From: Coleophoma eucalyptorum
Taxonomy: Eukaryota; Ascomycota; Leotiomycetes; Helotiales; Dermateaceae
Direction of reading: 5' to 3'
DNA length: 64,000 nucleotides
NCBI GenBank assembly: GCA_026120035.1
Contig: JALRME010000067.1
Coordinates: 31,303 to 95,302 of the forward strand
Shown in pieces: positions 1 through 64,000 of the stretch; within the stretch, counting starts at the first letter, position 1, and each line of letters opens with the position of its first letter. The notes under the pieces were generated by a model. That model saw only the letters and a list, made by a program, of their open reading frames with translations, did no database searches and was not told the DNA's origin. Position numbers and translations under genes: made by a program.

Positions 1-240
1 ATTCCAAGAGCAGTTAACTGTCATCCACGAATCCACCCCCATTCTGTACCTTTTGACTGTTCTTATATCTTCAGGCCCAGATCTCTCTATTACAGTGTCC
101 GACTGGTGAATGTTGCTCAAACGTTGTGCTCAATCAAGGGGGCTAGAAACTGTCACTTCGGAAGTGGAGGTCGGATATATATATAGGACAGGCCCTTTTT
201 GAAAATATTATGCTTTCTCTCACACAATTGGTGCTTTAGC

Positions 241-1188
241 TCAGTAATTATCTGTAGTGGTATCCCATCGGTTGTACGGCTTGAGGCTTCCTCGTATGGC
301 TGATACTTCGGATGGTTGTATTTGAGTGTAACCATCATCATTGATACCTGCAAACATTATCTGTTCGTGTACGTCCAGGTCCCTACTCGGTGCCACTATC
401 GGCGCAGTTGACGAGGCGGTTACTTCATGGTGCTCTAGCCCGAAACTGTTTGTCCCTTTCCAATCATCTCTATTTTCTGGTAGAATATATGAAGCACTGA
501 AGCTTACGGGGTCGCGCTCCCACTCCAAATTTATCGCACCGTCGCATATATCCTGTTGTAGAAATCCAACACACCTTTCAACACCGATGTTTGACTCAGA
601 ATTAAATTTTCTGGGAATTGATACAGGCTCATTCATATAACCAGACGGACACCATGCTACGTCGTGTGGTATATGAAGCTCTTGGTTCCAGTTCTGTGAG
701 TTGTAGAGACTGAAGAAGTCGCTTGATATCGCATCAGGATTTCTATCGAACTCGTTTGGTATGCTATGCACAAAGGTGTCACCAATTGAGTCACTTAAAA
801 AATTCTTGGTGAGCACCTCAGTGCTAAGATTAAAATCTGCTTCAAGTGACGTTGTATTCTCTGTCAGACACTTGCTCGAACGACTCTTGGACTGGTCGCG
901 GGGTCTTCTCTCCCGCGTCATTGCTCGGCCTTCACGCTTTTCACGGATTTCGTCTATTAATTTGTTGTAATCATCGGCTGTCTCAAGATCGGACAATTTC
1001 ATCCTGCGGGATACGTGTTGATTGATTCGATTTTGGATGCGTCGTTTCAAGACAGGGTCTGTGGGGTCCGTGAGGTCCGTGAGATGAGCCTTAACGTACT
1101 CTTCTCGCTCTCTCTGAAGTCGTTTCTTGGCAGCCTCAATATTCATGATGCTAGACAAGTTGGTGTTGAGAATATTTTCCACGGCCAC
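241..1188 (-). CDS. bZIP-like transcription factor (putative)
   Basis: Single-exon ORF of 315 residues. Residues about 46-63 hold a basic stretch (LKRRIQNRINQHVSRR) resembling the fungal bZIP basic region of the type RRxxQNRxxQRxxRR. In the family this binds DNA as a dimer. The expected leucine zipper after it is poor: only a short charged helix (residues 64-90) follows. The rest is low-complexity, acidic and serine-rich, as in an activation region, with no second domain that I recognise. Translation could start at Met-1 or at Met-15 (MNIEAAKKR), which lies nearer the basic region. Some basic-region positions are altered (QHVS where QRAY-like is usual), so DNA binding may be weakened. It could also be a decayed paralogue. 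The bZIP call rests on one motif only. Confidence 0.5.
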   Translation of the reverse strand: MAVENILNTNLSSIMNIEAAKKRLQREREEYVKAHLTDLTDPTDPVLKRRIQNRINQHVSRRMKLSDLETADDYNKLIDEIREKREGRAMTRERRPRDQSKSRSSKCLTENTTSLEADFNLSTEVLTKNFLSDSIGDTFVHSIPNEFDRNPDAISSDFFSLYNSQNWNQELHIPHDVAWCPSGYMNEPVSIPRKFNSESNIGVERCVGFLQQDICDGAINLEWERDPVSFSASYILPENRDDWKGTNSFGLEHHEVTASSTAPIVAPSRDLDVHEQIMFAGINDDGYTQIQPSEVSAIRGSLKPYNRWDTTTDNY

Positions 1189-3549
1189 ACACTACTACGA
1201 AGAAATGGGGTCCCGTAGATGTTATTGAATTTAAGAACCCAAAGATTGCTCTAGACAGAAATCATGCGCTGCTCTCTTATCTTATTGAATGATGCTTGCT
1301 TGCCTTACCATAGCTTGTTATCAGATACCTAGCGATGGCCACGGATCATTCTAACCAAAATCTGTCATGATTTCTACGTCAAAACTGTTCTTGATGGCCT
1401 ATTTGGACAGCTTGCATAGAAGTCTCGCTCCTAGACCCCTACTCTAGCTTCGGTTGTCAGCATGGTAAATACATCTTCGGAACCAAGCACTCGTACAACG
1501 CTAACCACGTTCTGGCCGCATACGCGGCGTTGACAGGTTGGAATTCTGGACAGTAGGAGGTGAAACTGTAAATGGGAACCTTTGAGGTCTAGATGCAGTA
1601 TGTCAATCATGATAACTAAAATAATTGTCGTCAACTCTCATGCAGATCAGGAACATGATACAGGTGCAATTTTGCAAACAGCTGAAAGTCATGTACAGAA
1701 GACTTTTCTCCTCGTGCAATGCCAAATGGATAATAATGGCAGGCGTTCGCAGTGATAAAGGTCTGCTAAACGGCTCGGATACATTAAGAGGTAACTTGTA
1801 GATTGCTAGTAATGAGTAGAATAGAAGTAATTTTAGCTCTGGGTCAATCTAGCCATCTTCTTGGAATAATTTTGAAAGCATATAATTGTTGTTAGTGCAG
1901 CGAACACAAACGAAGCATAATGTGATTGGGATTGTGATGCTTCGCTTTTCCTCTAGCCATGTGCGTCTTTGCCCGCATTTGCTGAACATTCGATTTCAAG
2001 GACTCCCAGATGATTCAGCTATTCTTGTTAGGATGTTGGAAAATCGATTGGAAGTGGCAACCGCTGATGAAATTAGTACATGAGCCGCAATGGAGACAAG
2101 CATATCATGTATCCGTATAATATCGCGACCAAAGAGCGTTAGAGGTGATGGTTTGAAGGTGATCACAATCATACTCATGTCCAGGATAAGTTATCCCTGC
2201 AAGAGTTTCGACTTCTAGGAGACATTCAAGAAACAATATCCGTAATATTCCAACAATCCCATAGCCCTGGCATGGATCATTTTGTATCCAAAATTCCCCC
2301 AGAAGCGGACAAACAAGCAATTTCCAGCTTTCATGCCATCAATCAGTCTAGAATTTTTCGTCTAAACTAACTTTAGCAGCTTCCCCCAGAACAATTACAC
2401 CGGGGAAGCTCTCGCCAAATTCCGGCCCCCACCTCGCAGTAACAACCGATGATTGTATCGACTGCGATCTTCTCGGGGCAGTCGTTATGCTATCCGGATG
2501 ACTAGTTCCGGCTTAAATCCGTATTAAGTTTGTGATTGTACTGTTGGTCCGACGAACAGGAGGTGTCTCTGCGCCCATAAAAGATCAAGTTGCCGACGGC
2601 TTCCAGGGCTCTACGAGGTTCTTCCCCGCAATCGAACTCAACATTCCTCAAAGTGCTAGGTTCAACCCGGGCCGAAACCTAGCATTACTCGGACGTTTAG
2701 CGTAGGTTGGATTATCAACTCATTGACCTCTCTTCAATAATTATTTAAACAAGGGCCATCCTAACCACGGGGGAACCTCGACATTCCTGTACCATTTACG
2801 ATGAGCATTTCAGTGCTTTTGTCACAAGCGGATTTGGGGCAGTTCAACGGGATACCTTTCGTCACTTTTTGTCACCTCGGAAGAACTGCCGAATTCTAAG
2901 CACGTGAAAATAATTATCATCGGCCACTATTAGTCTAAATTCATATCAACCCTGTATCAGCAACAAAGAGGCTTGTGCCACTGCCACTGGATGACATAGC
3001 AAAAGTTATGCTGGCATCTCTTCAATTGCTGATCATGGACTCTCACAGCGTTCACTGTACGAACAGCTATACCAAACACGACCGCACTAATGAAACCAGA
3101 GACGACTATCCGAGTCTGAAAAGATGATATATTATTAATCTCTGTGCAAGAAAATTCCACATCTACTTTGGATAACAGTTTTTTAAGAGTTGCTAGTACC
3201 ACTATTGATGACAATTCTATGCTGGGCCTTAATTTTGGTCTCCATTCGGCGTCAACCTCATCCCAATACTTTTGAGATTTATACCTTCTCCGGTGCTGCG
3301 AAGACGGCCATTAGTTGTAGCTATCATGAACTGTAAGAGGCCATTCATCATAGGAAACCTGCTACATCAATAACGAATTGTCATTCTCAATAGAAGCATA
3401 ATTTACCTATTTATGTACCAAATGTTTTCGAGGCGCAAGTGAAAACGCCGTACATTAATAATCACGACGTTCCTAACGAAAGAATTGGGCAAGGAGATGT
3501 GTATTGCTTCGTAGAACGACATTGCTTGTATTGTTTACAGACTCATAAC
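1189..3549. other. Non-coding stretch, no gene seen
   Basis: Only short, overlapping ORFs on both strands with no recognisable domain. The interval about 2380-2720 is visibly less AT-rich than its surroundings but codes for nothing I can recognise. It may be a relic or promoter DNA. Confidence 0.5.
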
Positions 3550-3738
3550 TGTTGGAATATCGTTACATTAGGCTCATCACATGACGACGGTACGTACGTT
3601 TGCAGTCATGTCATACTCAAAACGAAGGAGGAGGGTATTCATATCCTCCTCCGCCTCCACATTGACTTAGAAGAATCGTCTACATTTTTACCACATTTTT
3701 GGCCTGTTACTACAGTTGAAACAACAGGTATACCAACA
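3550..3738 (+). repeat. Solo LTR, family A (no clear target duplication)
   Basis: Begins TGTTGGAATATCG and ends ACCAACA, the same 5' and 3' ends as the other family-A LTRs at 4898, 17815 and 18091. It has the shared internal TTTTTGGCCTGTTACTAC-like and ACAGTTGAAACAA segments. The flanking bases (ATAAC and CACGT) do not match, so this copy is either old or recombined. Confidence 0.65.
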
Positions 3739-4897
3739 CACGTGATAAGATATTTTACACCAGTCAAGATGATCCAATTTCAGAGTATCAATATCCTCAT
3801 CAAACTCTGTATCATTATTATCCTTTTCAATACTAATGTATACTTCTTCGGCCACTAAAGACGCTTTATCTTCAGCTTCAAAATGAAAACCAGGCCTGTT
3901 GACTACTATTTGATTCATGTTCATATATTTCTGTGTAGGGGCTTGATTCAACGACTTTCAGGAGTCTGGCATGGCAGTACAACTATCAGATCTCAAATAG
4001 GATACTATGGCAAAAACCCTTCTGAAAATTCTTTGTGATTTCTCAAGGAAGTACTTTCCGGAAATACAAACCTCCGAAGCCACAATCTTCTCAAAAGAAT
4101 CAAAAATGCCTCTTTTCGGATTTTAACGCTTATATTGATCGTGTGATTCGAAACTCGACCTGTGGACTCTTCAATGGTGAAACGAAGACCTTTAAATATT
4201 AATGATGTGGGATAATTTGAACGACTCTCATCTTTGCAGTAGTACGAAGCATCGAGAAGCCCACCAACAGGGCGTTGGCGTGTAGGAGATAGCCTTCTGT
4301 GAGATCAACGAGATCTTTTTTCATATACACTATTAGCGAACAAGCAGCAAGGTATTGCGCTATATATATAGTTAGCAGCCAGCATGCTACATCTTTCATC
4401 GCTAAACTTTCTGCCGGTAGATGCTACCTGCCCTTGCAGTATGCTTGTACAACCGTCAAGGTGTATTCGGGTAGTGTCTAAACTTGAATCCTTCGTCTTA
4501 GAATTAGGAATTCGATATACTGGCGGAAGTTGACAATTTGTAGATCTTGAGGCCGGATATGGAGTAGATTACTCTACAATAATAATGCTCCGCCAGTAGT
4601 AGCCCGTGTTCGGTTTAGGGGAATGGTGAGTAAATTATGGCACACTCAAGTAGTAATAACGTTGTAAAGTCGAAATAAGGGATTAACTCACACTTTAGCA
4701 CGTAGGGTAGGGCCGCCACCAATGTGCAGATAAGTATATTCTTTGCGTATTCTCTGATCTTGCCACGCACGGCAACGATACCAGATAGTCCAGTCCTGTT
4801 AAATACTACAAAAGTTCCAAGTCCACCCTATTCTATTTGCATTTTACAAATGCCTTTTGAAATGTCTGTATTCAAAATATTCTTATACACTTTTTAC

Positions 4898-5094
4898 TGT
4901 TGGAATATCGATACTGTGATTATCGCCTGATACTCACATGACCACTCGTTTACAATCACATGATACTATAGGTGGTATTTATACTACCTACGTATCACAC
5001 TCACTTAGAATGAATCATGACTTATTATACTACACTGAATTGACCCCTTGATCTCCTGATCTCTTATCGAATATTGCTTCAACTGATACCAACA
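4898..5094 (+). repeat. Solo LTR, family A, TSD TTTAC
   Basis: A 197-bp LTR starting TGTTGGAATATCG and ending ACCAACA. It is bounded by an exact 5-bp target duplication, TTTAC at 4893-4897 and 5095-5099, with no internal retroelement sequence. It therefore formed by LTR-LTR recombination. Confidence 0.88.
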
Positions 5095-5533
5095 TTTACA
5101 AAGCCATTAAGTTATTGGACTTTGCGCAGGAGGTAACTGCTGGGAATCGAACATAGAATAGGAAGCAATAATAAAATCTTACGAAAAGAAAAGTGATGGA
5201 AAGATAGCAGCGCGTTGAGTCACGGTATCGTAGAGCTTTCGAATGATATAGCATTTATAGGAGCTTACATTTCGATAGTCTTAATTGCTTGACAATAAAA
5301 CCTCGTCTCGCCTGCAGTATTTTATGCTTATTATTCAAAAGTGCCTTCCTATTACGGCGTCATGGTGACATGATCGATGACTGAGATTCCTCTTCAATAT
5401 CCGACTCCGATCTAAGGTCGTGAGGTGTTCGGGTGTCGTCACAGTACTACGAATTTTAGAGAGCTTCTGGTGACATGGTCGATGACTGGGCTTCCTCTCC
5501 AATACCTGACTCTGCCCCAAGGTCGTGGGATGT

Positions 5534-8167
5534 CTAAGTGTCATTTCTGTCGAGGCCAGGTGTCGTTGTTGCAGAACCAAATGTAGGGTACCCACTGTCG
5601 GCACCCGGTGGCTCGCCTTCAGATTCTTTGGGGGTTAAATCCAAAGACAGTTTAAAGCATTCCTGGCTGTGGTATTGAATCCACTGTCCGCTTTTGGCAA
5701 CTTGGCAAGCAAGAAAGAGTATGCGCTCTTTTCTATATGTCGTCATTGATGCCCGCTCGTGGTATTTCTCTGCTTCGTCAATTTTTTCATTGTTAAACCA
5801 ATCCTCCGGGAAGTAGTTGTCAGCCCATAATAGTCCCCGGATAGTATAGTCCTCTGGGAATGGCCTCTTGTCGTCCTTTTCTGGCATTGGGAATTTATCA
5901 CTCTCAATCCTGTCAGGCGTGCTATAGGAAGCTAGCAAATCATTGAGTAATATTGTCAACGGCTCCCATGGAAATCTTTCCACTATAAGCCTCATTGCCA
6001 TCGGATGTTGAGATGCCCGTAACAGGAATACAAGTGTAACATGGATGAAAGGTAGTATGTTCGGGTCGTTGATCCTGTCCAAGACGATCCTTAGGGTAGA
6101 ATTGTGGAGACGTTCGGCCTTCTCAAAAGCGAGCATCTCGGGAGATGAAGCATCTAGTGTCTTGTCCACTGTATTATCACCGCCTACGGGGCTTGGAAAC
6201 ATTGCTTTAATAGCAACATTATCCTTAGAAGCAAATCCAAGCATCGATACGATATTTGCAATAGCAATCTGGTAACCTTGCTTCCTAAATTTCCGAGTAA
6301 CTTTGCTAATATGGTCATCAAGAAGCAGAAGAAACTCGTCTACAGTTGGATCGAATCTCTCGGTTTCTCGGTTAGTGAATAGTAGACCATGGGCCTTAAC
6401 AAATGCTGTATCCAAAGTAGGAAGCCTGAATTGTGTGTGGCTATCTGTATTAAGGATAGGCTCAAAGAGAGTTAAGATAGATTCTCTAGCTGAAGTAAAG
6501 GGAACCGGAACACACAACGACTTTGCGTAGTAAAAGAGTTGCTGTAGAGCACTTGGACGCGCAAGGATTGCTAGATGATGATAAAGTCTTCCAGTTGTAG
6601 GAGCCTTATCAGAAGCCTTTGAATACCAATGACGTGCAACGCCTGTCCAGATTTCTCGGTCCTGAATATCGTCGTCTTCTATAGCCATTCTGTATCTTCC
6701 AAGATCTCCTAAGCATTCAATCCAGGTGTCCTCGAAGGCTGGAACTGTCTCGTAGAGAAGAGCCATCATAGAGTAGGCTAGATATATAAAGGCGATCATA
6801 TGATCCAAAGTAGCCGGTAGTCCATGTCTGAGAAGTTCTAAGAAGCTGTGAATGCCATGGCGCCACATCCTCGCTGGCATAGCGTACTGTGACGCTAATC
6901 TCCGAAGTGCTAGGCTAGCAGAAGGATGCTGCGATGCTAAAAAGAAGTCGTGGTGCTCATGTAAGAGGGTTCTATGGAGCGCTATTAGAGTCTGCCACTG
7001 TTCGTTATTTAACCTCGAATGAACTCCTTCCTGCTGTGCTAGAGTAGCATTCTTATTGTCTACTTCAATACACTTTGCTTCTACCATAACCAAACCAGCA
7101 TAGATTCCCTTGACTTCAGCAATTAGCTGCTCTTGAGATATCGGTCTAGTCTCTAATTCAAGCATGATGTCGTACTGTTCAGGACCTGATGTTGTAGGTG
7201 TTTGCTGCAGAGGGGTTTGGATGGATTTATTGCTTCCAAGAATTGCCGATGTTTGGGCAACAGGAGACTGCCGTGGATTCATCTTATTTTGAGGTTGATA
7301 TGGTTTCCTTGTTTTGGATTGCAGGCCAGGGGCACGCGACTTCTGTACATGTGTAGACGCAGCATTCGACGGGTCAAAAGATCCGTTTAAAATTGTAGAG
7401 CCTTTATCCGGATTCCAAAGCTTCTTTGACGGAACGTGCGGTCGTAGTTGTGAAGTCATTTGTCTATCAAGATTTCCTTCTGCAGCAGTGTTGAAAGGTG
7501 CGGGATTCGGGCATGTTTTACTTCGTCCTGAAGGGGGGGACGATTGCAATTTTTCACGAGAACCTAGCGCTCTTTGTGACGAGCTACAGGCGCTGATGCC
7601 GTCGCCCAATGCAGCCCTCTTCCTTGGTCCATCATCCGGCGTAGTTGCCTCCTCCATGACAGCATCTTCACTATTTCGAGGTGACCCTAAGTTAAGATCT
7701 TGTATACCGGAGAGAGATCGAGTAGGTGTAGAGTGACTCAAAGGTCGCTTGACTTGACCGGAGGCGCTCGGTGGGGGTTCAGGCTGCGCTTGATATGCAT
7801 CATTCATCAAAGGTTTCTCTTGTGAGCCGTTCTCCATCAGCCTAGATAAGTCAGCTTCATTCACGTCTTTGGCAATGTTGTAGGGCAGATCGGGCTGTAG
7901 GCTACAGTAGGCTACAGGCTTCTCACATCTTGTGCTCCCTCCGTTGATATTCAACCCACTTAAGGTTGACAGGCTTCTGTGACATAGCTGTAGAGTTAAG
8001 GTTAACAAATGAATTGTCGCGAGGGTGATAGGGAAGTCCTTTCCGAAGGAATATGTAGATTGAAGAAATGCCAAATATATCTGCACTTGTTTGAAAGGAG
8101 AGATTTCTTGCTTAATAACTGCACATTTGAACATGAAGTCTAGAGAGATTCTTATATTTATAGGCAT
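5534..8167 (-). CDS. Est1-like DNA/RNA-binding domain protein
   Basis: Long ORF of 877 residues. Residues about 345-570 match the fungal Est1/SMG-type helical domain: a helical N-terminal part, then ARHWYSKASDKAPTTGRLYH, LAILARPSALQQLFYYAKSL, and P-F-ESIL. In the family this TPR-like domain contacts telomerase RNA, telomeric DNA or mRNA decay factors. The C-terminal end keeps the typical ERI-FLACQVAKSGQWIQY block. Residues about 111-335 are disordered and rich in Ser, Pro and Arg. The first 110 residues look like read-through of upstream AT-rich DNA; the likely start is Met-111 (MENGSQEKP, first base 7837), giving about 767 aa. The gene stands alone. Fungal genomes often carry several such paralogues in accessory regions, so a telomerase role is not implied. 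Confidence 0.75.
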   Translation of the reverse strand: MPINIRISLDFMFKCAVIKQEISPFKQVQIYLAFLQSTYSFGKDFPITLATIHLLTLTLQLCHRSLSTLSGLNINGGSTRCEKPVAYCSLQPDLPYNIAKDVNEADLSRLMENGSQEKPLMNDAYQAQPEPPPSASGQVKRPLSHSTPTRSLSGIQDLNLGSPRNSEDAVMEEATTPDDGPRKRAALGDGISACSSSQRALGSREKLQSSPPSGRSKTCPNPAPFNTAAEGNLDRQMTSQLRPHVPSKKLWNPDKGSTILNGSFDPSNAASTHVQKSRAPGLQSKTRKPYQPQNKMNPRQSPVAQTSAILGSNKSIQTPLQQTPTTSGPEQYDIMLELETRPISQEQLIAEVKGIYAGLVMVEAKCIEVDNKNATLAQQEGVHSRLNNEQWQTLIALHRTLLHEHHDFFLASQHPSASLALRRLASQYAMPARMWRHGIHSFLELLRHGLPATLDHMIAFIYLAYSMMALLYETVPAFEDTWIECLGDLGRYRMAIEDDDIQDREIWTGVARHWYSKASDKAPTTGRLYHHLAILARPSALQQLFYYAKSLCVPVPFTSARESILTLFEPILNTDSHTQFRLPTLDTAFVKAHGLLFTNRETERFDPTVDEFLLLLDDHISKVTRKFRKQGYQIAIANIVSMLGFASKDNVAIKAMFPSPVGGDNTVDKTLDASSPEMLAFEKAERLHNSTLRIVLDRINDPNILPFIHVTLVFLLRASQHPMAMRLIVERFPWEPLTILLNDLLASYSTPDRIESDKFPMPEKDDKRPFPEDYTIRGLLWADNYFPEDWFNNEKIDEAEKYHERASMTTYRKERILFLACQVAKSGQWIQYHSQECFKLSLDLTPKESEGEPPGADSGYPTFGSATTTPGLDRNDT

Positions 8168-9882
8168 GCGTTCTTTGCATTCGAATTAGGCTGCATATTT
8201 GCGAACCACAAGGCAGAAAGTAGTGCCACTCGCAATCTTGTTTGCCAGCCAACTGAACCGGGATATGCAGCGCTCTTAAGTCGCTGTAATAAAACTTCGT
8301 CCATCACGGCGACCCTGACAAGCAACGGCATCTTTATCTAGTAAGTATATTGATGTCCTTCTGAAATTTGAGAAATCCTAGATCTAAGCGCGACACCAAG
8401 GCAACCTATATCTACGATGGCGAGATGAAAGCTTTTCCATACACTAAACTTGCTCTGGGGCATACACTGTCATGCAATAAGAAGTCGAGCTCGGTCCCAG
8501 AACTGGTAGACACATCACATTTCGGTGTCTGCTTTGGGATGGATGCATCTGATACTTGACGGGGTATGCCATAAGAGATGATGACCAACCGCTGAGTGAG
8601 GCTTCTTAATATATCAGCATCAGAAACGTCATGGTTCTATCGTAGTTCTAAAATTCAGACTATCTTGCCATTCAGCAAATAAATACATGATAAGCAAGCA
8701 ATGACCGCAGTTAGTAGAACGGGTTTCGCCAACAAGTGATATTCTTCTCCATTATACTCTTCGCCTTTTTGTCTCCTGACTGGACGGTATGCCAGTTCTC
8801 TTTCCTATTAATCTAAGGGGCGGGGGGGGGGCAGTTCTAGCACTGCTCTTTCTTTATTCTATATCTTCAACTCAGCATATCTTCCTCATGCTAATTCCCA
8901 ATCCAAGTCTGCAAAATCATGTGCGATTGCTAGCACATAACAGGAACTCGTAGGCGTTCTGATGATTAGAATAACGAGCAAGTTCTTTTTTCCTGTTTGA
9001 ATTTTATACACAGTAAACACAAGCTATTGCTATGGATATAAAATGCTATCAGCAGCAATTTTGCCTTATTACAAAATTTCGACATATTTTACGAAATCAT
9101 ACTGTAGCTGCAGCTGTGTAACTATAATTTAGAGTAACTAGCACTTATTTTGTGGGTCCGTAATTAGTCACGATAATTCGTACCAAAAGTTATAGAATTA
9201 CAAAACCTCTGGTAATCTGCGTAACGCAACCCCAGTCGTCAGCCTCAAAATCCTTAATTTCTGTTTAGTGACTACCCTCCGGCCCCTTATCAGCACGAAA
9301 CTGTGCTTTCTGTCTTACAAAACTTCTTGGCGGGTATAGGCCTCCATGATAGGCCTGTGTTAGAAATATTGTCACCAGCGCACAGAAGATTCCTATTCAT
9401 TCTCCATCCCAGGTATATCGTTTCTCACATCTATGACATGAAGCAGACAAAGAATCTATAATTATACGTACATCCTGCTGCCTCCTGTCTTCGGCAACAG
9501 CTGATTATAATCTATCACCTTGGGCATATGACCTTTACAGAGATGAGGGCTTCGCGCATTCTTTTCTAACCACCTTCGATCCGCATTCTAAAATATTAAG
9601 CTTGACCTGAGTTCATATATAGCTTCTACTCTAATTGATCATATCCATTTTCTTGACATCTTGAAAAGATCGATGCGCTAAACAAGAGGTCAGAAATTGT
9701 ACTCAATGAAGAGTTAATCAAGAAATAAACAGGTATCTAAAATACAAAGTCGAAGATTTCAAGCTGGCTTAGCTTACATATATAAAGAGTGGATAATTTC
9801 ATCCTCTATTCTTCCAAATCCAAAGGCCCCTAAAATTATTCAAATGGCCTAGTTTCTACTTATTTGTAATGTTATATCCAAT

Positions 9883-10063
9883 TGTTGGTTACGTCAAGTA
9901 ACGTAAGAATCGACTGGTAGGTCAGCGGGTGTAAAATTGTTTCATAAGTGATCGATGTATGTTGAAGAGAGTGTGAGGCAGGGAGGTATAAATACCTCCG
10001 TCGCTAAGAATACTGTAACATGTGGCTAGGTCTCGTGATTTGCTTGTAAATGGCATTCCGACA
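9883..10063 (-). repeat. Solo LTR, family B, TSD CCAAT/CCGAT
   Basis: A 181-bp LTR in reverse orientation: its complement begins TGTCGGAATGCCAT and ends AACCAACA. The flanks CCAAT (9878-9882) and CCGAT (10064-10068) match at 4 of 5 bases, differing by a transition. It shares the internal box GAGGTATAAATACCTC-like (with a TATAAA) with all family-B copies. Confidence 0.8.
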
Positions 10064-11226
10064 CCGATATACGTAAATGTTTGGGGCTAATGAACGAGCT
10101 ATTATATCCTCTAAGCATCTTTAATTACATCGTCTCTTTATATTTTGCTATCCTAAACAGATTGATTTTGCATTTACATAAATTCCTGTGGTATAGCTGC
10201 ATGGCCCTTTGATTTCGATTTCGACACTCACCTTCATGAATCCCGTGCAGATGTAATCTAAACCCTCCCCAATTCTTATTTCTGTAAGTTGTTCCCATAG
10301 TTGTATTCTATTCTTCGTGATTAACTTAGTATAGTTATTATTAAAAGAATTATATGGTGGCCTGAATCATTTTTGTTCTTCTTTAGTTTGTTCCATTAAT
10401 CCGGTGCTTTTTTTGAGTACTCGAGGTAGTAGTTCTCAGAGCTAGAGTTGATTTTCTTACAAAAATAGCATCCCTTCCTCTTTTCGCATTTTTCTTTCGC
10501 CCCAGTATGTTTGTGTGCCTAGAAGTGATTCCCGTTACGTTTCCGTAAAGGAGAGTTTCTTGTAACTCGCAGCAATATCATGAATAAAGTCATCGAGAGA
10601 ATGAAGTTTTATGTGTGCATTAAATCTCTAACATTCTACTCATGCAGGGTACTTCTCGTTTATAGCCCTAATGGATATAATTAGTAGGCCTTGATAGGGA
10701 GCACAAACTCAAAGCATCAAGCTTGTACTTGGCTGGCTTGAGTTAAACAATGAATCTATCAACAATAAACACTTATCTCTTAATGTTTCATGTTTTGCCT
10801 CTCTTAGAACCTGTAGTAGTATAGCCTAAGACGAAAACCTAAGGTTTATGCTCGAAATTGACAACATTCGCGACAGAACGTACTCCCTTGTTATATCTTA
10901 CCTATTATCCTCCCTGTATTCTGTAGGGTCATTCCTCTGGAAGAATAATATCACTCCTTTTGCCAAAGGCTATAATTATCTCTGCGAAGCTTCATACCGC
11001 TCGTCAGGATTGATCTGATAAAGATGAGGGGCTTTTTATTGCTTGTTTTTGTGTTTTGTGCCTACAATATCTAGAACTCTTATCAATTCTGGTACGCTTC
11101 ATTGATGTCTAGATAAGCATCAAGCTATCATCCGAAGAAGATAACGAGAGACCTCAAGGCGACCTTAATTGGCGACCCTAGATAATCACAATTGGATATC
11201 AGCTTTAAACTCGTGGTGGTTATTGT

Positions 11227-11416
11227 TGTTGGGATGGTTACCTATAGGTCAATCACGAGACCTAGTCACATGTATACAGTATCATTAGCGAGGGAGGTAT
11301 TTATACCTCTCTGCCTCACACTCTCTGCAATCAACATCTATGAACCACTTATGAATACAACTTGTACCTGATTTGACTTGAGAGTCACCTATTACGTTAC
11401 TCCACGTAAACCAATA
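11227..11416 (+). repeat. Solo LTR, family B, TSD ATTGT
   Basis: A 190-bp LTR from TGTTGGGATGG to ACCAATA, the final C-to-T change being RIP-like. It has an exact 5-bp duplication, ATTGT at 11222-11226 and 11417-11421. It is the mirror copy of the LTR at 9883. Confidence 0.87.
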
Positions 11417-11476
11417 ATTGTGTTAGGCTGATAAAATGGACGCCACGGCTTAGTATAATTTTTCAATAGTTGTTAC

Positions 11477-11667
11477 TATTGGTATCAATTCGTTATTCAG
11501 TCGAAATGTCGAAATATTAGGTCAATCATTATGGTATAAAACTCAGTTGTTCGCTACGTAGGTATGATGCGAGGGAGGTATAAATACAACCACCTACAAC
11601 GTCACATGATTGCAGACGAGTAGCTATGTGATTATCATGTACTAATCACAGTATCGATATTCCAACA
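11477..11667 (-). repeat. Solo LTR, family A, TSD GTTAC/GTTAT
   Basis: A 191-bp reverse copy; its 5' end is TGTTGGAATATCG, read on the minus strand from 11667. The other end reads TATTGG instead of TGTTGG. The flanks GTTAC and GTTAT differ by one C-to-T change. Confidence 0.75.
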
Positions 11668-14522
11668 GTTATCTTGCAATGAACAATTCGTGATAAAGAT
11701 AGTGGTGATACTAAACATTTATATCGAGTATGTAAAAGTAAATTGAACACTACCTAGAGGCCTATTAAATGCAAGTGCTTGTGAAATATTCATAAAACTG
11801 TGCTTGTTTAAAATGTTATCAGTATCATTTATAAGTCACACCCAGTTGTATAATGAGATGCTGACATTGACTTATAGCATAGCATATATATCCAAAATCT
11901 TCAACACTTCGAAACCAACCGCCCATTGTTTGCCATTACCAATGTATAAATCTATTGTATCTATTTTCAAGGGTACAGCCCATGGTATAAGAGCCGTCTA
12001 TTTCTTTTGGAATGAACTTGCATTTAATATCCAACTAGAAGAGTATCGGGGCACCTCTTTGAACTATCGAGTGTCACGAAGATGGAGATCGTTAGTGGAA
12101 TCGCTTTATTGAGAATGAAATAGAAGATTTAAAAATAATCCAGTAAGCTCTCTAAGGCACTGTTGAGCTAAAGCCTAAATGTAATTAGGGCTATTATTGC
12201 GCCAAATCTAGACATATTAGTATATATTGATATGTAGATAGTCTACTCATGTGTCCTGTAATTTCAGTCTCTTCCATTAACTTGGAGAGGCATGCAAGAC
12301 GCTCACAGTCAGATGGGTATACCTTGAATATCTTACAATAATTACATTTTAGAGTTCTCACAGCGAACTGTATGGTCCAGAAGCTAGTCTTATCTAAATC
12401 GTCAGCCCAAAGGAGCGCATCTTCAATACAGGTTATTAAACATAAATTCTTTTCACCTATTAGACGGAAAACCAACGACAGAAGGTACAATTCCCTTATC
12501 AAAAGATCTACCAACGACTCTTAGAAGGTCCTCCGCGCGCCAATCTGTCTAACTGAGTCTGGATAGTCAGATACCGTTCTTGGTCCGCTTTGTATCCGCG
12601 AATTATTCTATGCATACTAGCCTGGATTTCCAGAAATTTAAATAGGAGACAAGCAAATAATGACTTGCCTGAGCTAGTTTTTTTGTGTTTAAGTTTGATA
12701 TTAGCAGCAGTCTGACAGATTCTGAAGAAAAGCTACGACCTTTATCGAATAAACTTAAATTAAACCAAGAAAGTATCAGTAGTCAACTAGTTGAACTAAT
12801 TTATGTGAAATTGGACAAGTTAACTTACTAAAAATTTAGTAACTTTCTATATTTATGTTGTCTGGACAAAAATGCTATATAAGTTACAAATTGAACCAGC
12901 GATTAACAGGATATAGCTTAAATTTGCCCTAGCAATCGAAGCATAGGCATAAAAGAAAGACAATGTCAAATTTTTGAGAATACTAAGCAGAAGTTATTTT
13001 ATTTCCTAAGCATTTTGTGGGAATCTCCCGTTTATCGAAGAAATGAATGTTACTGTATAGAAGTTAACGTCACTGATGTCAAAGAACATGAACTATATGC
13101 ACAATTTTCCAAAAGAGGAAAGTTCCAACCAACATGTTCTTTGAGAGCGGACTTTGAATGTCTATCACAATTGAAAAGTGTGCAATTTGCAGGTCAGGTT
13201 CAGGTAAGGGAGCAGGCCATTGTGAACAAAAACATACGGGCATCGTATCAAGCTGACGATCTATGCAGGCAATTCTGAAAGCAGCTGGTCAGCGCCGTTG
13301 AATTATTTTGAAGATTAGGCAGGAGTTGCTGAAAGTAGAAGGCCATGTATTATTCGCCTCCGTATGTTGGAGTACTGAGCTTGGAATTATCTCCGAGAAG
13401 TTGGACCAATGACTACTCTTAGACAGACGAAGGCGCAGCCTGTATCCCGGGCCCTTAGAGCTGTTGGTGGCGCATTGCGCCTCGAGCTAGTGTTAACGGT
13501 TAGGTATTCTGAGGTACTCTATCTATCCTTACAGCCAGGGTGGGTCGAGGCTTAAGCGAAATCTAGGGAATCTCTCGTAAACCAAAATGCCGTGATGCCA
13601 CTCGATTATACAGTCTCCACCCAAGAATACGTATGTGCTTCGTATCGCTACTGCACTACTTCACATCGTCCCGCTTTCACATTTTAGGCAATAATTTTAC
13701 ATGTAAAGTGTCGCTATCAATACATGAACCAATCGAATTGGTCCAGGAACTTAAACCGTTACGCTAAGCCAGAATGCCTAATGTACTCCACAAGGCAGTT
13801 ATTCGACTCGTCAAAGAACTCGACTTGCTTGCCTACAATCTGATACGAAGCAGTCTTAGCAGAATTGCGAAAGGTATAATGAAGCACGAGGTAAGGAGAT
13901 AATGCCTGCTCTGGAAAAGCTTGTATCTGATGACAGCCCCTGATGACATTCGGATAGTGTAATGTTACATTCTCCTTCATTGCCCACGTGAAGGTAAACA
14001 ATTGTCATCAACGAGGGCTGTATATCAAGCTTGTGTGAAGTCAAAGTTAATTACCGGATATCTCTCTTTCATGTGCTGACGAAACAACCATTATCCTTTG
14101 TTGGAGCTGAAATAAACCGAGAAATTTCTTTCTACTATAAGGTATTGAGTTATCTAATTCCAGCAGATGTAACTACCCTGAAATGCGTAGTCTGCATTTA
14201 TAGGATCTATGATACTACTTAATACCTATTCATTAGGTAAGAATACTAAAAACTATGCTGTAAGCATTATTACACTTCTGGAAAGAGGAAATGGACAAAG
14301 AAACAAGACTGGTAGGAAGTTGAGTACGTCATATAGTCAAATACGATAGTTCCAATTTTAGAACCTTCTTTTCATTGTCTAAAAATAGAGTTATTGCCTT
14401 TTTATTACTTACTTACTTATATATGTACATGGTGACTCCTCAGTTGCGGACTATTTTCTAGGTGAACTACCATAAGCAATCAAATCTCTTCTGCTAAGAG
14501 TATCTCATCCAGACTTTCAGAT

Positions 14523-15396
14523 ATGCCTAGTGATGAGCTAAATGACCTAGCCAATCCTGTTCTTACCGGACGGCTATTTCAGTGTCTCGACTGTCAACAA
14601 CACATTCTTCTTCCACTGCATTCAATAGAACATGCAGACGCTTGCTACAACTTAGCAATTGGAGGCTGGTCACACGAGGAGGGTGTGGAGGTTTCCAGTC
14701 ATTTCAATTCCTCTGAGAAGCTTATCTCAAATGGCAAATTGACAAATCAGACACAAATGTCGGATTCGTATCTAAATTCATTCTCAACCTTTGATGCATC
14801 TCTATTGGGTGGCTATCAACCAGAGGCTTTTTTCTTTACTACGTCAGATACATACAAGGTTCCAGAGTCTCATTCCACACAAATACCCATAGCAGAATCC
14901 GATGGTTCCTTCAATTCGTACAATTTTGTTCCAGTCCCTGGTGACAATAAAAACACAAGTGTTACAGCATTACCAGAATTGGATACTGCACAGCTTATAA
15001 GCCTTGTCTATAAATTGAAAGATAGGTGTGTGCAAGCTATCAGCTTCTGAATGAGCTAGCTAATCTAGGTTTTAGCTGTGATACGTATGATATTCTTCCA
15101 ACGTGGTCGCAAAAGCTAACTCACTGACATACGTCATATGTAGAATCCAGAGAGAAAAGAATTGGCAAATAGAGAGTATTCAAAGGCAGATATTTGATAT
15201 TGTTCTTCCTTATATCCAGCAAAGTACATTTGATTTAGACGAGTTGAAAACTACGGTTAAAAGTATTGAGGACTATCTACCTTCACTAGGAATGTGGGCA
15301 GTGGAAGCCACTAAACGACTGCAGCGACCTCCTTACTCAAAACCTGGCAAAAAAAAAGAGAAATATTATAAGGAAATAGGAAACAGGACAAAATAA
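14523..15396 (+). CDS. Unknown protein, reading frame interrupted
   Basis: Coding-like sequence starting MPSDELNDLANP. The N-terminal 45 residues carry a Cys-x2-Cys pair (FQCLDCQQHI) followed by His and Cys, possibly a small zinc site. The frame hits a stop at 15048, but a second frame continues with a convincing helix (YQLLNELANLGFSCDTYD). The two join either through an odd 38-nt intron or through a one-base loss near 15034-15038. A second intron at 15103-15143 (41 nt, branch CTAAC, ends TGTAG) leads to the last exon, which ends in a lysine-rich tail. I do not recognise the family. The gene may be intact with unusual splicing or recently broken. Confidence 0.45.
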
Positions 15397-15587
15397 TGAA
15401 ATTTTCGACATCGGAAATTGACCACCGATGCAGCTATTAATACGGTCCATTGACAAACTATTCCACTAAAACCTCTACTGTTGTAGGATAGTCTACAGAT
15501 TAATAATTTAAAGTTTTCTTTTGCTGTATCTAAATCCTTCCCGGTGCCTTGTATAGATATTAAATTCTGTCATGCATTTAATTATTA

Positions 15588-15650
15588 TTGTTTTACGTCA
15601 AGTAATGTAAGAATCGACTGGTGAGTCAACAGGTGTAGAATTGTTACAGT
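15588..15650 (-). repeat. Fragment of family-B LTR
   Basis: TTACGTCAAGTAATGTAAG followed by ATCGACTGG and GGTGTA matches the 3' part of family-B LTRs (minus orientation). The remainder is missing. Confidence 0.65.
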
Positions 15651-15732
15651 AAAGTAACTTGTCACATACTAAGTATGAGGGCAGAGCATTGAGTATTCTA
15701 AGCTTTTATTTTCTATAGTGTGAGCACTGGTC

Positions 15733-15792
15733 GTCAAATAGGACGCTCGGTAGAGCATCTGAGCTAATGAGGGTGGATCATGTTCTTGTAAG
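15733..15792 (+). pseudogene. tRNA-Lys-like relic (possible)
   Basis: CTCGGTAGAGCATCTGA, then TAATGAGGGT and a CATGTTCTTG block, follow the order of a tRNA-Lys D-arm, anticodon arm and T-arm. The anticodon loop is eroded and the acceptor ends do not pair convincingly. It could be a tRNA pseudogene or a tRNA-derived SINE head. Confidence 0.25.
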
Positions 15793-16062
15793 GTGTCTTT
15801 CTTCCTATCATTTGGTGACGATATATATATAGCCTATTACGTTACAATCCGAACATTCGGTTGCAATGTTAGTGTTTCTGTGGGCGGTATGGCCGTGTTG
15901 GGACACGCATACCATGTATTTACAGAGATCATAGGCCTGTAAACGACACTCCAGTGCGCTTGTTTGCCCATGTGATCTAGTAGATGTAGGTGGAAGGTTT
16001 GAAAGATTAGCTTTCACTTCACCTTCGGATGCAGTAGTTTGATAAATTCTTGTTATTGAGAA

Positions 16063-17169
16063 TTAGGAATAGTCCTCCTCTTGACTATCGACTATTTCTT
16101 TAAGCCGTGTAATAGCGCTGTCCATCCATGTCTCTGGTAACCCTTGAAATCTCCGAAGTGCGAAATCTATATCCGCAGAACTTTGTGCCATAGCTAGACG
16201 ATTTAGAAGAACATGCTGCCCATGCTGGAATGTAAAGTTTGCTGGCCCTCCATTGCGATATTCTTCACAATAACGCTCCAGACTCACAACGTCAGATATA
16301 ACCTCTAATAGGCGACAGATTTCAATTTTGAATGGATCGACGGCAGTAATATATTTGAAGTTTTGATGAGTTTTAATAAAATCTCTAGCCTCAGTAAAGA
16401 TTTCTCTAGCTTGTCTATAATCACCTCGTAGAACGCATTGCTCGGCAGCCTTTTGCAATACTAGCCTGCACATACTAGAGTAACTTTAGTAAGAGCGATA
16501 CGGACAGCAAGAATTTTGGAAACACACATGGGATAACCTTGTTTATTGATTTGTTCTGCCGCCTTTTCATAGTGAAGAATTGCCTTGGCTTGGTAATGGC
16601 GAGTTGCCATGGCTTGAAACTCTTTTTGTCGACTAAGCTCACTGATTTCTTCGCCGTTCTGTCGAAATATATCATCAATTTCTTCGTCTTCTCGTTGAAA
16701 TAGATTACCAATTTCGTCAGTACTTAACCCACTGATTTCTTGACTTCTTTTTCGATATTGGTCACCCATTTTTTCATCAATTTTAGACATCCGGTTTCGC
16801 CGATATGATCGGCCGAGCTCATCGAGAAGTTCACTTATTTTCCTGAGACAACGGATTTTACAGAGTGTATTGGAATAATCCGATTGGGAACTTTCATAGT
16901 ATTGGACAGCCAGCATCTTGTCCAGCCCTAGCTGGATACACAGGTCTCCTGCATCTTCATAAGCTCTACCAGCACCATCGTCTATATTTAAGTCTCCTTA
17001 GCTTCTGTATTTCATCGAGTGGTGGGGACTTACAATCGCCTTCCTTGTATAAAACGTCACCTTTGTTTTTACATTCTTCCACGAGCTTTTCGCCTCGCTC
17101 GTCTTCAATTCCAAAAGCACGAAAGGAAAGGCTTTTAATAATGTCTAACATACTTTGGTTTTCCATCAC
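16063..17169 (-). CDS. Divergent SNAP-like (Sec17-like) TPR protein
   Basis: Three exons: 17169-17034, 16981-16502 and 16460-16063. The introns are 52 nt (GTAAGT...TATAG) and 41 nt (with TACTAA branch), giving 337 aa. Order of features: GDVLYKEGD and AYEDAGDLCIQLG helical repeats, a paired-helix middle, then HYEKAAEQ, LQKAAEQCVLRGDYRQA, and a C-terminal part (residues about 230-337) laid out like alpha-SNAP. SNAPs recruit NSF to SNARE complexes during membrane fusion. The residues about 100-165 form a charged, repetitive insert (EEI/EIGNLF/DIFRQ) not seen in ordinary alpha-SNAP, and the usual C-terminal LL motif is absent. It is therefore a diverged paralogue rather than the housekeeping Sec17. 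The family call rests on repeat layout and could instead be a generic TPR protein. Confidence 0.5.
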
Positions 17170-17814
17170 ACTGGTAAAATAGAGAGTCTAGGTGGTTATA
17201 TAGTGATAATATGGAATAGTTATTATGGTCTGAGTCGCTAATATATCCATTGAAGTAAGCATAGCATGCGCCGGAAGAATAATGTCATTAGAATGCTGAC
17301 GGAAATTAGCCTGACTCTAAGCTACACCTACAACTGAGAAAAAAACACAATCACAAATCAAAACTCTACCTACCGCATTAAACTTGCATTAGACTATATA
17401 AATAACCCAAGCTCAATATAGCACTCTATTATTGGAGTCTATTTACTATAAATTTAATCTTATTAAAACGCTTGATTCTGTGAATACTATTTCTAGATCT
17501 AATATTAATTCTAAAATATATCTGTTGGTACGCTTTACAATGGGTAGACATTATAATAGTAATAGAATCAAATGCTTACTTACAGAGTATGCGGCGTTGA
17601 AGGTGGTTCTTATTCTCTCTATCTGATGTGAAGTGAAAAGGGGGATTTATCTCTTGCGATTACTATCACGTGAAATGATCACATGACCGTGATCAGGTAA
17701 CATTTATATGTCGTAGCTCATAGATCTCGATATCCTCAGCCGCCGCCCAATTCTGCATTTGCGTTTGAGTGCTAAAATAATTGGCTTTGCTTTAATTCTA
17801 GCGTTCATTGTACC

Positions 17815-17976
17815 TATTAGAATATCGATATTGGATATCGATATTGGACGTCATCATATGATATCCAGACTTGACATCGTAAGCAAGGGGGTAAATACCG
17901 TACCTCTCCACATTCATTTACGGAAAATTAAATCAATGGTATTACAAAGTCTGCCCATTGTAAACGTATTCCAACA
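17815..17976 (+). repeat. Solo LTR, family A, RIP-altered
   Basis: Starts TATTAGAATATCG, i.e. the family-A start TGTTGG with G-to-A changes, and ends CCAACA. The flanks GTACC (17810-17814) and GTATC (17977-17981) match at 4 of 5 bases. It is shorter (162 bp) than its relatives. Confidence 0.65.
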
Positions 17977-18090
17977 GTATCACTCGGTCTAACTTAACTT
18001 AAATCATACTCAAATAAGTCTGCTTCCCTTGATATCACCTAACTATACATTAATTTACAACTGGCTTAAATTCTTCGTTCATAGTATTTC

Positions 18091-18338
18091 TGTTGGAATA
18101 TCGTTATTAGATCTCGTTTATACACCTGTTTGTACCTTGCTACAAACACCACCTGGTTGTAATTACGTATTACTACGGATGTCGAATCGGTAAATTATTT
18201 ATTCTGTTTGTAGTACAAACAGACTAGGTGTATTGTATTGATAAGACCTCCATCACACTCACTTAGAAGAATCATCTGTGTTTCTACGTCAAATTTTGAC
18301 CTGTCATCTATACAGTTGAAACAAGAGGTAAACCAACA
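18091..18338 (+). repeat. Solo LTR, family A, TSD ATTTC
   Basis: A 248-bp LTR from TGTTGGAATATCG to ACCAACA. It has an exact 5-bp duplication, ATTTC at 18086-18090 and 18339-18343. It includes an extra inner segment with an inverted TTTGTA/TACAAA pair absent from the 189-197-bp copies. Confidence 0.87.
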
Positions 18339-18689
18339 ATTTCATTTCAAAGAACTTTAGCAATTCTAAATTGATCTAAGTTATTAGTGTTTCTAAATTT
18401 AGGAAAGGTAAATTTCTCATATATAGATACCCTCAAATGAAAGCCCGCTATCTTGAATTCCTACTCTATTACTCCGATTACGTAAAGCGTGCTTTCTTCT
18501 ATATTTTTGATATCTTTAGAAACATGCATTACTTAACTCTCGTCATTATCCGAAATTACATTCTATCTTTTTAAGATAAAGATATCTATACGTACTACTT
18601 CTGTGAATAGCACGTGCCCTAATCGTCCTACCGTGTTAAACTAACCCATCTGCTTCGCGAGAAGACTCTAGGGTCTTAAATTAGATCAA

Positions 18690-19637
18690 ATGTCTTTAAT
18701 GGATTTGCCGTATGAGCTTGGAACTAAAATAGCCAATGCCTCAACACTAAAGACAGTTCAGGCACTTAGGTTGGCCTGTTACTGTACCAAATCGTGGGCT
18801 AATCCATACTTACTACAAGCTGTTACTGCTGGGCCACAGGCTGGAATACTTGAAAGACTTGAAGCAATATCTTCCGTTGAAGATTTTCGACGTTCAATCA
18901 CAACTATCACTTACCGTGCTTTCCCTTGTACTTTTTGGGACGATCGAGACTTTCTTAATCATCCCCGCGGCTTACTACATAAACAAGGAGCTACAGACGT
19001 CCTACCCGAACTCGCAAGATCGCGACTTCTCCGCATGGCTTCTGCTATAACGCAATTAACAAATGTCACGCATGTGAATGTTAAGCGACCAAATTTGAGA
19101 CAGAAAGGCGAACTCAGGAACACGACCCGTGTTATCGCCATTATTGTAGAAGCTCTTTGTGCAAGACGAGGACATTTGCCTTGGCTCAGTACGCTTAGTC
19201 CACCACTTGCAGGGATAAAGCTCTGTTTTGAACTATCCACAAAAATCTCACAGGAGCTTATTGAAGGACTTGGCAACTTAAGCCTTTGCGTAGACTTGTT
19301 ACCAAGTAAAGGTTGCGCTCGTCAACATCGTATCGCCAGACTTATGCCAAGTGACTCTCAAAAACGGAGCAGGGATTTCTCTGCAATAATCGATAACACA
19401 TCGTTTGAACATGCACTATTGGATTCGCCTAAAAGCGCCATTTTCTTAAGAATACCAATTCTTTCTAGTCCATTTATTCAGCTCTATCAATCTAATCAAT
19501 GCCTTTCGGCACAGGTAAGCATGCAATACATCTTGTTATTTGCAGGGCGGTGGGGAAAGATCGTTTCGGAAATTGAATTATGGCACGAGGTTGGGGACAA
19601 TTGTCATCAAGAATCCCCTCATTTCCATGAATATTAA
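18690..19637 (+). CDS. F-box-like protein (putative)
   Basis: ORF of 315 residues. The first 45 residues (LMDLPYELGTKIANASTL-LRLACY) follow the F-box-like pattern LP-E-----I, L--LRL-C, which in fungi links substrates to SCF ubiquitin ligases. The rest is helical without a recognised substrate domain. Near the 3' end a GTAAGC...TTTGCAG pair (19515-19545, 31 nt) resembles an intron but is shorter than the usual fungal minimum, so I left the frame uninterrupted. The interior is less AT-rich than its surroundings, which supports real coding. Family assignment is tentative. Confidence 0.5.
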   Translation: MSLMDLPYELGTKIANASTLKTVQALRLACYCTKSWANPYLLQAVTAGPQAGILERLEAISSVEDFRRSITTITYRAFPCTFWDDRDFLNHPRGLLHKQGATDVLPELARSRLLRMASAITQLTNVTHVNVKRPNLRQKGELRNTTRVIAIIVEALCARRGHLPWLSTLSPPLAGIKLCFELSTKISQELIEGLGNLSLCVDLLPSKGCARQHRIARLMPSDSQKRSRDFSAIIDNTSFEHALLDSPKSAIFLRIPILSSPFIQLYQSNQCLSAQVSMQYILLFAGRWGKIVSEIELWHEVGDNCHQESPHFHEY

Positions 19638-22442
19638 ACTACCTATTCGTGGATGCATAAGTACCACAATATGAATCACAATAGTATCAAACCTTGCTTC
19701 TCCTAACAAATAGTCATTTAGAATTGGAAATAGTGGGTTTGCTAGAGCAACAAAAAGCCAAGGAGAGAATGAAAAGGGCGAGCTAGAACCTGCTGTCAGG
19801 TGTTAATAATGCAACACTACACCATGTAGAGTTGCAACATGTGCGGGTTTGTGGTATGAGCTGTATTACAATAGACGTCCTCTTGCTGAAATAGTTAACA
19901 CCATCGGGTGTAGTCCGTTTAGTTTCAATTGAGAGTAGATATCCTTTGTTGTTTTAGGTCTACGAATGCCTATCGCAATCTACTTTGTAGCTCTCCGGAG
20001 CCTTTCGTATCGTAAATGTATCGATTTTCATCTAGGGACTAGGGATGTGGTAAAAATTTATATGGTCACTTTCTTGGACAGGAGTCTGAGGATGCTAGTT
20101 TTTGAATCGCCATTGGGCGAAGAAACTGGTGCTAGCTCCCATAAGTCTAATGCGACCAGTGGGAACATGGTTTAGGAGAAACCGCTCTCAAATCTAATAT
20201 ACTTTAGTGTATAACAGCTTCATTTTCAATGTACGCTTCTCTTCAGAAGATGCCCATTGTTCTTAATGCAATAGATGTAGTGCTTTAGGTGATCCCGATT
20301 TTAGTTCTTCTCCGGGCGAATTAGCAGCGGCTTGCACAGGGCATCCAATGTCGGAGATGCAACGCTTCAGGGCCGTTCATTACTATTCGAAGGGCACGGT
20401 TAGATGCTGTTTACTGAGCTGTATGTTTGACTTGAGATTTGCAGAGAGTGTCTAAATTGTCCACTGCGCTGCGAAATCTTGTTAATTCCACGTTCATGCG
20501 AAATCATTGCGAGTTTCGACTGACGCGACCACATTGTTTGCAAAGCTCTTCATAGTAGGGTCATCTTGCGACCTCAAACTTGCTGACCAATCCATCCGCC
20601 GAATTTGGACCCGTCAGCCCAATCCTCAGGCAATAAGCCTAACTTTTGGTATGTCATTCAGATAAGAAGCGAGTGGATTTATTAACTTAAGCAGCAGCGG
20701 GCTATTGGAATTAGTTTATCGGCTGTGGGGCACAACTTGTTCCGATTGACACCGATTTTGACGTCTATTAGTATATATCCCCGGATTTCGGAGAGGAAAT
20801 TTAGCTGAGTTTCCAACATGTTCATCCTAAAGATTTATTTTACTTAGCTGGCTGTGTTCTAGATCTCTATGTCTGTTATGCTACAGTAAACTACGAAATC
20901 AGTGTCTAACCAAACACTCGTTGACTTTTGAATTCGAGTTATTAATAAGTAAATGAGCCTACTATAGTAACGTAACCGTATTTTAGCTTCCGTCTGCTCA
21001 CCTTACCTAGTCTGTGGAGTAAAGTGGATCTTTACACATAAAATTGGGACTTTTGCCTTGCGCCAATTTGGATTTTGTCATCAACCCTTAGTCAATAATT
21101 CCAATGTTGGCCTATGACCCCAACAGAGAAGGGGTATGCAGCAAGGCTGGGATTTGGGGTCAATCTGGCTATAGTAGACTATCCTACTTAAAAGATAGCT
21201 CGAAATCCAGAAGTCGATGTACCAACTTGCAGTATCGTAACTTCATTATGAATTGACCTTGTTCTATTTAATTTTTTGTTTTCCAAATGCCTTCTGCCTT
21301 CTTTATCTTATAATTCTACATACCTCAACAATGACTTTATCTTTAAAAGTCTTAGCGTCAATGCGCCATAAGTAATTAGTAGAACCTTAATTTGACTTTC
21401 TTCGCTATTTTGAAGCATAAAACAAGGAAGAATTGTGAGGATAACAGGAACTCCGAAGAAATATACTGAGCTAGTTGCCAAAGGTACTTATTAGTTACGC
21501 TAGGTAACGTAAGAATCGACTGGTATATCAACCAGGTGTAAAATTTGGTTACAAGTATAGAAAGATGTTGAATGAGGAGACTGTGAGGCAAGGACGTATA
21601 AATACAAGAATACCGTAACATGTAACATGTAACATGTGACTAGGTCTCATGATTGACCCTGACATTCCGACAGTACCACTTCAGTTGGCTTAGTTCGATT
21701 ATTCGTAAGGCATGTTATCTTTATTGTGGGTGAGTTTATGGATTAGTATTAACATGGATCTGCATTCTTGCTGTCTGGAGCCCTTAAGTACGTCGCAGTT
21801 TCTTTTATCTTGACAAATCGTACTGTAAATTATCAGCTCAGTCCTCTGAGGTTGATAATTGCTATAGTATAAGCCGCAAAATTGATAATTGGCCTCAGTT
21901 CAAAAAACTCAATGATATTTTTCTGGCCCTTATTTCTAGTTGATGACCCGCACTAGCTTTCTTCCCCAGCTCCTGTGGAGTGTATGCACTGCTTCCTTTC
22001 TATCCAATGGGGTTCTACACGTTGAAAAGTCGACTGTGGTGAAAAATGATAAATTGGAAAATTGCCACTCCTAGAGCGTAGGGCAGAGCTAATTATTGTA
22101 AACATGTATTGTAAAGAGAGAGATGCGCCTACTTCAAGCTTAAAGATTAGATAGAAAGATCTGAGACCGTTCGACCTCATGTCAGCAAAGTATAGTCATA
22201 TTCACTATCCATCAGGTGGTGATGATGTAATATTGCTTTTAACTATGCAAAATAATCTCTATAGGATACATGGACCTCTCTGGTACTCTAAAATTGGGTC
22301 TAAAGCTAATCAACACTAGATTGACTCCCTGATCTAAGGCAAAGTCCGAAATAATTATAAATAGACAACATTAATTCCTTTTCATATCCCCAAAAAATCT
22401 CCCTTTATGTGTGAAACTAACGGTTATTTCCTCGTCTATACC
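19638..22442. other. Intergenic, one solo LTR, no gene seen
   Basis: About 2.8 kb with only short ORFs. It holds a family-B LTR (21489-21672). The interval 20330-20780 is less AT-rich but I see no frame or domain in it. Confidence 0.5.
21489..21672 (-). repeat. Solo LTR, family B, TSD GTACT/GTACC
   Basis: A 184-bp reverse copy. The plus-strand start TATTAGTTACG is a RIP-like version of TGTTGGTTACG, and it ends ATTCCGACA. Flanks GTACT and GTACC differ by one transition. It contains three copies of the hexamer-like unit GTAACAT (21615-21637). Confidence 0.75.
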
Positions 22443-22892
22443 ATGGGAAAGCTCCGTAAGAAGAGAAGCAATTTTTGCTTATTCAAGACCTACCTCGATA
22501 GTCAGATTGTTGATGGGCGACCTGGATTATTTCATATCCATCATATAAGCTTAGCCACCCCACATCGAATAACAAACACCAACTTTGAGTATCCGGACAT
22601 GACAATTGATAAAAAGGATTCCCCCCACGTTCAAGTTGAGGACTATGAACCTGGAGGCGATTTAAGATTGTGTACGATAACAATGCTTGGCGTAGTAATG
22701 CAGCGGCAGCCATGGGCTAAAGACATCAAAGAAGTGTGCCTTGAAGTTCCTCTTGATTATAAAATCACCGCAGTAATTTATGACAGCTACAAACCTCATG
22801 AAAAATGCTCATATTCGCTACTCAAAATTTGGTCACAACAATTATGGGCGTCGGGATTCTGGGCTGACAGCAGAAAAACATTTGAGAGCTAA
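22443..22892 (+). CDS. Hypothetical protein
   Basis: Small ORF; the ATG at 22443 (MGKLRKKRSNF) is preferred over the in-frame ATG at 22407. It encodes about 149 residues with a mixed, globular-looking composition (IHHISLATPHRI, VEDYEPGGDLRLC, KEVCLEVPLDYK). It has no signal peptide, membrane segment or known motif. A second frame continues from 22780 to 23001, so a splice or frameshift near the 3' end is possible. Confidence 0.35.
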   Translation: MGKLRKKRSNFCLFKTYLDSQIVDGRPGLFHIHHISLATPHRITNTNFEYPDMTIDKKDSPHVQVEDYEPGGDLRLCTITMLGVVMQRQPWAKDIKEVCLEVPLDYKITAVIYDSYKPHEKCSYSLLKIWSQQLWASGFWADSRKTFES

Positions 22893-23393
22893 ATTTAAAG
22901 GCTCTAAGGGTGTTAACAATCTCTTCAAGAAGGTATTCTTTAAAAACATTCAGATTAATTGTCACTACAAAGTACTGATATTTCATTGCCCATTAGCCTA
23001 GTTCAGACCTCAATTAAAATTCTTGTACCGATCTCTTCCCAGGCCATTTAACAGAACGCAGACCAGAAACGAGTTTGTAAATTTTGAAACCACCCCTTCT
23101 ATTTCTAATGCGGCGAGGAATCCATACTTTGGCAAATCTGTTCTTTCTTAGCTCACACTCTCAATTTTCTCTATGTATTTTACAATTGGACGCTATCAGA
23201 ATCCCGCATTAATACTGCATATCGAGTCAAGGGTATTATAGTGGTTCCAGACAGTAAGGTGTTTAATTGTTGATCGCTGACCTGGACATCTTTGTTGACC
23301 CGACTCGATGACAGGTAGGATAAGTCTGGATAGAACGATGACGATGCTTTTATATTCTTCTTTTCTCCTTAATGCTATTTATCCTCCATCTTC

Positions 23394-25313
23394 ATGGCAT
23401 TCTCATTTTCAGGGTCTTTTGATATGGAGTCTCCAATTTCAGATGATAAATCATTACGTCACTTCTCTTTAGTAAAATTTATTACTCCCAATGAAGATAA
23501 ATGGGAGTTGTCGGCACCAGCTCTCGCTGTGGTACAAAATAACACGGCTTGGATAGAAAACCAAATCCAAGATGTTGGACGGCAACGGCCGCAAGACTTG
23601 CGTTCTCTTTGGCATGAAATAGGTTTTACCTTCTCGATAGCTATGTCCCAACTACTAACAGTAAGTATCCTAAAACTTTCTTCTATTCTACGTAAATGAT
23701 TATAATACGAGTATTTTGTGTCTGGGTTCACTGTTATCTTACCTGTCCTTGCTCAAGACCATATCATCCCCGAATCATCATCAATTTGGCCTGTTAGTAT
23801 GTTTTCGCTGACAGTCGCCTCCACAACACTTGTACTTGACCGCCTGGCAGATATGTATGGGGGTCGTCGTATATATATTTATGGCTCGGTTTGGCTTGCA
23901 ATCTGGAGTCTGGTAATTAGCTTTTGCAAGAGTGAGATCGCGCTGAATCTTTCTCAGGCTTTTCAAGGTATAGGTGCATCAGTCATCCGGCCATCCGGCC
24001 TTATGTTGATGAGATATCTATCGCCCAGGACCACGCAAGAACATGGCGTTTTCTATTTATACTGCCTGTACACTTTTCGGCTTTTTTGTTGGTCCGTACT
24101 GGCTACTACTACTGTAAACTGGTGGGATAGGACGAGGCGACGGGACGGTAGAATGTGTAACCGATAGGAAGAACCTTATTCCCTTCCGGCGATACATATA
24201 TATATTGGTCCCTGGCTATCGTACAGTTCATCATCGACCTACGGATGCAATCACCAGACTCATGGAAATCGAGGTATCGATCAACCAACCTACCTCTGTA
24301 GCTCTTCTTTAGTTATGTCGTAATAGGAATCATTAAGTTGAGACTCCTAGCTACTTGTCCCTTTGTTTTATATTATCGTATCCAAAGAGAATGAATTGAA
24401 CTACCTTGAACTACTTATCACCAATTTACAATACTACTTATTTGAATCATCTTACTAAATATTTTATAGGTATTCTTGTTGCCAGAGTTGCAGGAGGCTT
24501 GTCGACTTGGAGCTATTATTTCTGGATCGGAGCAGCCTTGACAGTGCTTACTACTATTGTTGCTTACTTTACTGTCCCTGAATGCAGGGGGTGCGAAACA
24601 GAAACTGAGCGGCGATATACCCAGGCTAGAGCCTAACGTTTGGGAAGTAATAATGACGGAGGTGATCCACAAGCAGGCTTCATCAGGATGGACTGGATTG
24701 GAGGCGGAACTCTCTTTTTCGCCCTGAACCTTGTCCTCGCTTTGATTGCCCCTTCACAGGCTCCCAATGGCTGGAGGATACCATACGTCTGCATATGTGT
24801 TATTCTCGGCATCTGCTTGACTCTGACCACCATTTGCATAGAGATATGGATTGCAAAATGCCCTCTTATTCCGGCATCCTTTGTTTGTAAATCACAGATG
24901 CCATCTTTACTGTAGCTTGGTATACGACAATAGCAGCGGGTGGATGTATCATCTCCATTTTCGTTGGATATGTGCTTCATCTTCTGTCTGGGACTTTACT
25001 TCTGTTCGTAGCAGGAACTGCTTGGATAATTGCTCCAGTGTTATTTGCAACAGTACCAATCAATGCAAACTACTGGGCATTTATATTCCTATCGATGGTG
25101 TGCGTCACAATTGGGATTGACATCACCTTCAATGTTTGTAACATCGATATAACAACTTCGACGCCTCGCAATCAACTAGGATTTGCTGGAGCGATTGTTT
25201 CTTTCCACTTCCATTTACACAGCTTTACATGTCCGAATACTACCTTGCTTACTAGGGCTCCAGATGTAACTTTGATAGCCTTGCCTTTCAATCTTTGTCT
25301 GATAGGCGATTGA
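23394..25313 (+). pseudogene. MFS transporter (DHA2-like drug/H+ antiporter type), broken
   Basis: Exon 1 ends at an intron at 23661-23711 (GTAAGT...CGAG). It then continues with SGFTVILPVL, the loop motif LADMYGGRR (MFS motif A region) and SQAFQGIGAS. A frameshift at about 24010-24030 follows: GPRKNMAFSIYTACTLFGFF continues in another frame. About 330 bp (24130-24470) have no usable frame. The second half reappears as YYFWIGAALTVLTT--YFTVPE, then WIGGGTLFFALNLVLALIA and further hydrophobic helices with more frame changes to about 25313. In the family such proteins export small molecules through the plasma membrane. Several separate breaks make this a pseudogene. Confidence 0.75.
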
Positions 25314-27419
25314 CATAAAAAACCTCCTGAATAATAGTTGCACTGTTTCGATAGCTCCGCACACCAGCCTTAAAGTGAGTCATGGTGTAATAACCGTAAC
25401 ATCTTGGCACATACGTTATTCACTTTAACACTAGCTACATCAAAAGTCTAAAAGCTCACGAACTCGATTTCAAAATAGCAGAAGCAGTAACAGGAGTCCA
25501 TTCCAGAAAGCTTCATTCTTTATACAGAGCCATAAAGCACCTAAAACTTGTTAAGCGTAACATAAAAATGCACACCAAAGGATGGCTTGTATAGAAAGAA
25601 AGAAGTGCATTCATGCCAAAACACCTTTGGAAAATAAAAAACCTTTTACATACAAAATGAACATCTCCAAATAATCCGGTCGGGTTTTACGAATATGTGG
25701 GCCCTTTCTTTCTAGTGCACGATTTCCTGTGCTAGCCAGCCATACTAGGTGAAGAGAGTTTTTGTTAGGTAGAGGGCGAAAACAGGAGAAAAACTCTCCA
25801 CATTTTAGTTAATATCATACCGCTCCCTCCAAATTCCAAGATCATGTTTTAACATTGAACTTGGTAGCACCGTTGCTTCCTTATATGAAAGAAAGCAATT
25901 GGACATAATATTCCCACGTAACGTTTCTTTCCTAGTGGAGGCAGTGATTTTGGAGAAGGTGGGGAATATCTCAAAAAGGCAACGATTGACGATGTCACTG
26001 AGAGATACACCATACACCATGCCTGCCAAGATATTCGACTGTAGGAGTTGATACTCCCATGCCTATTTCTCATAATCAGCGTAGCCAAAGGATCTCCCAA
26101 AATCTTTTACGTAGTATATGATATCTCCGCATTGTCAATAAGTTATATATAATAGGTCCGCACCTCTCTCTCTATATTGTTCTTTTTCATATGATAGTCG
26201 AAACAATGGGATTGAATGACCTATTTGTTACCAAGTCCATGGCAAATGCTATAGCTGGCATAAATGCTTTCCTAGGCAAAAGTTCCCAAGGACTTGGCGT
26301 GAATAACATGATAAGTTATACACGAAGGAGGTGTTGCGCATAAGGATTATGTGTGATATGCAACTGCATAATTCTCCAAATAATCTCAACACACTTCGAC
26401 AACTACTTTCTTAACCTGAAGAATCTTCCTTGTACCTTGTACTTATTTACTCTACTTATACACACAGATATGTGCAGTACTCCGTATACATTTGAAATGG
26501 CACCTTACAAGCGACCTTCAGTTTTAAATAAAAATCTAGTTATTTATATTTACGGTTTTACCTCACAGTTGAGTTCACGTTTTCCAACATAAGGACATGG
26601 TGGCGACGCGGGTTCATCAAGTGTATAGAATCACTTTTGGTTTTCTAATAAGTGGAGGGTCGTGCAACTCAGCGATAATGCTTTGTCGCGGAGAAGAGTT
26701 GTTGTACAATTGCAGTTCGTGGGGCTGTTGATTCTATACGGTTGATTTATTGAAAAATAGAGATAAGGTGACAGCGTGGAAGAGGTTCAGATCGTACACT
26801 AAGCAAATATCCGCTCACGTGAATAATGCACGTAATAATGCACTAGTAGTATTATGGGCGATGACTGGGCAATCGCGTTCTCCGAGGCTCCCCGGCAATG
26901 CATCCTGCACGGTTCACTTTACACTACTTAAGCCACTCTTGCAAAACGGTTTCGCCCCCGCCCACATTCCTTCGCATGAATAATTGTGAGCACAGATCAT
27001 CCCTTCGACTTTTTGGTGCTGACATGACGTGCGCCTGATTCCATCTACCCTTGAATTCTTTAACAAAAATAGTGACAGATAAGATGTGGAGTTAAGCATC
27101 CATGGAAGATCGGAGACGGCTTAACATGTTTGGAAGGTAAAACATCTTAATTATGAAATTTCAGAATCCTGTTTTCGCGTAAAACCAAAATTTTTAGAGA
27201 ATGAAATTGTCTCAATCTTCGTGTAAATTAGGCATGGTTTTCCCCTTCTAAGTTATTAAAAATAACCAGAGATGTATATTTGGACGATTACATCTTGAGG
27301 TTTAAACGCTTAGAACTATTGTCCACAGTCGAACGTCTTTTGGAACGCTCTGAGTTCATAGTTTACGAAGCTAGGTGACCAGTACTCTGTCTGACAGCCG
27401 CGAGTTTCTGCTTCTGCCT
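25314..27419. other. Intergenic, no gene seen
   Basis: About 2.1 kb. Two overlapping minus-strand ORFs (25805-26100) are short and unrecognised. The interval 26580-27000 is less AT-rich without a credible frame. Confidence 0.45.
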
Positions 27420-28337
27420 TTACTTCCTTTGTGGTTCTTTACTCGCCAGTCTACTACTTCTGCGGCTCGGAGCCACCCGTAGACCTGGGGGGCTATATCG
27501 TGCCTTCAAACGTGGCTGCAAAGGCGGTTTTGGAATCTTTAAAGTAGGTACTGCAAGGTTGGCTAAAGTCATACTAGAAGGGATGGATTTGGAGGAGATT
27601 TTCGGCGGCAGCAAGTCTGGAGTGCCTTCCACTTGTTCGTGCGAAAGAGAATTTGAGAAAACTTGTTCCATCCACCTCCAGTGAACTCTCATATCCCAAG
27701 CCAGACACTGCTCATTCTGTATTGGCTGAAGGGCTTCAGTATAATTGCTCTGGTATTCTACGCGGATCCGATACAGAGCAGTGGCCACATCATGGCCAGT
27801 GCTTATACTAGTCAGAGGGTGAAATACTCTAGCCAGTAATGAGGAATTGATCATATTGCTGAACCATGCCGTGGGCTGCCATTGGGAAGGCTCCAGTCCA
27901 AATAACTGATGAAGATTCAAAGGAAACCACCTTTCTTCATCCTGAAAAGAGAAGAAGTGAAACCGCATTTCGTACTGAGCGGCAAGGTCCCTGGAGATTC
28001 CGCCAGTCTTCGCTGTTAGAACAAGCAAGCGATTTGCATCTACATAAAATGGAGATTTAAATTGCAAGCCGATTGCATTTGCAATTCCATCGTCTGGAAA
28101 TTCAGTAATAAAACAATTCTGTTTTTGTCCATATAGTCGCCTTGGTGCTTCCTGGATTGGATGATAGAATATCTCAAGGGAGCATTGGCAAAACCGCACA
28201 CCCGTGCAACCATTTAAAAAGCGTAGCGCTTCATCGTTGGCATTGGTTCTACCAAAGCATATGGGTATTATCTCAAGGAAATTTCCGGGGAACTTGGATG
28301 CCATCCTAGTCGTTGGCGAAAAATAACTGAATGACAA
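27420..28337 (-). CDS. Hypothetical protein with basic C-terminal tail
   Basis: ORF of 305 residues (294 if started at Met-12, first base 28304). Residues about 15-220 look globular, with conserved-looking blocks RTNANDEALRFLNGCTGVRF, QCSLEIFYHPIQ and EERWFPLNLHQLFGLEPSQW. Residues 235-305 are a proline- and arginine-rich disordered tail ending SRRSSRLASKEPQRK. No signal peptide or membrane segment is visible. The composition and uninterrupted frame in AT-rich surroundings suggest a functional gene. I do not recognise the family. Confidence 0.5.
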   Translation of the reverse strand: MSFSYFSPTTRMASKFPGNFLEIIPICFGRTNANDEALRFLNGCTGVRFCQCSLEIFYHPIQEAPRRLYGQKQNCFITEFPDDGIANAIGLQFKSPFYVDANRLLVLTAKTGGISRDLAAQYEMRFHFFSFQDEERWFPLNLHQLFGLEPSQWQPTAWFSNMINSSLLARVFHPLTSISTGHDVATALYRIRVEYQSNYTEALQPIQNEQCLAWDMRVHWRWMEQVFSNSLSHEQVEGTPDLLPPKISSKSIPSSMTLANLAVPTLKIPKPPLQPRLKARYSPPGLRVAPSRRSSRLASKEPQRK

Positions 28338-28836
28338 GCAGTGACGACAAATGATTATACGCTCACTGTATCACAAAATTCATATAGAGTGAATATTTGC
28401 ATTTATACTCAGCTTTAAAGTGCTAGTACGGTCATCAAAGAAGCCACTATAATATTTTACATTGAGAACGGGGCAATCCGATTAAACAAGTCATCAATCT
28501 AGTTTCTTTAGTCACATCAGGCCCGTAATGTCTAGTCTCGCCCATTGCATTGGAAGTACAAGCTTACTGATTAGGCCCTCGGGGTTTGTAAATTTCGAGA
28601 TTACCAACATTTGACAGCCTGCACATGGACTATGCAAATATCTCAAAGATGTGGAAGCGGTCACACACTCCAAAGTTGATGGCTTGACTGTCGCTGACCT
28701 TCCCAAAAGTGAGGGGCCAAACTACTACTACTACGGTTAGAATACAGTACAGTGGTTGAAAAGCGGAAAGTATATATATTTTGAGGTCAATTGCCACTTA
28801 TCTCCTTCACTTCCAGCAATAAATCGTACAGCCAAG

Positions 28837-29679
28837 ATGAGCGGAGCGCTTCAGGTTGTAATCTTAGATGCTAATGAGCCAAACTTGTACTGGGAAAAGA
28901 ACAAGTTTTCTCGTGTTTTCGAAGAACTAATCAGAGGTCTAAGCGAAAAAATTACCCCAGCCATTAGTCCCGTCATATCCAGCTATGATGTGGTTCAGGA
29001 ACAATATCCTAGTTCACTCAATGAAGTGGATGTTATCGTAATCACCGGTTCATGTAAGTAGACTGCAAAGACTATGACCTTAACAAAGTTACTCACATTT
29101 ATCATAGCTGCGTCCGTGAACGATGGAAATAAGCATTGGATATCTGCTTTACAGCTTTTTATCAAGGACGTGTGGGATTATAATCCTCACATAAAGCTGT
29201 TCGGGTCTTGTTTTGGTCATCAGCTTCTTTGCAAAACTATCTTATCACTTGAAGTAAAGCAAGTCGAGTGGGAAGTTGGTGTACAGCCAGTTACCCTCTC
29301 ATCCGATTTTATAGACGGTTTCAGTAATGCAACGAGCTCAGCTCCTGATCCTATGCGAATTCAGCTGATTCATGAGGATCACGTTATGCCTCCATCTGAC
29401 GGCATACTACCGTTAAATTGCATTATCGTAGGCAGAAGTGCTAGTTGTCAAATACAAGGGGTGTATTTACCACGTCGTCTGCTGACGTTTCAAGGCCATC
29501 CTGAGTTTGATCGCTATATTTGTAGAGAAACTACGGAAGCGTTTCTTCTAGGGGATTTGAAAACCGACTCAAGACTTAAACAGAAAAGTATGGATGCCAT
29601 CGATCAAGATGATGACAGCTGGTGGGCAAGACAGGCGATGTGGAATTTCTTTGTGCAGCCATCAGTCATCTCTTATTAA
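28837..29679 (+). CDS. Class-I glutamine amidotransferase-like protein
   Basis: Two exons, 28837-29053 and 29108-29679, with a 54-nt intron (GTAAGT...CATAG), give 262 aa. The start MSGALQVVILDANEP is chosen because the longer frame begins in promoter-like sequence. Features in order: N-terminal beta strand VVILDANEP, DVIVITGS before the intron, the nucleophile elbow FGSCFGHQLL with the catalytic Cys, and FQGHPEFD with catalytic His and Glu. The full triad is present. In the family these domains release ammonia from glutamine or hydrolyse gamma-glutamyl bonds. Stand-alone fungal members are often annotated as GMP-synthase-like or gamma-glutamyl-peptide hydrolases. The substrate is unknown and there is no synthetase partner nearby. 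Confidence 0.85.
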
Positions 29680-29715
29680 GCACCGCTATGCAGGGGTTTG
29701 AGGTTGTCTGTAAGG

Positions 29716-29831
29716 TAACTAGTTTCGTGACCTGGCAGTTGTCATGAGAATAGACTACAGCCATTGAGAACTTTAACTAGTTTTGTGACCCAGCTGTTGT
29801 CATGAGAATAAACTAGAGCCATTGAGAAATT
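29716..29831. repeat. Tandem duplication, period 58 bp, two copies
   Basis: TAACTAGTTTCGTGACCTGG... at 29716 recurs as TAACTAGTTTTGTGACCCAG... at 29774. The copies diverge mostly by transitions. Confidence 0.8.
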
Positions 29832-30460
29832 TAAATAGTATAATGTGTCACTGAACCCCACTTTTGTATTTTTACCTTCTATGACTCAAAACACAGATTA
29901 GAAACATTAGGTCACGATCAAACTAAAGAAGCTATTCAGGGTTAGGAAATAAAACACAGATTTCTGTTCTTTAGTTCATCTGTCGCATTAATGTTAGTGA
30001 ATCTCTCGCGGCAGACAAGTACCAAACCAATATTGCTATCATAGGCATCGTCAGAGATATCTTCAAGAATCGTCCTTATCAGGATTGGTACATATATATA
30101 TTATACAAGCAGCGCCTGTAATCCAAATAGCAGCTCCTCTATATACACAAATTTGTGTGGCCACAACATCAGAGTATTTTCTTATCCGAGGAGGAGAGCT
30201 TACTGACGAATACGAGGTCCAAACTTGTGAGATTTGTCTGCTGTAGACAGTGAGATGAGGTGCCATCCAGACGGGTGTGTCGACATGCTATTAGGTTCCC
30301 TCAGTTAACAGGTTAAAGTGACGCTCATATTTAGAGCTTCCAAATGTGTAAGTTATCCTAGACAAATTATTCTTAGAATTCCTTGTTGCCATCCAATTGA
30401 AGCTTTGCTAACAGCCTGGCATGATCTCCAAAGGCTGAGACTTTTTGCAAGCATACATAA

Positions 30461-30570
30461 AGGCAGCTGGGCTTTACTTTAGAAATAATAAAAATTTTAC
30501 ATACCTTTTTAACCAACCCAACATTTGACGATAACTGCGAAATGTAGTGCTGCTACTGAATTACCCTCTG
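30461..30570 (+). repeat. Partial gypsy-type LTR
   Basis: AGGCAGCTGGGCTTTACT, ACATACCTTTTTAACC and GATAACTGCGAAATGTAG match the inner part of the LTR at 34358-34581. Both ends are missing. Confidence 0.7.
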
Positions 30571-30623
30571 CCGCTTAAATATGGGTCCAAAATCTACTCC
30601 GTAAATCACACAGAGTTCAGGTG

Positions 30624-30741
30624 GGACACTAATTTTGCTTCCTGCTGTATAACAATAATAATATATAAGTGGACTTTAAATAGGACACTGATTTTGCTTC
30701 CTGCTGTATAATAATAATAATATATTAGTGGACTTTAATTG
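30624..30741. repeat. Tandem duplication, period 59 bp, two copies
   Basis: GGACACTAATTTTGCTTCC... at 30624 and GGACACTGATTTTGCTTCC... at 30683, each including an (ATA)n-like tract. Confidence 0.8.
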
Positions 30742-31159
30742 GGACTAACTTGCATATTGCAGGAACTGTAGATCATATGCCTCCTGCCATGACATCCAGA
30801 CAGGCAACGAACATACATTACTGCATCTACATAAGCCAGCTGATGACGGCTTTCACTACCCCTGGTCTTCTTCTTACCTAACAGCCTACTATGTCTGCTG
30901 ACATCAACTAGTTTGTGATGTAAACATCTGAGATAGACTTCTATGCCTAGCTGAATTGCCTTGGAGTTTTTGAAATACTCCAACTTTGGCCTTGTCAGCA
31001 GTTCTCAGCCAATGATATGACTCTTGGCAGATGACCTCTACTCGAATTTAAAAGGCAATGACTAGGTAGTACATATAGTACCCTTTTATTTGGTACGATA
31101 CTGATTTTTTAGTTTACTGTACATTCGATCAATAATATAGAGAATATCAATCTGTCACC

Positions 31160-32608
31160 ATGGTTTTAGCTACCTTATGCGTGCTTTTTTTCGGAATAAC
31201 GCAATTAATCATCGCTAGACAATCATATTCAGCGTCTAGAGAGAACACATATATCGATTGGAGCGATTACAACGGTTTTGGAGTAAACCTTGGGGGCTGG
31301 TTTGAGCAAGAGCCTTTCATAGACATCAATTGGTGGAACTCGATAGATTCTAGCGCTACTGATGAATGGGCCTTATGCGAATCTATGGGCGATGCATGTG
31401 GGCCCATCCTAGAGCACCGATACACAACTTGGGTTACACGTGAGGACATTGATAAGCTCGCTGTTATCGGGGTAAATGGATTGTTAATTTTGCCCTTCCA
31501 AATGCGTAAAATAAGTAATATGCATATATAAGTACATTTGGTATCAGTTACTGATGAAAAAATGTGTTTTAGATTAATACTCTTCGCATTCCAACCATGT
31601 ATTCAGCTTGGATTGAATTTCCAGGAAGTGCGTTATATCATGGACACCAAAAGGACCATCTTAGATATATTACAAAATATGCAATCGAGGAATATGGCAT
31701 GCACTGTATTATTGGTCTTCACTCTCTCCCGGGTGGCGTGAATTTCCAGGGAATTGGAGAGTGTACTGGCTGTGACGGGTGGTTTTTTAATAATACAAAT
31801 TTAGAGTGGTCCTATTACGCCGTTCAAGAAATTGCATGGTGGATCGAATCATCAGATAATCCACATGGGTATACTTTAGAGCCGATAAATGAGCCGGCAG
31901 ATAACGAAACCGGATTTGCTACTGTGTAAGTACCATGATCAAAACCTTGTGAAGGCTAACAATCCTTCTTCAGAAACGGGTTGACCTCTCGAGGCACTGA
32001 TTGGCTGGAAGGCTATTTCAACGGAGTTTTAGACATTGTTGAAAGCATTAACTCTCAAATTCCTGTTATGCTACAAGACGGATTCAAAACCGAGCTATTC
32101 TGGTCACCTCGATTTACAACCAACCGCAATATCGTCTTTGATACTCACATATACTTCTTCGTTGCAGGTGTAAGTCATATATATCTCAGATGATCTGCTC
32201 AATCTTCTATTAACAATCTAATGTATTTAGCTCTCTGTATTTGATAATCTTCCAGACCAGCTTTGCGCTCTTGGTACGATTCAGCCAATCTCGGACGGAA
32301 AATTCCCAGGTAAGCACATATCTTAAGATATAATAACTTCATACTATTCTAATAACCTACAAGTTTTTATTGGGGAATATACACTACAGAATTCGAAAAA
32401 CAACAAGCTTGACAAGAGAAATCAATTGTTTAATATTCAACGTTATATTTATAGCAAATTTGCACAAGGTTCCGCATTTTGGAATTTCAGAGTTTTCAAT
32501 AACACAAACCCTGTGGATGGAGAAGGTAGCATGACAGACTTTTGGTCCTTTATAGCTATGATGAATGGTAATGTGGTCAGCACGCTAAATAACCACCAAT
32601 GGTGCTAG
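31160..32608 (+). CDS. Secreted GH5 glucan 1,3-beta-glucosidase-like enzyme
   Basis: Five exons: 31160-31471, 31573-31925, 31974-32169, 32231-32309 and 32364-32608. All junctions are GT-AG and keep frame, giving 394 aa. A signal peptide covers residues 1 to about 19 (hydrophobic VLATLCVLFFGITQLIIA). Family blocks in order: GFGVNLGGWFEQEPF, INTLRIPTMYSAW, GLHSLPGG, EPINEP with the acid/base Glu near residue 211, and VFIGEYTLQ with the nucleophile Glu near residue 318. This is the layout of fungal exo-1,3-beta-glucanases (GH5_9 type), which trim beta-1,3-glucan in the cell wall or environment. Length fits the family. Both catalytic residues are kept and no frame is broken, so it is probably functional despite the AT-rich setting. 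Confidence 0.88.
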
Positions 32609-33150
32609 ACAAAATTGTGTTCTCGGCCAAGTGTTAGAAATAGTATAGTACTAGTTATTTATATAAATCCATTGTTAACCTAGTGGATGGGTATGCTATG
32701 TTAGAGATTTTGCAAAACTTGATTTATTGTCAAAAGAATGGATCTCATTATTCTTCAAAACTGCTGTTCTTGAGCATAGATTGTCTGTTGGGGTACAAGA
32801 CGCGGACCTTGGAATTGGAAATCTATATGCCAACGTACGCTATATGTTCTTAATAGAGAAATGAAAATAAGTGAAGAAAGGGATCAATTAATTGAATTAA
32901 TATAGTTCTCAACTCAAGTTGCATTGAGAGTCTTCTAACTTAAGCGTTGGGTCGAATTTAAGCCACCAACATAGCAAGGCCAGTTCTATATGCACAACTT
33001 TTTAAAAAAGGAAGGTTGTTTGTTGGAAAACTTCAAGCCTACACAATATCCAATATCCAAGATCAGGGATATGGCAAGGTCAAGGTCAAGGATTGAAAAA
33101 GAACAGGGTAAGGGCAGGGACTGGACATAGAGCTAGGGTAATGCCTGCTA
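32609..33150. other. Short intergenic stretch
   Basis: No gene seen. A purine-rich run with repeated CAAGGTCAAGG (33070-33095) precedes element E1. Confidence 0.5.
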
Positions 33151-34220
33151 ACATCCGTCCCTGTGTGCCGAAAAACCCTACGTGCCGAAAAAGGTTCACG
33201 GTTTTGGGGTCTGAAAAATCAACCACGCAAATATATTAAGTTATAGTTAGCTTACTATTGTTCCTTAGCTATTTCTCTGCAAGTACATATAACTCAATAG
33301 GGAAATATCACAACTGTAGTGATTCTATCGATCGTTTTGTCGCTGGCGTTGAAATTCACTTGATCTGTTCCCCCCTGCTCTAACTTGACTATCGGCCTGT
33401 ATTGAGATTTCGGGACAATAGAATGGATATCCTATCAAGAAGACGTAAAGCTAATAAACTTTGAAGCTGTAAAGAAAAAGGAATGCCTATGCCGAATTTA
33501 TCCGGATAAAGTGGGAGGTATGCAAAACGCCACGTATCCTAATAAACGAAGAAGTGGCTTGTATATAATATCATATTTTACAATAACGCTAGTTTTAAAT
33601 AGAATGGGATATTATATAAGTGCACGCGAGGCGTGGTGCACCAGGTGTTCTTCTGGGTGATGGTGTCAGCAGTTGCCTTTGAAATTTCAAAGTCAGCCAC
33701 AGCCACAAGTGACATTGATTATATAAGCTAATGCCTAAGTTAGTACCTGCTATATTTTACCAAAAAATATTTCAGTAATAATGGACCGCATATTCCTGCT
33801 CTAGCTATAAGTGGCTAGTTCTTCTATTAAAAGTTCTGATCGGCGTGGCGATCTCATATAAACCTGCTCGCCACAACACCCACCAAGGCTGATTAATAAT
33901 CTAGTATGGGGATAATGCTCTAAAGCTCTAGTAGAACCATTTTTAAAATATCCGAAGTAATAAGAGCTTGATGGTAGAGCTAGAGTGGAGGAGCTCTGTT
34001 TGAGCATAAATAAAGACCATTTGTAAACCAGCCGCGTAGGCGACGGCATCAATAAAATTATGTTCAAAAAGGTGTTTGGGATGCTCAGGGATAGGTATAT
34101 AACACAACTTATACAATTTCGATGTGTGTACAGTATAGGTTTGGATATATTTAAAGTCAAAGTAAGTTACTAAGGTATTTTTTCGGCACAGCGGGTTTTT
34201 CGCTACGCAGGGATAGACGT
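33151..34220 (+). mobile_element. E1: 1.07-kb TIR element, cargo-less relative of E3
   Basis: The left end ACATCCGTCCCTGTGTGCCG and the complement of the right end, ACGTCTATCCCTGCGTAGCG, form imperfect terminal inverted repeats of about 45 bp. Each contains two CGAAAAA-type subrepeats. TA lies on both sides (33149-33150 and 34221-34222). The left about 450 bp matches E3 50632 onward, including TTTATCCGGA. The right about 560 bp matches E3 54779-55346 closely. The NLR gene present in E3 is absent. A 119-codon minus-strand frame (33801-34160) recurs in E3 (54925-55242), but may be open only because the DNA is nearly identical. Confidence 0.85.
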
Positions 34221-34357
34221 TAATACAGGAACTCTATTTCGCTGTAAAAAGAGACTCTTTACAAACTATGCGCGAGAGTGACGACATAAATATAATTTTT
34301 GAATAAGAGGGCTTTAGGGTATCTGGGAGTGGCTGTAGAGTATGAATTTTATTATAT

Positions 34358-34581
34358 TGTGACGGGGTTACTTGCTGTCACCTGATTTCAACTCTATTCT
34401 GTCACGAGGATCTTGCATATATAAATGCAGCTGGGCTGTACTATAGAAAAACAACAATTTACATACCTTTTTAACCAACCCAAAACTTGACGATAACTGC
34501 GAAATGTAGTGCTGCTACTGAACTACCCTCTATTCCACGTGCTGCAACTCTATGTGCTCTGATGGGACTTTCCCCACCACA
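34358..34581 (+). repeat. 5' LTR of a Ty3/gypsy-like element
   Basis: Starts TGTGACGGGG and ends CACCACA. It is followed by ATAAATTGGTGACCTACGC, a primer-binding-site-like TGGTGACC. The start is inferred, and no target duplication could be checked because the 3' LTR is not seen. Confidence 0.6.
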
Positions 34582-35433
34582 TAAATTGGTGACCTACGCA
34601 GGGAATAGTTGTAATATGATGTGGTTCGTAGCAGCAGTACGAAAGTCCTCTGGTTCCGGTGCGTCCGAAAATATTACACGATACGAATAAGACGATGGAC
34701 AGCTGAGATGGGAGACGCGATGAATACCTACAAGAGCTACTACGGAGTCGTTATACAAATGGACTATGGATTGGATATTCGATCGAGTCAAGCATGGCAC
34801 GAACAGAAGACTATAGACTATACGTACGAACGGAACGATTAGTACCAAGATAGGAATTCGCGACGGATCCGACAATGTGCTATTAGGGAACTATTCACTT
34901 AGTTGCTCTACAAGAAGCATACGACACTGCTATAGTCATAATACCTGGTCTTGGATTTGCTACCTAGTACACCAGATATCGAGTGTAACTCTCTGGGAGG
35001 AAAGGAATAGCAGAATCAAGAGGTGGGATACCTGTAGTACCGGAAAATTGGAAAGAAGAGAGAACTAATGACGTGCGCTCTTTTGACTTTTTTGTTTGCC
35101 GCAGAAGCCGGATTAGTGTGCTGAGCTATTTTATGAAGGATTCCTTGGTTCGGAGAGGAATTAAAAAGAGAGTATTTGGAAAAGCTAATTATGCTAGGTG
35201 CCAAGCGGTACTTGGTAGAATTAAGGATATAGGATTAAGTTTATTGAAGTTATTTTGCGAATTGGAATTAGAGTTGAGCAATATAATATCAAGTGGTATT
35301 GTAAGTGGTTATTGTAGTTACGTGTATAACTACAATCCTACTTACTGTTTGGTTATAAGTCGCAAAAATCTTGCTTGACTTAATTAAGAACGACTACCTT
35401 GTTATTATCTGCTTTCGATTGGATCCAGAAAAT

Positions 35434-37920
35434 ATGTCGACTAAGGAACCAGCTCAAAGCCCAACTAGAGAAGTACCTCGAGGAGAGTCTTTGGGTTACA
35501 CTAGAGGTAAAGCTCGTTCAAGGTCGATTTCTTCTGGAAGTGCTGGTGCCAGAACGACTGCTTCTATTGGTGTAGGCAAGAGGCTGGTGTATTACCAACC
35601 AATGCCTATTCCCTATGGTTACGGGAGTCCTTATTTTGATGGAAGAGAAGTAACTCGTTACCTCAAAACCCTGAATAGGTGCTACAGAGACTATGGAATG
35701 GATGAAGATATTGAGAAGAAGGAACGTTCAGCCGATTATGCGGCGGCACAGCAACGTAGAGAGATTGAACGACTAGCAGGTTTTGCCAATCGCACTACTT
35801 GGGAGGAATTTCAGAAAGTCTTGCTTAAGGAATATCGCTACGGGGATTCAGAGCAATTGTTACATACGATGGGATACTTAGAGAAATACGTTCTAGAATT
35901 CAAAGCGATAGTCGATCATGGGAATTACTCTCAGAATCAAATCTACGACTATTGCCGAAGATTCTACGAAATCGGAACTAAGTGCCTCGAGAATGGATTA
36001 ATTACGGAGAAAGCATTGATCTTTAAGTTTCTATACGCCTTACCAAACAACCTAAAAATCAGAGCTATGCGGTTCGCTTCCAACGGAGTCCAATTTGATG
36101 CGGATAATATGAAACCATTCAGAGTGATTTACGAGGAAGTAGAGAACAGTTGTGCAGCCCTTAGGGATATGGATGACTTAGTTCAGGAACAAGGCATGGG
36201 CAAGCTGCCTACGGGGTTTGATAAGCTAGATATGGAAACTACTGGATATACTCAACAAAGGAAGCTACGAGAAAAAGGCATGAAGGAACCTATTATTCCT
36301 TATATACATACCGCGGCTACATCGTCCAAAACAATGACGGACCAAGAAATCGACGAAATCGCAGAAGGACTTGATAAATTACATATTCTACAGGCTATAG
36401 CGGAACGAGCTGAGCCTAATCCGAGAAGAAACAAAGCTTATGTGAATACTATGGAGGATGATGATTGTGAAGGAGATGTTTACGATGTGAATTATGGTGG
36501 CTTTACTAGTGGAAAAAGGTTTCGAGACGATGAGACTTGTAAATGGTGCAGGAACATCACAGTGCCAGGAATGAGGCCTCAAGGACCTCATAAGTATATG
36601 AACCAATTTTACGACTATAAGATGTTTATTGGTAAAGGAGTTATCCACGAATCGGACGATAACAACTATATCTGTATTGGACCCGGGGATCCGAACAAGC
36701 CAGAATTGCCAGTTCAGTTTAATAATGATACGCCTCGAAGGAACCAAATTATAGCACGGACTACCAACACTAAGTATAGTTATTTCCTTGAGCAACGAGA
36801 GGAAGCATTGAAACAGGAGGTGAGAGATAAGCAGGAAGCAATGAAGGCTCAACTGGTAGGAAGTACCAATGAGTGCAAGGTGGATAATATTGAGACCTTT
36901 GAAGAAAGCGAGTATGGACTAGATGACTTACTTTACGAACAAGACATTGATACTGAACGCTACGCTATGGTCCAAGGGATGGTAGCAAGAGATGCTGCTA
37001 TAGAAGCTGTAGCTACAAGAAATAAGAGGCCGAATAGTAGGGAAATCGGAGAGCCGTATTCGAAATCGGGAGAAAAGACTCTTCAGGACAGACTAAGAGA
37101 GCAGGCATCATATGGACAAGCGAAAGCTACACAGAGGCGAACTGTTCAATTTCAACAAAACATTGTTGATAGCGAGAATGCTGAGGAAATAACTGGTATA
37201 CCTACTAGCTCAAGGAATAAGGAACCTATTAAGGTTACTAAGATTTTGAGGAACCCTTTACGACAAAATGGTGTTACAGAGACTTTATCAAAAATGGGAT
37301 ATACCTATGAGAGCTTGCTGAGCAAGCTTTTGGAACAGTCGACAGTACCACCTGGATTTACACTTGGAGAGGTGCTTTCTCTAGCAGATCCAGCTTTTAG
37401 GAAACGACATAAGGTAGTTCCAAAAGAAGCTAGTGCTGGAATGTTAGCTGTCGAAATGGAGAACGAAGTGGCTGAAGTAAATCCTCTTTTTATAGAGAAC
37501 TTTTCTGGCTATTCGGATTACCATTCACCAACTCCGAAAGTCATTATTACACTTTCGGAACGTACGAAATTGGCAGATGTAAGAGCTACATTAGACACGG
37601 GAGCTGAAGTTAGTGTTATTACGCTAGCTGTAGCTACTAGGTTTGATATACCTATTACGCATAACACTGGGATGGCACTACGAACGATCGTAGGGAGCAA
37701 GTCTAGGTTTGTAGGATTTGTTGATAACGTACCTGTTACTATTGGAAACGCTGTAATACGGACTCGGTTCTATATTATGGACTGCCCGGGTATTAAGGTT
37801 ATCCTTGGGTTCCCATTTATACGAAAAGCTAGGATTACGTTCCAATACCCTAGGTTTTTCCTGCATACGAGAAGTATAATATGTCATGCTTTCCATGGCT
37901 CTCTGACCACCGAATATTAA
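35434..37920 (+). CDS. Truncated gypsy-type retroelement: Gag plus aspartic protease
   Basis: Uninterrupted frame; the ATG at 35434 (MSTKEPAQSPTRE) gives 828 residues, while an earlier in-frame ATG lies at 35371. The N-terminal half is capsid-like Gag (YLKTLNRCYRDYG, WEEFQKVLLKEYRYGD). A Cys-rich bit (CKWCRN) may be a remnant nucleocapsid finger. Near the C-terminus LDTGAEVSVI (from about 37591), then a beta-rich stretch with ILGFPFIRKA, is a retropepsin fold with the catalytic Asp. The frame stops at 37920. No reverse transcriptase, RNase H or integrase follows, so the element is truncated. It sits about 0.85 kb after the LTR and is not visibly RIP-damaged, unlike other repeats here. Confidence 0.82.
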   Translation: MSTKEPAQSPTREVPRGESLGYTRGKARSRSISSGSAGARTTASIGVGKRLVYYQPMPIPYGYGSPYFDGREVTRYLKTLNRCYRDYGMDEDIEKKERSADYAAAQQRREIERLAGFANRTTWEEFQKVLLKEYRYGDSEQLLHTMGYLEKYVLEFKAIVDHGNYSQNQIYDYCRRFYEIGTKCLENGLITEKALIFKFLYALPNNLKIRAMRFASNGVQFDADNMKPFRVIYEEVENSCAALRDMDDLVQEQGMGKLPTGFDKLDMETTGYTQQRKLREKGMKEPIIPYIHTAATSSKTMTDQEIDEIAEGLDKLHILQAIAERAEPNPRRNKAYVNTMEDDDCEGDVYDVNYGGFTSGKRFRDDETCKWCRNITVPGMRPQGPHKYMNQFYDYKMFIGKGVIHESDDNNYICIGPGDPNKPELPVQFNNDTPRRNQIIARTTNTKYSYFLEQREEALKQEVRDKQEAMKAQLVGSTNECKVDNIETFEESEYGLDDLLYEQDIDTERYAMVQGMVARDAAIEAVATRNKRPNSREIGEPYSKSGEKTLQDRLREQASYGQAKATQRRTVQFQQNIVDSENAEEITGIPTSSRNKEPIKVTKILRNPLRQNGVTETLSKMGYTYESLLSKLLEQSTVPPGFTLGEVLSLADPAFRKRHKVVPKEASAGMLAVEMENEVAEVNPLFIENFSGYSDYHSPTPKVIITLSERTKLADVRATLDTGAEVSVITLAVATRFDIPITHNTGMALRTIVGSKSRFVGFVDNVPVTIGNAVIRTRFYIMDCPGIKVILGFPFIRKARITFQYPRFFLHTRSIICHAFHGSLTTEY

Positions 37921-39058
37921 ACAATCAGAAGCATAGAATCACAAAGACTGTTGATTCGCTCATATCTTCGCTCTTTTTCATTGAACTCGTCAATCTGCCA
38001 CGGCTGGATCTGGTGGGCTTCATATGTCGACTGCACATTAAATGCCGACTATCACCGGTGTGCCCTGGATATAGCATCCTACTCGAGAAACTATGTTTAC
38101 GCAGGGCTCAATTCTTCTGCAATGATCAGATTATTCCGTGTTGTACGCAACAATTATTAGATGATGCAAGAAAACAGACACCTTTTATAAGGTATCTAGA
38201 AGTATCGGTCATGTCGTTCTCGGAAGAAATAAATATCATGGTCGATGGTATCACAAGCAACAGTATAAGTATTAGCAATTGTCCGTATACTGTGCAGGAT
38301 TTAATCGAAGACCAAGGACTCAATTGTGTATTTGGACATAGGGATCACCAGCAGCGAAATGTTTATAGGTGACGAATAGATGTTCTCTTAGACAGACTGA
38401 GTCTATATGTGAAAAGTGCCGTTAGAGCGTACATACTTGCTTTTAAATTCCTTGGATACGGTCGTCAGTCTATAGTTTGACTATCTCTTCATAGCATCGT
38501 GCCAAATCTGCTATTTTGTATTCTCTAGTCCGTTCTAACCATCTTTCCTCTACTTATAATGGTCCTCAAATCCCAACCCTCTGGAGTCAACCACCTTAGC
38601 GAAAGGACGACCAAAGGTATTTAAGGGCCATCTCCTAACCCAACGAATTGTATGGCCTTGTGATGGCGACCTTGCCAGCGATAGTTCCTTTCTGTCCTAT
38701 CAACTTTCGATATTGAATCTTAGGCAGCCTTGCTATTATAAGCATATAGTTGGCATTACTTCAATGACACCCCTGCGAACTGTTGCTTAACTTATCATCA
38801 GGCAGCACCTTTTGGGTTTTTTGTGTCTGCAAGAGATTGGCTTTAATTGGATACTATCATAATGTTGGAATGCCATCCACAGGTCAATCACGAGACCGAG
38901 TCACATGTTACATACGGTATTCTTAGCAAGGCAGGCATTTATACCTCTCGGCCTCACACTCTCCTCAATATTAATTATGAACTCCTGAAAACGACTTTCT
39001 TTGCTTCTTCTTTGCTTGTCATTATATAAGACATATAAGTGACAAACGGACTGCGAAG
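37921..39058. other. Intergenic, no gene seen, ends in LTR fragment
   Basis: Short ORFs only (e.g. 37881-38372) without domains. A family-B LTR fragment lies at 38863-38985. Confidence 0.45.
38863..38985 (+). repeat. 5' part of a family-B LTR
   Basis: Begins TGTTGGAATGCCATCC, keeps AATCACGAGACC and CCTCACACTCTC, then loses similarity. The 3' end is missing. It ends about 75 bp before the start codon of the next gene. Confidence 0.75.
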
Positions 39059-40512
39059 ATGGTCAACGGTCGCAGACTGCCACGTCGCAAAGTCGGCCCA
39101 CGAGATGCTAAACGGTGCGTGATCACGCGCATTGCACCCAGCATCGACGAGGAAGATGCTGCTCGGAAACCTTCGAACACATCTGACAGCGAGCTGCTCT
39201 CCTGTGTAGTTGTATCAGCCTCCACCGATACAACTATTAATATCTCACGATTTCCTAGAATCAACAACATTGCACAGGCGTGTCCTGAAGCAACTCACGA
39301 TCTGCTGTGCGAAGCGCAAACATTTGCAGAGATACTCGCAAAACGTGGAGCATTAGTCTTGAAAGGCATAGCCGATGTTTTAAAAATCAACGCATCAACG
39401 CAGATGGATCGTTACGAGATGCACTTCGGAAATTGTGTCAAAGCCCGGGTTCACATTGAAGCCATTTTCACCATGGTAATAGTATGTTCGGATCGCAAGA
39501 TAGCAGCATCCTTCCTGCAGGAGTTCGCGGATATTGGAGCATCACTCTTACGGGAGACCGGAAAGTCTCAATGTATCGACGTACCGTTCGAATATGAATG
39601 TTACTGCCACCATTCTCTCAAAACTCTTGTGAGAAGTTACGCTGTCGCTGCTGGAGCTCAATCACCCCTGGTTTGTTTCTCTTGTCATGATAGAAGGCCC
39701 ATCAACTGGCTCCGCGAACATCCAGAAATGATTTCTTGCTACTATGAGAGATCTACACAGGGTCCTAGCTCCCACTCGGACTCAGATCCTATCTTGGATT
39801 CCTCACTAGCGATATTGTTGGACAATGAGGCCAAAATATCGGGACAACAAAAGCAATACCAGTCTTTGAATTCTGGGTGGAATCTATCTTGGAGGCTTGA
39901 GAACAATGACAGCGATGATGACAGAAAGTCTAAGACACTGAGTTCTGATGCATCTACAGAAACACCTGTCACCTTCTGGGTTACAACTGACGAAGGCTGG
40001 CATAGACGTTGGTTCGAAGGCAAAATAGAAGATGTTACGCTTACTACCTTTATGGAGAACATATCGATAGTTGTCGGAAAGTCGGGCAATATTTTTGAGG
40101 CGGTCATTGTTTCTGTGGGTACAGTATACTCTACCTTTGCAGGATAACCCTCTCTGCAGGCAATGATCATACCTGGCTCTTTGCAAAAGCTATCATCCTA
40201 GCTGGGATAAAAATGGTCGAGCAGATTAACAGCTTCTGTCCGCGCTCTAATGTCGTTGCAATCGGAATTCATCCTCTATGGAACAGACATCTGTTGATTA
40301 GGGATGATGATCCTATTGTTGCAATCTGTCAAGCACATGCAAGCATGACTAGATCAGAGACAAACGAAAGAGCCATGGCGTTTATAGATAGGAGATTACG
40401 ATTTGTAAAAAAAGAACGAACGTACGAGTTTTCCGATAGGAAACCAAGAATTCCACATTGGTCGGACCCAGAAGGCAAGGGTAGCGAAGCAGAGTACACG
40501 TCGGAGTATTGA
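39059..40512 (+). CDS. Unknown two-exon protein, 470 aa
   Basis: Exon 1 39059-40118, a 41-nt intron 40119-40159 (GTACAG...CTGCAG), exon 2 40160-40512. The splice joins two good frames (SIVVGKSGNIF--VIVSVG / NDHTWLFAKAIILAG). Visible features: a basic N-terminus (MVNGRRLPRRKVGPRDAKR), a helical middle, a Cys-rich patch near residues 180-225 (CYCHH, CFSCHDRR), an acidic serine-rich linker, then a folded-looking alpha/beta C-terminal part and an acidic tail. It is clearly less AT-rich than its surroundings and undamaged. I do not recognise the family. The start is immediately downstream of an LTR fragment, so its promoter may include retroelement DNA. Confidence 0.6.
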
Positions 40513-40564
40513 ATTAGGAATTCCAAGGCATCCATTACATCTCTGTCTTGTATTAATTTAATTT

Positions 40565-40641
40565 TGCGTTCATCGGTAATCGAACCCGGACCGATAGAGG
40601 AATATGGCAACGATGGAGTTTACTACCTAAACCACAAACGC
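40565..40641 (-). pseudogene. tRNA-Gly-like relic
   Basis: The minus strand reads GTGGTTTAGG (box A), then GTTGCCA where tRNA-Gly(GCC) has its anticodon loop, then GGTTCGATT (box B). The outer 7-bp acceptor GCGTTTG/TGAACGC pairs with G-U pairs. The anticodon stem and T-stem pair poorly, so this is probably a decayed tRNA-Gly. A tRNA-folding program would decide. Confidence 0.35.
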
Positions 40642-41584
40642 CGAGCTGGTCTGATAGTATGATTATGCCTTGTTTGATACAATATATATACTGTAGTCAT
40701 TTTAATGTAGTGACAAAGTGAATTTGGTAAAAGGTGGCCCACTCGCTTGTACAGTACATTAGCTCGTTTAGAGGATGTTTTCATTCGTCTTTTTACCCTA
40801 ATTGCTCTCTATTAAGAGCGCGAAAACGACAAAATACTAAGTAAGTTATGCAACTCCGCTTAAGTGGGGCCGATTTATTAGTTGAAGTAGCCATTCCATT
40901 AGCGTCGTTTTCCTAGATCTGAGTATAAGAGTCCCAGGTTCTCCTCTTTCGTGCTTTTCATTTCTGCAATCCATTTCTCTACTCACTTGGACTAAGGCCT
41001 GCCCCCTTGTCTTGGCTTATGAGTCAGTTGACATCCGACTCGATCCCGAGTATCAAGTGATTTCGATGGACTGAGACGTTGGAGCAGGTCTTCTGATACC
41101 CCTTACTGCTTTCTCAGTCCGATTCTCATTCTGTAAAGATCGACTGCGAGAACTACATATCTTTAGGATCGAGCTTCTCGATAATGCAAGTTAGCGGAAG
41201 TTCGGTACAAACTAGGACGCCTAATTTCCTTGGTAGTGATGGCGAAGCACTCCCACAGTCGTCAGGAGACGGACGATATATTGGCCTGTTGATTGGCGGC
41301 GTACCCATAGCATACATTATCATATATAAGTTAGTATGTTAATGTGTCCTACACTTGCAGCCACGGAGTTCTGCTGCCTGCTAGGTCTAACAGTGATTGG
41401 CTAGAGCATGCAGTCGAATTGTTGTGCCCTATGCTTGCATGAAGCTCCAACATTAGGCAGCAGTGTCGGCCTGTTGGACTCTCTGTCTGTTTGCAGGACA
41501 TGTCTTGGCTCATTGATTGGTGGTTGGAGCGCCTCACGGTTGCATGATGGCTGCGAGTTCTCGAAGGGTTCAGAGAAGCTAATA
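40642..41584. other. Intergenic before element E2
   Basis: No gene seen. The interval 40990-41330 is less AT-rich and may be promoter or relic DNA. Confidence 0.4.
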
Positions 41585-41791
41585 ACGTCTATCCCTGCGT
41601 ACCCTGTAACGAGACAAATCGTAGATACTTCGAGTTCAAGCGACGTAACGTCTATAAACGCTTTAAAGTTTCTATCCATTTTGATTTCAGTTATATTATA
41701 TACGTCCCCCGAACACTCCTGGCCTATCAATTCCGAAAACTATTATCGCGTCGTCGCCGTCCCTTTAGTTTACAGAGAGCCTCCTTTTACA

Positions 41792-42730
41792 CTATAATAA
41801 GACCCCTTGATGTGCGACACTACCGTTAGGTTTTTTTTCGCTTTTTAAACAACGAGCATACATAGTTCCAATTAGCTGCCCTATTTCGTCATCCGTAATA
41901 GAATTCCATGCTTCTAAGGCTGCTGTTCGTAACCGTGGATAGGATCGGTGGTAGTCAGGGTACCACCTTTGTATGTAGTCTTTCATCCAATCCCATAGAG
42001 TCTCTATAGGGTTTAAATCAGGTGAATTTGATGGCCAGAATATAGGATAAATACCTCTTTCTACCATTGCTGCTCTTGTTTCTGAAGCATTATGTCCAGG
42101 AGCATTATCTTGCATATAATTTAGACTATTTGCTTGTAAATAAGGCTCGAGGACAGGAAGAATACGCTCACAATAAGAGCTAGCTGTAATTGAGCCCCAG
42201 TCCTTCTCCTAGACAACTCCAGGCCCACGGCCATATAATCCTGATATAGACCCCCAAAACATCCATCCTATTTTCTTACGAAGTCATGGCTCAAGACAAT
42301 CAGGATGTAATTGTTCTCCTGGCCGGCGTGTAATTCTAACTTTCTTATGACTACCAGGCTTAATCCAGGTCTCGTCTGCGCCCACTGATCCCAAGACCAA
42401 TTAATATGCTCAAGGGCCCATTGGTATTTCCTCCCAAGGCGTTCTCCTATTCTTTTTTGAGGCACAGACCCAATTAATAAGCTGCTTTCTTTCAGCCGGA
42501 CCAAGTAGAGGACGTCGTCCTGACTTCTTCTTTTGAGGTGTAGTTCGATGTGTAATAGCACAAGTAACTTGCCCTAGACGTAGGTTTAGCTGTAATGCAA
42601 TATCATCCTTTGACCATCTAGCTTGGCAGTATAGTGTTTGAGCCCGGATCCGGTCATCTCGTGAGAATATTTTCTGCTATGTTTTAAGGTTTGGAATCCC
42701 ATAGTACTGGCTATTGTCAAGTTCTGACAT
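41792..42730 (-). pseudogene. Tc1/mariner-type transposase, broken
   Basis: The frames read MSELDNSQYYG, SRDDRIRAQTLYCQARWSK and SGRRPLLGPAERKQL (HTH half). An internal deletion and frameshift follow, then RRPGEQ, GWMFWGSISGLYGRGPGV, the second catalytic Asp in MQDNAPGHNA, and WPSNSPDLNPIETLWDWMKD holding the third acidic residue. In the family this DDE/D enzyme cuts and pastes at TA sites. At least three stops or frameshifts inactivate it. Short imperfect ends (CACTATAATAAG near 41794 and a CACCATAATATGG complement near 42880) hint that it is a separate insertion inside E2 that cut off the ankyrin array. Alternatively it could be E2's own decayed transposase. Confidence 0.8.
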
Positions 42731-42875
42731 CGTAATACTTGGCAGCGTCGCAACACGTATTGATATAAGTAATCTGAATGATAAGTTTGCAAGCCAATCT
42801 AGAAACATCGCTACTTTTATCAATCTTCTAGAAGTTTGAAGAATTCTACATAGTAGGATATAAGCCGTGTCCATA

Positions 42876-45800
42876 TTATGGTGGTGGGAGGGGTGGCTGG
42901 TTCTTTCCATCAACTCGTAAGTCAACATTCAAAGCTTCTCTAGCATCGAGCAGCAGCTTGACCACGGCCTCGTGCCCTCCCCCTGCCGCCCACGATAGCG
43001 GCGTCAGACCATCTCCTCCTGTATCCCTCGAATCGACGTCCACCTTGCCTGTCTCGAGCAGCAGCTTGACCACGGCCTCGTGCCCTCCCCCTGCCGCCCA
43101 CGATAGCGGCGTCCGACCAAATCTTGTGGCCCTCGAATCGACGTCCACCTTGCCTGTCTCGAGCAGCAGCTTGACCACGGCCTCGTGCCCTCCCTCTGCA
43201 GCCCACGATAGCAGATTTCTGTTTTTTTGAAAATCAATCTCATCTTTCATTTCAAGAAGTGATTTAATAGACTTTTGATACTCTGTGATTGTAGAGGAAG
43301 AACGGTTAAGAGGCACCATTCCAATTGACCACGCACTGGTATCTGGTAACAAAAGTGCTCTTAGAGCAACTTCATTCTTGTGAGCTAGTGCCACATTTAG
43401 CGGGAAGCTGTATCGTTCTCCTTTTATATCCAATTGCGGAACTCGGTCAAGCTCAATCCGGATAAGTTGCGGTAGGTTTTTCTCCGAGAGAATATATAGC
43501 AAGCTGCAATGAGGTGTATGTCGCCGTATCTGATACTTCTCAAAGAGGTTGTCCAAATAGATCCATTCGCTGATGGGGAAAGTCTCTATGAAACGAGTTT
43601 GGGAGACCCCGTACTCACTTGCTACATCGGCATGATAAAGCACGTTATGTGTTGCATATTCCAAAAATGGAAACTTTGTAGTTACTTGTTGGCGGAGACT
43701 CACAGCGTCCTTAGAAGATGCAGCTGGAAGCGGTGTGTCAGATGACAGGTATTCTGAGGTATCAATTCTTGCGTAGGTTTGACAGCACTCCTTGAGCCGC
43801 TGGTGACTAAATGCTAGAAAGTTGCTGTCAAGGTGAAGCTGAAGAGTGTCGAGACCATTTTCGTTTAGGAGAAAATCTCGAACAGATTCATGAATGAACT
43901 GAATTGTTGGATGCTTGGACTTGGTCATTTCTGCGAGTCCCTTAGACGAACTGAGTATGTACTTTCGCATGTCGATCTCTGTGATATCTTCAGGGCTCCA
44001 TTCAGCCAATCCATCAGCTGCAACTCCAGCTAGCATAGCAAAGTACAGTTCCTGAAGTTTCATGGGCCGTTTAGCGTATAATATCCACTGGAGGCACAGA
44101 ACAAGGTCTTCGACATTCTCGTTATCTCGGGTTAAAATGTCTCGGAATAGCGCACCTAAGTCGTCCGGGATTTCGTTAAGCCGATTCCGAAGCGCATGGA
44201 TACGACCACGATCATACTCTTTATTCAGCATTGGAACAACAAGGACAACCCATAGGAAAACTCCAGAGGCTTTTTCAAGCATTTCGTCCCGGATTGTCTC
44301 CATTGCCTTGCTACGTCCAGCCTTTAGTTCGCCATGTAAATAGTTGGCGATGTCCTGAGAGTGACCGTCCTGGTCTTCTAAGACAAGGGATACAACTTTT
44401 TCGATTGTAATATGGGGGTAATGGCGACTTGAGAAACAGACGCGTAATTGGATTTGTGATGAAACTGCAAATTGTCCAAGACTTTCAAAGAAAGCCACCA
44501 TATCGCGTGCTTCATCCTCCTCGCACTCATCTAGAGCGTCGATGAAGCAGGTCAGGCGGTGTCGCCCGAGGCGCTCTATAACGCGGCTGAAGAAAATCTT
44601 CGCAGTCTCAATATCCCAATCAGAGTCATCAGACCCGCTTGGCTTAAGTAATTTGAACGGATCTTGGATGTCTGGAAGCTTCTCTAGGAGCTGAAACAAT
44701 AAGGATCGGTACATACCTAATGAGGATTTCTCTAAGTCTGAACCCCTTGCGTTGAAGAAGAATGAGATAAGAATTGCATCTGCCATGGCTTTCTTGCCAT
44801 TTGCGTATACAAACTTCATCAAAGTCGACTTTCCGGTCCCGGGTTTTCCCTTGAGCCATAGAAAGCCATGATGGTTGGATATCTTACTGTCGTCAAGCCA
44901 TTCCTTGTACTGGGGTGTGCTGAGTAGCCATTTGCATGTTTTTGCGTGAGCATTCTTGATTGTCGCGTGTCGAGTATCAATTTGATCAAACCTTAAGCGA
45001 TCTAGAAATTTCTGTCGTTGATTTGCGTCGGTGGGTGTAAGTATATCAGAAGGGGCTGACTTTGTTGTAACTGTTATAACCCTGTTGATAGCCGCAATCA
45101 CCTTCTTGTACTCAGCATCGTTATATCCGCTAAATCGACACATGTCCATGTGATTGCTGGCAATGTGTAGAGCAGATTCGATTGTTGGATCATTCAGACG
45201 AGAAGCAGTGTCTTCAACAACCTATTAAATTTAGTACGTTCGATAAGAATATTTGAACACATACCTTTTCACTACCAATGGCTATGTCCCCGTATTGTTC
45301 TTGAAAAGAAAATATTGTCCAACACCTATTACGAGCAATTGCGCTAAACCTCTTATTCCATTCCTTTAGCTGTTCCGCATAGAGCAAAAGAGTGTTAATA
45401 ATATGATCATTGACCTTGAAATTATTAACTTTGATGACCTGATCGATAGTAAATTGAATCAATTTGCCGAAATTTGGACCATTATGAGGCGTTCCAAAGA
45501 AAATAATGCCAGAGGTTCCCTCGTAGATACTATGAAGATGGCCCTGGTGTTCATTGCATCCGCTGGATCTTCGTAGCGCCTCCATTACGACGATGCCGCC
45601 GAGGCTATGGGCAATAAGTACAAGCGGCCTTAACGACTGGCCACGGCGTGCTGCTTCCAATCTGACAAGGAAATCCCACGCAATATCCTTGACTATGCTC
45701 CCCTCCATGGCATAGCCACCGTGGTAAGTCGGACTCGTGTCGTATCCATACGTAAGGACGCGCGCATTTGGGATGTCGATTGGAACAAGATCTCGTGGCC

Positions 45801-46860
45801 AGTAAATTGATTCATAGTCTTTACTTTTATTTTTATAGGACGCTGCAGACGGGAGCAATTTCTGTCTTTTGGATAGACGTTCACCGTCACCGACATTATG
45901 TATATCTTGGACCTGACCGACTTCTTGAATCTGACTCCACGTATGTTCAGGATGACCTGTGAGACCATGGAGAAACACAATACTACCCTCGGGTTAATGA
46001 ACCATCAAATGTCAGGACATAATAGGTAGATCTTACTCTAGAGCAGGCTGGTCCGGATCAACAAGCATTGAAAGACCGTTCCTGTAAGGCTCCGATGCTT
46101 GGCTTAACGACTCGGCCTTTACGGGCTTATCAATCTCCTCCATGAGACGAAGAAATGCGTTCTTTTTCCCCTCGCCATACATAGCTGGTAGGTGGATATC
46201 GAAAATACCAAGAAGAGAATACGCCGAGTCTTCTTGGCGTGTAGTTTCGCGCCGTTCTGCCCACGACAAGCGCTCATCAACGGTAAAGCAAGATAGAGGA
46301 CTTCCCCAAAGTGCTTGGATAGGAATCCCCGTTGCCTTGTAAACTTGTTCCTTCAGCGATGTCTTATCGCCAAGTCGGTCGCCCTCTCCTGAGAAGAATT
46401 CGACTGACACTGGAGCAATAAGCTCTTGAAGTGTCCAGCCTCGAGTGAACCATTTGCTTTTCAGAAATGCTGCTTCCCATGGGATCTGTGTCAAACCACT
46501 ATTTGTACTTCCATCATATCTCAAAACGTCAGACATGTACACGTAGCACTTTGCCGCCCCACTGTACCAGCGAAACATGGAGTTGATTGCCTCAGAGAGC
46601 TCGGCGCTACTCGACTTATCAATGCAACAAGTGTCAATCCAAAAGTATTGTAAGCCATGGCTGGCAGCTTGTTTTCCGCAAAAATGGATCTTGCGATAGC
46701 CATCCTTGTCCTTGCCAGTATCCTCCATCAGGTCTTTGAAGGTGACCTCGTCGCCAGTCTCCCCCCACGTATGCGAGAGAATAGCATAGGGAGGAATGTC
46801 ATCATTTAAAAACTCGATCGGGCTGAATTTGTCTCCTTTACTTCGTTGCAGGAGACGCAT
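42876..46860 (-). CDS. HET-SESB-NACHT-ankyrin NLR (heterokaryon-incompatibility type)
   Basis: Exons 46860-46037, 45982-45265 and 45221-42876, with GT-AG introns of 54 and 43 nt in frame, give 1295 aa. Domains: HET (residues 1 to about 270) with YAILSHTWGE at 25-34, WIDTCCIDK at 74-82 and RGWTLQELIAP at 140-150. SESB-type alpha/beta hydrolase (about 274-514) starts at IVFLHGLTGH, with AHSLGG carrying the nucleophile Ser. NACHT has the P-loop GKPGTGKST at 639-647 and Walker B FIDALDE at 740-746. Three ankyrin repeats at about 1183-1285 are nearly identical, with DNA periods of 108 and 105 bp. Fungal NLRs of this kind sense non-self and trigger cell death through the N-terminal effector. The array ends abruptly in a proline tail next to the Tc1 remnant, so it may be shortened. 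Having both HET and SESB upstream of one NACHT is unusual. The gene lies within E2. Confidence 0.88.
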
Positions 46861-47466
46861 TGGTAGACGTAAAATTCAGGAGCGGGGGTAGAAGAAAATG
46901 GATGACAGGTCTCACAGAGCTTTGACTTTAAATCGTTGTTTGTACTTTAACTTTTTGATAAGGTAGACTATCTGATTGACAGACCAATCCTCAGACGCTG
47001 GCAAGAGACTAAAATTTGAGTTGCAAAGCAAACTTGGAAGAAGGACCGCTGTGCGTGGGGAAGGCGTAGGGAAGGGAGTAGTTCACGTTTCCATTGTGCA
47101 CAATGAGGCCACCTAAATTCAACTACCGCCGAGGAGGCTCAGTCCGGGCGGAGCAATGCGGGACCGCCTAAGCGGGAAACCTCCCTGGCAATGATGTGCA
47201 CTGTATTTCTCCACTCTGGGTTGCTACGGTACCCATAGGGCAGACTTGAGCTCCTCAGGCAGAAAGGCTCTGAGTATCATATGACATAGCGGAACGATGC
47301 CGGCTGCCGCCCACATAGCGGATTCTCCCGGCTACAAGGCTCTCCTAGGCCCAGGCACCAGCGTGCTGCTGCTCACCTAAGTTAGGTATGGAATTTTCTA
47401 GGAAATGCTACTACGCCACACCCGTGACTGATCCTGAGAATCGTGGCTGAGTAAATTATAGCGAGC

Positions 47467-47799
47467 CTAGGCGTGAGCATAGTAAATTGCATCTCGGCTA
47501 ATATATATTGCTAAGCACTGAAATATGTGAACCCTCTCGTCGCACCGGCGTAACTCCCGGACTATGTTCTTTCCCTCTGGGAGCGTCTTTAAAATTTGGA
47601 GGTATGGTATTTCGTGACAGGAACTTTCTTTAAGTGCTCCGAATTTTGAAAAGACTTTGAAAGTCGCATTTAAACAGGGGAGAACAGCGGAGGCGGTGAT
47701 CGGTGGCGTGATTGAAACGATCGACAGCATATTCAGCCGCATTCTTTTTTTGGTTGCTAAGTGGTCTCCTGAGGGACAAATAGTTAAAGAAAGTCGCAT
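47467..47799 (-). CDS. Small ORF in the block shared by E2 and E3 (coding uncertain)
   Basis: 110-codon frame. Its C-terminal half (KVFSKFGALKESS to RRCDERVHIFQCLA) lies in DNA homologous to E3 51188-51345, where the same frame is broken by stops. It has no recognised domain. It could be a remnant of the element's own gene, or an untranslated but conserved structural or regulatory segment. Confidence 0.3.
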   Translation of the reverse strand: MRLSLTICPSGDHLATKKRMRLNMLSIVSITPPITASAVLPCLNATFKVFSKFGALKESSCHEIPYLQILKTLPEGKNIVRELRRCDERVHIFQCLAIYISRDAIYYAHA

Positions 47800-47899
47800 A
47801 TGAGTAACAACTTCGCAAACTTGCCAAGAAAAAATTGTGATTCCAAAACTATATACTCGTCTCGTTACAGGGGGTGTCTCGGGACGCAGGGACAGACAT

Positions 47900-49300
47900 T
47901 ATTATTCTTTTTGTCTTTCTTTCTGTCTATATACTAACTTAGACTCTCCTCTTTTAATGCAGGAGATATGCAATATAAATTATGAATGGAGCCCTCCGAG
48001 TTGAACTCATGTAAGCTGCATCTCAAATAGATAAAATGTGTGCGTTGTGGATGACCTTATAATTCTTCGGCACCTCCACTGTGCATGGTACTAAATCTCA
48101 AGCTGGGAGCCTTGTAGCACTGGACATGGTGATAATGCATAATAAGTTAGTAAGTTACAGATTGATTTAATGTAGTAACTATCGAGGCAGACCCTTCAAT
48201 GATCTTATATCAGATTATTCTTTGAGTCATATTCTACTGCTTATTACGCTTTATTCTCGTCCTACTCTCGGTCCAAGTCCGAACTAGGGGGCATCAACGC
48301 TGCAAGGAAGCGGTAGAGTTCTAGGGGCTGATACCTAAAAGAGGAGGATTGCACGATAGATACTCCATATACCAATGCTCCGAGGCATACTCAAACTTCT
48401 CTCCCGATCCATACCGAGCATCGCACGGTGAAAATCAAGGGCCTCTAAGCATATGATCTAGAGCGTATGAAACGCCTCAATATATGAAAGTGTCTTAGGC
48501 GTATACTTTTAGGTGGAATAACCTATCTCTGCTGCTTTCGTAACATGTTGAGGCTTGAAATTTCCCGGGCCCATGGATCAAGAGGGGGATTAAAACTATG
48601 TGCATCGATGACTTTCCAGCGCTGGTATGTAGGACTTAAAAGTGTGGATATAAATAATTTTCCCTGCTTGCGGATAATAGTTCGGTTTTACATTATCAGT
48701 GTTGAAAGATCGCCTTATATTGGAAGATTTCACTAGATGTGATTGACCATTAGGTCATGTGACATTATATCACATGACAGCTGGCGCGTCGTGTTTATCA
48801 AATAAGTGTTGACGTTCTTAACATTAACACCACCTCTGCCTTAATACTCTCAATTCAATACCTTCAACCAATTAACACTCCATCGTCTACAGTGACTCCC
48901 TGCAACACCTTATCTAATCAATTAAAATATATAGTATTAGCACAACCGGCTATCGGACTTTAGTGGCGTACGTGAAGCTTATAAGAGTAACTTCTATTGT
49001 ACTATTATGGCTATATATAGTTACGATATCCTTTGATCGTCGTTGGACCGCTTGACTTCTACCATTTTCCTCAATGATTTGTCTTTGGCGTATTTTGCTC
49101 TTTAAGGCTGCTACTTTGACCCTTTTCCTCAATGATTTATCTTCGGCCCTCTCTGCCCTTTTGCCGAAGATTGCTACTAACAGCAAATGCCTGGAATCCT
49201 ATGAATTTATTTTCATTATTATTTTCACGCCTTGACATCGTATTCTGACGATCCCTTAAGATGCGTTGCTGGAGAAATTGTAATTGCTTGTTGTTTGCCT
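47900..49300. other. Intergenic, no gene seen
   Basis: Short ORFs only. A minus-strand frame at 48950-49186 is charged and repetitive (SLRKRVKVAALKSK) and contains a short duplicated segment TTTCCTCAATGATTT. It could be a lost 3' exon of the neighbouring 2EXR gene. Confidence 0.4.
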
Positions 49301-49981
49301 CTATCTGAATTTTTTTGATGTCAAATTTGCAGCCGAACCTCTCAGATGCTGTTGTAAAGTCTCTTCTGTAAGCTCAATCTCGTTAACTCCTGTATTATCC
49401 CGACCCCCAACTTCGGGCTTTGGCTTGCTGATCGACACAAGCTGGTGAACTGAGGAGAGTTCTATTTGATTGGCTTTTGGTAAAGTTACGTGCCACACTT
49501 CTCGCAAGTTTGGTGTTATCTCAAAGAGGCTTTCAGAGAAATTGTTCGCTACAATCAATATATCGATTATATTCCTGATTCTACGCCAGTCGGTATGCTG
49601 AGACTCGGCAAGGTGATCACCTGTGTCGCTGAAGTAAAAGGCTTCGTGCGTAATGTCAACGCGAAAGGGTTTCTTATTATATAGCTCCAACGTGTGTGGA
49701 TACTGCTCATAAAAGACACGTAGCGAATCGAGACAAGTGTGTTTTAGGGCGCGATGTGTTGGAATGCACAATTTACATTCGGGCGTGATATTGTTGATGT
49801 ATGTCACTTTGCTCTCAATATCGATAACTCGTCGCTCTAGCTTCCAGTACTCCGGCCAGATTATTTCCCGCAGTTTCGTGGGGAGTTCTGGGAACTGATG
49901 GAATAGCCTTGGACGTTGTTCTGCCGCTAGTTTGAATATGGGGCCTCGTAGATTAACGTATTTCACAAGCGAGTCGGACAC
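49301..49981 (-). CDS. 2EXR-domain protein
   Basis: ORF of 226 residues. Residues about 27-70 (FHQFPELPTKLREIIWPEYW-RRVIDI) match the 2EXR motif, F-xF-ELPxELRxxIW, common in uncharacterised Pezizomycotina proteins. The middle (THRALKHTCLDSLRVFYEQY, FRVDITHEAFYFSD) is also typical of the family. The C-terminal 30 residues are a polar tail. The family has no known biochemical function and is often expanded in accessory regions. It lies between elements E2 and E3. The start MSDSLVKYVN is the first Met in frame, and the F-box-like 2EXR segment begins soon after, as usual. Confidence 0.75.
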   Translation of the reverse strand: MSDSLVKYVNLRGPIFKLAAEQRPRLFHQFPELPTKLREIIWPEYWKLERRVIDIESKVTYINNITPECKLCIPTHRALKHTCLDSLRVFYEQYPHTLELYNKKPFRVDITHEAFYFSDTGDHLAESQHTDWRRIRNIIDILIVANNFSESLFEITPNLREVWHVTLPKANQIELSSVHQLVSISKPKPEVGGRDNTGVNEIELTEETLQQHLRGSAANLTSKKFR

Positions 49982-50134
49982 GAAAACGCTAGAACACTAC
50001 AATTTCTAGTATAATATAAACAAACACCTTTAAAGACAATACTTATTCTATATCAATTGGATTCTGAGATTGCTTGTATGTACGAGCATTATGTCTAATA
50101 CGATTACATAAGCTATAGCGTCGTCGCTACCCTT

Positions 50135-50400
50135 TTAAGTCCTTAGGATGTGTAGCTTTATTTCTTTTGTCTTGTAAGGCCTTTGCCTCAGCTTTAGGAA
50201 GTGCAGCCGAATAGACCATAATTTGAGCTCCTTTGACAAGCTGGTCAAATGCATGGTCAATTGGAGTTAGAGAACTATTCTAGTGTTGTATAATACGGTC
50301 TTTAATGTTTGAGGTCTGGAATTCAAGCTCTATTGTATTCTGTAGTGTCTTTGATATCTAATCTAGCCCTTGGATATGAGGTAGTAATAGTGGTGTTAGT
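50135..50400 (-). pseudogene. Pogo/Fot1-type transposase C-terminal relic
   Basis: The minus strand reads PIDHAFDQLVKGAQIM, VYSAALPKAEAKALQ and a lysine-rich tail, interrupted by two TAG codons upstream. This layout (LVKGxxxxxxSAxLLxxExxxL) is that of the C-terminus of fungal pogo/Fot1 transposases. No catalytic part remains. Confidence 0.45.
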
Positions 50401-50508
50401 GTTTTTAATTGGAGATCTAGGTGGGAGAGGACATTCTCTAGATTGTACGGAACTAATCCTATAGCTCGTAATCTACCTCTAATATTCTACTCTATAAAAG
50501 TAAGTAGC

Positions 50509-50631
50509 TGTCGAAATGCCATTTACAGGTTAATCACGAGACTTAGTTACATGTTACCTACAGTATTCTTAGCGAGAGAGGTACTTGTACCTCTCTGCCT
50601 CACACTCTCTTCAATACACATGAACCAACTA
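50509..50631 (+). repeat. Left part of a family-B solo LTR split by E3
   Basis: Starts TGTCGAAATGCCATTT and is preceded by GTAGC (50504-50508). It runs to GAACCAACTA, where E3 begins. The right part resumes at 55349. Confidence 0.9.
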
Positions 50632-51184
50632 ACGTCCATCCCTGCGTGCCGAAAAAACCGGTGTGCCGAAAAAAATTTATAGTTCGAGGTCTCAAAATTT
50701 CACTATAGATATATATAAAGCTAAGATCAGTTTTCTATTGTTCTTTAGCTATATATCTATAAGGGCTTGACTTGTAGTTAGAAAATATTAAAGTTTGGCC
50801 ATGCTGTCGATTGTTGTGTTGAGAGCGTCAAAAGCTGCAACAGCTGTTACTCCCTGCTTTATCATAATAATCGACCTGTCCCCAGAATTCGAGACGGTAG
50901 CATAGTGCTTACATTGAGTTTCAATATAGCTCTAAAGTCTGAAGATATAAGGCTTAAGGAAACCTGCCTGCCGTATTTATCCGGACAAAGGTGGGAGATC
51001 TACAAAATGCCACATCTAATAAGCGAGCAAGGATTTGGTATTGACATAGTACCGTATTCAGAGTTACGCTAGCCGTAATTTTGTAATTTTATATGTCACG
51101 TGTAACATAGCATCTTGTGATGACCTCGGAAATCCTGTGCGGCTGATCGCGGCTTCGGCTGCCCCCACCCTGCTTAGTCGTGAC

Positions 51185-51345
51185 TATTAAGGTCTCTTTT
51201 AAATTCGGAGCACTTAGAAAAAGCTTCCATAACAAAGAATCGGGTTCTAAATTTTGAAACGCTCAAAAAGAAAATGACAAAGTCCGGAAATTACGCCGGT
51301 GCTAATAGACTAGCAATATGTTTCAGTGCTTCGTAATACTCATTA
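51185..51345 (+). repeat. Internal block shared between E3 and E2
   Basis: ATTCGGAGCACTTA, AGTCCGG-A-TTACGCCGGTGC and TTTCAGTGCTT occur here and, in reverse complement and the same order, at about 47500-47660 in E2. It lies about 550 bp from the E3 left end and about 220 bp from the E2 right end. Confidence 0.85.
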
Positions 51346-51457
51346 GCCTAGTTATAGTAGAACTGTAAATTAAAGGAGATTTCTGGTCTATTCTCCAGTT
51401 ATGTTAATAGGTGTACTATAAGTAATAGCAGAGTTGTGAAAAAGAAGCTCTTATAGC

Positions 51458-54240
51458 TTATCTAATGTTTAGCCGCTTTCCTAACTTGCGGAGTCTCTGC
51501 TTTAAAGACTTTGATTTTGTTGCTCCGGGCTCTATAAACTCATTTTGACCTTCTTTTGACTCGGCAGACGCAACTTGCAACGCTTGAAGTCGATCTTCAA
51601 GTTGCTTACACCAGTTCGAAGAAGGCCCGTAGACAGCTGTGTACCCGGAAAGCGCTCGATTATACATCGCTTCTGCTTCTGCTAGCTTGCCTTGGTTAGA
51701 ATAGAGGTTGCCTAGGTTGTTGACCGTATCGAGTGTCGACGTGTGGTCCGGTCCAAGTGCCTTCTCACAGCCTTCTAGCGCTCGGATATACATCGCTTCT
51801 GCTTCTGCTAGCTTGCCTTGGTCAGAATAGAGGAGGCCTAGGTTGTTGACCGTTGAGAGTGTCGACGTGTGGTCCGGTCCAAGTGCCTTCTCACAGCCTT
51901 CTAGCGCTCGGATATACATCGCTTCTGCTTCTGCTAGCTTGCCTTGGTCTTTGTAGAGGTTGCCTAGGTTGTTGACCGTTGAGAGCGTCGACGTGTGGTC
52001 CGGTCCAAGTGCCTTCTCACAGCCTTCTAGCGCTCGGATATACATCGCTTCTGCTTCTGCTAGCTTGCCTTGGCCTGAATAGAGGTCACCAAGATAGTGA
52101 AGAGCCCAATAACATCTGTCTACACCTACTTTGCCATCTACTATAAAGAGGGCCTGTCGCGTTGCGTGCTGAAGGAGACGCCGCTGTAAGAGCCACCAGT
52201 ATTTCTCATTTGTGCTAGGAACCTCTGAGGCGACACAAATTAAAGCCAAGTATGCTAGGCTCTCGTCCCACTCCTTGTTAAGTACTGACTCCGTCCATGA
52301 GTGAATACAGCTATGTATACTATACCCTCCAGATCCGACCTGCTGCTGAAGAGGCCGATCTGAATCAACTAGTCCGAAAGTACATAGCAGAGTAATAGCC
52401 TCGTTAAAGTTTAGTTCATCCTCTGTAAGCTTCTGTATCCATTTATCCTCTATAGAGTTTGTATGCTGAATGAGGTCAAACCATAGGTCCTGTCGATCAA
52501 AATATGCCCATAGCTTGAGTAGTTTTGCTGATGCTCTATTCTGCTGTTGGATCCGATCGAAAGTGATTTGCCATGTCGTATGTAGTGTACGATCTTCATA
52601 GGAATCTAACAGAGGACTTGTTATCTGAAGCTTCAACCATGATGTCTTATAAAGCTGAAGATAATCCGAGAAGCTCGTCGTCACGTGCTCGAGATATATA
52701 CCTGCTGTGGACAGGGCAAGTGGTAGACCGTCTAGTTCTTTGACAAGTGCTATAGCATCAAGATCTACTTTATTAGTATTGTCTCTATTCTTACTAAATC
52801 ATATAGACATACTCTGTTCAATATGCTTACGTCCCGACATATTCGAGAGGATTTCAAGACTGTCTCTAATATCTGGTAACTTTTGAACATGAATTCGTTC
52901 ACCCTGCCTAACTTGTGATGACCGCGTTGTAATGATAACTGAGCCGTGATCCGATTGAGGAAGGAATTGACGGATGTCGACCGAGCTATAGGGATTGTTA
53001 GGTGTCTTAGGGTTGTCGAGGTTATCATAGATCATGAGCCATCTTGTGTTCTGTGGGAAGTCAAGCCAAGCCTTAACTGTACTAACAACTTGATCGAGAT
53101 CTTCATCTTGGTCTACGCTTGCTAGGATACTAGTTGACGGGTGGTGCCTGAGTACTTGCTGGGCGATACTCCGAAAACTTAGCTTAAGAGAATCCTCGTC
53201 ATTAGCGTTCAACCAGAAAATCGCCGTATATTTCTCCTTGTGTCGTCTAGCATATGTGATCGCCAGCTGAGTCTTCCCTATACCCCCAAGACCATGTAGG
53301 ACGACACAAGATCGACTACTATTACCTTGAAGTAGCTCGGGCATTATCGATAGCTCCTTCTCTCTGCCAACAAGCTGTACGGCTATAGGAAATGACGCGA
53401 GGTTAAGCTCGACAGTAAATTGTTCGAAATCCATCCCTATACTAGTTAGTTTCATTATTTCACTTAGTACATCTATATAAAAAGCTTACCCTTATATAAC
53501 CTGTGGATCTCTGCCTCTAGCCGCCTAAATGCCTGGTCCCTTCTTTCCCCATAATTAGGTACCATAGACACATCGAAGATACCGATCAAGCAATATGCCT
53601 GATCCTCTTCAATCGTAGTATGACGACGCTCTGCCCAGGATCTCCGCTCTTTAATACTGAAATTCGATAACGAATCGCCTCGGAGAGCATTGTTTGCGAT
53701 ACCGGTAATCTCATGTATCGTAGACTCAAGTAATAACTTGTTCCCAATTCGATTACCCTCCACGCTAAAAAAGTCAACTAGCCTTGGTGCAATGAGCTCC
53801 TGTAGCGTCCAGCCTCGAGTGAACCATCGACTCTTCCTGAAAGCATCTTCCCATACCCGATAGTCATCCGCCCCAGGGTCCGACTTAGAGACATCTGTCA
53901 GGTAGACGTAGCAGCGCGCAGCGTTCTGATACCACCGAAACATAGAGTTGATCGCCGTACCAAGCTCAACTGCATTCTTCTTATCGATACAGCAGGTGTC
54001 CACCCAGAAGTATTCAAGCCCCTCAACTGCGGCCTGCGTCGCACAGAACTGTATCTTCCTCCACCCAACCTTGTTCACAGTCTTGTCCTTGTCCTTGCCC
54101 TTCTTCAAGTCTTGATAGATGACCTCCTCTTCTCCCCAGGTATGAGAAAGTATTGCGTAGGCAGGGACTTCGCCGCTAGTAGGTTCGCGAAAGACAATCT
54201 CGCCATTAGGTCTGCGTTGTAAGAGGCGTATGAGTGACAT
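51458..54240 (-). CDS. HET-NB-ARC-TPR NLR (heterokaryon-incompatibility type)
   Basis: Exons 54240-53490, 53436-52831 and 52782-51458 give 893 aa. The first intron is clear (53 nt, branch CTAAC). The second (48 nt, 52783-52830) is inferred to keep frame. HET domain: YAILSHTWGE at 28-37, WVDTCCIDKK and RGWTLQELIAP. NB-ARC: P-loop GLGGIGKT at 299-306, kinase-2 WLMIYDNLD, and ELDGLPLALS (GxP motif) after the second intron. Four TPR units of 42 aa at about 685-860 (GKLAEAEAMYIRALEGCEKA) are almost identical in DNA, period 126 bp. The protein would bind a ligand through TPRs, oligomerise through NB-ARC and signal death through HET. It is the sole gene of E3 and appears intact. Confidence 0.88.
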
Positions 54241-55348
54241 GCTGGAGGTTCGCGAGCGATCTCATAGCAAGCGCGACTACGATTTGAAAATCGAGACGTT
54301 GAAAGACTAAGGGTGAGAAGGGTATGAAGGCGTTGTGGTAGACGCCCACGAGGCTGTATCATGGCGTAACCTGGCCCGCGACTTTCGTAGCGAAGACAGA
54401 AAGAACGCGAAGGACTCTTCATTTTATTAGAACCTTACACACTAGACTGATTCTAGGACAAGTTGTCCGTTGTTGTCAAGATACCGGCTTCTACAAAGTT
54501 GAAGAGCAGCAAGATATTGTAAATAGATATTCACCAGGATAGGACGGTTACAGTATGAGAGCATCCACAGTCGCTGAAAGGACTATTGCACGCAAGCCAC
54601 TTTCGTTTGGCAATCTTCGTGCCTGGAACAATTATACCAGGCACCAAGGCATCGAAATTATTACTAAGATGGAGCGAAAACAAAAATCATTGAATTTCGA
54701 ACCTCACACTAATTCCGCTGATTACTGTACATTCAAAGATAATGTAACTCACGTTCAAAGATGATGTACGAGTTGAAATGTCGTGTCAGCAGTTGCCTTC
54801 GAAATTTCAAAGTCAGGTTTATTTTGCGTCAGCCACAGCCACAAGTGATAATGATTATATAAGCTATTCCGCGACGTACTTTACAATAAATATTACAGTA
54901 ATAAGGAGGCGGCGTATTCTTGCACTAGCTATAAGAAGCTAGTTCTTCGATTGGAAGTATTGATCGGCGTGGCGATCTCATATAAATCCTGCTCGCTATT
55001 ACACCACGAAGGCTGATTAATAATCCAGTATGGGGATAATGCTCTAAAGCTCTGGTAGAACCATTTTTAAAATATCCGAAGTAATGAGAGCTTGATGGCA
55101 GAGCTAGAGTGGAGGAGGTCTGTTTTAGCATAAATAAAGACCATTTGTAAACCAGCCGTGTAGGCGACGGCATCAATAAAATTATGTTCAAAAAGGTGTT
55201 TGGGATGTTCAGGGATAGGTATATAACACAACTTATACACAAGTATAGAAGATTTCGATGTGTGTATAGTTTTGGATATATTTAAAGTCAAAGTACTAAG
55301 GTTTTTTTTCGGCACAGCGGGTTTTTCGCTACGCAGGGATAGACGTTA

Positions 55349-55417
55349 CTTATGAACACAACTTGTGCCTGATTTGACTTGAGAGTCACCTATTACGTTA
55401 CTCCACGTAAACCAACA
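55349..55417 (+). repeat. Right part of the family-B solo LTR split by E3
   Basis: CTTATGAACACAACTTGTG to AACCAACA, the 3' end of family B (compare 11340-11416), followed by GTAGC (55418-55422). It completes the LTR begun at 50509. Confidence 0.9.
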
Positions 55418-58400
55418 GTAGCTTTAAATACCTCCTTAAATATAGAGAGGAATTTAAGCTTAGTAGTATAATAAATTCGAACCCGAATTAGATTCTCAAT
55501 TTGCTTGCCATGTACTACTTTAACTAGACTAAATCATCCAATATCAAGAGGCTAGCGTATACAAGAGGAATACGATAGTATATAGAGTATATTAATGCTA
55601 TTTTCAGTATAGTATTGCTAGAATTGAGCTAAGAGGTAAGATTCGTAACTATCTAGAATTAAGAGACGATATTTCTTAATTATACGACCTCTTGTGTATT
55701 TATCCAAGTATCGAATATACTTGAATCTAAGTTTGTTCGTAGTATACGTATTCTTACTTAGTATTATTACCTAATCCTATGGGAGGCTAGAATCTTTATA
55801 CTAGGCCGAGAGGTGGTTCTATCCTTTGAAAATAATGAATAGAGGAATTATCTAGCCGTACGAATTCTTATGTTTTATAATTGATACTTTTGGGATAATC
55901 CGGTATCCTTATAAGGTCTTTGAGGGGCTTCTGCAGAGGTCTTCGGTTGTGGGAGTTTAGAATAGAGTTGCATTCCGTAGTATTGACCGTGTAGGGTCGA
56001 AGGAGGTACGTTGTATACTATAGCAGTAGCTCTAGTAGTATTAATTTGACCTTGATTAAGCGCTTAAATAGCTAAAAGAATCCTACCCTCTTGATTAGAA
56101 GGTACTTGATTTAGTAGAAATATAATAGGTGGTAGATTGATTAAATTTGATGCGTTCGCGTTCTAGCGGTTTCGTGTCCGACTCGCTTGTGAAATACGTT
56201 ACAACTTTTTCAGTGTAGCAAGAATCAGAATTGAGGTTAGATCTGCTCCCGGAGATTGAGAGCCCTCCACCTTTGAAAAAGTCTGTGGCTTTGACCAATA
56301 ATCTGGCCCTGGCCTTGTGTCCAAATACGCTCTTACATTTGGATGAGGTCGACCCTGTTATGGAAGCATATGTTCTCATGATGCAATGTGATTCGACAGT
56401 CAAATATAAATGACGCAGCTTGGCTACTGACTGCCACTTTCCGGTCATGGCCAAGAAACCAAGACTTCGTCAGCATTGTGTCCTAAGCAATTTCAATCAC
56501 ACACGGCATATTGCGAAGGATCTCGCTTACCCTTCTTGGTCGAAGGGGCATTATCTTCCCCCGTAAGTGAGACATTCTGGTTGGTTGTTCTTCGTCATCA
56601 TAATGTTGTTGTAGCCTAAGGCTATGGAGTGCCGCCTTTTTGATACTTTGATGAGGACCACTCTTTCTACCTTGTTCTTTGAAATTTTGAAATTCGATAT
56701 TGACCGACACATTCTCTTGTGTTGGCATTGCTTACGTATGAAAGGTCCCAGAATTTGGCGGTACCATTACAATATGTCCTGCTTGAGCAATAGGAAGTCA
56801 AAAATCGAAGCTGACCGTAATAAACTAGGTATCTCGTGGATAAATGAAACATTGAGTGAAATCTCCTTGAGAGTCACCTTTTGACAACTCGATATCAGGT
56901 GTCTGGACATCTGTATTGTGCACCAGCACAGCACAGAACCTGAGTCTGCGATAAAAAAATTAGATAGGGTGCTACTTACTTACGCTGACAGAACATATCT
57001 AGATTAGAAAATACGTCGGTGACGCCTTCAGCATTGTCATCACTAGGTCTGTGTAGCTACACTCATATTGAGGCACTATAACTCATAACTATATATAATA
57101 CGAATCCTTCTGATGTAGACGAAACTCACAATATTGCACAACCTGGGAAATAGAGTTTTATAATCTAAGCTGCATAGGCTCAATTTGACAAAACCTTCTT
57201 CACTTGGTTACTTACTACTTTGGGCAGAAAACATCGACATGTGCTTGATAATTTGGGTCAATACTGACCAGTTGAAAATTGTAAGGACGAGAATTCATCA
57301 AAAGTATGACCGGCTTATTTCGGGTTTTAAATGTAACAAAGTATTTCAACGCTCTCAAAGGCAACACTCGCAATCGCCAGAATTTGCGAGCTTACCTAAG
57401 GCATGTCAATCTTCAAATTTGCCGAGTTATGAGGACACAATTGTTCAAGTTCAAGAGGGAGACTTTGGACCTAAACTTGGGAACGACTCTTAAAAGTCCG
57501 AGCAAGACCTCTATCACGTTTAAGGCTTAACTTATGCGAGTGGATATTGAATAGGATGTACTGAGAAGAATATAGGCGTATTAGTTAGTTTGTAGAACTC
57601 AATACGATTCCATGTGTGGCTGTTAAATACAGGATTGCATCCGCTAGTCTCTAAATGCTTGTTACCATTGCTATGGCCCAAGGCTAATAAATAGCGTGTA
57701 GCAAAGTCTTCTACATATTAAATAGAGTCACAAAGAGTGTTTCCTGCCTTGGCGGGACTGTAAGCTTTATATAGGTCACGCGATTGCATCTCGAGGCAAT
57801 TGAAATATTCAGAATGATGAACCACTCTATTTACGTCTGCCTGCCGAAGAATGTCATTACTACAACGAATCGACAGTTAGTAGTATTGCAGGATAAGCTG
57901 GAACGGCTGAACCTCCTCGGTGGCGGTAATGGCAATGTGGATAGATCCAGAGAGGGCAAAGTCGAGGCATTGCGACAGCTCGGAGAAGAACTCGAAGAGT
58001 AACTTAGAGGTGTCGCGGAAGCTGTTGCGAAAGTCGCGGGGAGCCAGAGTGGCTCAACTAACTTACAGTGGTGTTCGATGCTTTCAAGCTAGGACTATTA
58101 ATGACGGAGCCAGTAAAACTGCTTTTAGTAAGTTAGCAAGGAAACATGAAATATACACTAACGTGATCAAAAGATTCATTTTTTAAGAGACTCTTTACAC
58201 AAGGTAACTGAAACTACAATGTACCCAGTACTTCGGAGCAGTAATTGTTAATATTTAAGAGAAGGAGTTATTAGTACTATTCTGCATGGTATCTAATACT
58301 ATTACGGCTCCGTTGTTCCATTTTTACTAAACGCAACGATCCTACTACGAACAAGTAAATAACATATCTCGTCTAAAACTTCTAGATCCCCGCAGCCTAC

Positions 58401-58478
58401 GCCGGCAGGCTCGGCTATTTCGGTTCTTTTGTCTCCCATTTCGTCTCAAGTCCCTTACCGACTCACGATATCCCTGCT
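55418..58478. other. AT-rich decayed DNA, no gene recognised
   Basis: 55430-56100 is full of TAG/CTA trinucleotides in every frame, as in heavily RIP-mutated retroelement DNA. Minus-strand frames at 56095-56454 and 56483-56728 and plus frames at 57185-57530 and 57784-58002 are short and without domains. Confidence 0.5.
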
Positions 58479-58726
58479 ATGCTGTATTGTACAGATGCAG
58501 TTGGACTTGCAGTACTAGACGCTCTGGTGTGCTCGTGGCATGGCGTGGGTCCTTGCTTGACAGGACCTGTACAGGCCAGCATTATCCACAGCTGGTGTCC
58601 GCATTTGCCAGGTAGTCGAGGGGAGCTGATTAATCGTCAAGAACGACGAAGATGTAGGTGGTGTCGAGTGACTACATCGTACGCACCCCTTGGTAGTTTA
58701 GCTATACATCTAAAGAACGGTGCTCA

Positions 58727-59173
58727 ATGGCGCTTTGCCATCAATTGGCGACTGCACCTGATATGGACCGGCGTGATATGGTAGATTTTATCTGTAAGGA
58801 ATTTGAAGAGGACATACCTATGACCACTGTTACTCGAGCTTTGGATAGAGAAAATATGGTTTTGAAGGTAATGCATCGTGTGGCTAAGCAACAGAATCAT
58901 AGGTTCTGGCACTTTTACCAGTATAGACTCAAGACCCTTGGGTGCCGCTCGCATTATTTGGTATTTATCGACGAGTCTGGCTTTAATAAGCCAGGCATAT
59001 ATCCGAAAAACAAAAATGACTATAACTATTGTCGCGAACGGCCATTATCATTTCAAGTCTTTCATAAACTCGATCTTGGAAGTTTTTCAAGCTGTTTACT
59101 TCGTATGCGCGTTGCTTTGTGTGTATATCCTCCTACTAGGCATGTGACGGCAACATGGCGGTCAAAGATATAA
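58727..59173 (+). pseudogene. IS630/Tc1-type transposase fragment
   Basis: MVDFICKEFEEDIPMTTVTRALDREN-type HTH linker is followed by YLVFIDESGFNKPG, the first catalytic Asp block of fungal IS630-like DDE enzymes. Similarity then stops abruptly at about 58998, and the second and third catalytic residues are missing. The reading frame upstream (58479-58726) is in other frames. It is a truncated relic. Confidence 0.7.
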
Positions 59174-60101
59174 ACTCCTGTTCCATATTTAAGTTACCTA
59201 ACTTACTTATTTATTTCCCGTCATCACATCTTATTTCGTGCCGTCTGGATTCCCACAAGACATCAATCACAAGATTAAAAGGCTGTCCATACAACCCTCA
59301 GAGGAGATGTTTATAAAAGCTTGAAGGAATTCTGTAATCAGGTATCCGACTAAACTTTTGGCTTTTAGTTGCTACATGATAAAATTACTAGAGCGATAGG
59401 TTAGGCGCTAAACATGATTTCCTCTCTGCGCCTTTTCTTATTCTCCCTAGTGCTTACCGAAACCATAAATTGTAGATATGTTACCAGCCCAGCCATTACA
59501 AAATCAAGTTCCTTTAAGAGGAAGGAGGGAGGCAAAGTTCGTGGTATAAATAGTACATAGAGGCCAACCTCGCATCCATTTATTTCCTCAGTATGCCGCA
59601 TTTCACCTATTTGATGCACTTGCCGCAGACTGCAATGACCTTCTCCGTCCGCTCTCGGTGGCAGCATGTTACTGCGGATAGTGAGATGGGATGCACTTAG
59701 CTCAGTGATGAGATTTCAAACTTGTCTTGCAGATTTGCCGGTTTCATATCGCCAAGAGCATCTATAATGGATCACGAGATAATATCTATTATCAGTGCTT
59801 AATTACGATTAAAATGCTGAAGAAAAAGGAGATCATACTATATTTGTCTTTGATACCATCAAGGATAGGCTTTTTCAAAATCTTTATCTATAATTGGAGT
59901 ATGTAAGAACAGAGAGGTAAATTATCAGTCATTTCAAAAGTATTATTAGCACTTAGTCAGCTGCGTCATCTAGGAATATATATATACATACATACATATA
60001 TGTGACTTATCATCGTTACTGAAGATGTCCTATTGTCACCATTCTTTGCATATCAACTAACTTGTAACCCCTTTCAACTTCTGCATTAGCAATTTTACGT
60101 A
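59174..60101. other. Intergenic, no gene seen
   Basis: A minus-strand 88-codon frame (59401-59667) has no recognised domain. A TATATATACATACATACATA tract lies near 59975-60000, upstream of the CVNH gene. Confidence 0.45.
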
Positions 60102-60597
60102 ATGCACTTCTTATTATTCGTATTCTGGATAACATCAAGTACAGGTCTTATGACTTTGCCTTCATTATTTAAGCGACAGGGATTTGCAGCTGCCTGTAAC
60201 CCTTATGTTTTGGATGGAACTGTGCTCCGTGCCACTTGCACCAAAGAAGATGATATAGCTGCTAGTTCAGCCTTGGAGTTAAATCAATGTATTGGAAATA
60301 GCTTTGGGGATCTCATTGTAAGCATCTTTGTGTACTATAGTATAATTCTCTCCTAACCCTCAATTAGTGGCAAGCGGAGTAAGCTCTAACATTAATATCC
60401 TATTGAGGTTTCATTGTGGTGTTGATTTACTCTACAGGGGCGGATACGGATCTTCGTGTTCTTGTACCCTTTCGGTGTCTAAAATGTTTTGCGAATGCAA
60501 AAGCGGTATTGGTGATAGTATTTTCACAAGTATCGAGCTTAGTGAGTGCTTTCTAGCCTTGTTCATGAATATGGCATCTAATTTTCAAAACATCTAG
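60102..60597 (+). CDS. Secreted CVNH (cyanovirin-N homology) lectin-like protein
   Basis: Exons 60102-60317, 60368-60378 (only 11 nt) and 60438-60597, with introns of 50 and 59 nt (GTAAGC...TTAG; GTAAGC...CTACAG with branch CTAAC), give 128 aa. An N-terminal signal peptide (MHFLLFVFWITSSTG) is present. CVNH half 1: CNPYVLDGTVLRATC, then LELNQCIGNSFGDL. Half 2 starts at WQAEGGYGSSCSCTL and ends IELSECF. Paired cysteines fit the two-fold pseudo-symmetric CVNH fold, which binds oligomannose glycans in the family. The last 15 residues diverge from the usual closing half, so the second repeat may be imperfect. The splice across the micro-exon restores the frame and family pattern, which argues for a real gene. 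Confidence 0.72.
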
Positions 60598-61020
60598 ATG
60601 ATAACATTGGGAATAATAACGGTGTCTTGACCTGTTATATTTACTAAACTAAACTTAGTGAATATTAGGGTGAACTGGCCTTAACGAATGAATCAATCTG
60701 TGTCCCCTTTAGGCCGAAAGCTATTTCCTTTTCCCTTCTCGTACAATGATAACAAGACATCAAAATTGATGGTACTGCATAGGTAATAATGGCATTATGA
60801 ATATTTTAGAGAATAGGCAGTGATAATGAGACTAGATTTGGTCAGCAATTGTTATCAGAGCAGAGGCGAGATTTGCTGACTTGAACAAAAGCAGTGGTCA
60901 GCTAGGTCATCAATTTTAGAAATCAAGATGAGGTGCTTTTAATTTGTATTTTAAGGACATATCGCCCTTGAGTTTCTGCTAAAGTTGTCAAACTGAACCC
61001 TGATTAGTCCTCCATAGAAC
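60598..61020. other. Intergenic between CVNH and P450 genes
   Basis: No coding signal. It probably holds the promoter of the P450. Confidence 0.45.
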
Positions 61021-62889
61021 ATGGATACGAAAATCTTATTCTCTATATCACAATTCACTCCATATTTTATAAGCCTATGTTTTATAACTTTGGGTTCAGC
61101 TTTTTTTTTCCATAATGAACGCAAAAAATTCAAGAAATGGGCAGCTCGAAATGGTTGTGCTCTCCCACCACTTATTCCAAACCCACTGCCCATTAGTTAT
61201 GGCCATAAAATCAGAGTTTTGCAGGATGAATCTGATGTACTAGATGTCATATTAAGACAAAAGTAAGTCAATTTATGACTTCTATAGCCACGTTCCAGGA
61301 GTTCCCGGTATGTATTTGATATATTAATTCCGCGATAGATATGAAAATTACGGTCCAACCCATGGAATTTGTGGCTACTTTAGTGGTGAAATCAAAGTTC
61401 TTAGCACTATGGCACCTCAAAATATTCAATCAGTCCTAACAAGGGACAAAATATTCCCAAGACCCCAGACGCATATCAAGAGTGTAGCACCTTTCCTCTC
61501 GAAGGGCGTATTTACAGTCCATGGTGAGGCATGGAAAAATATCAGAGACCTACTGCGTCCACAGTTCACCACTCGAAAATTGCAAGATCTAGTTATCTTT
61601 GCAAAACATGTGGACGTCATGTTCGAAGCTATGCCCACGACGGGAGACGATGGATGGACCAAGGAGTTCTCATTACTCGAACTGCTACATTTTTTCACGT
61701 TAGATACTACAACAGAGCTGTTGTTTGGAACGAGCGTGAATTCACAACGTGCTGCAATGTATGAGAGAAGCAGGTGTTCGAGTGTCGGTGCCAGCGTTGC
61801 CTGGAACAGACTTAGTCCGACAAACGTTGCAAAAGCTTTCGACTGCGCAAATGAATGGGCAAGCTTACGTATGCGCCTTGGTTCTGCATATTGGCTTTGT
61901 GACAGTCTTCAGTTTCGTCGTGCTTGTAAAACTGTACACGATTTCACTGACAAAGTATGTCGTTTTGTTACCATTTATTTCGAATTCAAACCTAACATAT
62001 AGTCCCTAGTTCGTTACTCAAGCATTAAAGACACGCGCGGAATATCATTCAATACTTCCATCAGAGCAGGGTGGTCTTATCGACTCGTTTGCAGATTTTG
62101 CCACTTCGTCAGAAGAACTCCGGTACCAGACTCTACACGTCCTTGTTGCCGCGCGAGATACAACAGCAGCTATGATTTCTTGGTGTCTAAATCGACTTCT
62201 ACGGAATCATGCTTCCCTTGCTCGTCTTCGTAGTGAAGTCTTTGCCCATTTCGGGACGGAATCTAGCCCACATCAGCCAATTAACTTTGTAACATTAAAG
62301 GCTTGCAAATACCTACAATGGGTCTTGATGGAAACAAACCGTTTATACCCAGCTGGGCCACTTAATGCTCGCACTGCAACTGAAGATACTATATTACCAG
62401 TCGGTGGTGGCACAGATGGGACGCAGCCTATTGCTTTGCGTAAAGGGACGCAGGTCAAATTTTGCAATTACTTGACTCATCGCGATAAAAGTATCTGGGG
62501 CGAGGACGCTTGGGAGTTCCGGCCAGAAAGATGGGAAAACCGGCGGCACGGGTGGGAGTAAGTAACACTCGTGATTACACTTCCACTAAAGATACCATCT
62601 TACATATCTTTACATAGGTATACCCCTTTTGGCGGAGGGGCTAGGCTTTGTCCCGGCCGTAAGTTGATTCTATGCTGCTTCCGACCTTTTTCTATTGTTT
62701 TAACAGAATCTAGAACAATATGGGCTTACTGAAGGCGGTTACGTTCTTGTGCGATTGTTTCAACGATTTGATCAGATTGAAAGTATGTCACCAATACAAG
62801 ATATGGACAAAAAGCTTTACAAAACTATTATAGTCGCGAAGGATGGACTTCGCATCAGGCTTCACAAGGCTGATATTAAAAATACCTAA
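61021..62889 (+). CDS. Cytochrome P450, CYP52-like
   Basis: Exons 61021-61262, 61339-61954, 62010-62557, 62618-62658 and 62714-62889 give 540 aa. An N-terminal membrane helix (residues 8-30) anchors it in the ER. It is followed by a proline-containing hinge (LPPLIPNPLP). I-helix AARDTT at 333-338; ExxR as ETNR at 394-397; PERW; heme loop FGGGARLCPG with Cys-480 as the iron ligand, then QQYGLTEGGYVLVRL after the last intron. The overall pattern resembles fungal CYP52-type alkane or fatty-acid omega-hydroxylases. The substrate is a guess. All key residues are present. The last splice uses the acceptor ATCTAG at 62713, chosen because it restores the CPGQQ--LTE block. Confidence 0.87.
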
Positions 62890-63173
62890 ATATGTTATAG
62901 TATTTAAGAGGGTATGGTATTGGACACCTATGAGTACCGTAGGCGACTTTGAAGAATTGATTCTCACGGAGAAATTCAGCAAAACAACTTGGGTATTTTC
63001 TTTATCTAGTCGCCATGCGACATTATCAATACTGTAAGTACGGAGTTACGGCCTTCCTCATGCGCTTCACTTGCTTAAATAAATCTCCCTTTCAACTTTG
63101 TGGCAGTGGGTTCAGATGAAAGGCTACAATTAGAACTGGCTTTGAAAGTCACAAAGTATGTGTTATAATAATA

Positions 63174-64000
63174 ACATCCATCTCTGCGTGCCAGAAAGCC
63201 TACGTGTCGGAACGACTTCATGGTTTGAGGGTCTAAAATACCTACTATCTGAAAATAAAAGTTATAGTCAGTATCAGTATACTATTATTCTTTAGCTATT
63301 TCTCTATAAGGTCACGACTTTTAGTTAGAAAAATACTATAGTTCGTCTATACTATCGATCATTCTGTTAAGAGCGTCAAATGCTACTATAGCTCGTACCC
63401 CTACTATAATAACCAACAACCTGATTCCGGAATTCGGAACCAAGACCAAAAGCTTCGATTAAGTTAAAATACATTTTCAAGGTTTTGGTGTCAAAATGAG
63501 CGTTTGACTAATCGAGTTATCCAACACTTCGTAGGTCTCAGAACAGAGAAATAGAGTTCTGAGTAGCCTCACATCACAGTCTTACGAACTCATTCATTAT
63601 GCAGATACAGGAAACCTCATATATGAAACTTGAAATTGACCTGAATCAGTTACGTGCTTCTACGATAAAATTCATCATCAGAAGGTTGTTAGTTACCTTT
63701 AAGGTTTATACTTGTAGGGGGAATTTGTGTGCTTCCAGTTCCTTAAGCACATACCTTACCTCTATGCTACAGAAGCTTGCGCCCTTGTACCACAAGACTT
63801 GATAAACCGTCTACTGCTTTCTAGTCTGAATAAGTCAATTTAGTAGATACTGCTTGAGACGCTAAAGGAGGCTCAAAAATAGTAGTAACTTACTGCCATT
63901 CTAACGTATATGATAAGCGAGTGTACCATACAAGCGAGTGTACCACTTTCTAGCATAACACGCTACTTTTACTTTAACAGACTATAATTCTACAACGAAA
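63174..64000 (+). mobile_element. E4: left part of another TIR element of the E1/E3 family
   Basis: Begins ACATCCATCTCTGCGTGCC after TA (63172-63173). It stays alignable with the E3 left end to about 63450: CTTTAGCTAT, GAGCGTCAAA-GCT and CCAGAATTCG-like blocks appear in the same order. No right end is seen before the window stops. Beyond about 63480 the sequence does not match E3, so this copy may carry something else or be disrupted. Confidence 0.75.

Follow-up and report, generated by a model that had tools for sequence, protein, structure and literature searches.

We examined a small transposon, E3, carrying one complete NLR gene in a 64,000-nucleotide stretch of Coleophoma eucalyptorum DNA (the window). 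We consider it probable (roughly 0.8) that E3 belongs to a family of non-autonomous elements of Tc1/mariner type with whole genes as cargo. E3 occupies positions 50632-55346, which gives the 4715 bp of the original prediction, where it was described as having inverted ends of about 45 bp, TA on either side and a HET-NB-ARC-TPR gene as its sole large gene. These features were confirmed. The left terminal inverted repeat (TIR; 50632-50676, plus strand, GCCG type) and the right one (55302-55346, minus strand, AGCG type) are 45 bp long and identical in 43 of 49 alignment columns, TA included, and the two target-site copies of TA lie at 50630-50631 and 55347-55348. All frames of at least 150 amino acids in E3 are part of the HET-NB-ARC-TPR gene. 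With up to three mismatches allowed, the end pattern occurs at six sites across the window, compared with 0.01 expected from shuffles.

E3 splits a solo LTR (50509-50629 and 55349-55417, plus strand) bounded by GTAGC target-site duplications at 50504-50508 and 55418-55422, as originally predicted. When the E3 flanks were joined with one TA and compared with seven LTR loci (L002-L008), the halves closed end to end: in five of the seven the match spanned the full LTR, at 79-87% and with a total of 2-8 gap positions, and L006 and L005 matched along most or part of it. The first LTR base was the exact start of the match in five of the seven loci, and L002 and L004 have the same bases around the E3 site with a single TA. 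At least three elements are nested here, as E3 and the LTR both lie between the inverted ends (49954 and 56201) of an outer, decayed Fot1-type element (49954-56201), whose DDE_1 remnant is found at 55495-55848.

A second NLR copy is present on another contig (C72:57261-63188, 5928 bp), which has the same end bases as E3, is flanked by TA at either end and is 95-98% identical. It sits in E3-like sequence, and the host sequence closes without gaps at the junction. Because this copy has the same end bases, TA and a gapless empty site elsewhere, the claim that E3 arrived as a single unit goes beyond nesting alone, and movement of E3 as one unit is supported at the sequence level. Empty sites within this one genome were thus seen for E3 (LTR copies with a single TA) and for the C72 copy (E3-like sequence), and also for C55 and inner C49, which likewise belong to the family.

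The two copies differ in the TPR repeat array, which is 1008 bp (8 units) longer in the C72 copy, and by 85 transitions, 56 of them in a CpA/TpG context; of these, the T or A is in the C72 copy in 39 and in E3 in 17. This indicates a RIP-like bias between the copies. Differences were fewer in the HET and NB exons (15 of 1375 sites) than outside the gene (57 of 1932; p 2e-4). Nine of the 15 differing HET and NB codons change the residue, two of them to stops in the C72 copy, so the low divergence is no proof of selection on the protein.

In E3, the predicted two-intron model leaves the gene, which lies on the minus strand, intact with 893 amino acids. Exon 1 (53490-54240) encodes the HET domain, exon 2 (52813-53436) NB-ARC, and exon 3 (51458-52764, stop codon included) the end of NB-ARC and the TPR region, where about 3.5 copies of a 126-bp (42-aa) unit occupy 51651-52086. 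The predicted introns are 53 nt (53437-53489, canonical sites) and 48 nt (52765-52812). An in-frame TGA at 52799-52801 was considered as a sign of gene death and rejected, as it falls within the predicted 48-nt intron, whose canonical sites are common to the C72 copy. HET, NB-ARC and several TPR Pfam models scored above curated cut-offs, so that a single predicted protein combines effector, nucleotide-binding and repeat domains. In our reading the gene would be spliced and expressed, and the protein may act in self/non-self recognition or defence.

Searching the genome with the E3 ends, as the original prediction had proposed, yielded many convergent pairs besides the second NLR copy and went beyond the initial claim, placing E3 within a family. 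Genome-wide, family ends consist of TA followed by ACGTCYRTCCCTG; the layout is TA, then ACGT, then a repeated motif, and inverted ends starting with ACGT were found for the family. Of 100 end matches in the genome, 47 fall into 24 convergent pairs and 53 are single, far apart or decayed. We delimited 16 elements of 0.9-8 kb, 14 of which contain a recognisable non-transposase gene. TA stands on both sides in 14 of the 15 delimited elements examined, the exception being C32, with TG on its left; in C13, TA is part of both end-pattern matches. Longer convergent pairs outside the delimited set are found on C75 (12-18 kb), at C72:42634-65251 and at C52:53081-62667.

NLR genes occur in 6 of the 13 family elements tested, compared with 0.145 expected; E2, outer C49 and C13 are outside this test and have no NLR match. 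As C72 and C52b were found via similarity to the E3 gene as well as by their ends, we also counted without E3, C72 and C52b, and NLRs were present in 3 of the remaining 10 elements (about 0.11 expected). At the NLR loci C79 and C29 just one side has a family end, and both loci were excluded from all counts. Other cargo comprises HET, PrpF, PNPOx, hydrolase, GFA, NmrA-like and DUF7587 genes. One end family encloses cargo genes of no fewer than nine kinds, each in 1-3 elements as far as tested.

Two further members lie in the window. W1 (41585-47899, 6315 bp, TA on both sides) has minus-strand frames for HET, a hydrolase-like protein (below cut-off) and NACHT-ANK; its two ends match each other only weakly in inverted orientation (18 of 25 positions; 14 bp, E 0.41). 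E2 (33151-34220, 1070 bp) has E3-type ends and no frame of 150 amino acids. The joined flanks of W1, C31, C34, C46, C52b, C52x and E2 gave self or one-sided matches only and no empty site, the C31 and C52x flanks being short; the left flank of C46 recurs 2.8 kb beyond its right end. Movement of an NLR as a unit is proven for E3 and the C72 copy only, and in C34, C46, W1 and C52b ends and TA point to it.

We weighed three other accounts of these structures. Some members with these ends are very short or contain no gene (E2, C52:57572-58203 and 236-bp elements), and two such MITEs could have landed by chance around a resident NLR, with no movement as a unit. However, the LTR closes over the whole of E3, and the C72 copy, with identical boundaries at another site, already contradicts this account, which we regard as extremely improbable. 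No more credible is that a Starship or another giant element brought the NLR and that the E3 ends are incidental. NLRs are known as Starship cargo, with one NLR on a Gaeumannomyces Starship in the cited part of that report (PMC12134995), but here the unit is 4.7 kb, has TA and short TIRs, and is repeated at a second site.

The third account, classic Pack-type transduplication, would have host genes copied into the elements as by-products, their originals still elsewhere. The anatomy is the same, with TIRs, a target-site duplication, host-like genes and no transposase, and host coding DNA between TIRs was indeed found; moreover, E3-like NLRs without family ends exist at C8, C47 and C52:84691. 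Nevertheless, 300-500-bp cargo pieces of C34, C46, W1, C31, C43, C32 and C28 matched no other DNA of the genome, whereas the C55 cargo gave one further match, inside another end pair, C13. For PrpF (compared over the N-terminal 59 aa only), PNPOx and the hydrolase, the nearest other homologues show 31-56% protein identity, and the PrpF and PNPOx frames span nearly the full Pfam profiles. We thus consider transduplication unlikely and favour non-autonomous elements that carry whole genes.

Which enzyme would move these elements is a separate question. None of the 104 DDE_1 matches starts inside the 15 element intervals tested (inner C49 lies within outer C49), so the E3 family is at most non-autonomous Tc1/mariner (Fot1-type). 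Among the 30 of 104 DDE_1 loci examined, we found no transposase with paired matching ends: TIRs were detected at 18, none with the E3-type motif, and 13 also begin with TAACGT, with other motifs. The single family end at one of these loci, L039, is part of the adjacent C55 element. A DDE_1 gene on C94 (frames 8737-10773) was rejected as the mover, having its own 131-bp perfect TIRs, and a Tc1-like DD34E transposase in C52x was set aside as most likely a nested element with ends of its own. Judged by the end layout, a Fot1-type enzyme is the favoured candidate type. Sclerotinia sclerotiorum probably belongs to the same order as the source fungus. Its Tc1-Mariner elements likewise have ACGT ends, with TIRs of 36-70 bp; as described in part of that report, they are 1.8-2.3 kb, encode transposase and have no direct repeats in the TIRs and no reported cargo, whereas E3-family ends have a repeated motif (PMC4188875).

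A DDE_3 (Tc1/IS630-like) enzyme, rather than Fot1-type DDE_1, seems to us a possible but less likely mover, a judgement that concerns the enzyme alone. The genome has 12 DDE_3 matches, two of them inside the family elements C52x and W1. A third is an open 331-aa frame (C48:15780-16772), a candidate mover situated 0.5 kb inward of an orphan family end (C48:15275-15281) that has 83% identity to the C31 end along 41 bp. Against this, the C52x match is most likely nested (15-bp exact inverted repeat, E 0.12; CAGT-type ends and TA by eye), the W1 match is a C-terminal fragment, and the C48 end has neither an intact TAACGT nor a partner in the 5.1 kb beyond. Furthermore, the family's ACGT ends resemble the Fot1-type ends of the same genome.

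Our model suggests that a transposase supplied from elsewhere would bind the repeated motif in the 45-bp ends, with ACGT as the cutting site and TA as the insertion target of the unit. The NLR would carry along 0.8-1.1 kb of flanking DNA per side, perhaps including its own promoter and terminator, and may therefore not depend on signals present where it inserts. Genes would be captured at the DNA level, the family ends enclosing whole genes, above all NLRs, and a new copy would then be exposed to RIP-like mutation. More tentatively, and with somewhat less than even confidence, we hypothesize a cassette system in which small TIR elements moved in trans each carry one whole accessory gene, with NLRs as main cargo; this would disperse receptors across the genome and, through gain and loss, render them polymorphic among strains or even among species.

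The original prediction held such an element to be undescribed. For NLR cargo this stands as far as our literature search reaches: among the matches listed in the open-licence literature, titles and the starts of abstracts yielded no report of any small TIR element with an NLR, and none of repeated whole-NLR carriage. Gene carriage between TIRs is itself already known, one fungal Tc1/mariner family included. In Pyrenophora tritici-repentis, a Tc1/Mariner transposon (46 members) has between its TIRs an ORF encoding osmosensory transporter coiled-coil domains, and a hAT element holds a histone H3-like gene; in the cited part of that study, one ORF was amplified many-fold, apparently with the transposon's own coding region (PMC3538342), whereas the E3 family shows its varied cargo with NLRs prevailing. 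Plant Pack-TYPE transposons, Pack-Mariner included, are also non-autonomous TIR elements with host coding DNA, although the examples in the cited excerpt are short gene portions matching host genes (PMC8903248); the E3 family carries mostly whole genes, introns included in E3, and its tested cargo, except the E3-type NLRs, has no close parent gene. Another ascomycete DNA transposon with a host gene and RIP on its copies is the histone H3 element of Pseudocercospora fijiensis, which is described there as a hAT with an 8-bp target-site duplication, H3 captured from a transcript and hundreds of inactivated copies (PMC6710886). Starships likewise move accessory genes, NLRs among them, but in the cited part they are giant, classed by a tyrosine recombinase and carry many genes (PMC12134995), in contrast to the 4.7 kb, TIRs and TA of E3.

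RIP is expected to penalise duplication, at odds with growth of NLR repertoires. A 2025 study of Sordariales NLRs raises this conflict, and neither "Starship" nor "mobile" occurs as a word in its text (PMC12258605). E3 and the RIP-marked C72 copy present both sides of the conflict within one genome. Small elements moving a complete NLR would be a direct, testable route to presence/absence differences between strains, and receptors may relocate in the genome as ready-made units via the small cut-and-paste transposons of this fungus.

The NLR homologues outside elements (C8, C47 and C52:84691) are 80-83% identical to E3 at the DNA level; their similarity is confined to the gene and its vicinity, and up to 1.5 kb of flanking sequence was examined at these loci and contained no family end. 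In a protein tree, the closest grouping of E3 is with a partial Lachnellula protein (support 0.996) rather than with Coleophoma proteins, a picture that paralogy could produce equally. For one other gene of the window, the closest genus is Coleophoma.

The TIR element E3 occupies 50632-55346 of the window, which lies within contig C65 of the searched genome (45.26 Mb, 101 contigs). For one window gene the top named match comes from Coleophoma (83%), with other Helotiales next; since the gene seems to belong to a multicopy family, this gives an approximate placement only. Its two ends, when aligned, are alike in 43 of 49 columns, TA counted in. The original prediction, that E3 splits a solo LTR, was borne out within this genome, which also has LTR copies with the site empty. 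Fusing the E3 flanks with a single TA gives an LTR of 192 bp with GTAGC at either outer side; of the seven other LTR loci compared, five are full-length matches (79-87%), and two copies, L002 and L004, lack E3 and carry a single TA at its site, with identical neighbouring bases. Both LTR and E3 are enclosed by a decayed Fot1-type element with inverted ends at 49954 and 56201, in which a remnant of a DDE_1 (Fot1-type) transposase domain lies at 55495-55848.

The genome search for further copies revealed a second NLR-bearing copy that ends at the same bases as E3. This copy (C72:57261-63188, 5928 bp) has identical terminal bases, is 95-98% identical to E3 and is flanked by TA on both sides. When the sequences on its two sides are fused with a single TA, they form a junction that aligns gap-free with the right part of E3; therefore, the C72 copy was inserted into another family member. 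Its TPR repeat is longer than that of E3 by 1008 bp, or eight whole 126-bp units, a fast change in repeat number between two copies, and it carries a 187-bp insert absent from E3. The two differ at 120 positions, 85 of them transitions; 56 of these transitions are in CpA/TpG context, with T or A in C72 at 39 and in E3 at 17. Stop codons are present in the HET and NB exons of the C72 copy. Judged from the sequence, this pattern looks like RIP on a duplicate.

The predicted NLR gene of E3 is read from the minus strand. Its three exons (54240-53490, 53436-52813 and 52764-51458) encode 893 residues with HET, NB-ARC and TPR domains. Its introns were predicted from canonical sites; both are also found in the C72 copy, and the C52 relative changes frame at about the position of intron 2. 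Proteins closely related to it occur in many fungi. We compared 34 hand-picked sequences from 120 listed matches; among the matches listed, the nearest over residues 1-640 come from Lachnellula, Clarireedia, Rutstroemia, Sclerotinia and Cadophora (82-84%), and a Coleophoma relative is 79% identical over the first 640 residues.

Allowing at most one mismatch, TAACGTCYRTCCCTG occurs at 100 genome sites, versus 11 for the backward control. Counted from the list, 47 of the 100 form 24 convergent pairs, the remainder being single, distant or decayed; the left end of the C46 element has diverged so far that the list does not include it. The ends contain a repeated motif that takes two main forms, GCCGAAAAA or CCCGAGACG, and mixed forms occur. 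Sixteen end pairs delimit 0.9-8 kb, and a recognisable non-transposase gene is present in 14 of them.

HET-NB-ARC-TPR genes are carried by E3, C72 and C52b (C52:120481-124840, L014). The C52b gene is of the E3 type but reversed relative to the element ends, and thus the interior is not bound to one orientation; one stretch of this locus reads N. NACHT_N-NACHT-ANK is found at C34:108504-115583, and a DUF676 esterase with NACHT-ANK at C46:546618-554528. W1, the second NLR-bearing element of the window (41585-47899), has family ends with TA on both sides and carries HET and NACHT-ANK together with a hydrolase-like frame that scores below the cut-off. The remaining cargo comprises HET in C52x (C52:20002-26276, L073 and L030), PrpF (C31), DUF7587 (inner C49), an abhydrolase (C43), GFA (C32), PNPOx (C55, and in pieces in C13) and an NmrA-like frame that is a partial match (C28). 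The outer C49 element has short frames only, and the one scanned gave no Pfam match. E2 (window 33151-34220) lacks a large frame. Its right part and the right end of E3 share 84% identity, and the DNA flanking E2 on the right is a 96% match to a stretch within the C34 element. From window position 63172 on, near the end of window and contig, lies the left end of another member, which shares about 73% identity with E3 positions 1-260.

NLR genes occur in 6 of 13 tested elements, versus 0.145 expected from at least 118 merged NLR loci, an expectation that is based on lower-bound genome-wide lists and is subject to the caveat that NLRs and transposons may occupy common compartments. C72 and C52b were discovered partly via the E3 gene; leaving out these two and E3, NLRs are present in 3 of 10 elements versus about 0.11 expected.

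Other members were analyzed in the same genome. The fused flanks of C55 match an empty site at C55:20751-20826 (95%, spanning the junction), and for inner C49 the fused flanks have uninterrupted counterparts at C48, C28, C90 and C35 (73-75%); no empty site was found in the genome for W1, C31, C34, C46, C52b, C52x or E2. Another copy of the PNPOx gene lies inside the C13 pair (93% DNA identity), and the searched cargo pieces of C34, C46, W1, C31, C43, C32 and C28 gave self-matches only. A 98% copy of the C46 left flank lies at C46:557321-557439, 2.8 kb beyond the right end.

A small NLR-bearing TA element had been considered undescribed. In keeping with this, our literature search found neither a small TIR element bearing a complete NLR nor a single end family repeatedly bearing complete NLRs. 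Gene carriage between TIRs as such, however, is already known, as excerpts of published work record it in plants (PMC8903248) and fungi (PMC3538342, PMC6710886); NLRs are listed among Starship cargo in part of a further source (PMC12134995).

Because of the TA target and ACGT ends, sequence features point to the family belonging with the Tc1/mariner superfamily. Sclerotinia Tc1-Mariner elements are also reported to have ACGT ends, but without repeats of the kind present inside the family ends (PMC4188875). The Fot1-type ends of this genome, like the family ends, contain a repeated motif, with other motif sequences, and TIRs starting TAACGT occur at 13 of 30 DDE_1 loci. Within the 15 element intervals tested, none of the 104 listed DDE_1 matches begins, versus two of the 12 listed DDE_3 (Tc1/IS630-like) matches, in C52x and W1. 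No partner emerged from these matches: the W1 piece (window 41795-42208) is a fragment, and the C52x gene most likely sits in a nested insertion, a Tc1-like transposon that looks complete and has CAGT-type ends of its own. A DDE_3 transposase as the mover is a possible, if rather doubtful, explanation, made somewhat likelier by the locus C48:15275-16772 (L077 and L083), where an orphan family end lies 0.5 kb from a third DDE_3 gene, a candidate mover open over 331 aa (C48:15780-16772); however, this end has lost part of TAACGT, and a partner end is absent from the 5.1 kb beyond.

A Fot1-type transposon with perfect 131-bp TIRs (C94:8597-10936, L081 and L082) lies near a GAGACG-kind end at C94:13784. 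DDE_1 matches are also located within about 1 kb of the ends of contigs C4, C14, C28, C44, C45, C46, C59, C61, C77 and C90, representing either subterminal elements or assembly break points. Finally, an 853-aa frame at window 35359-37920, with a retroviral-type aspartyl protease match, is probably a retrotransposon gag.
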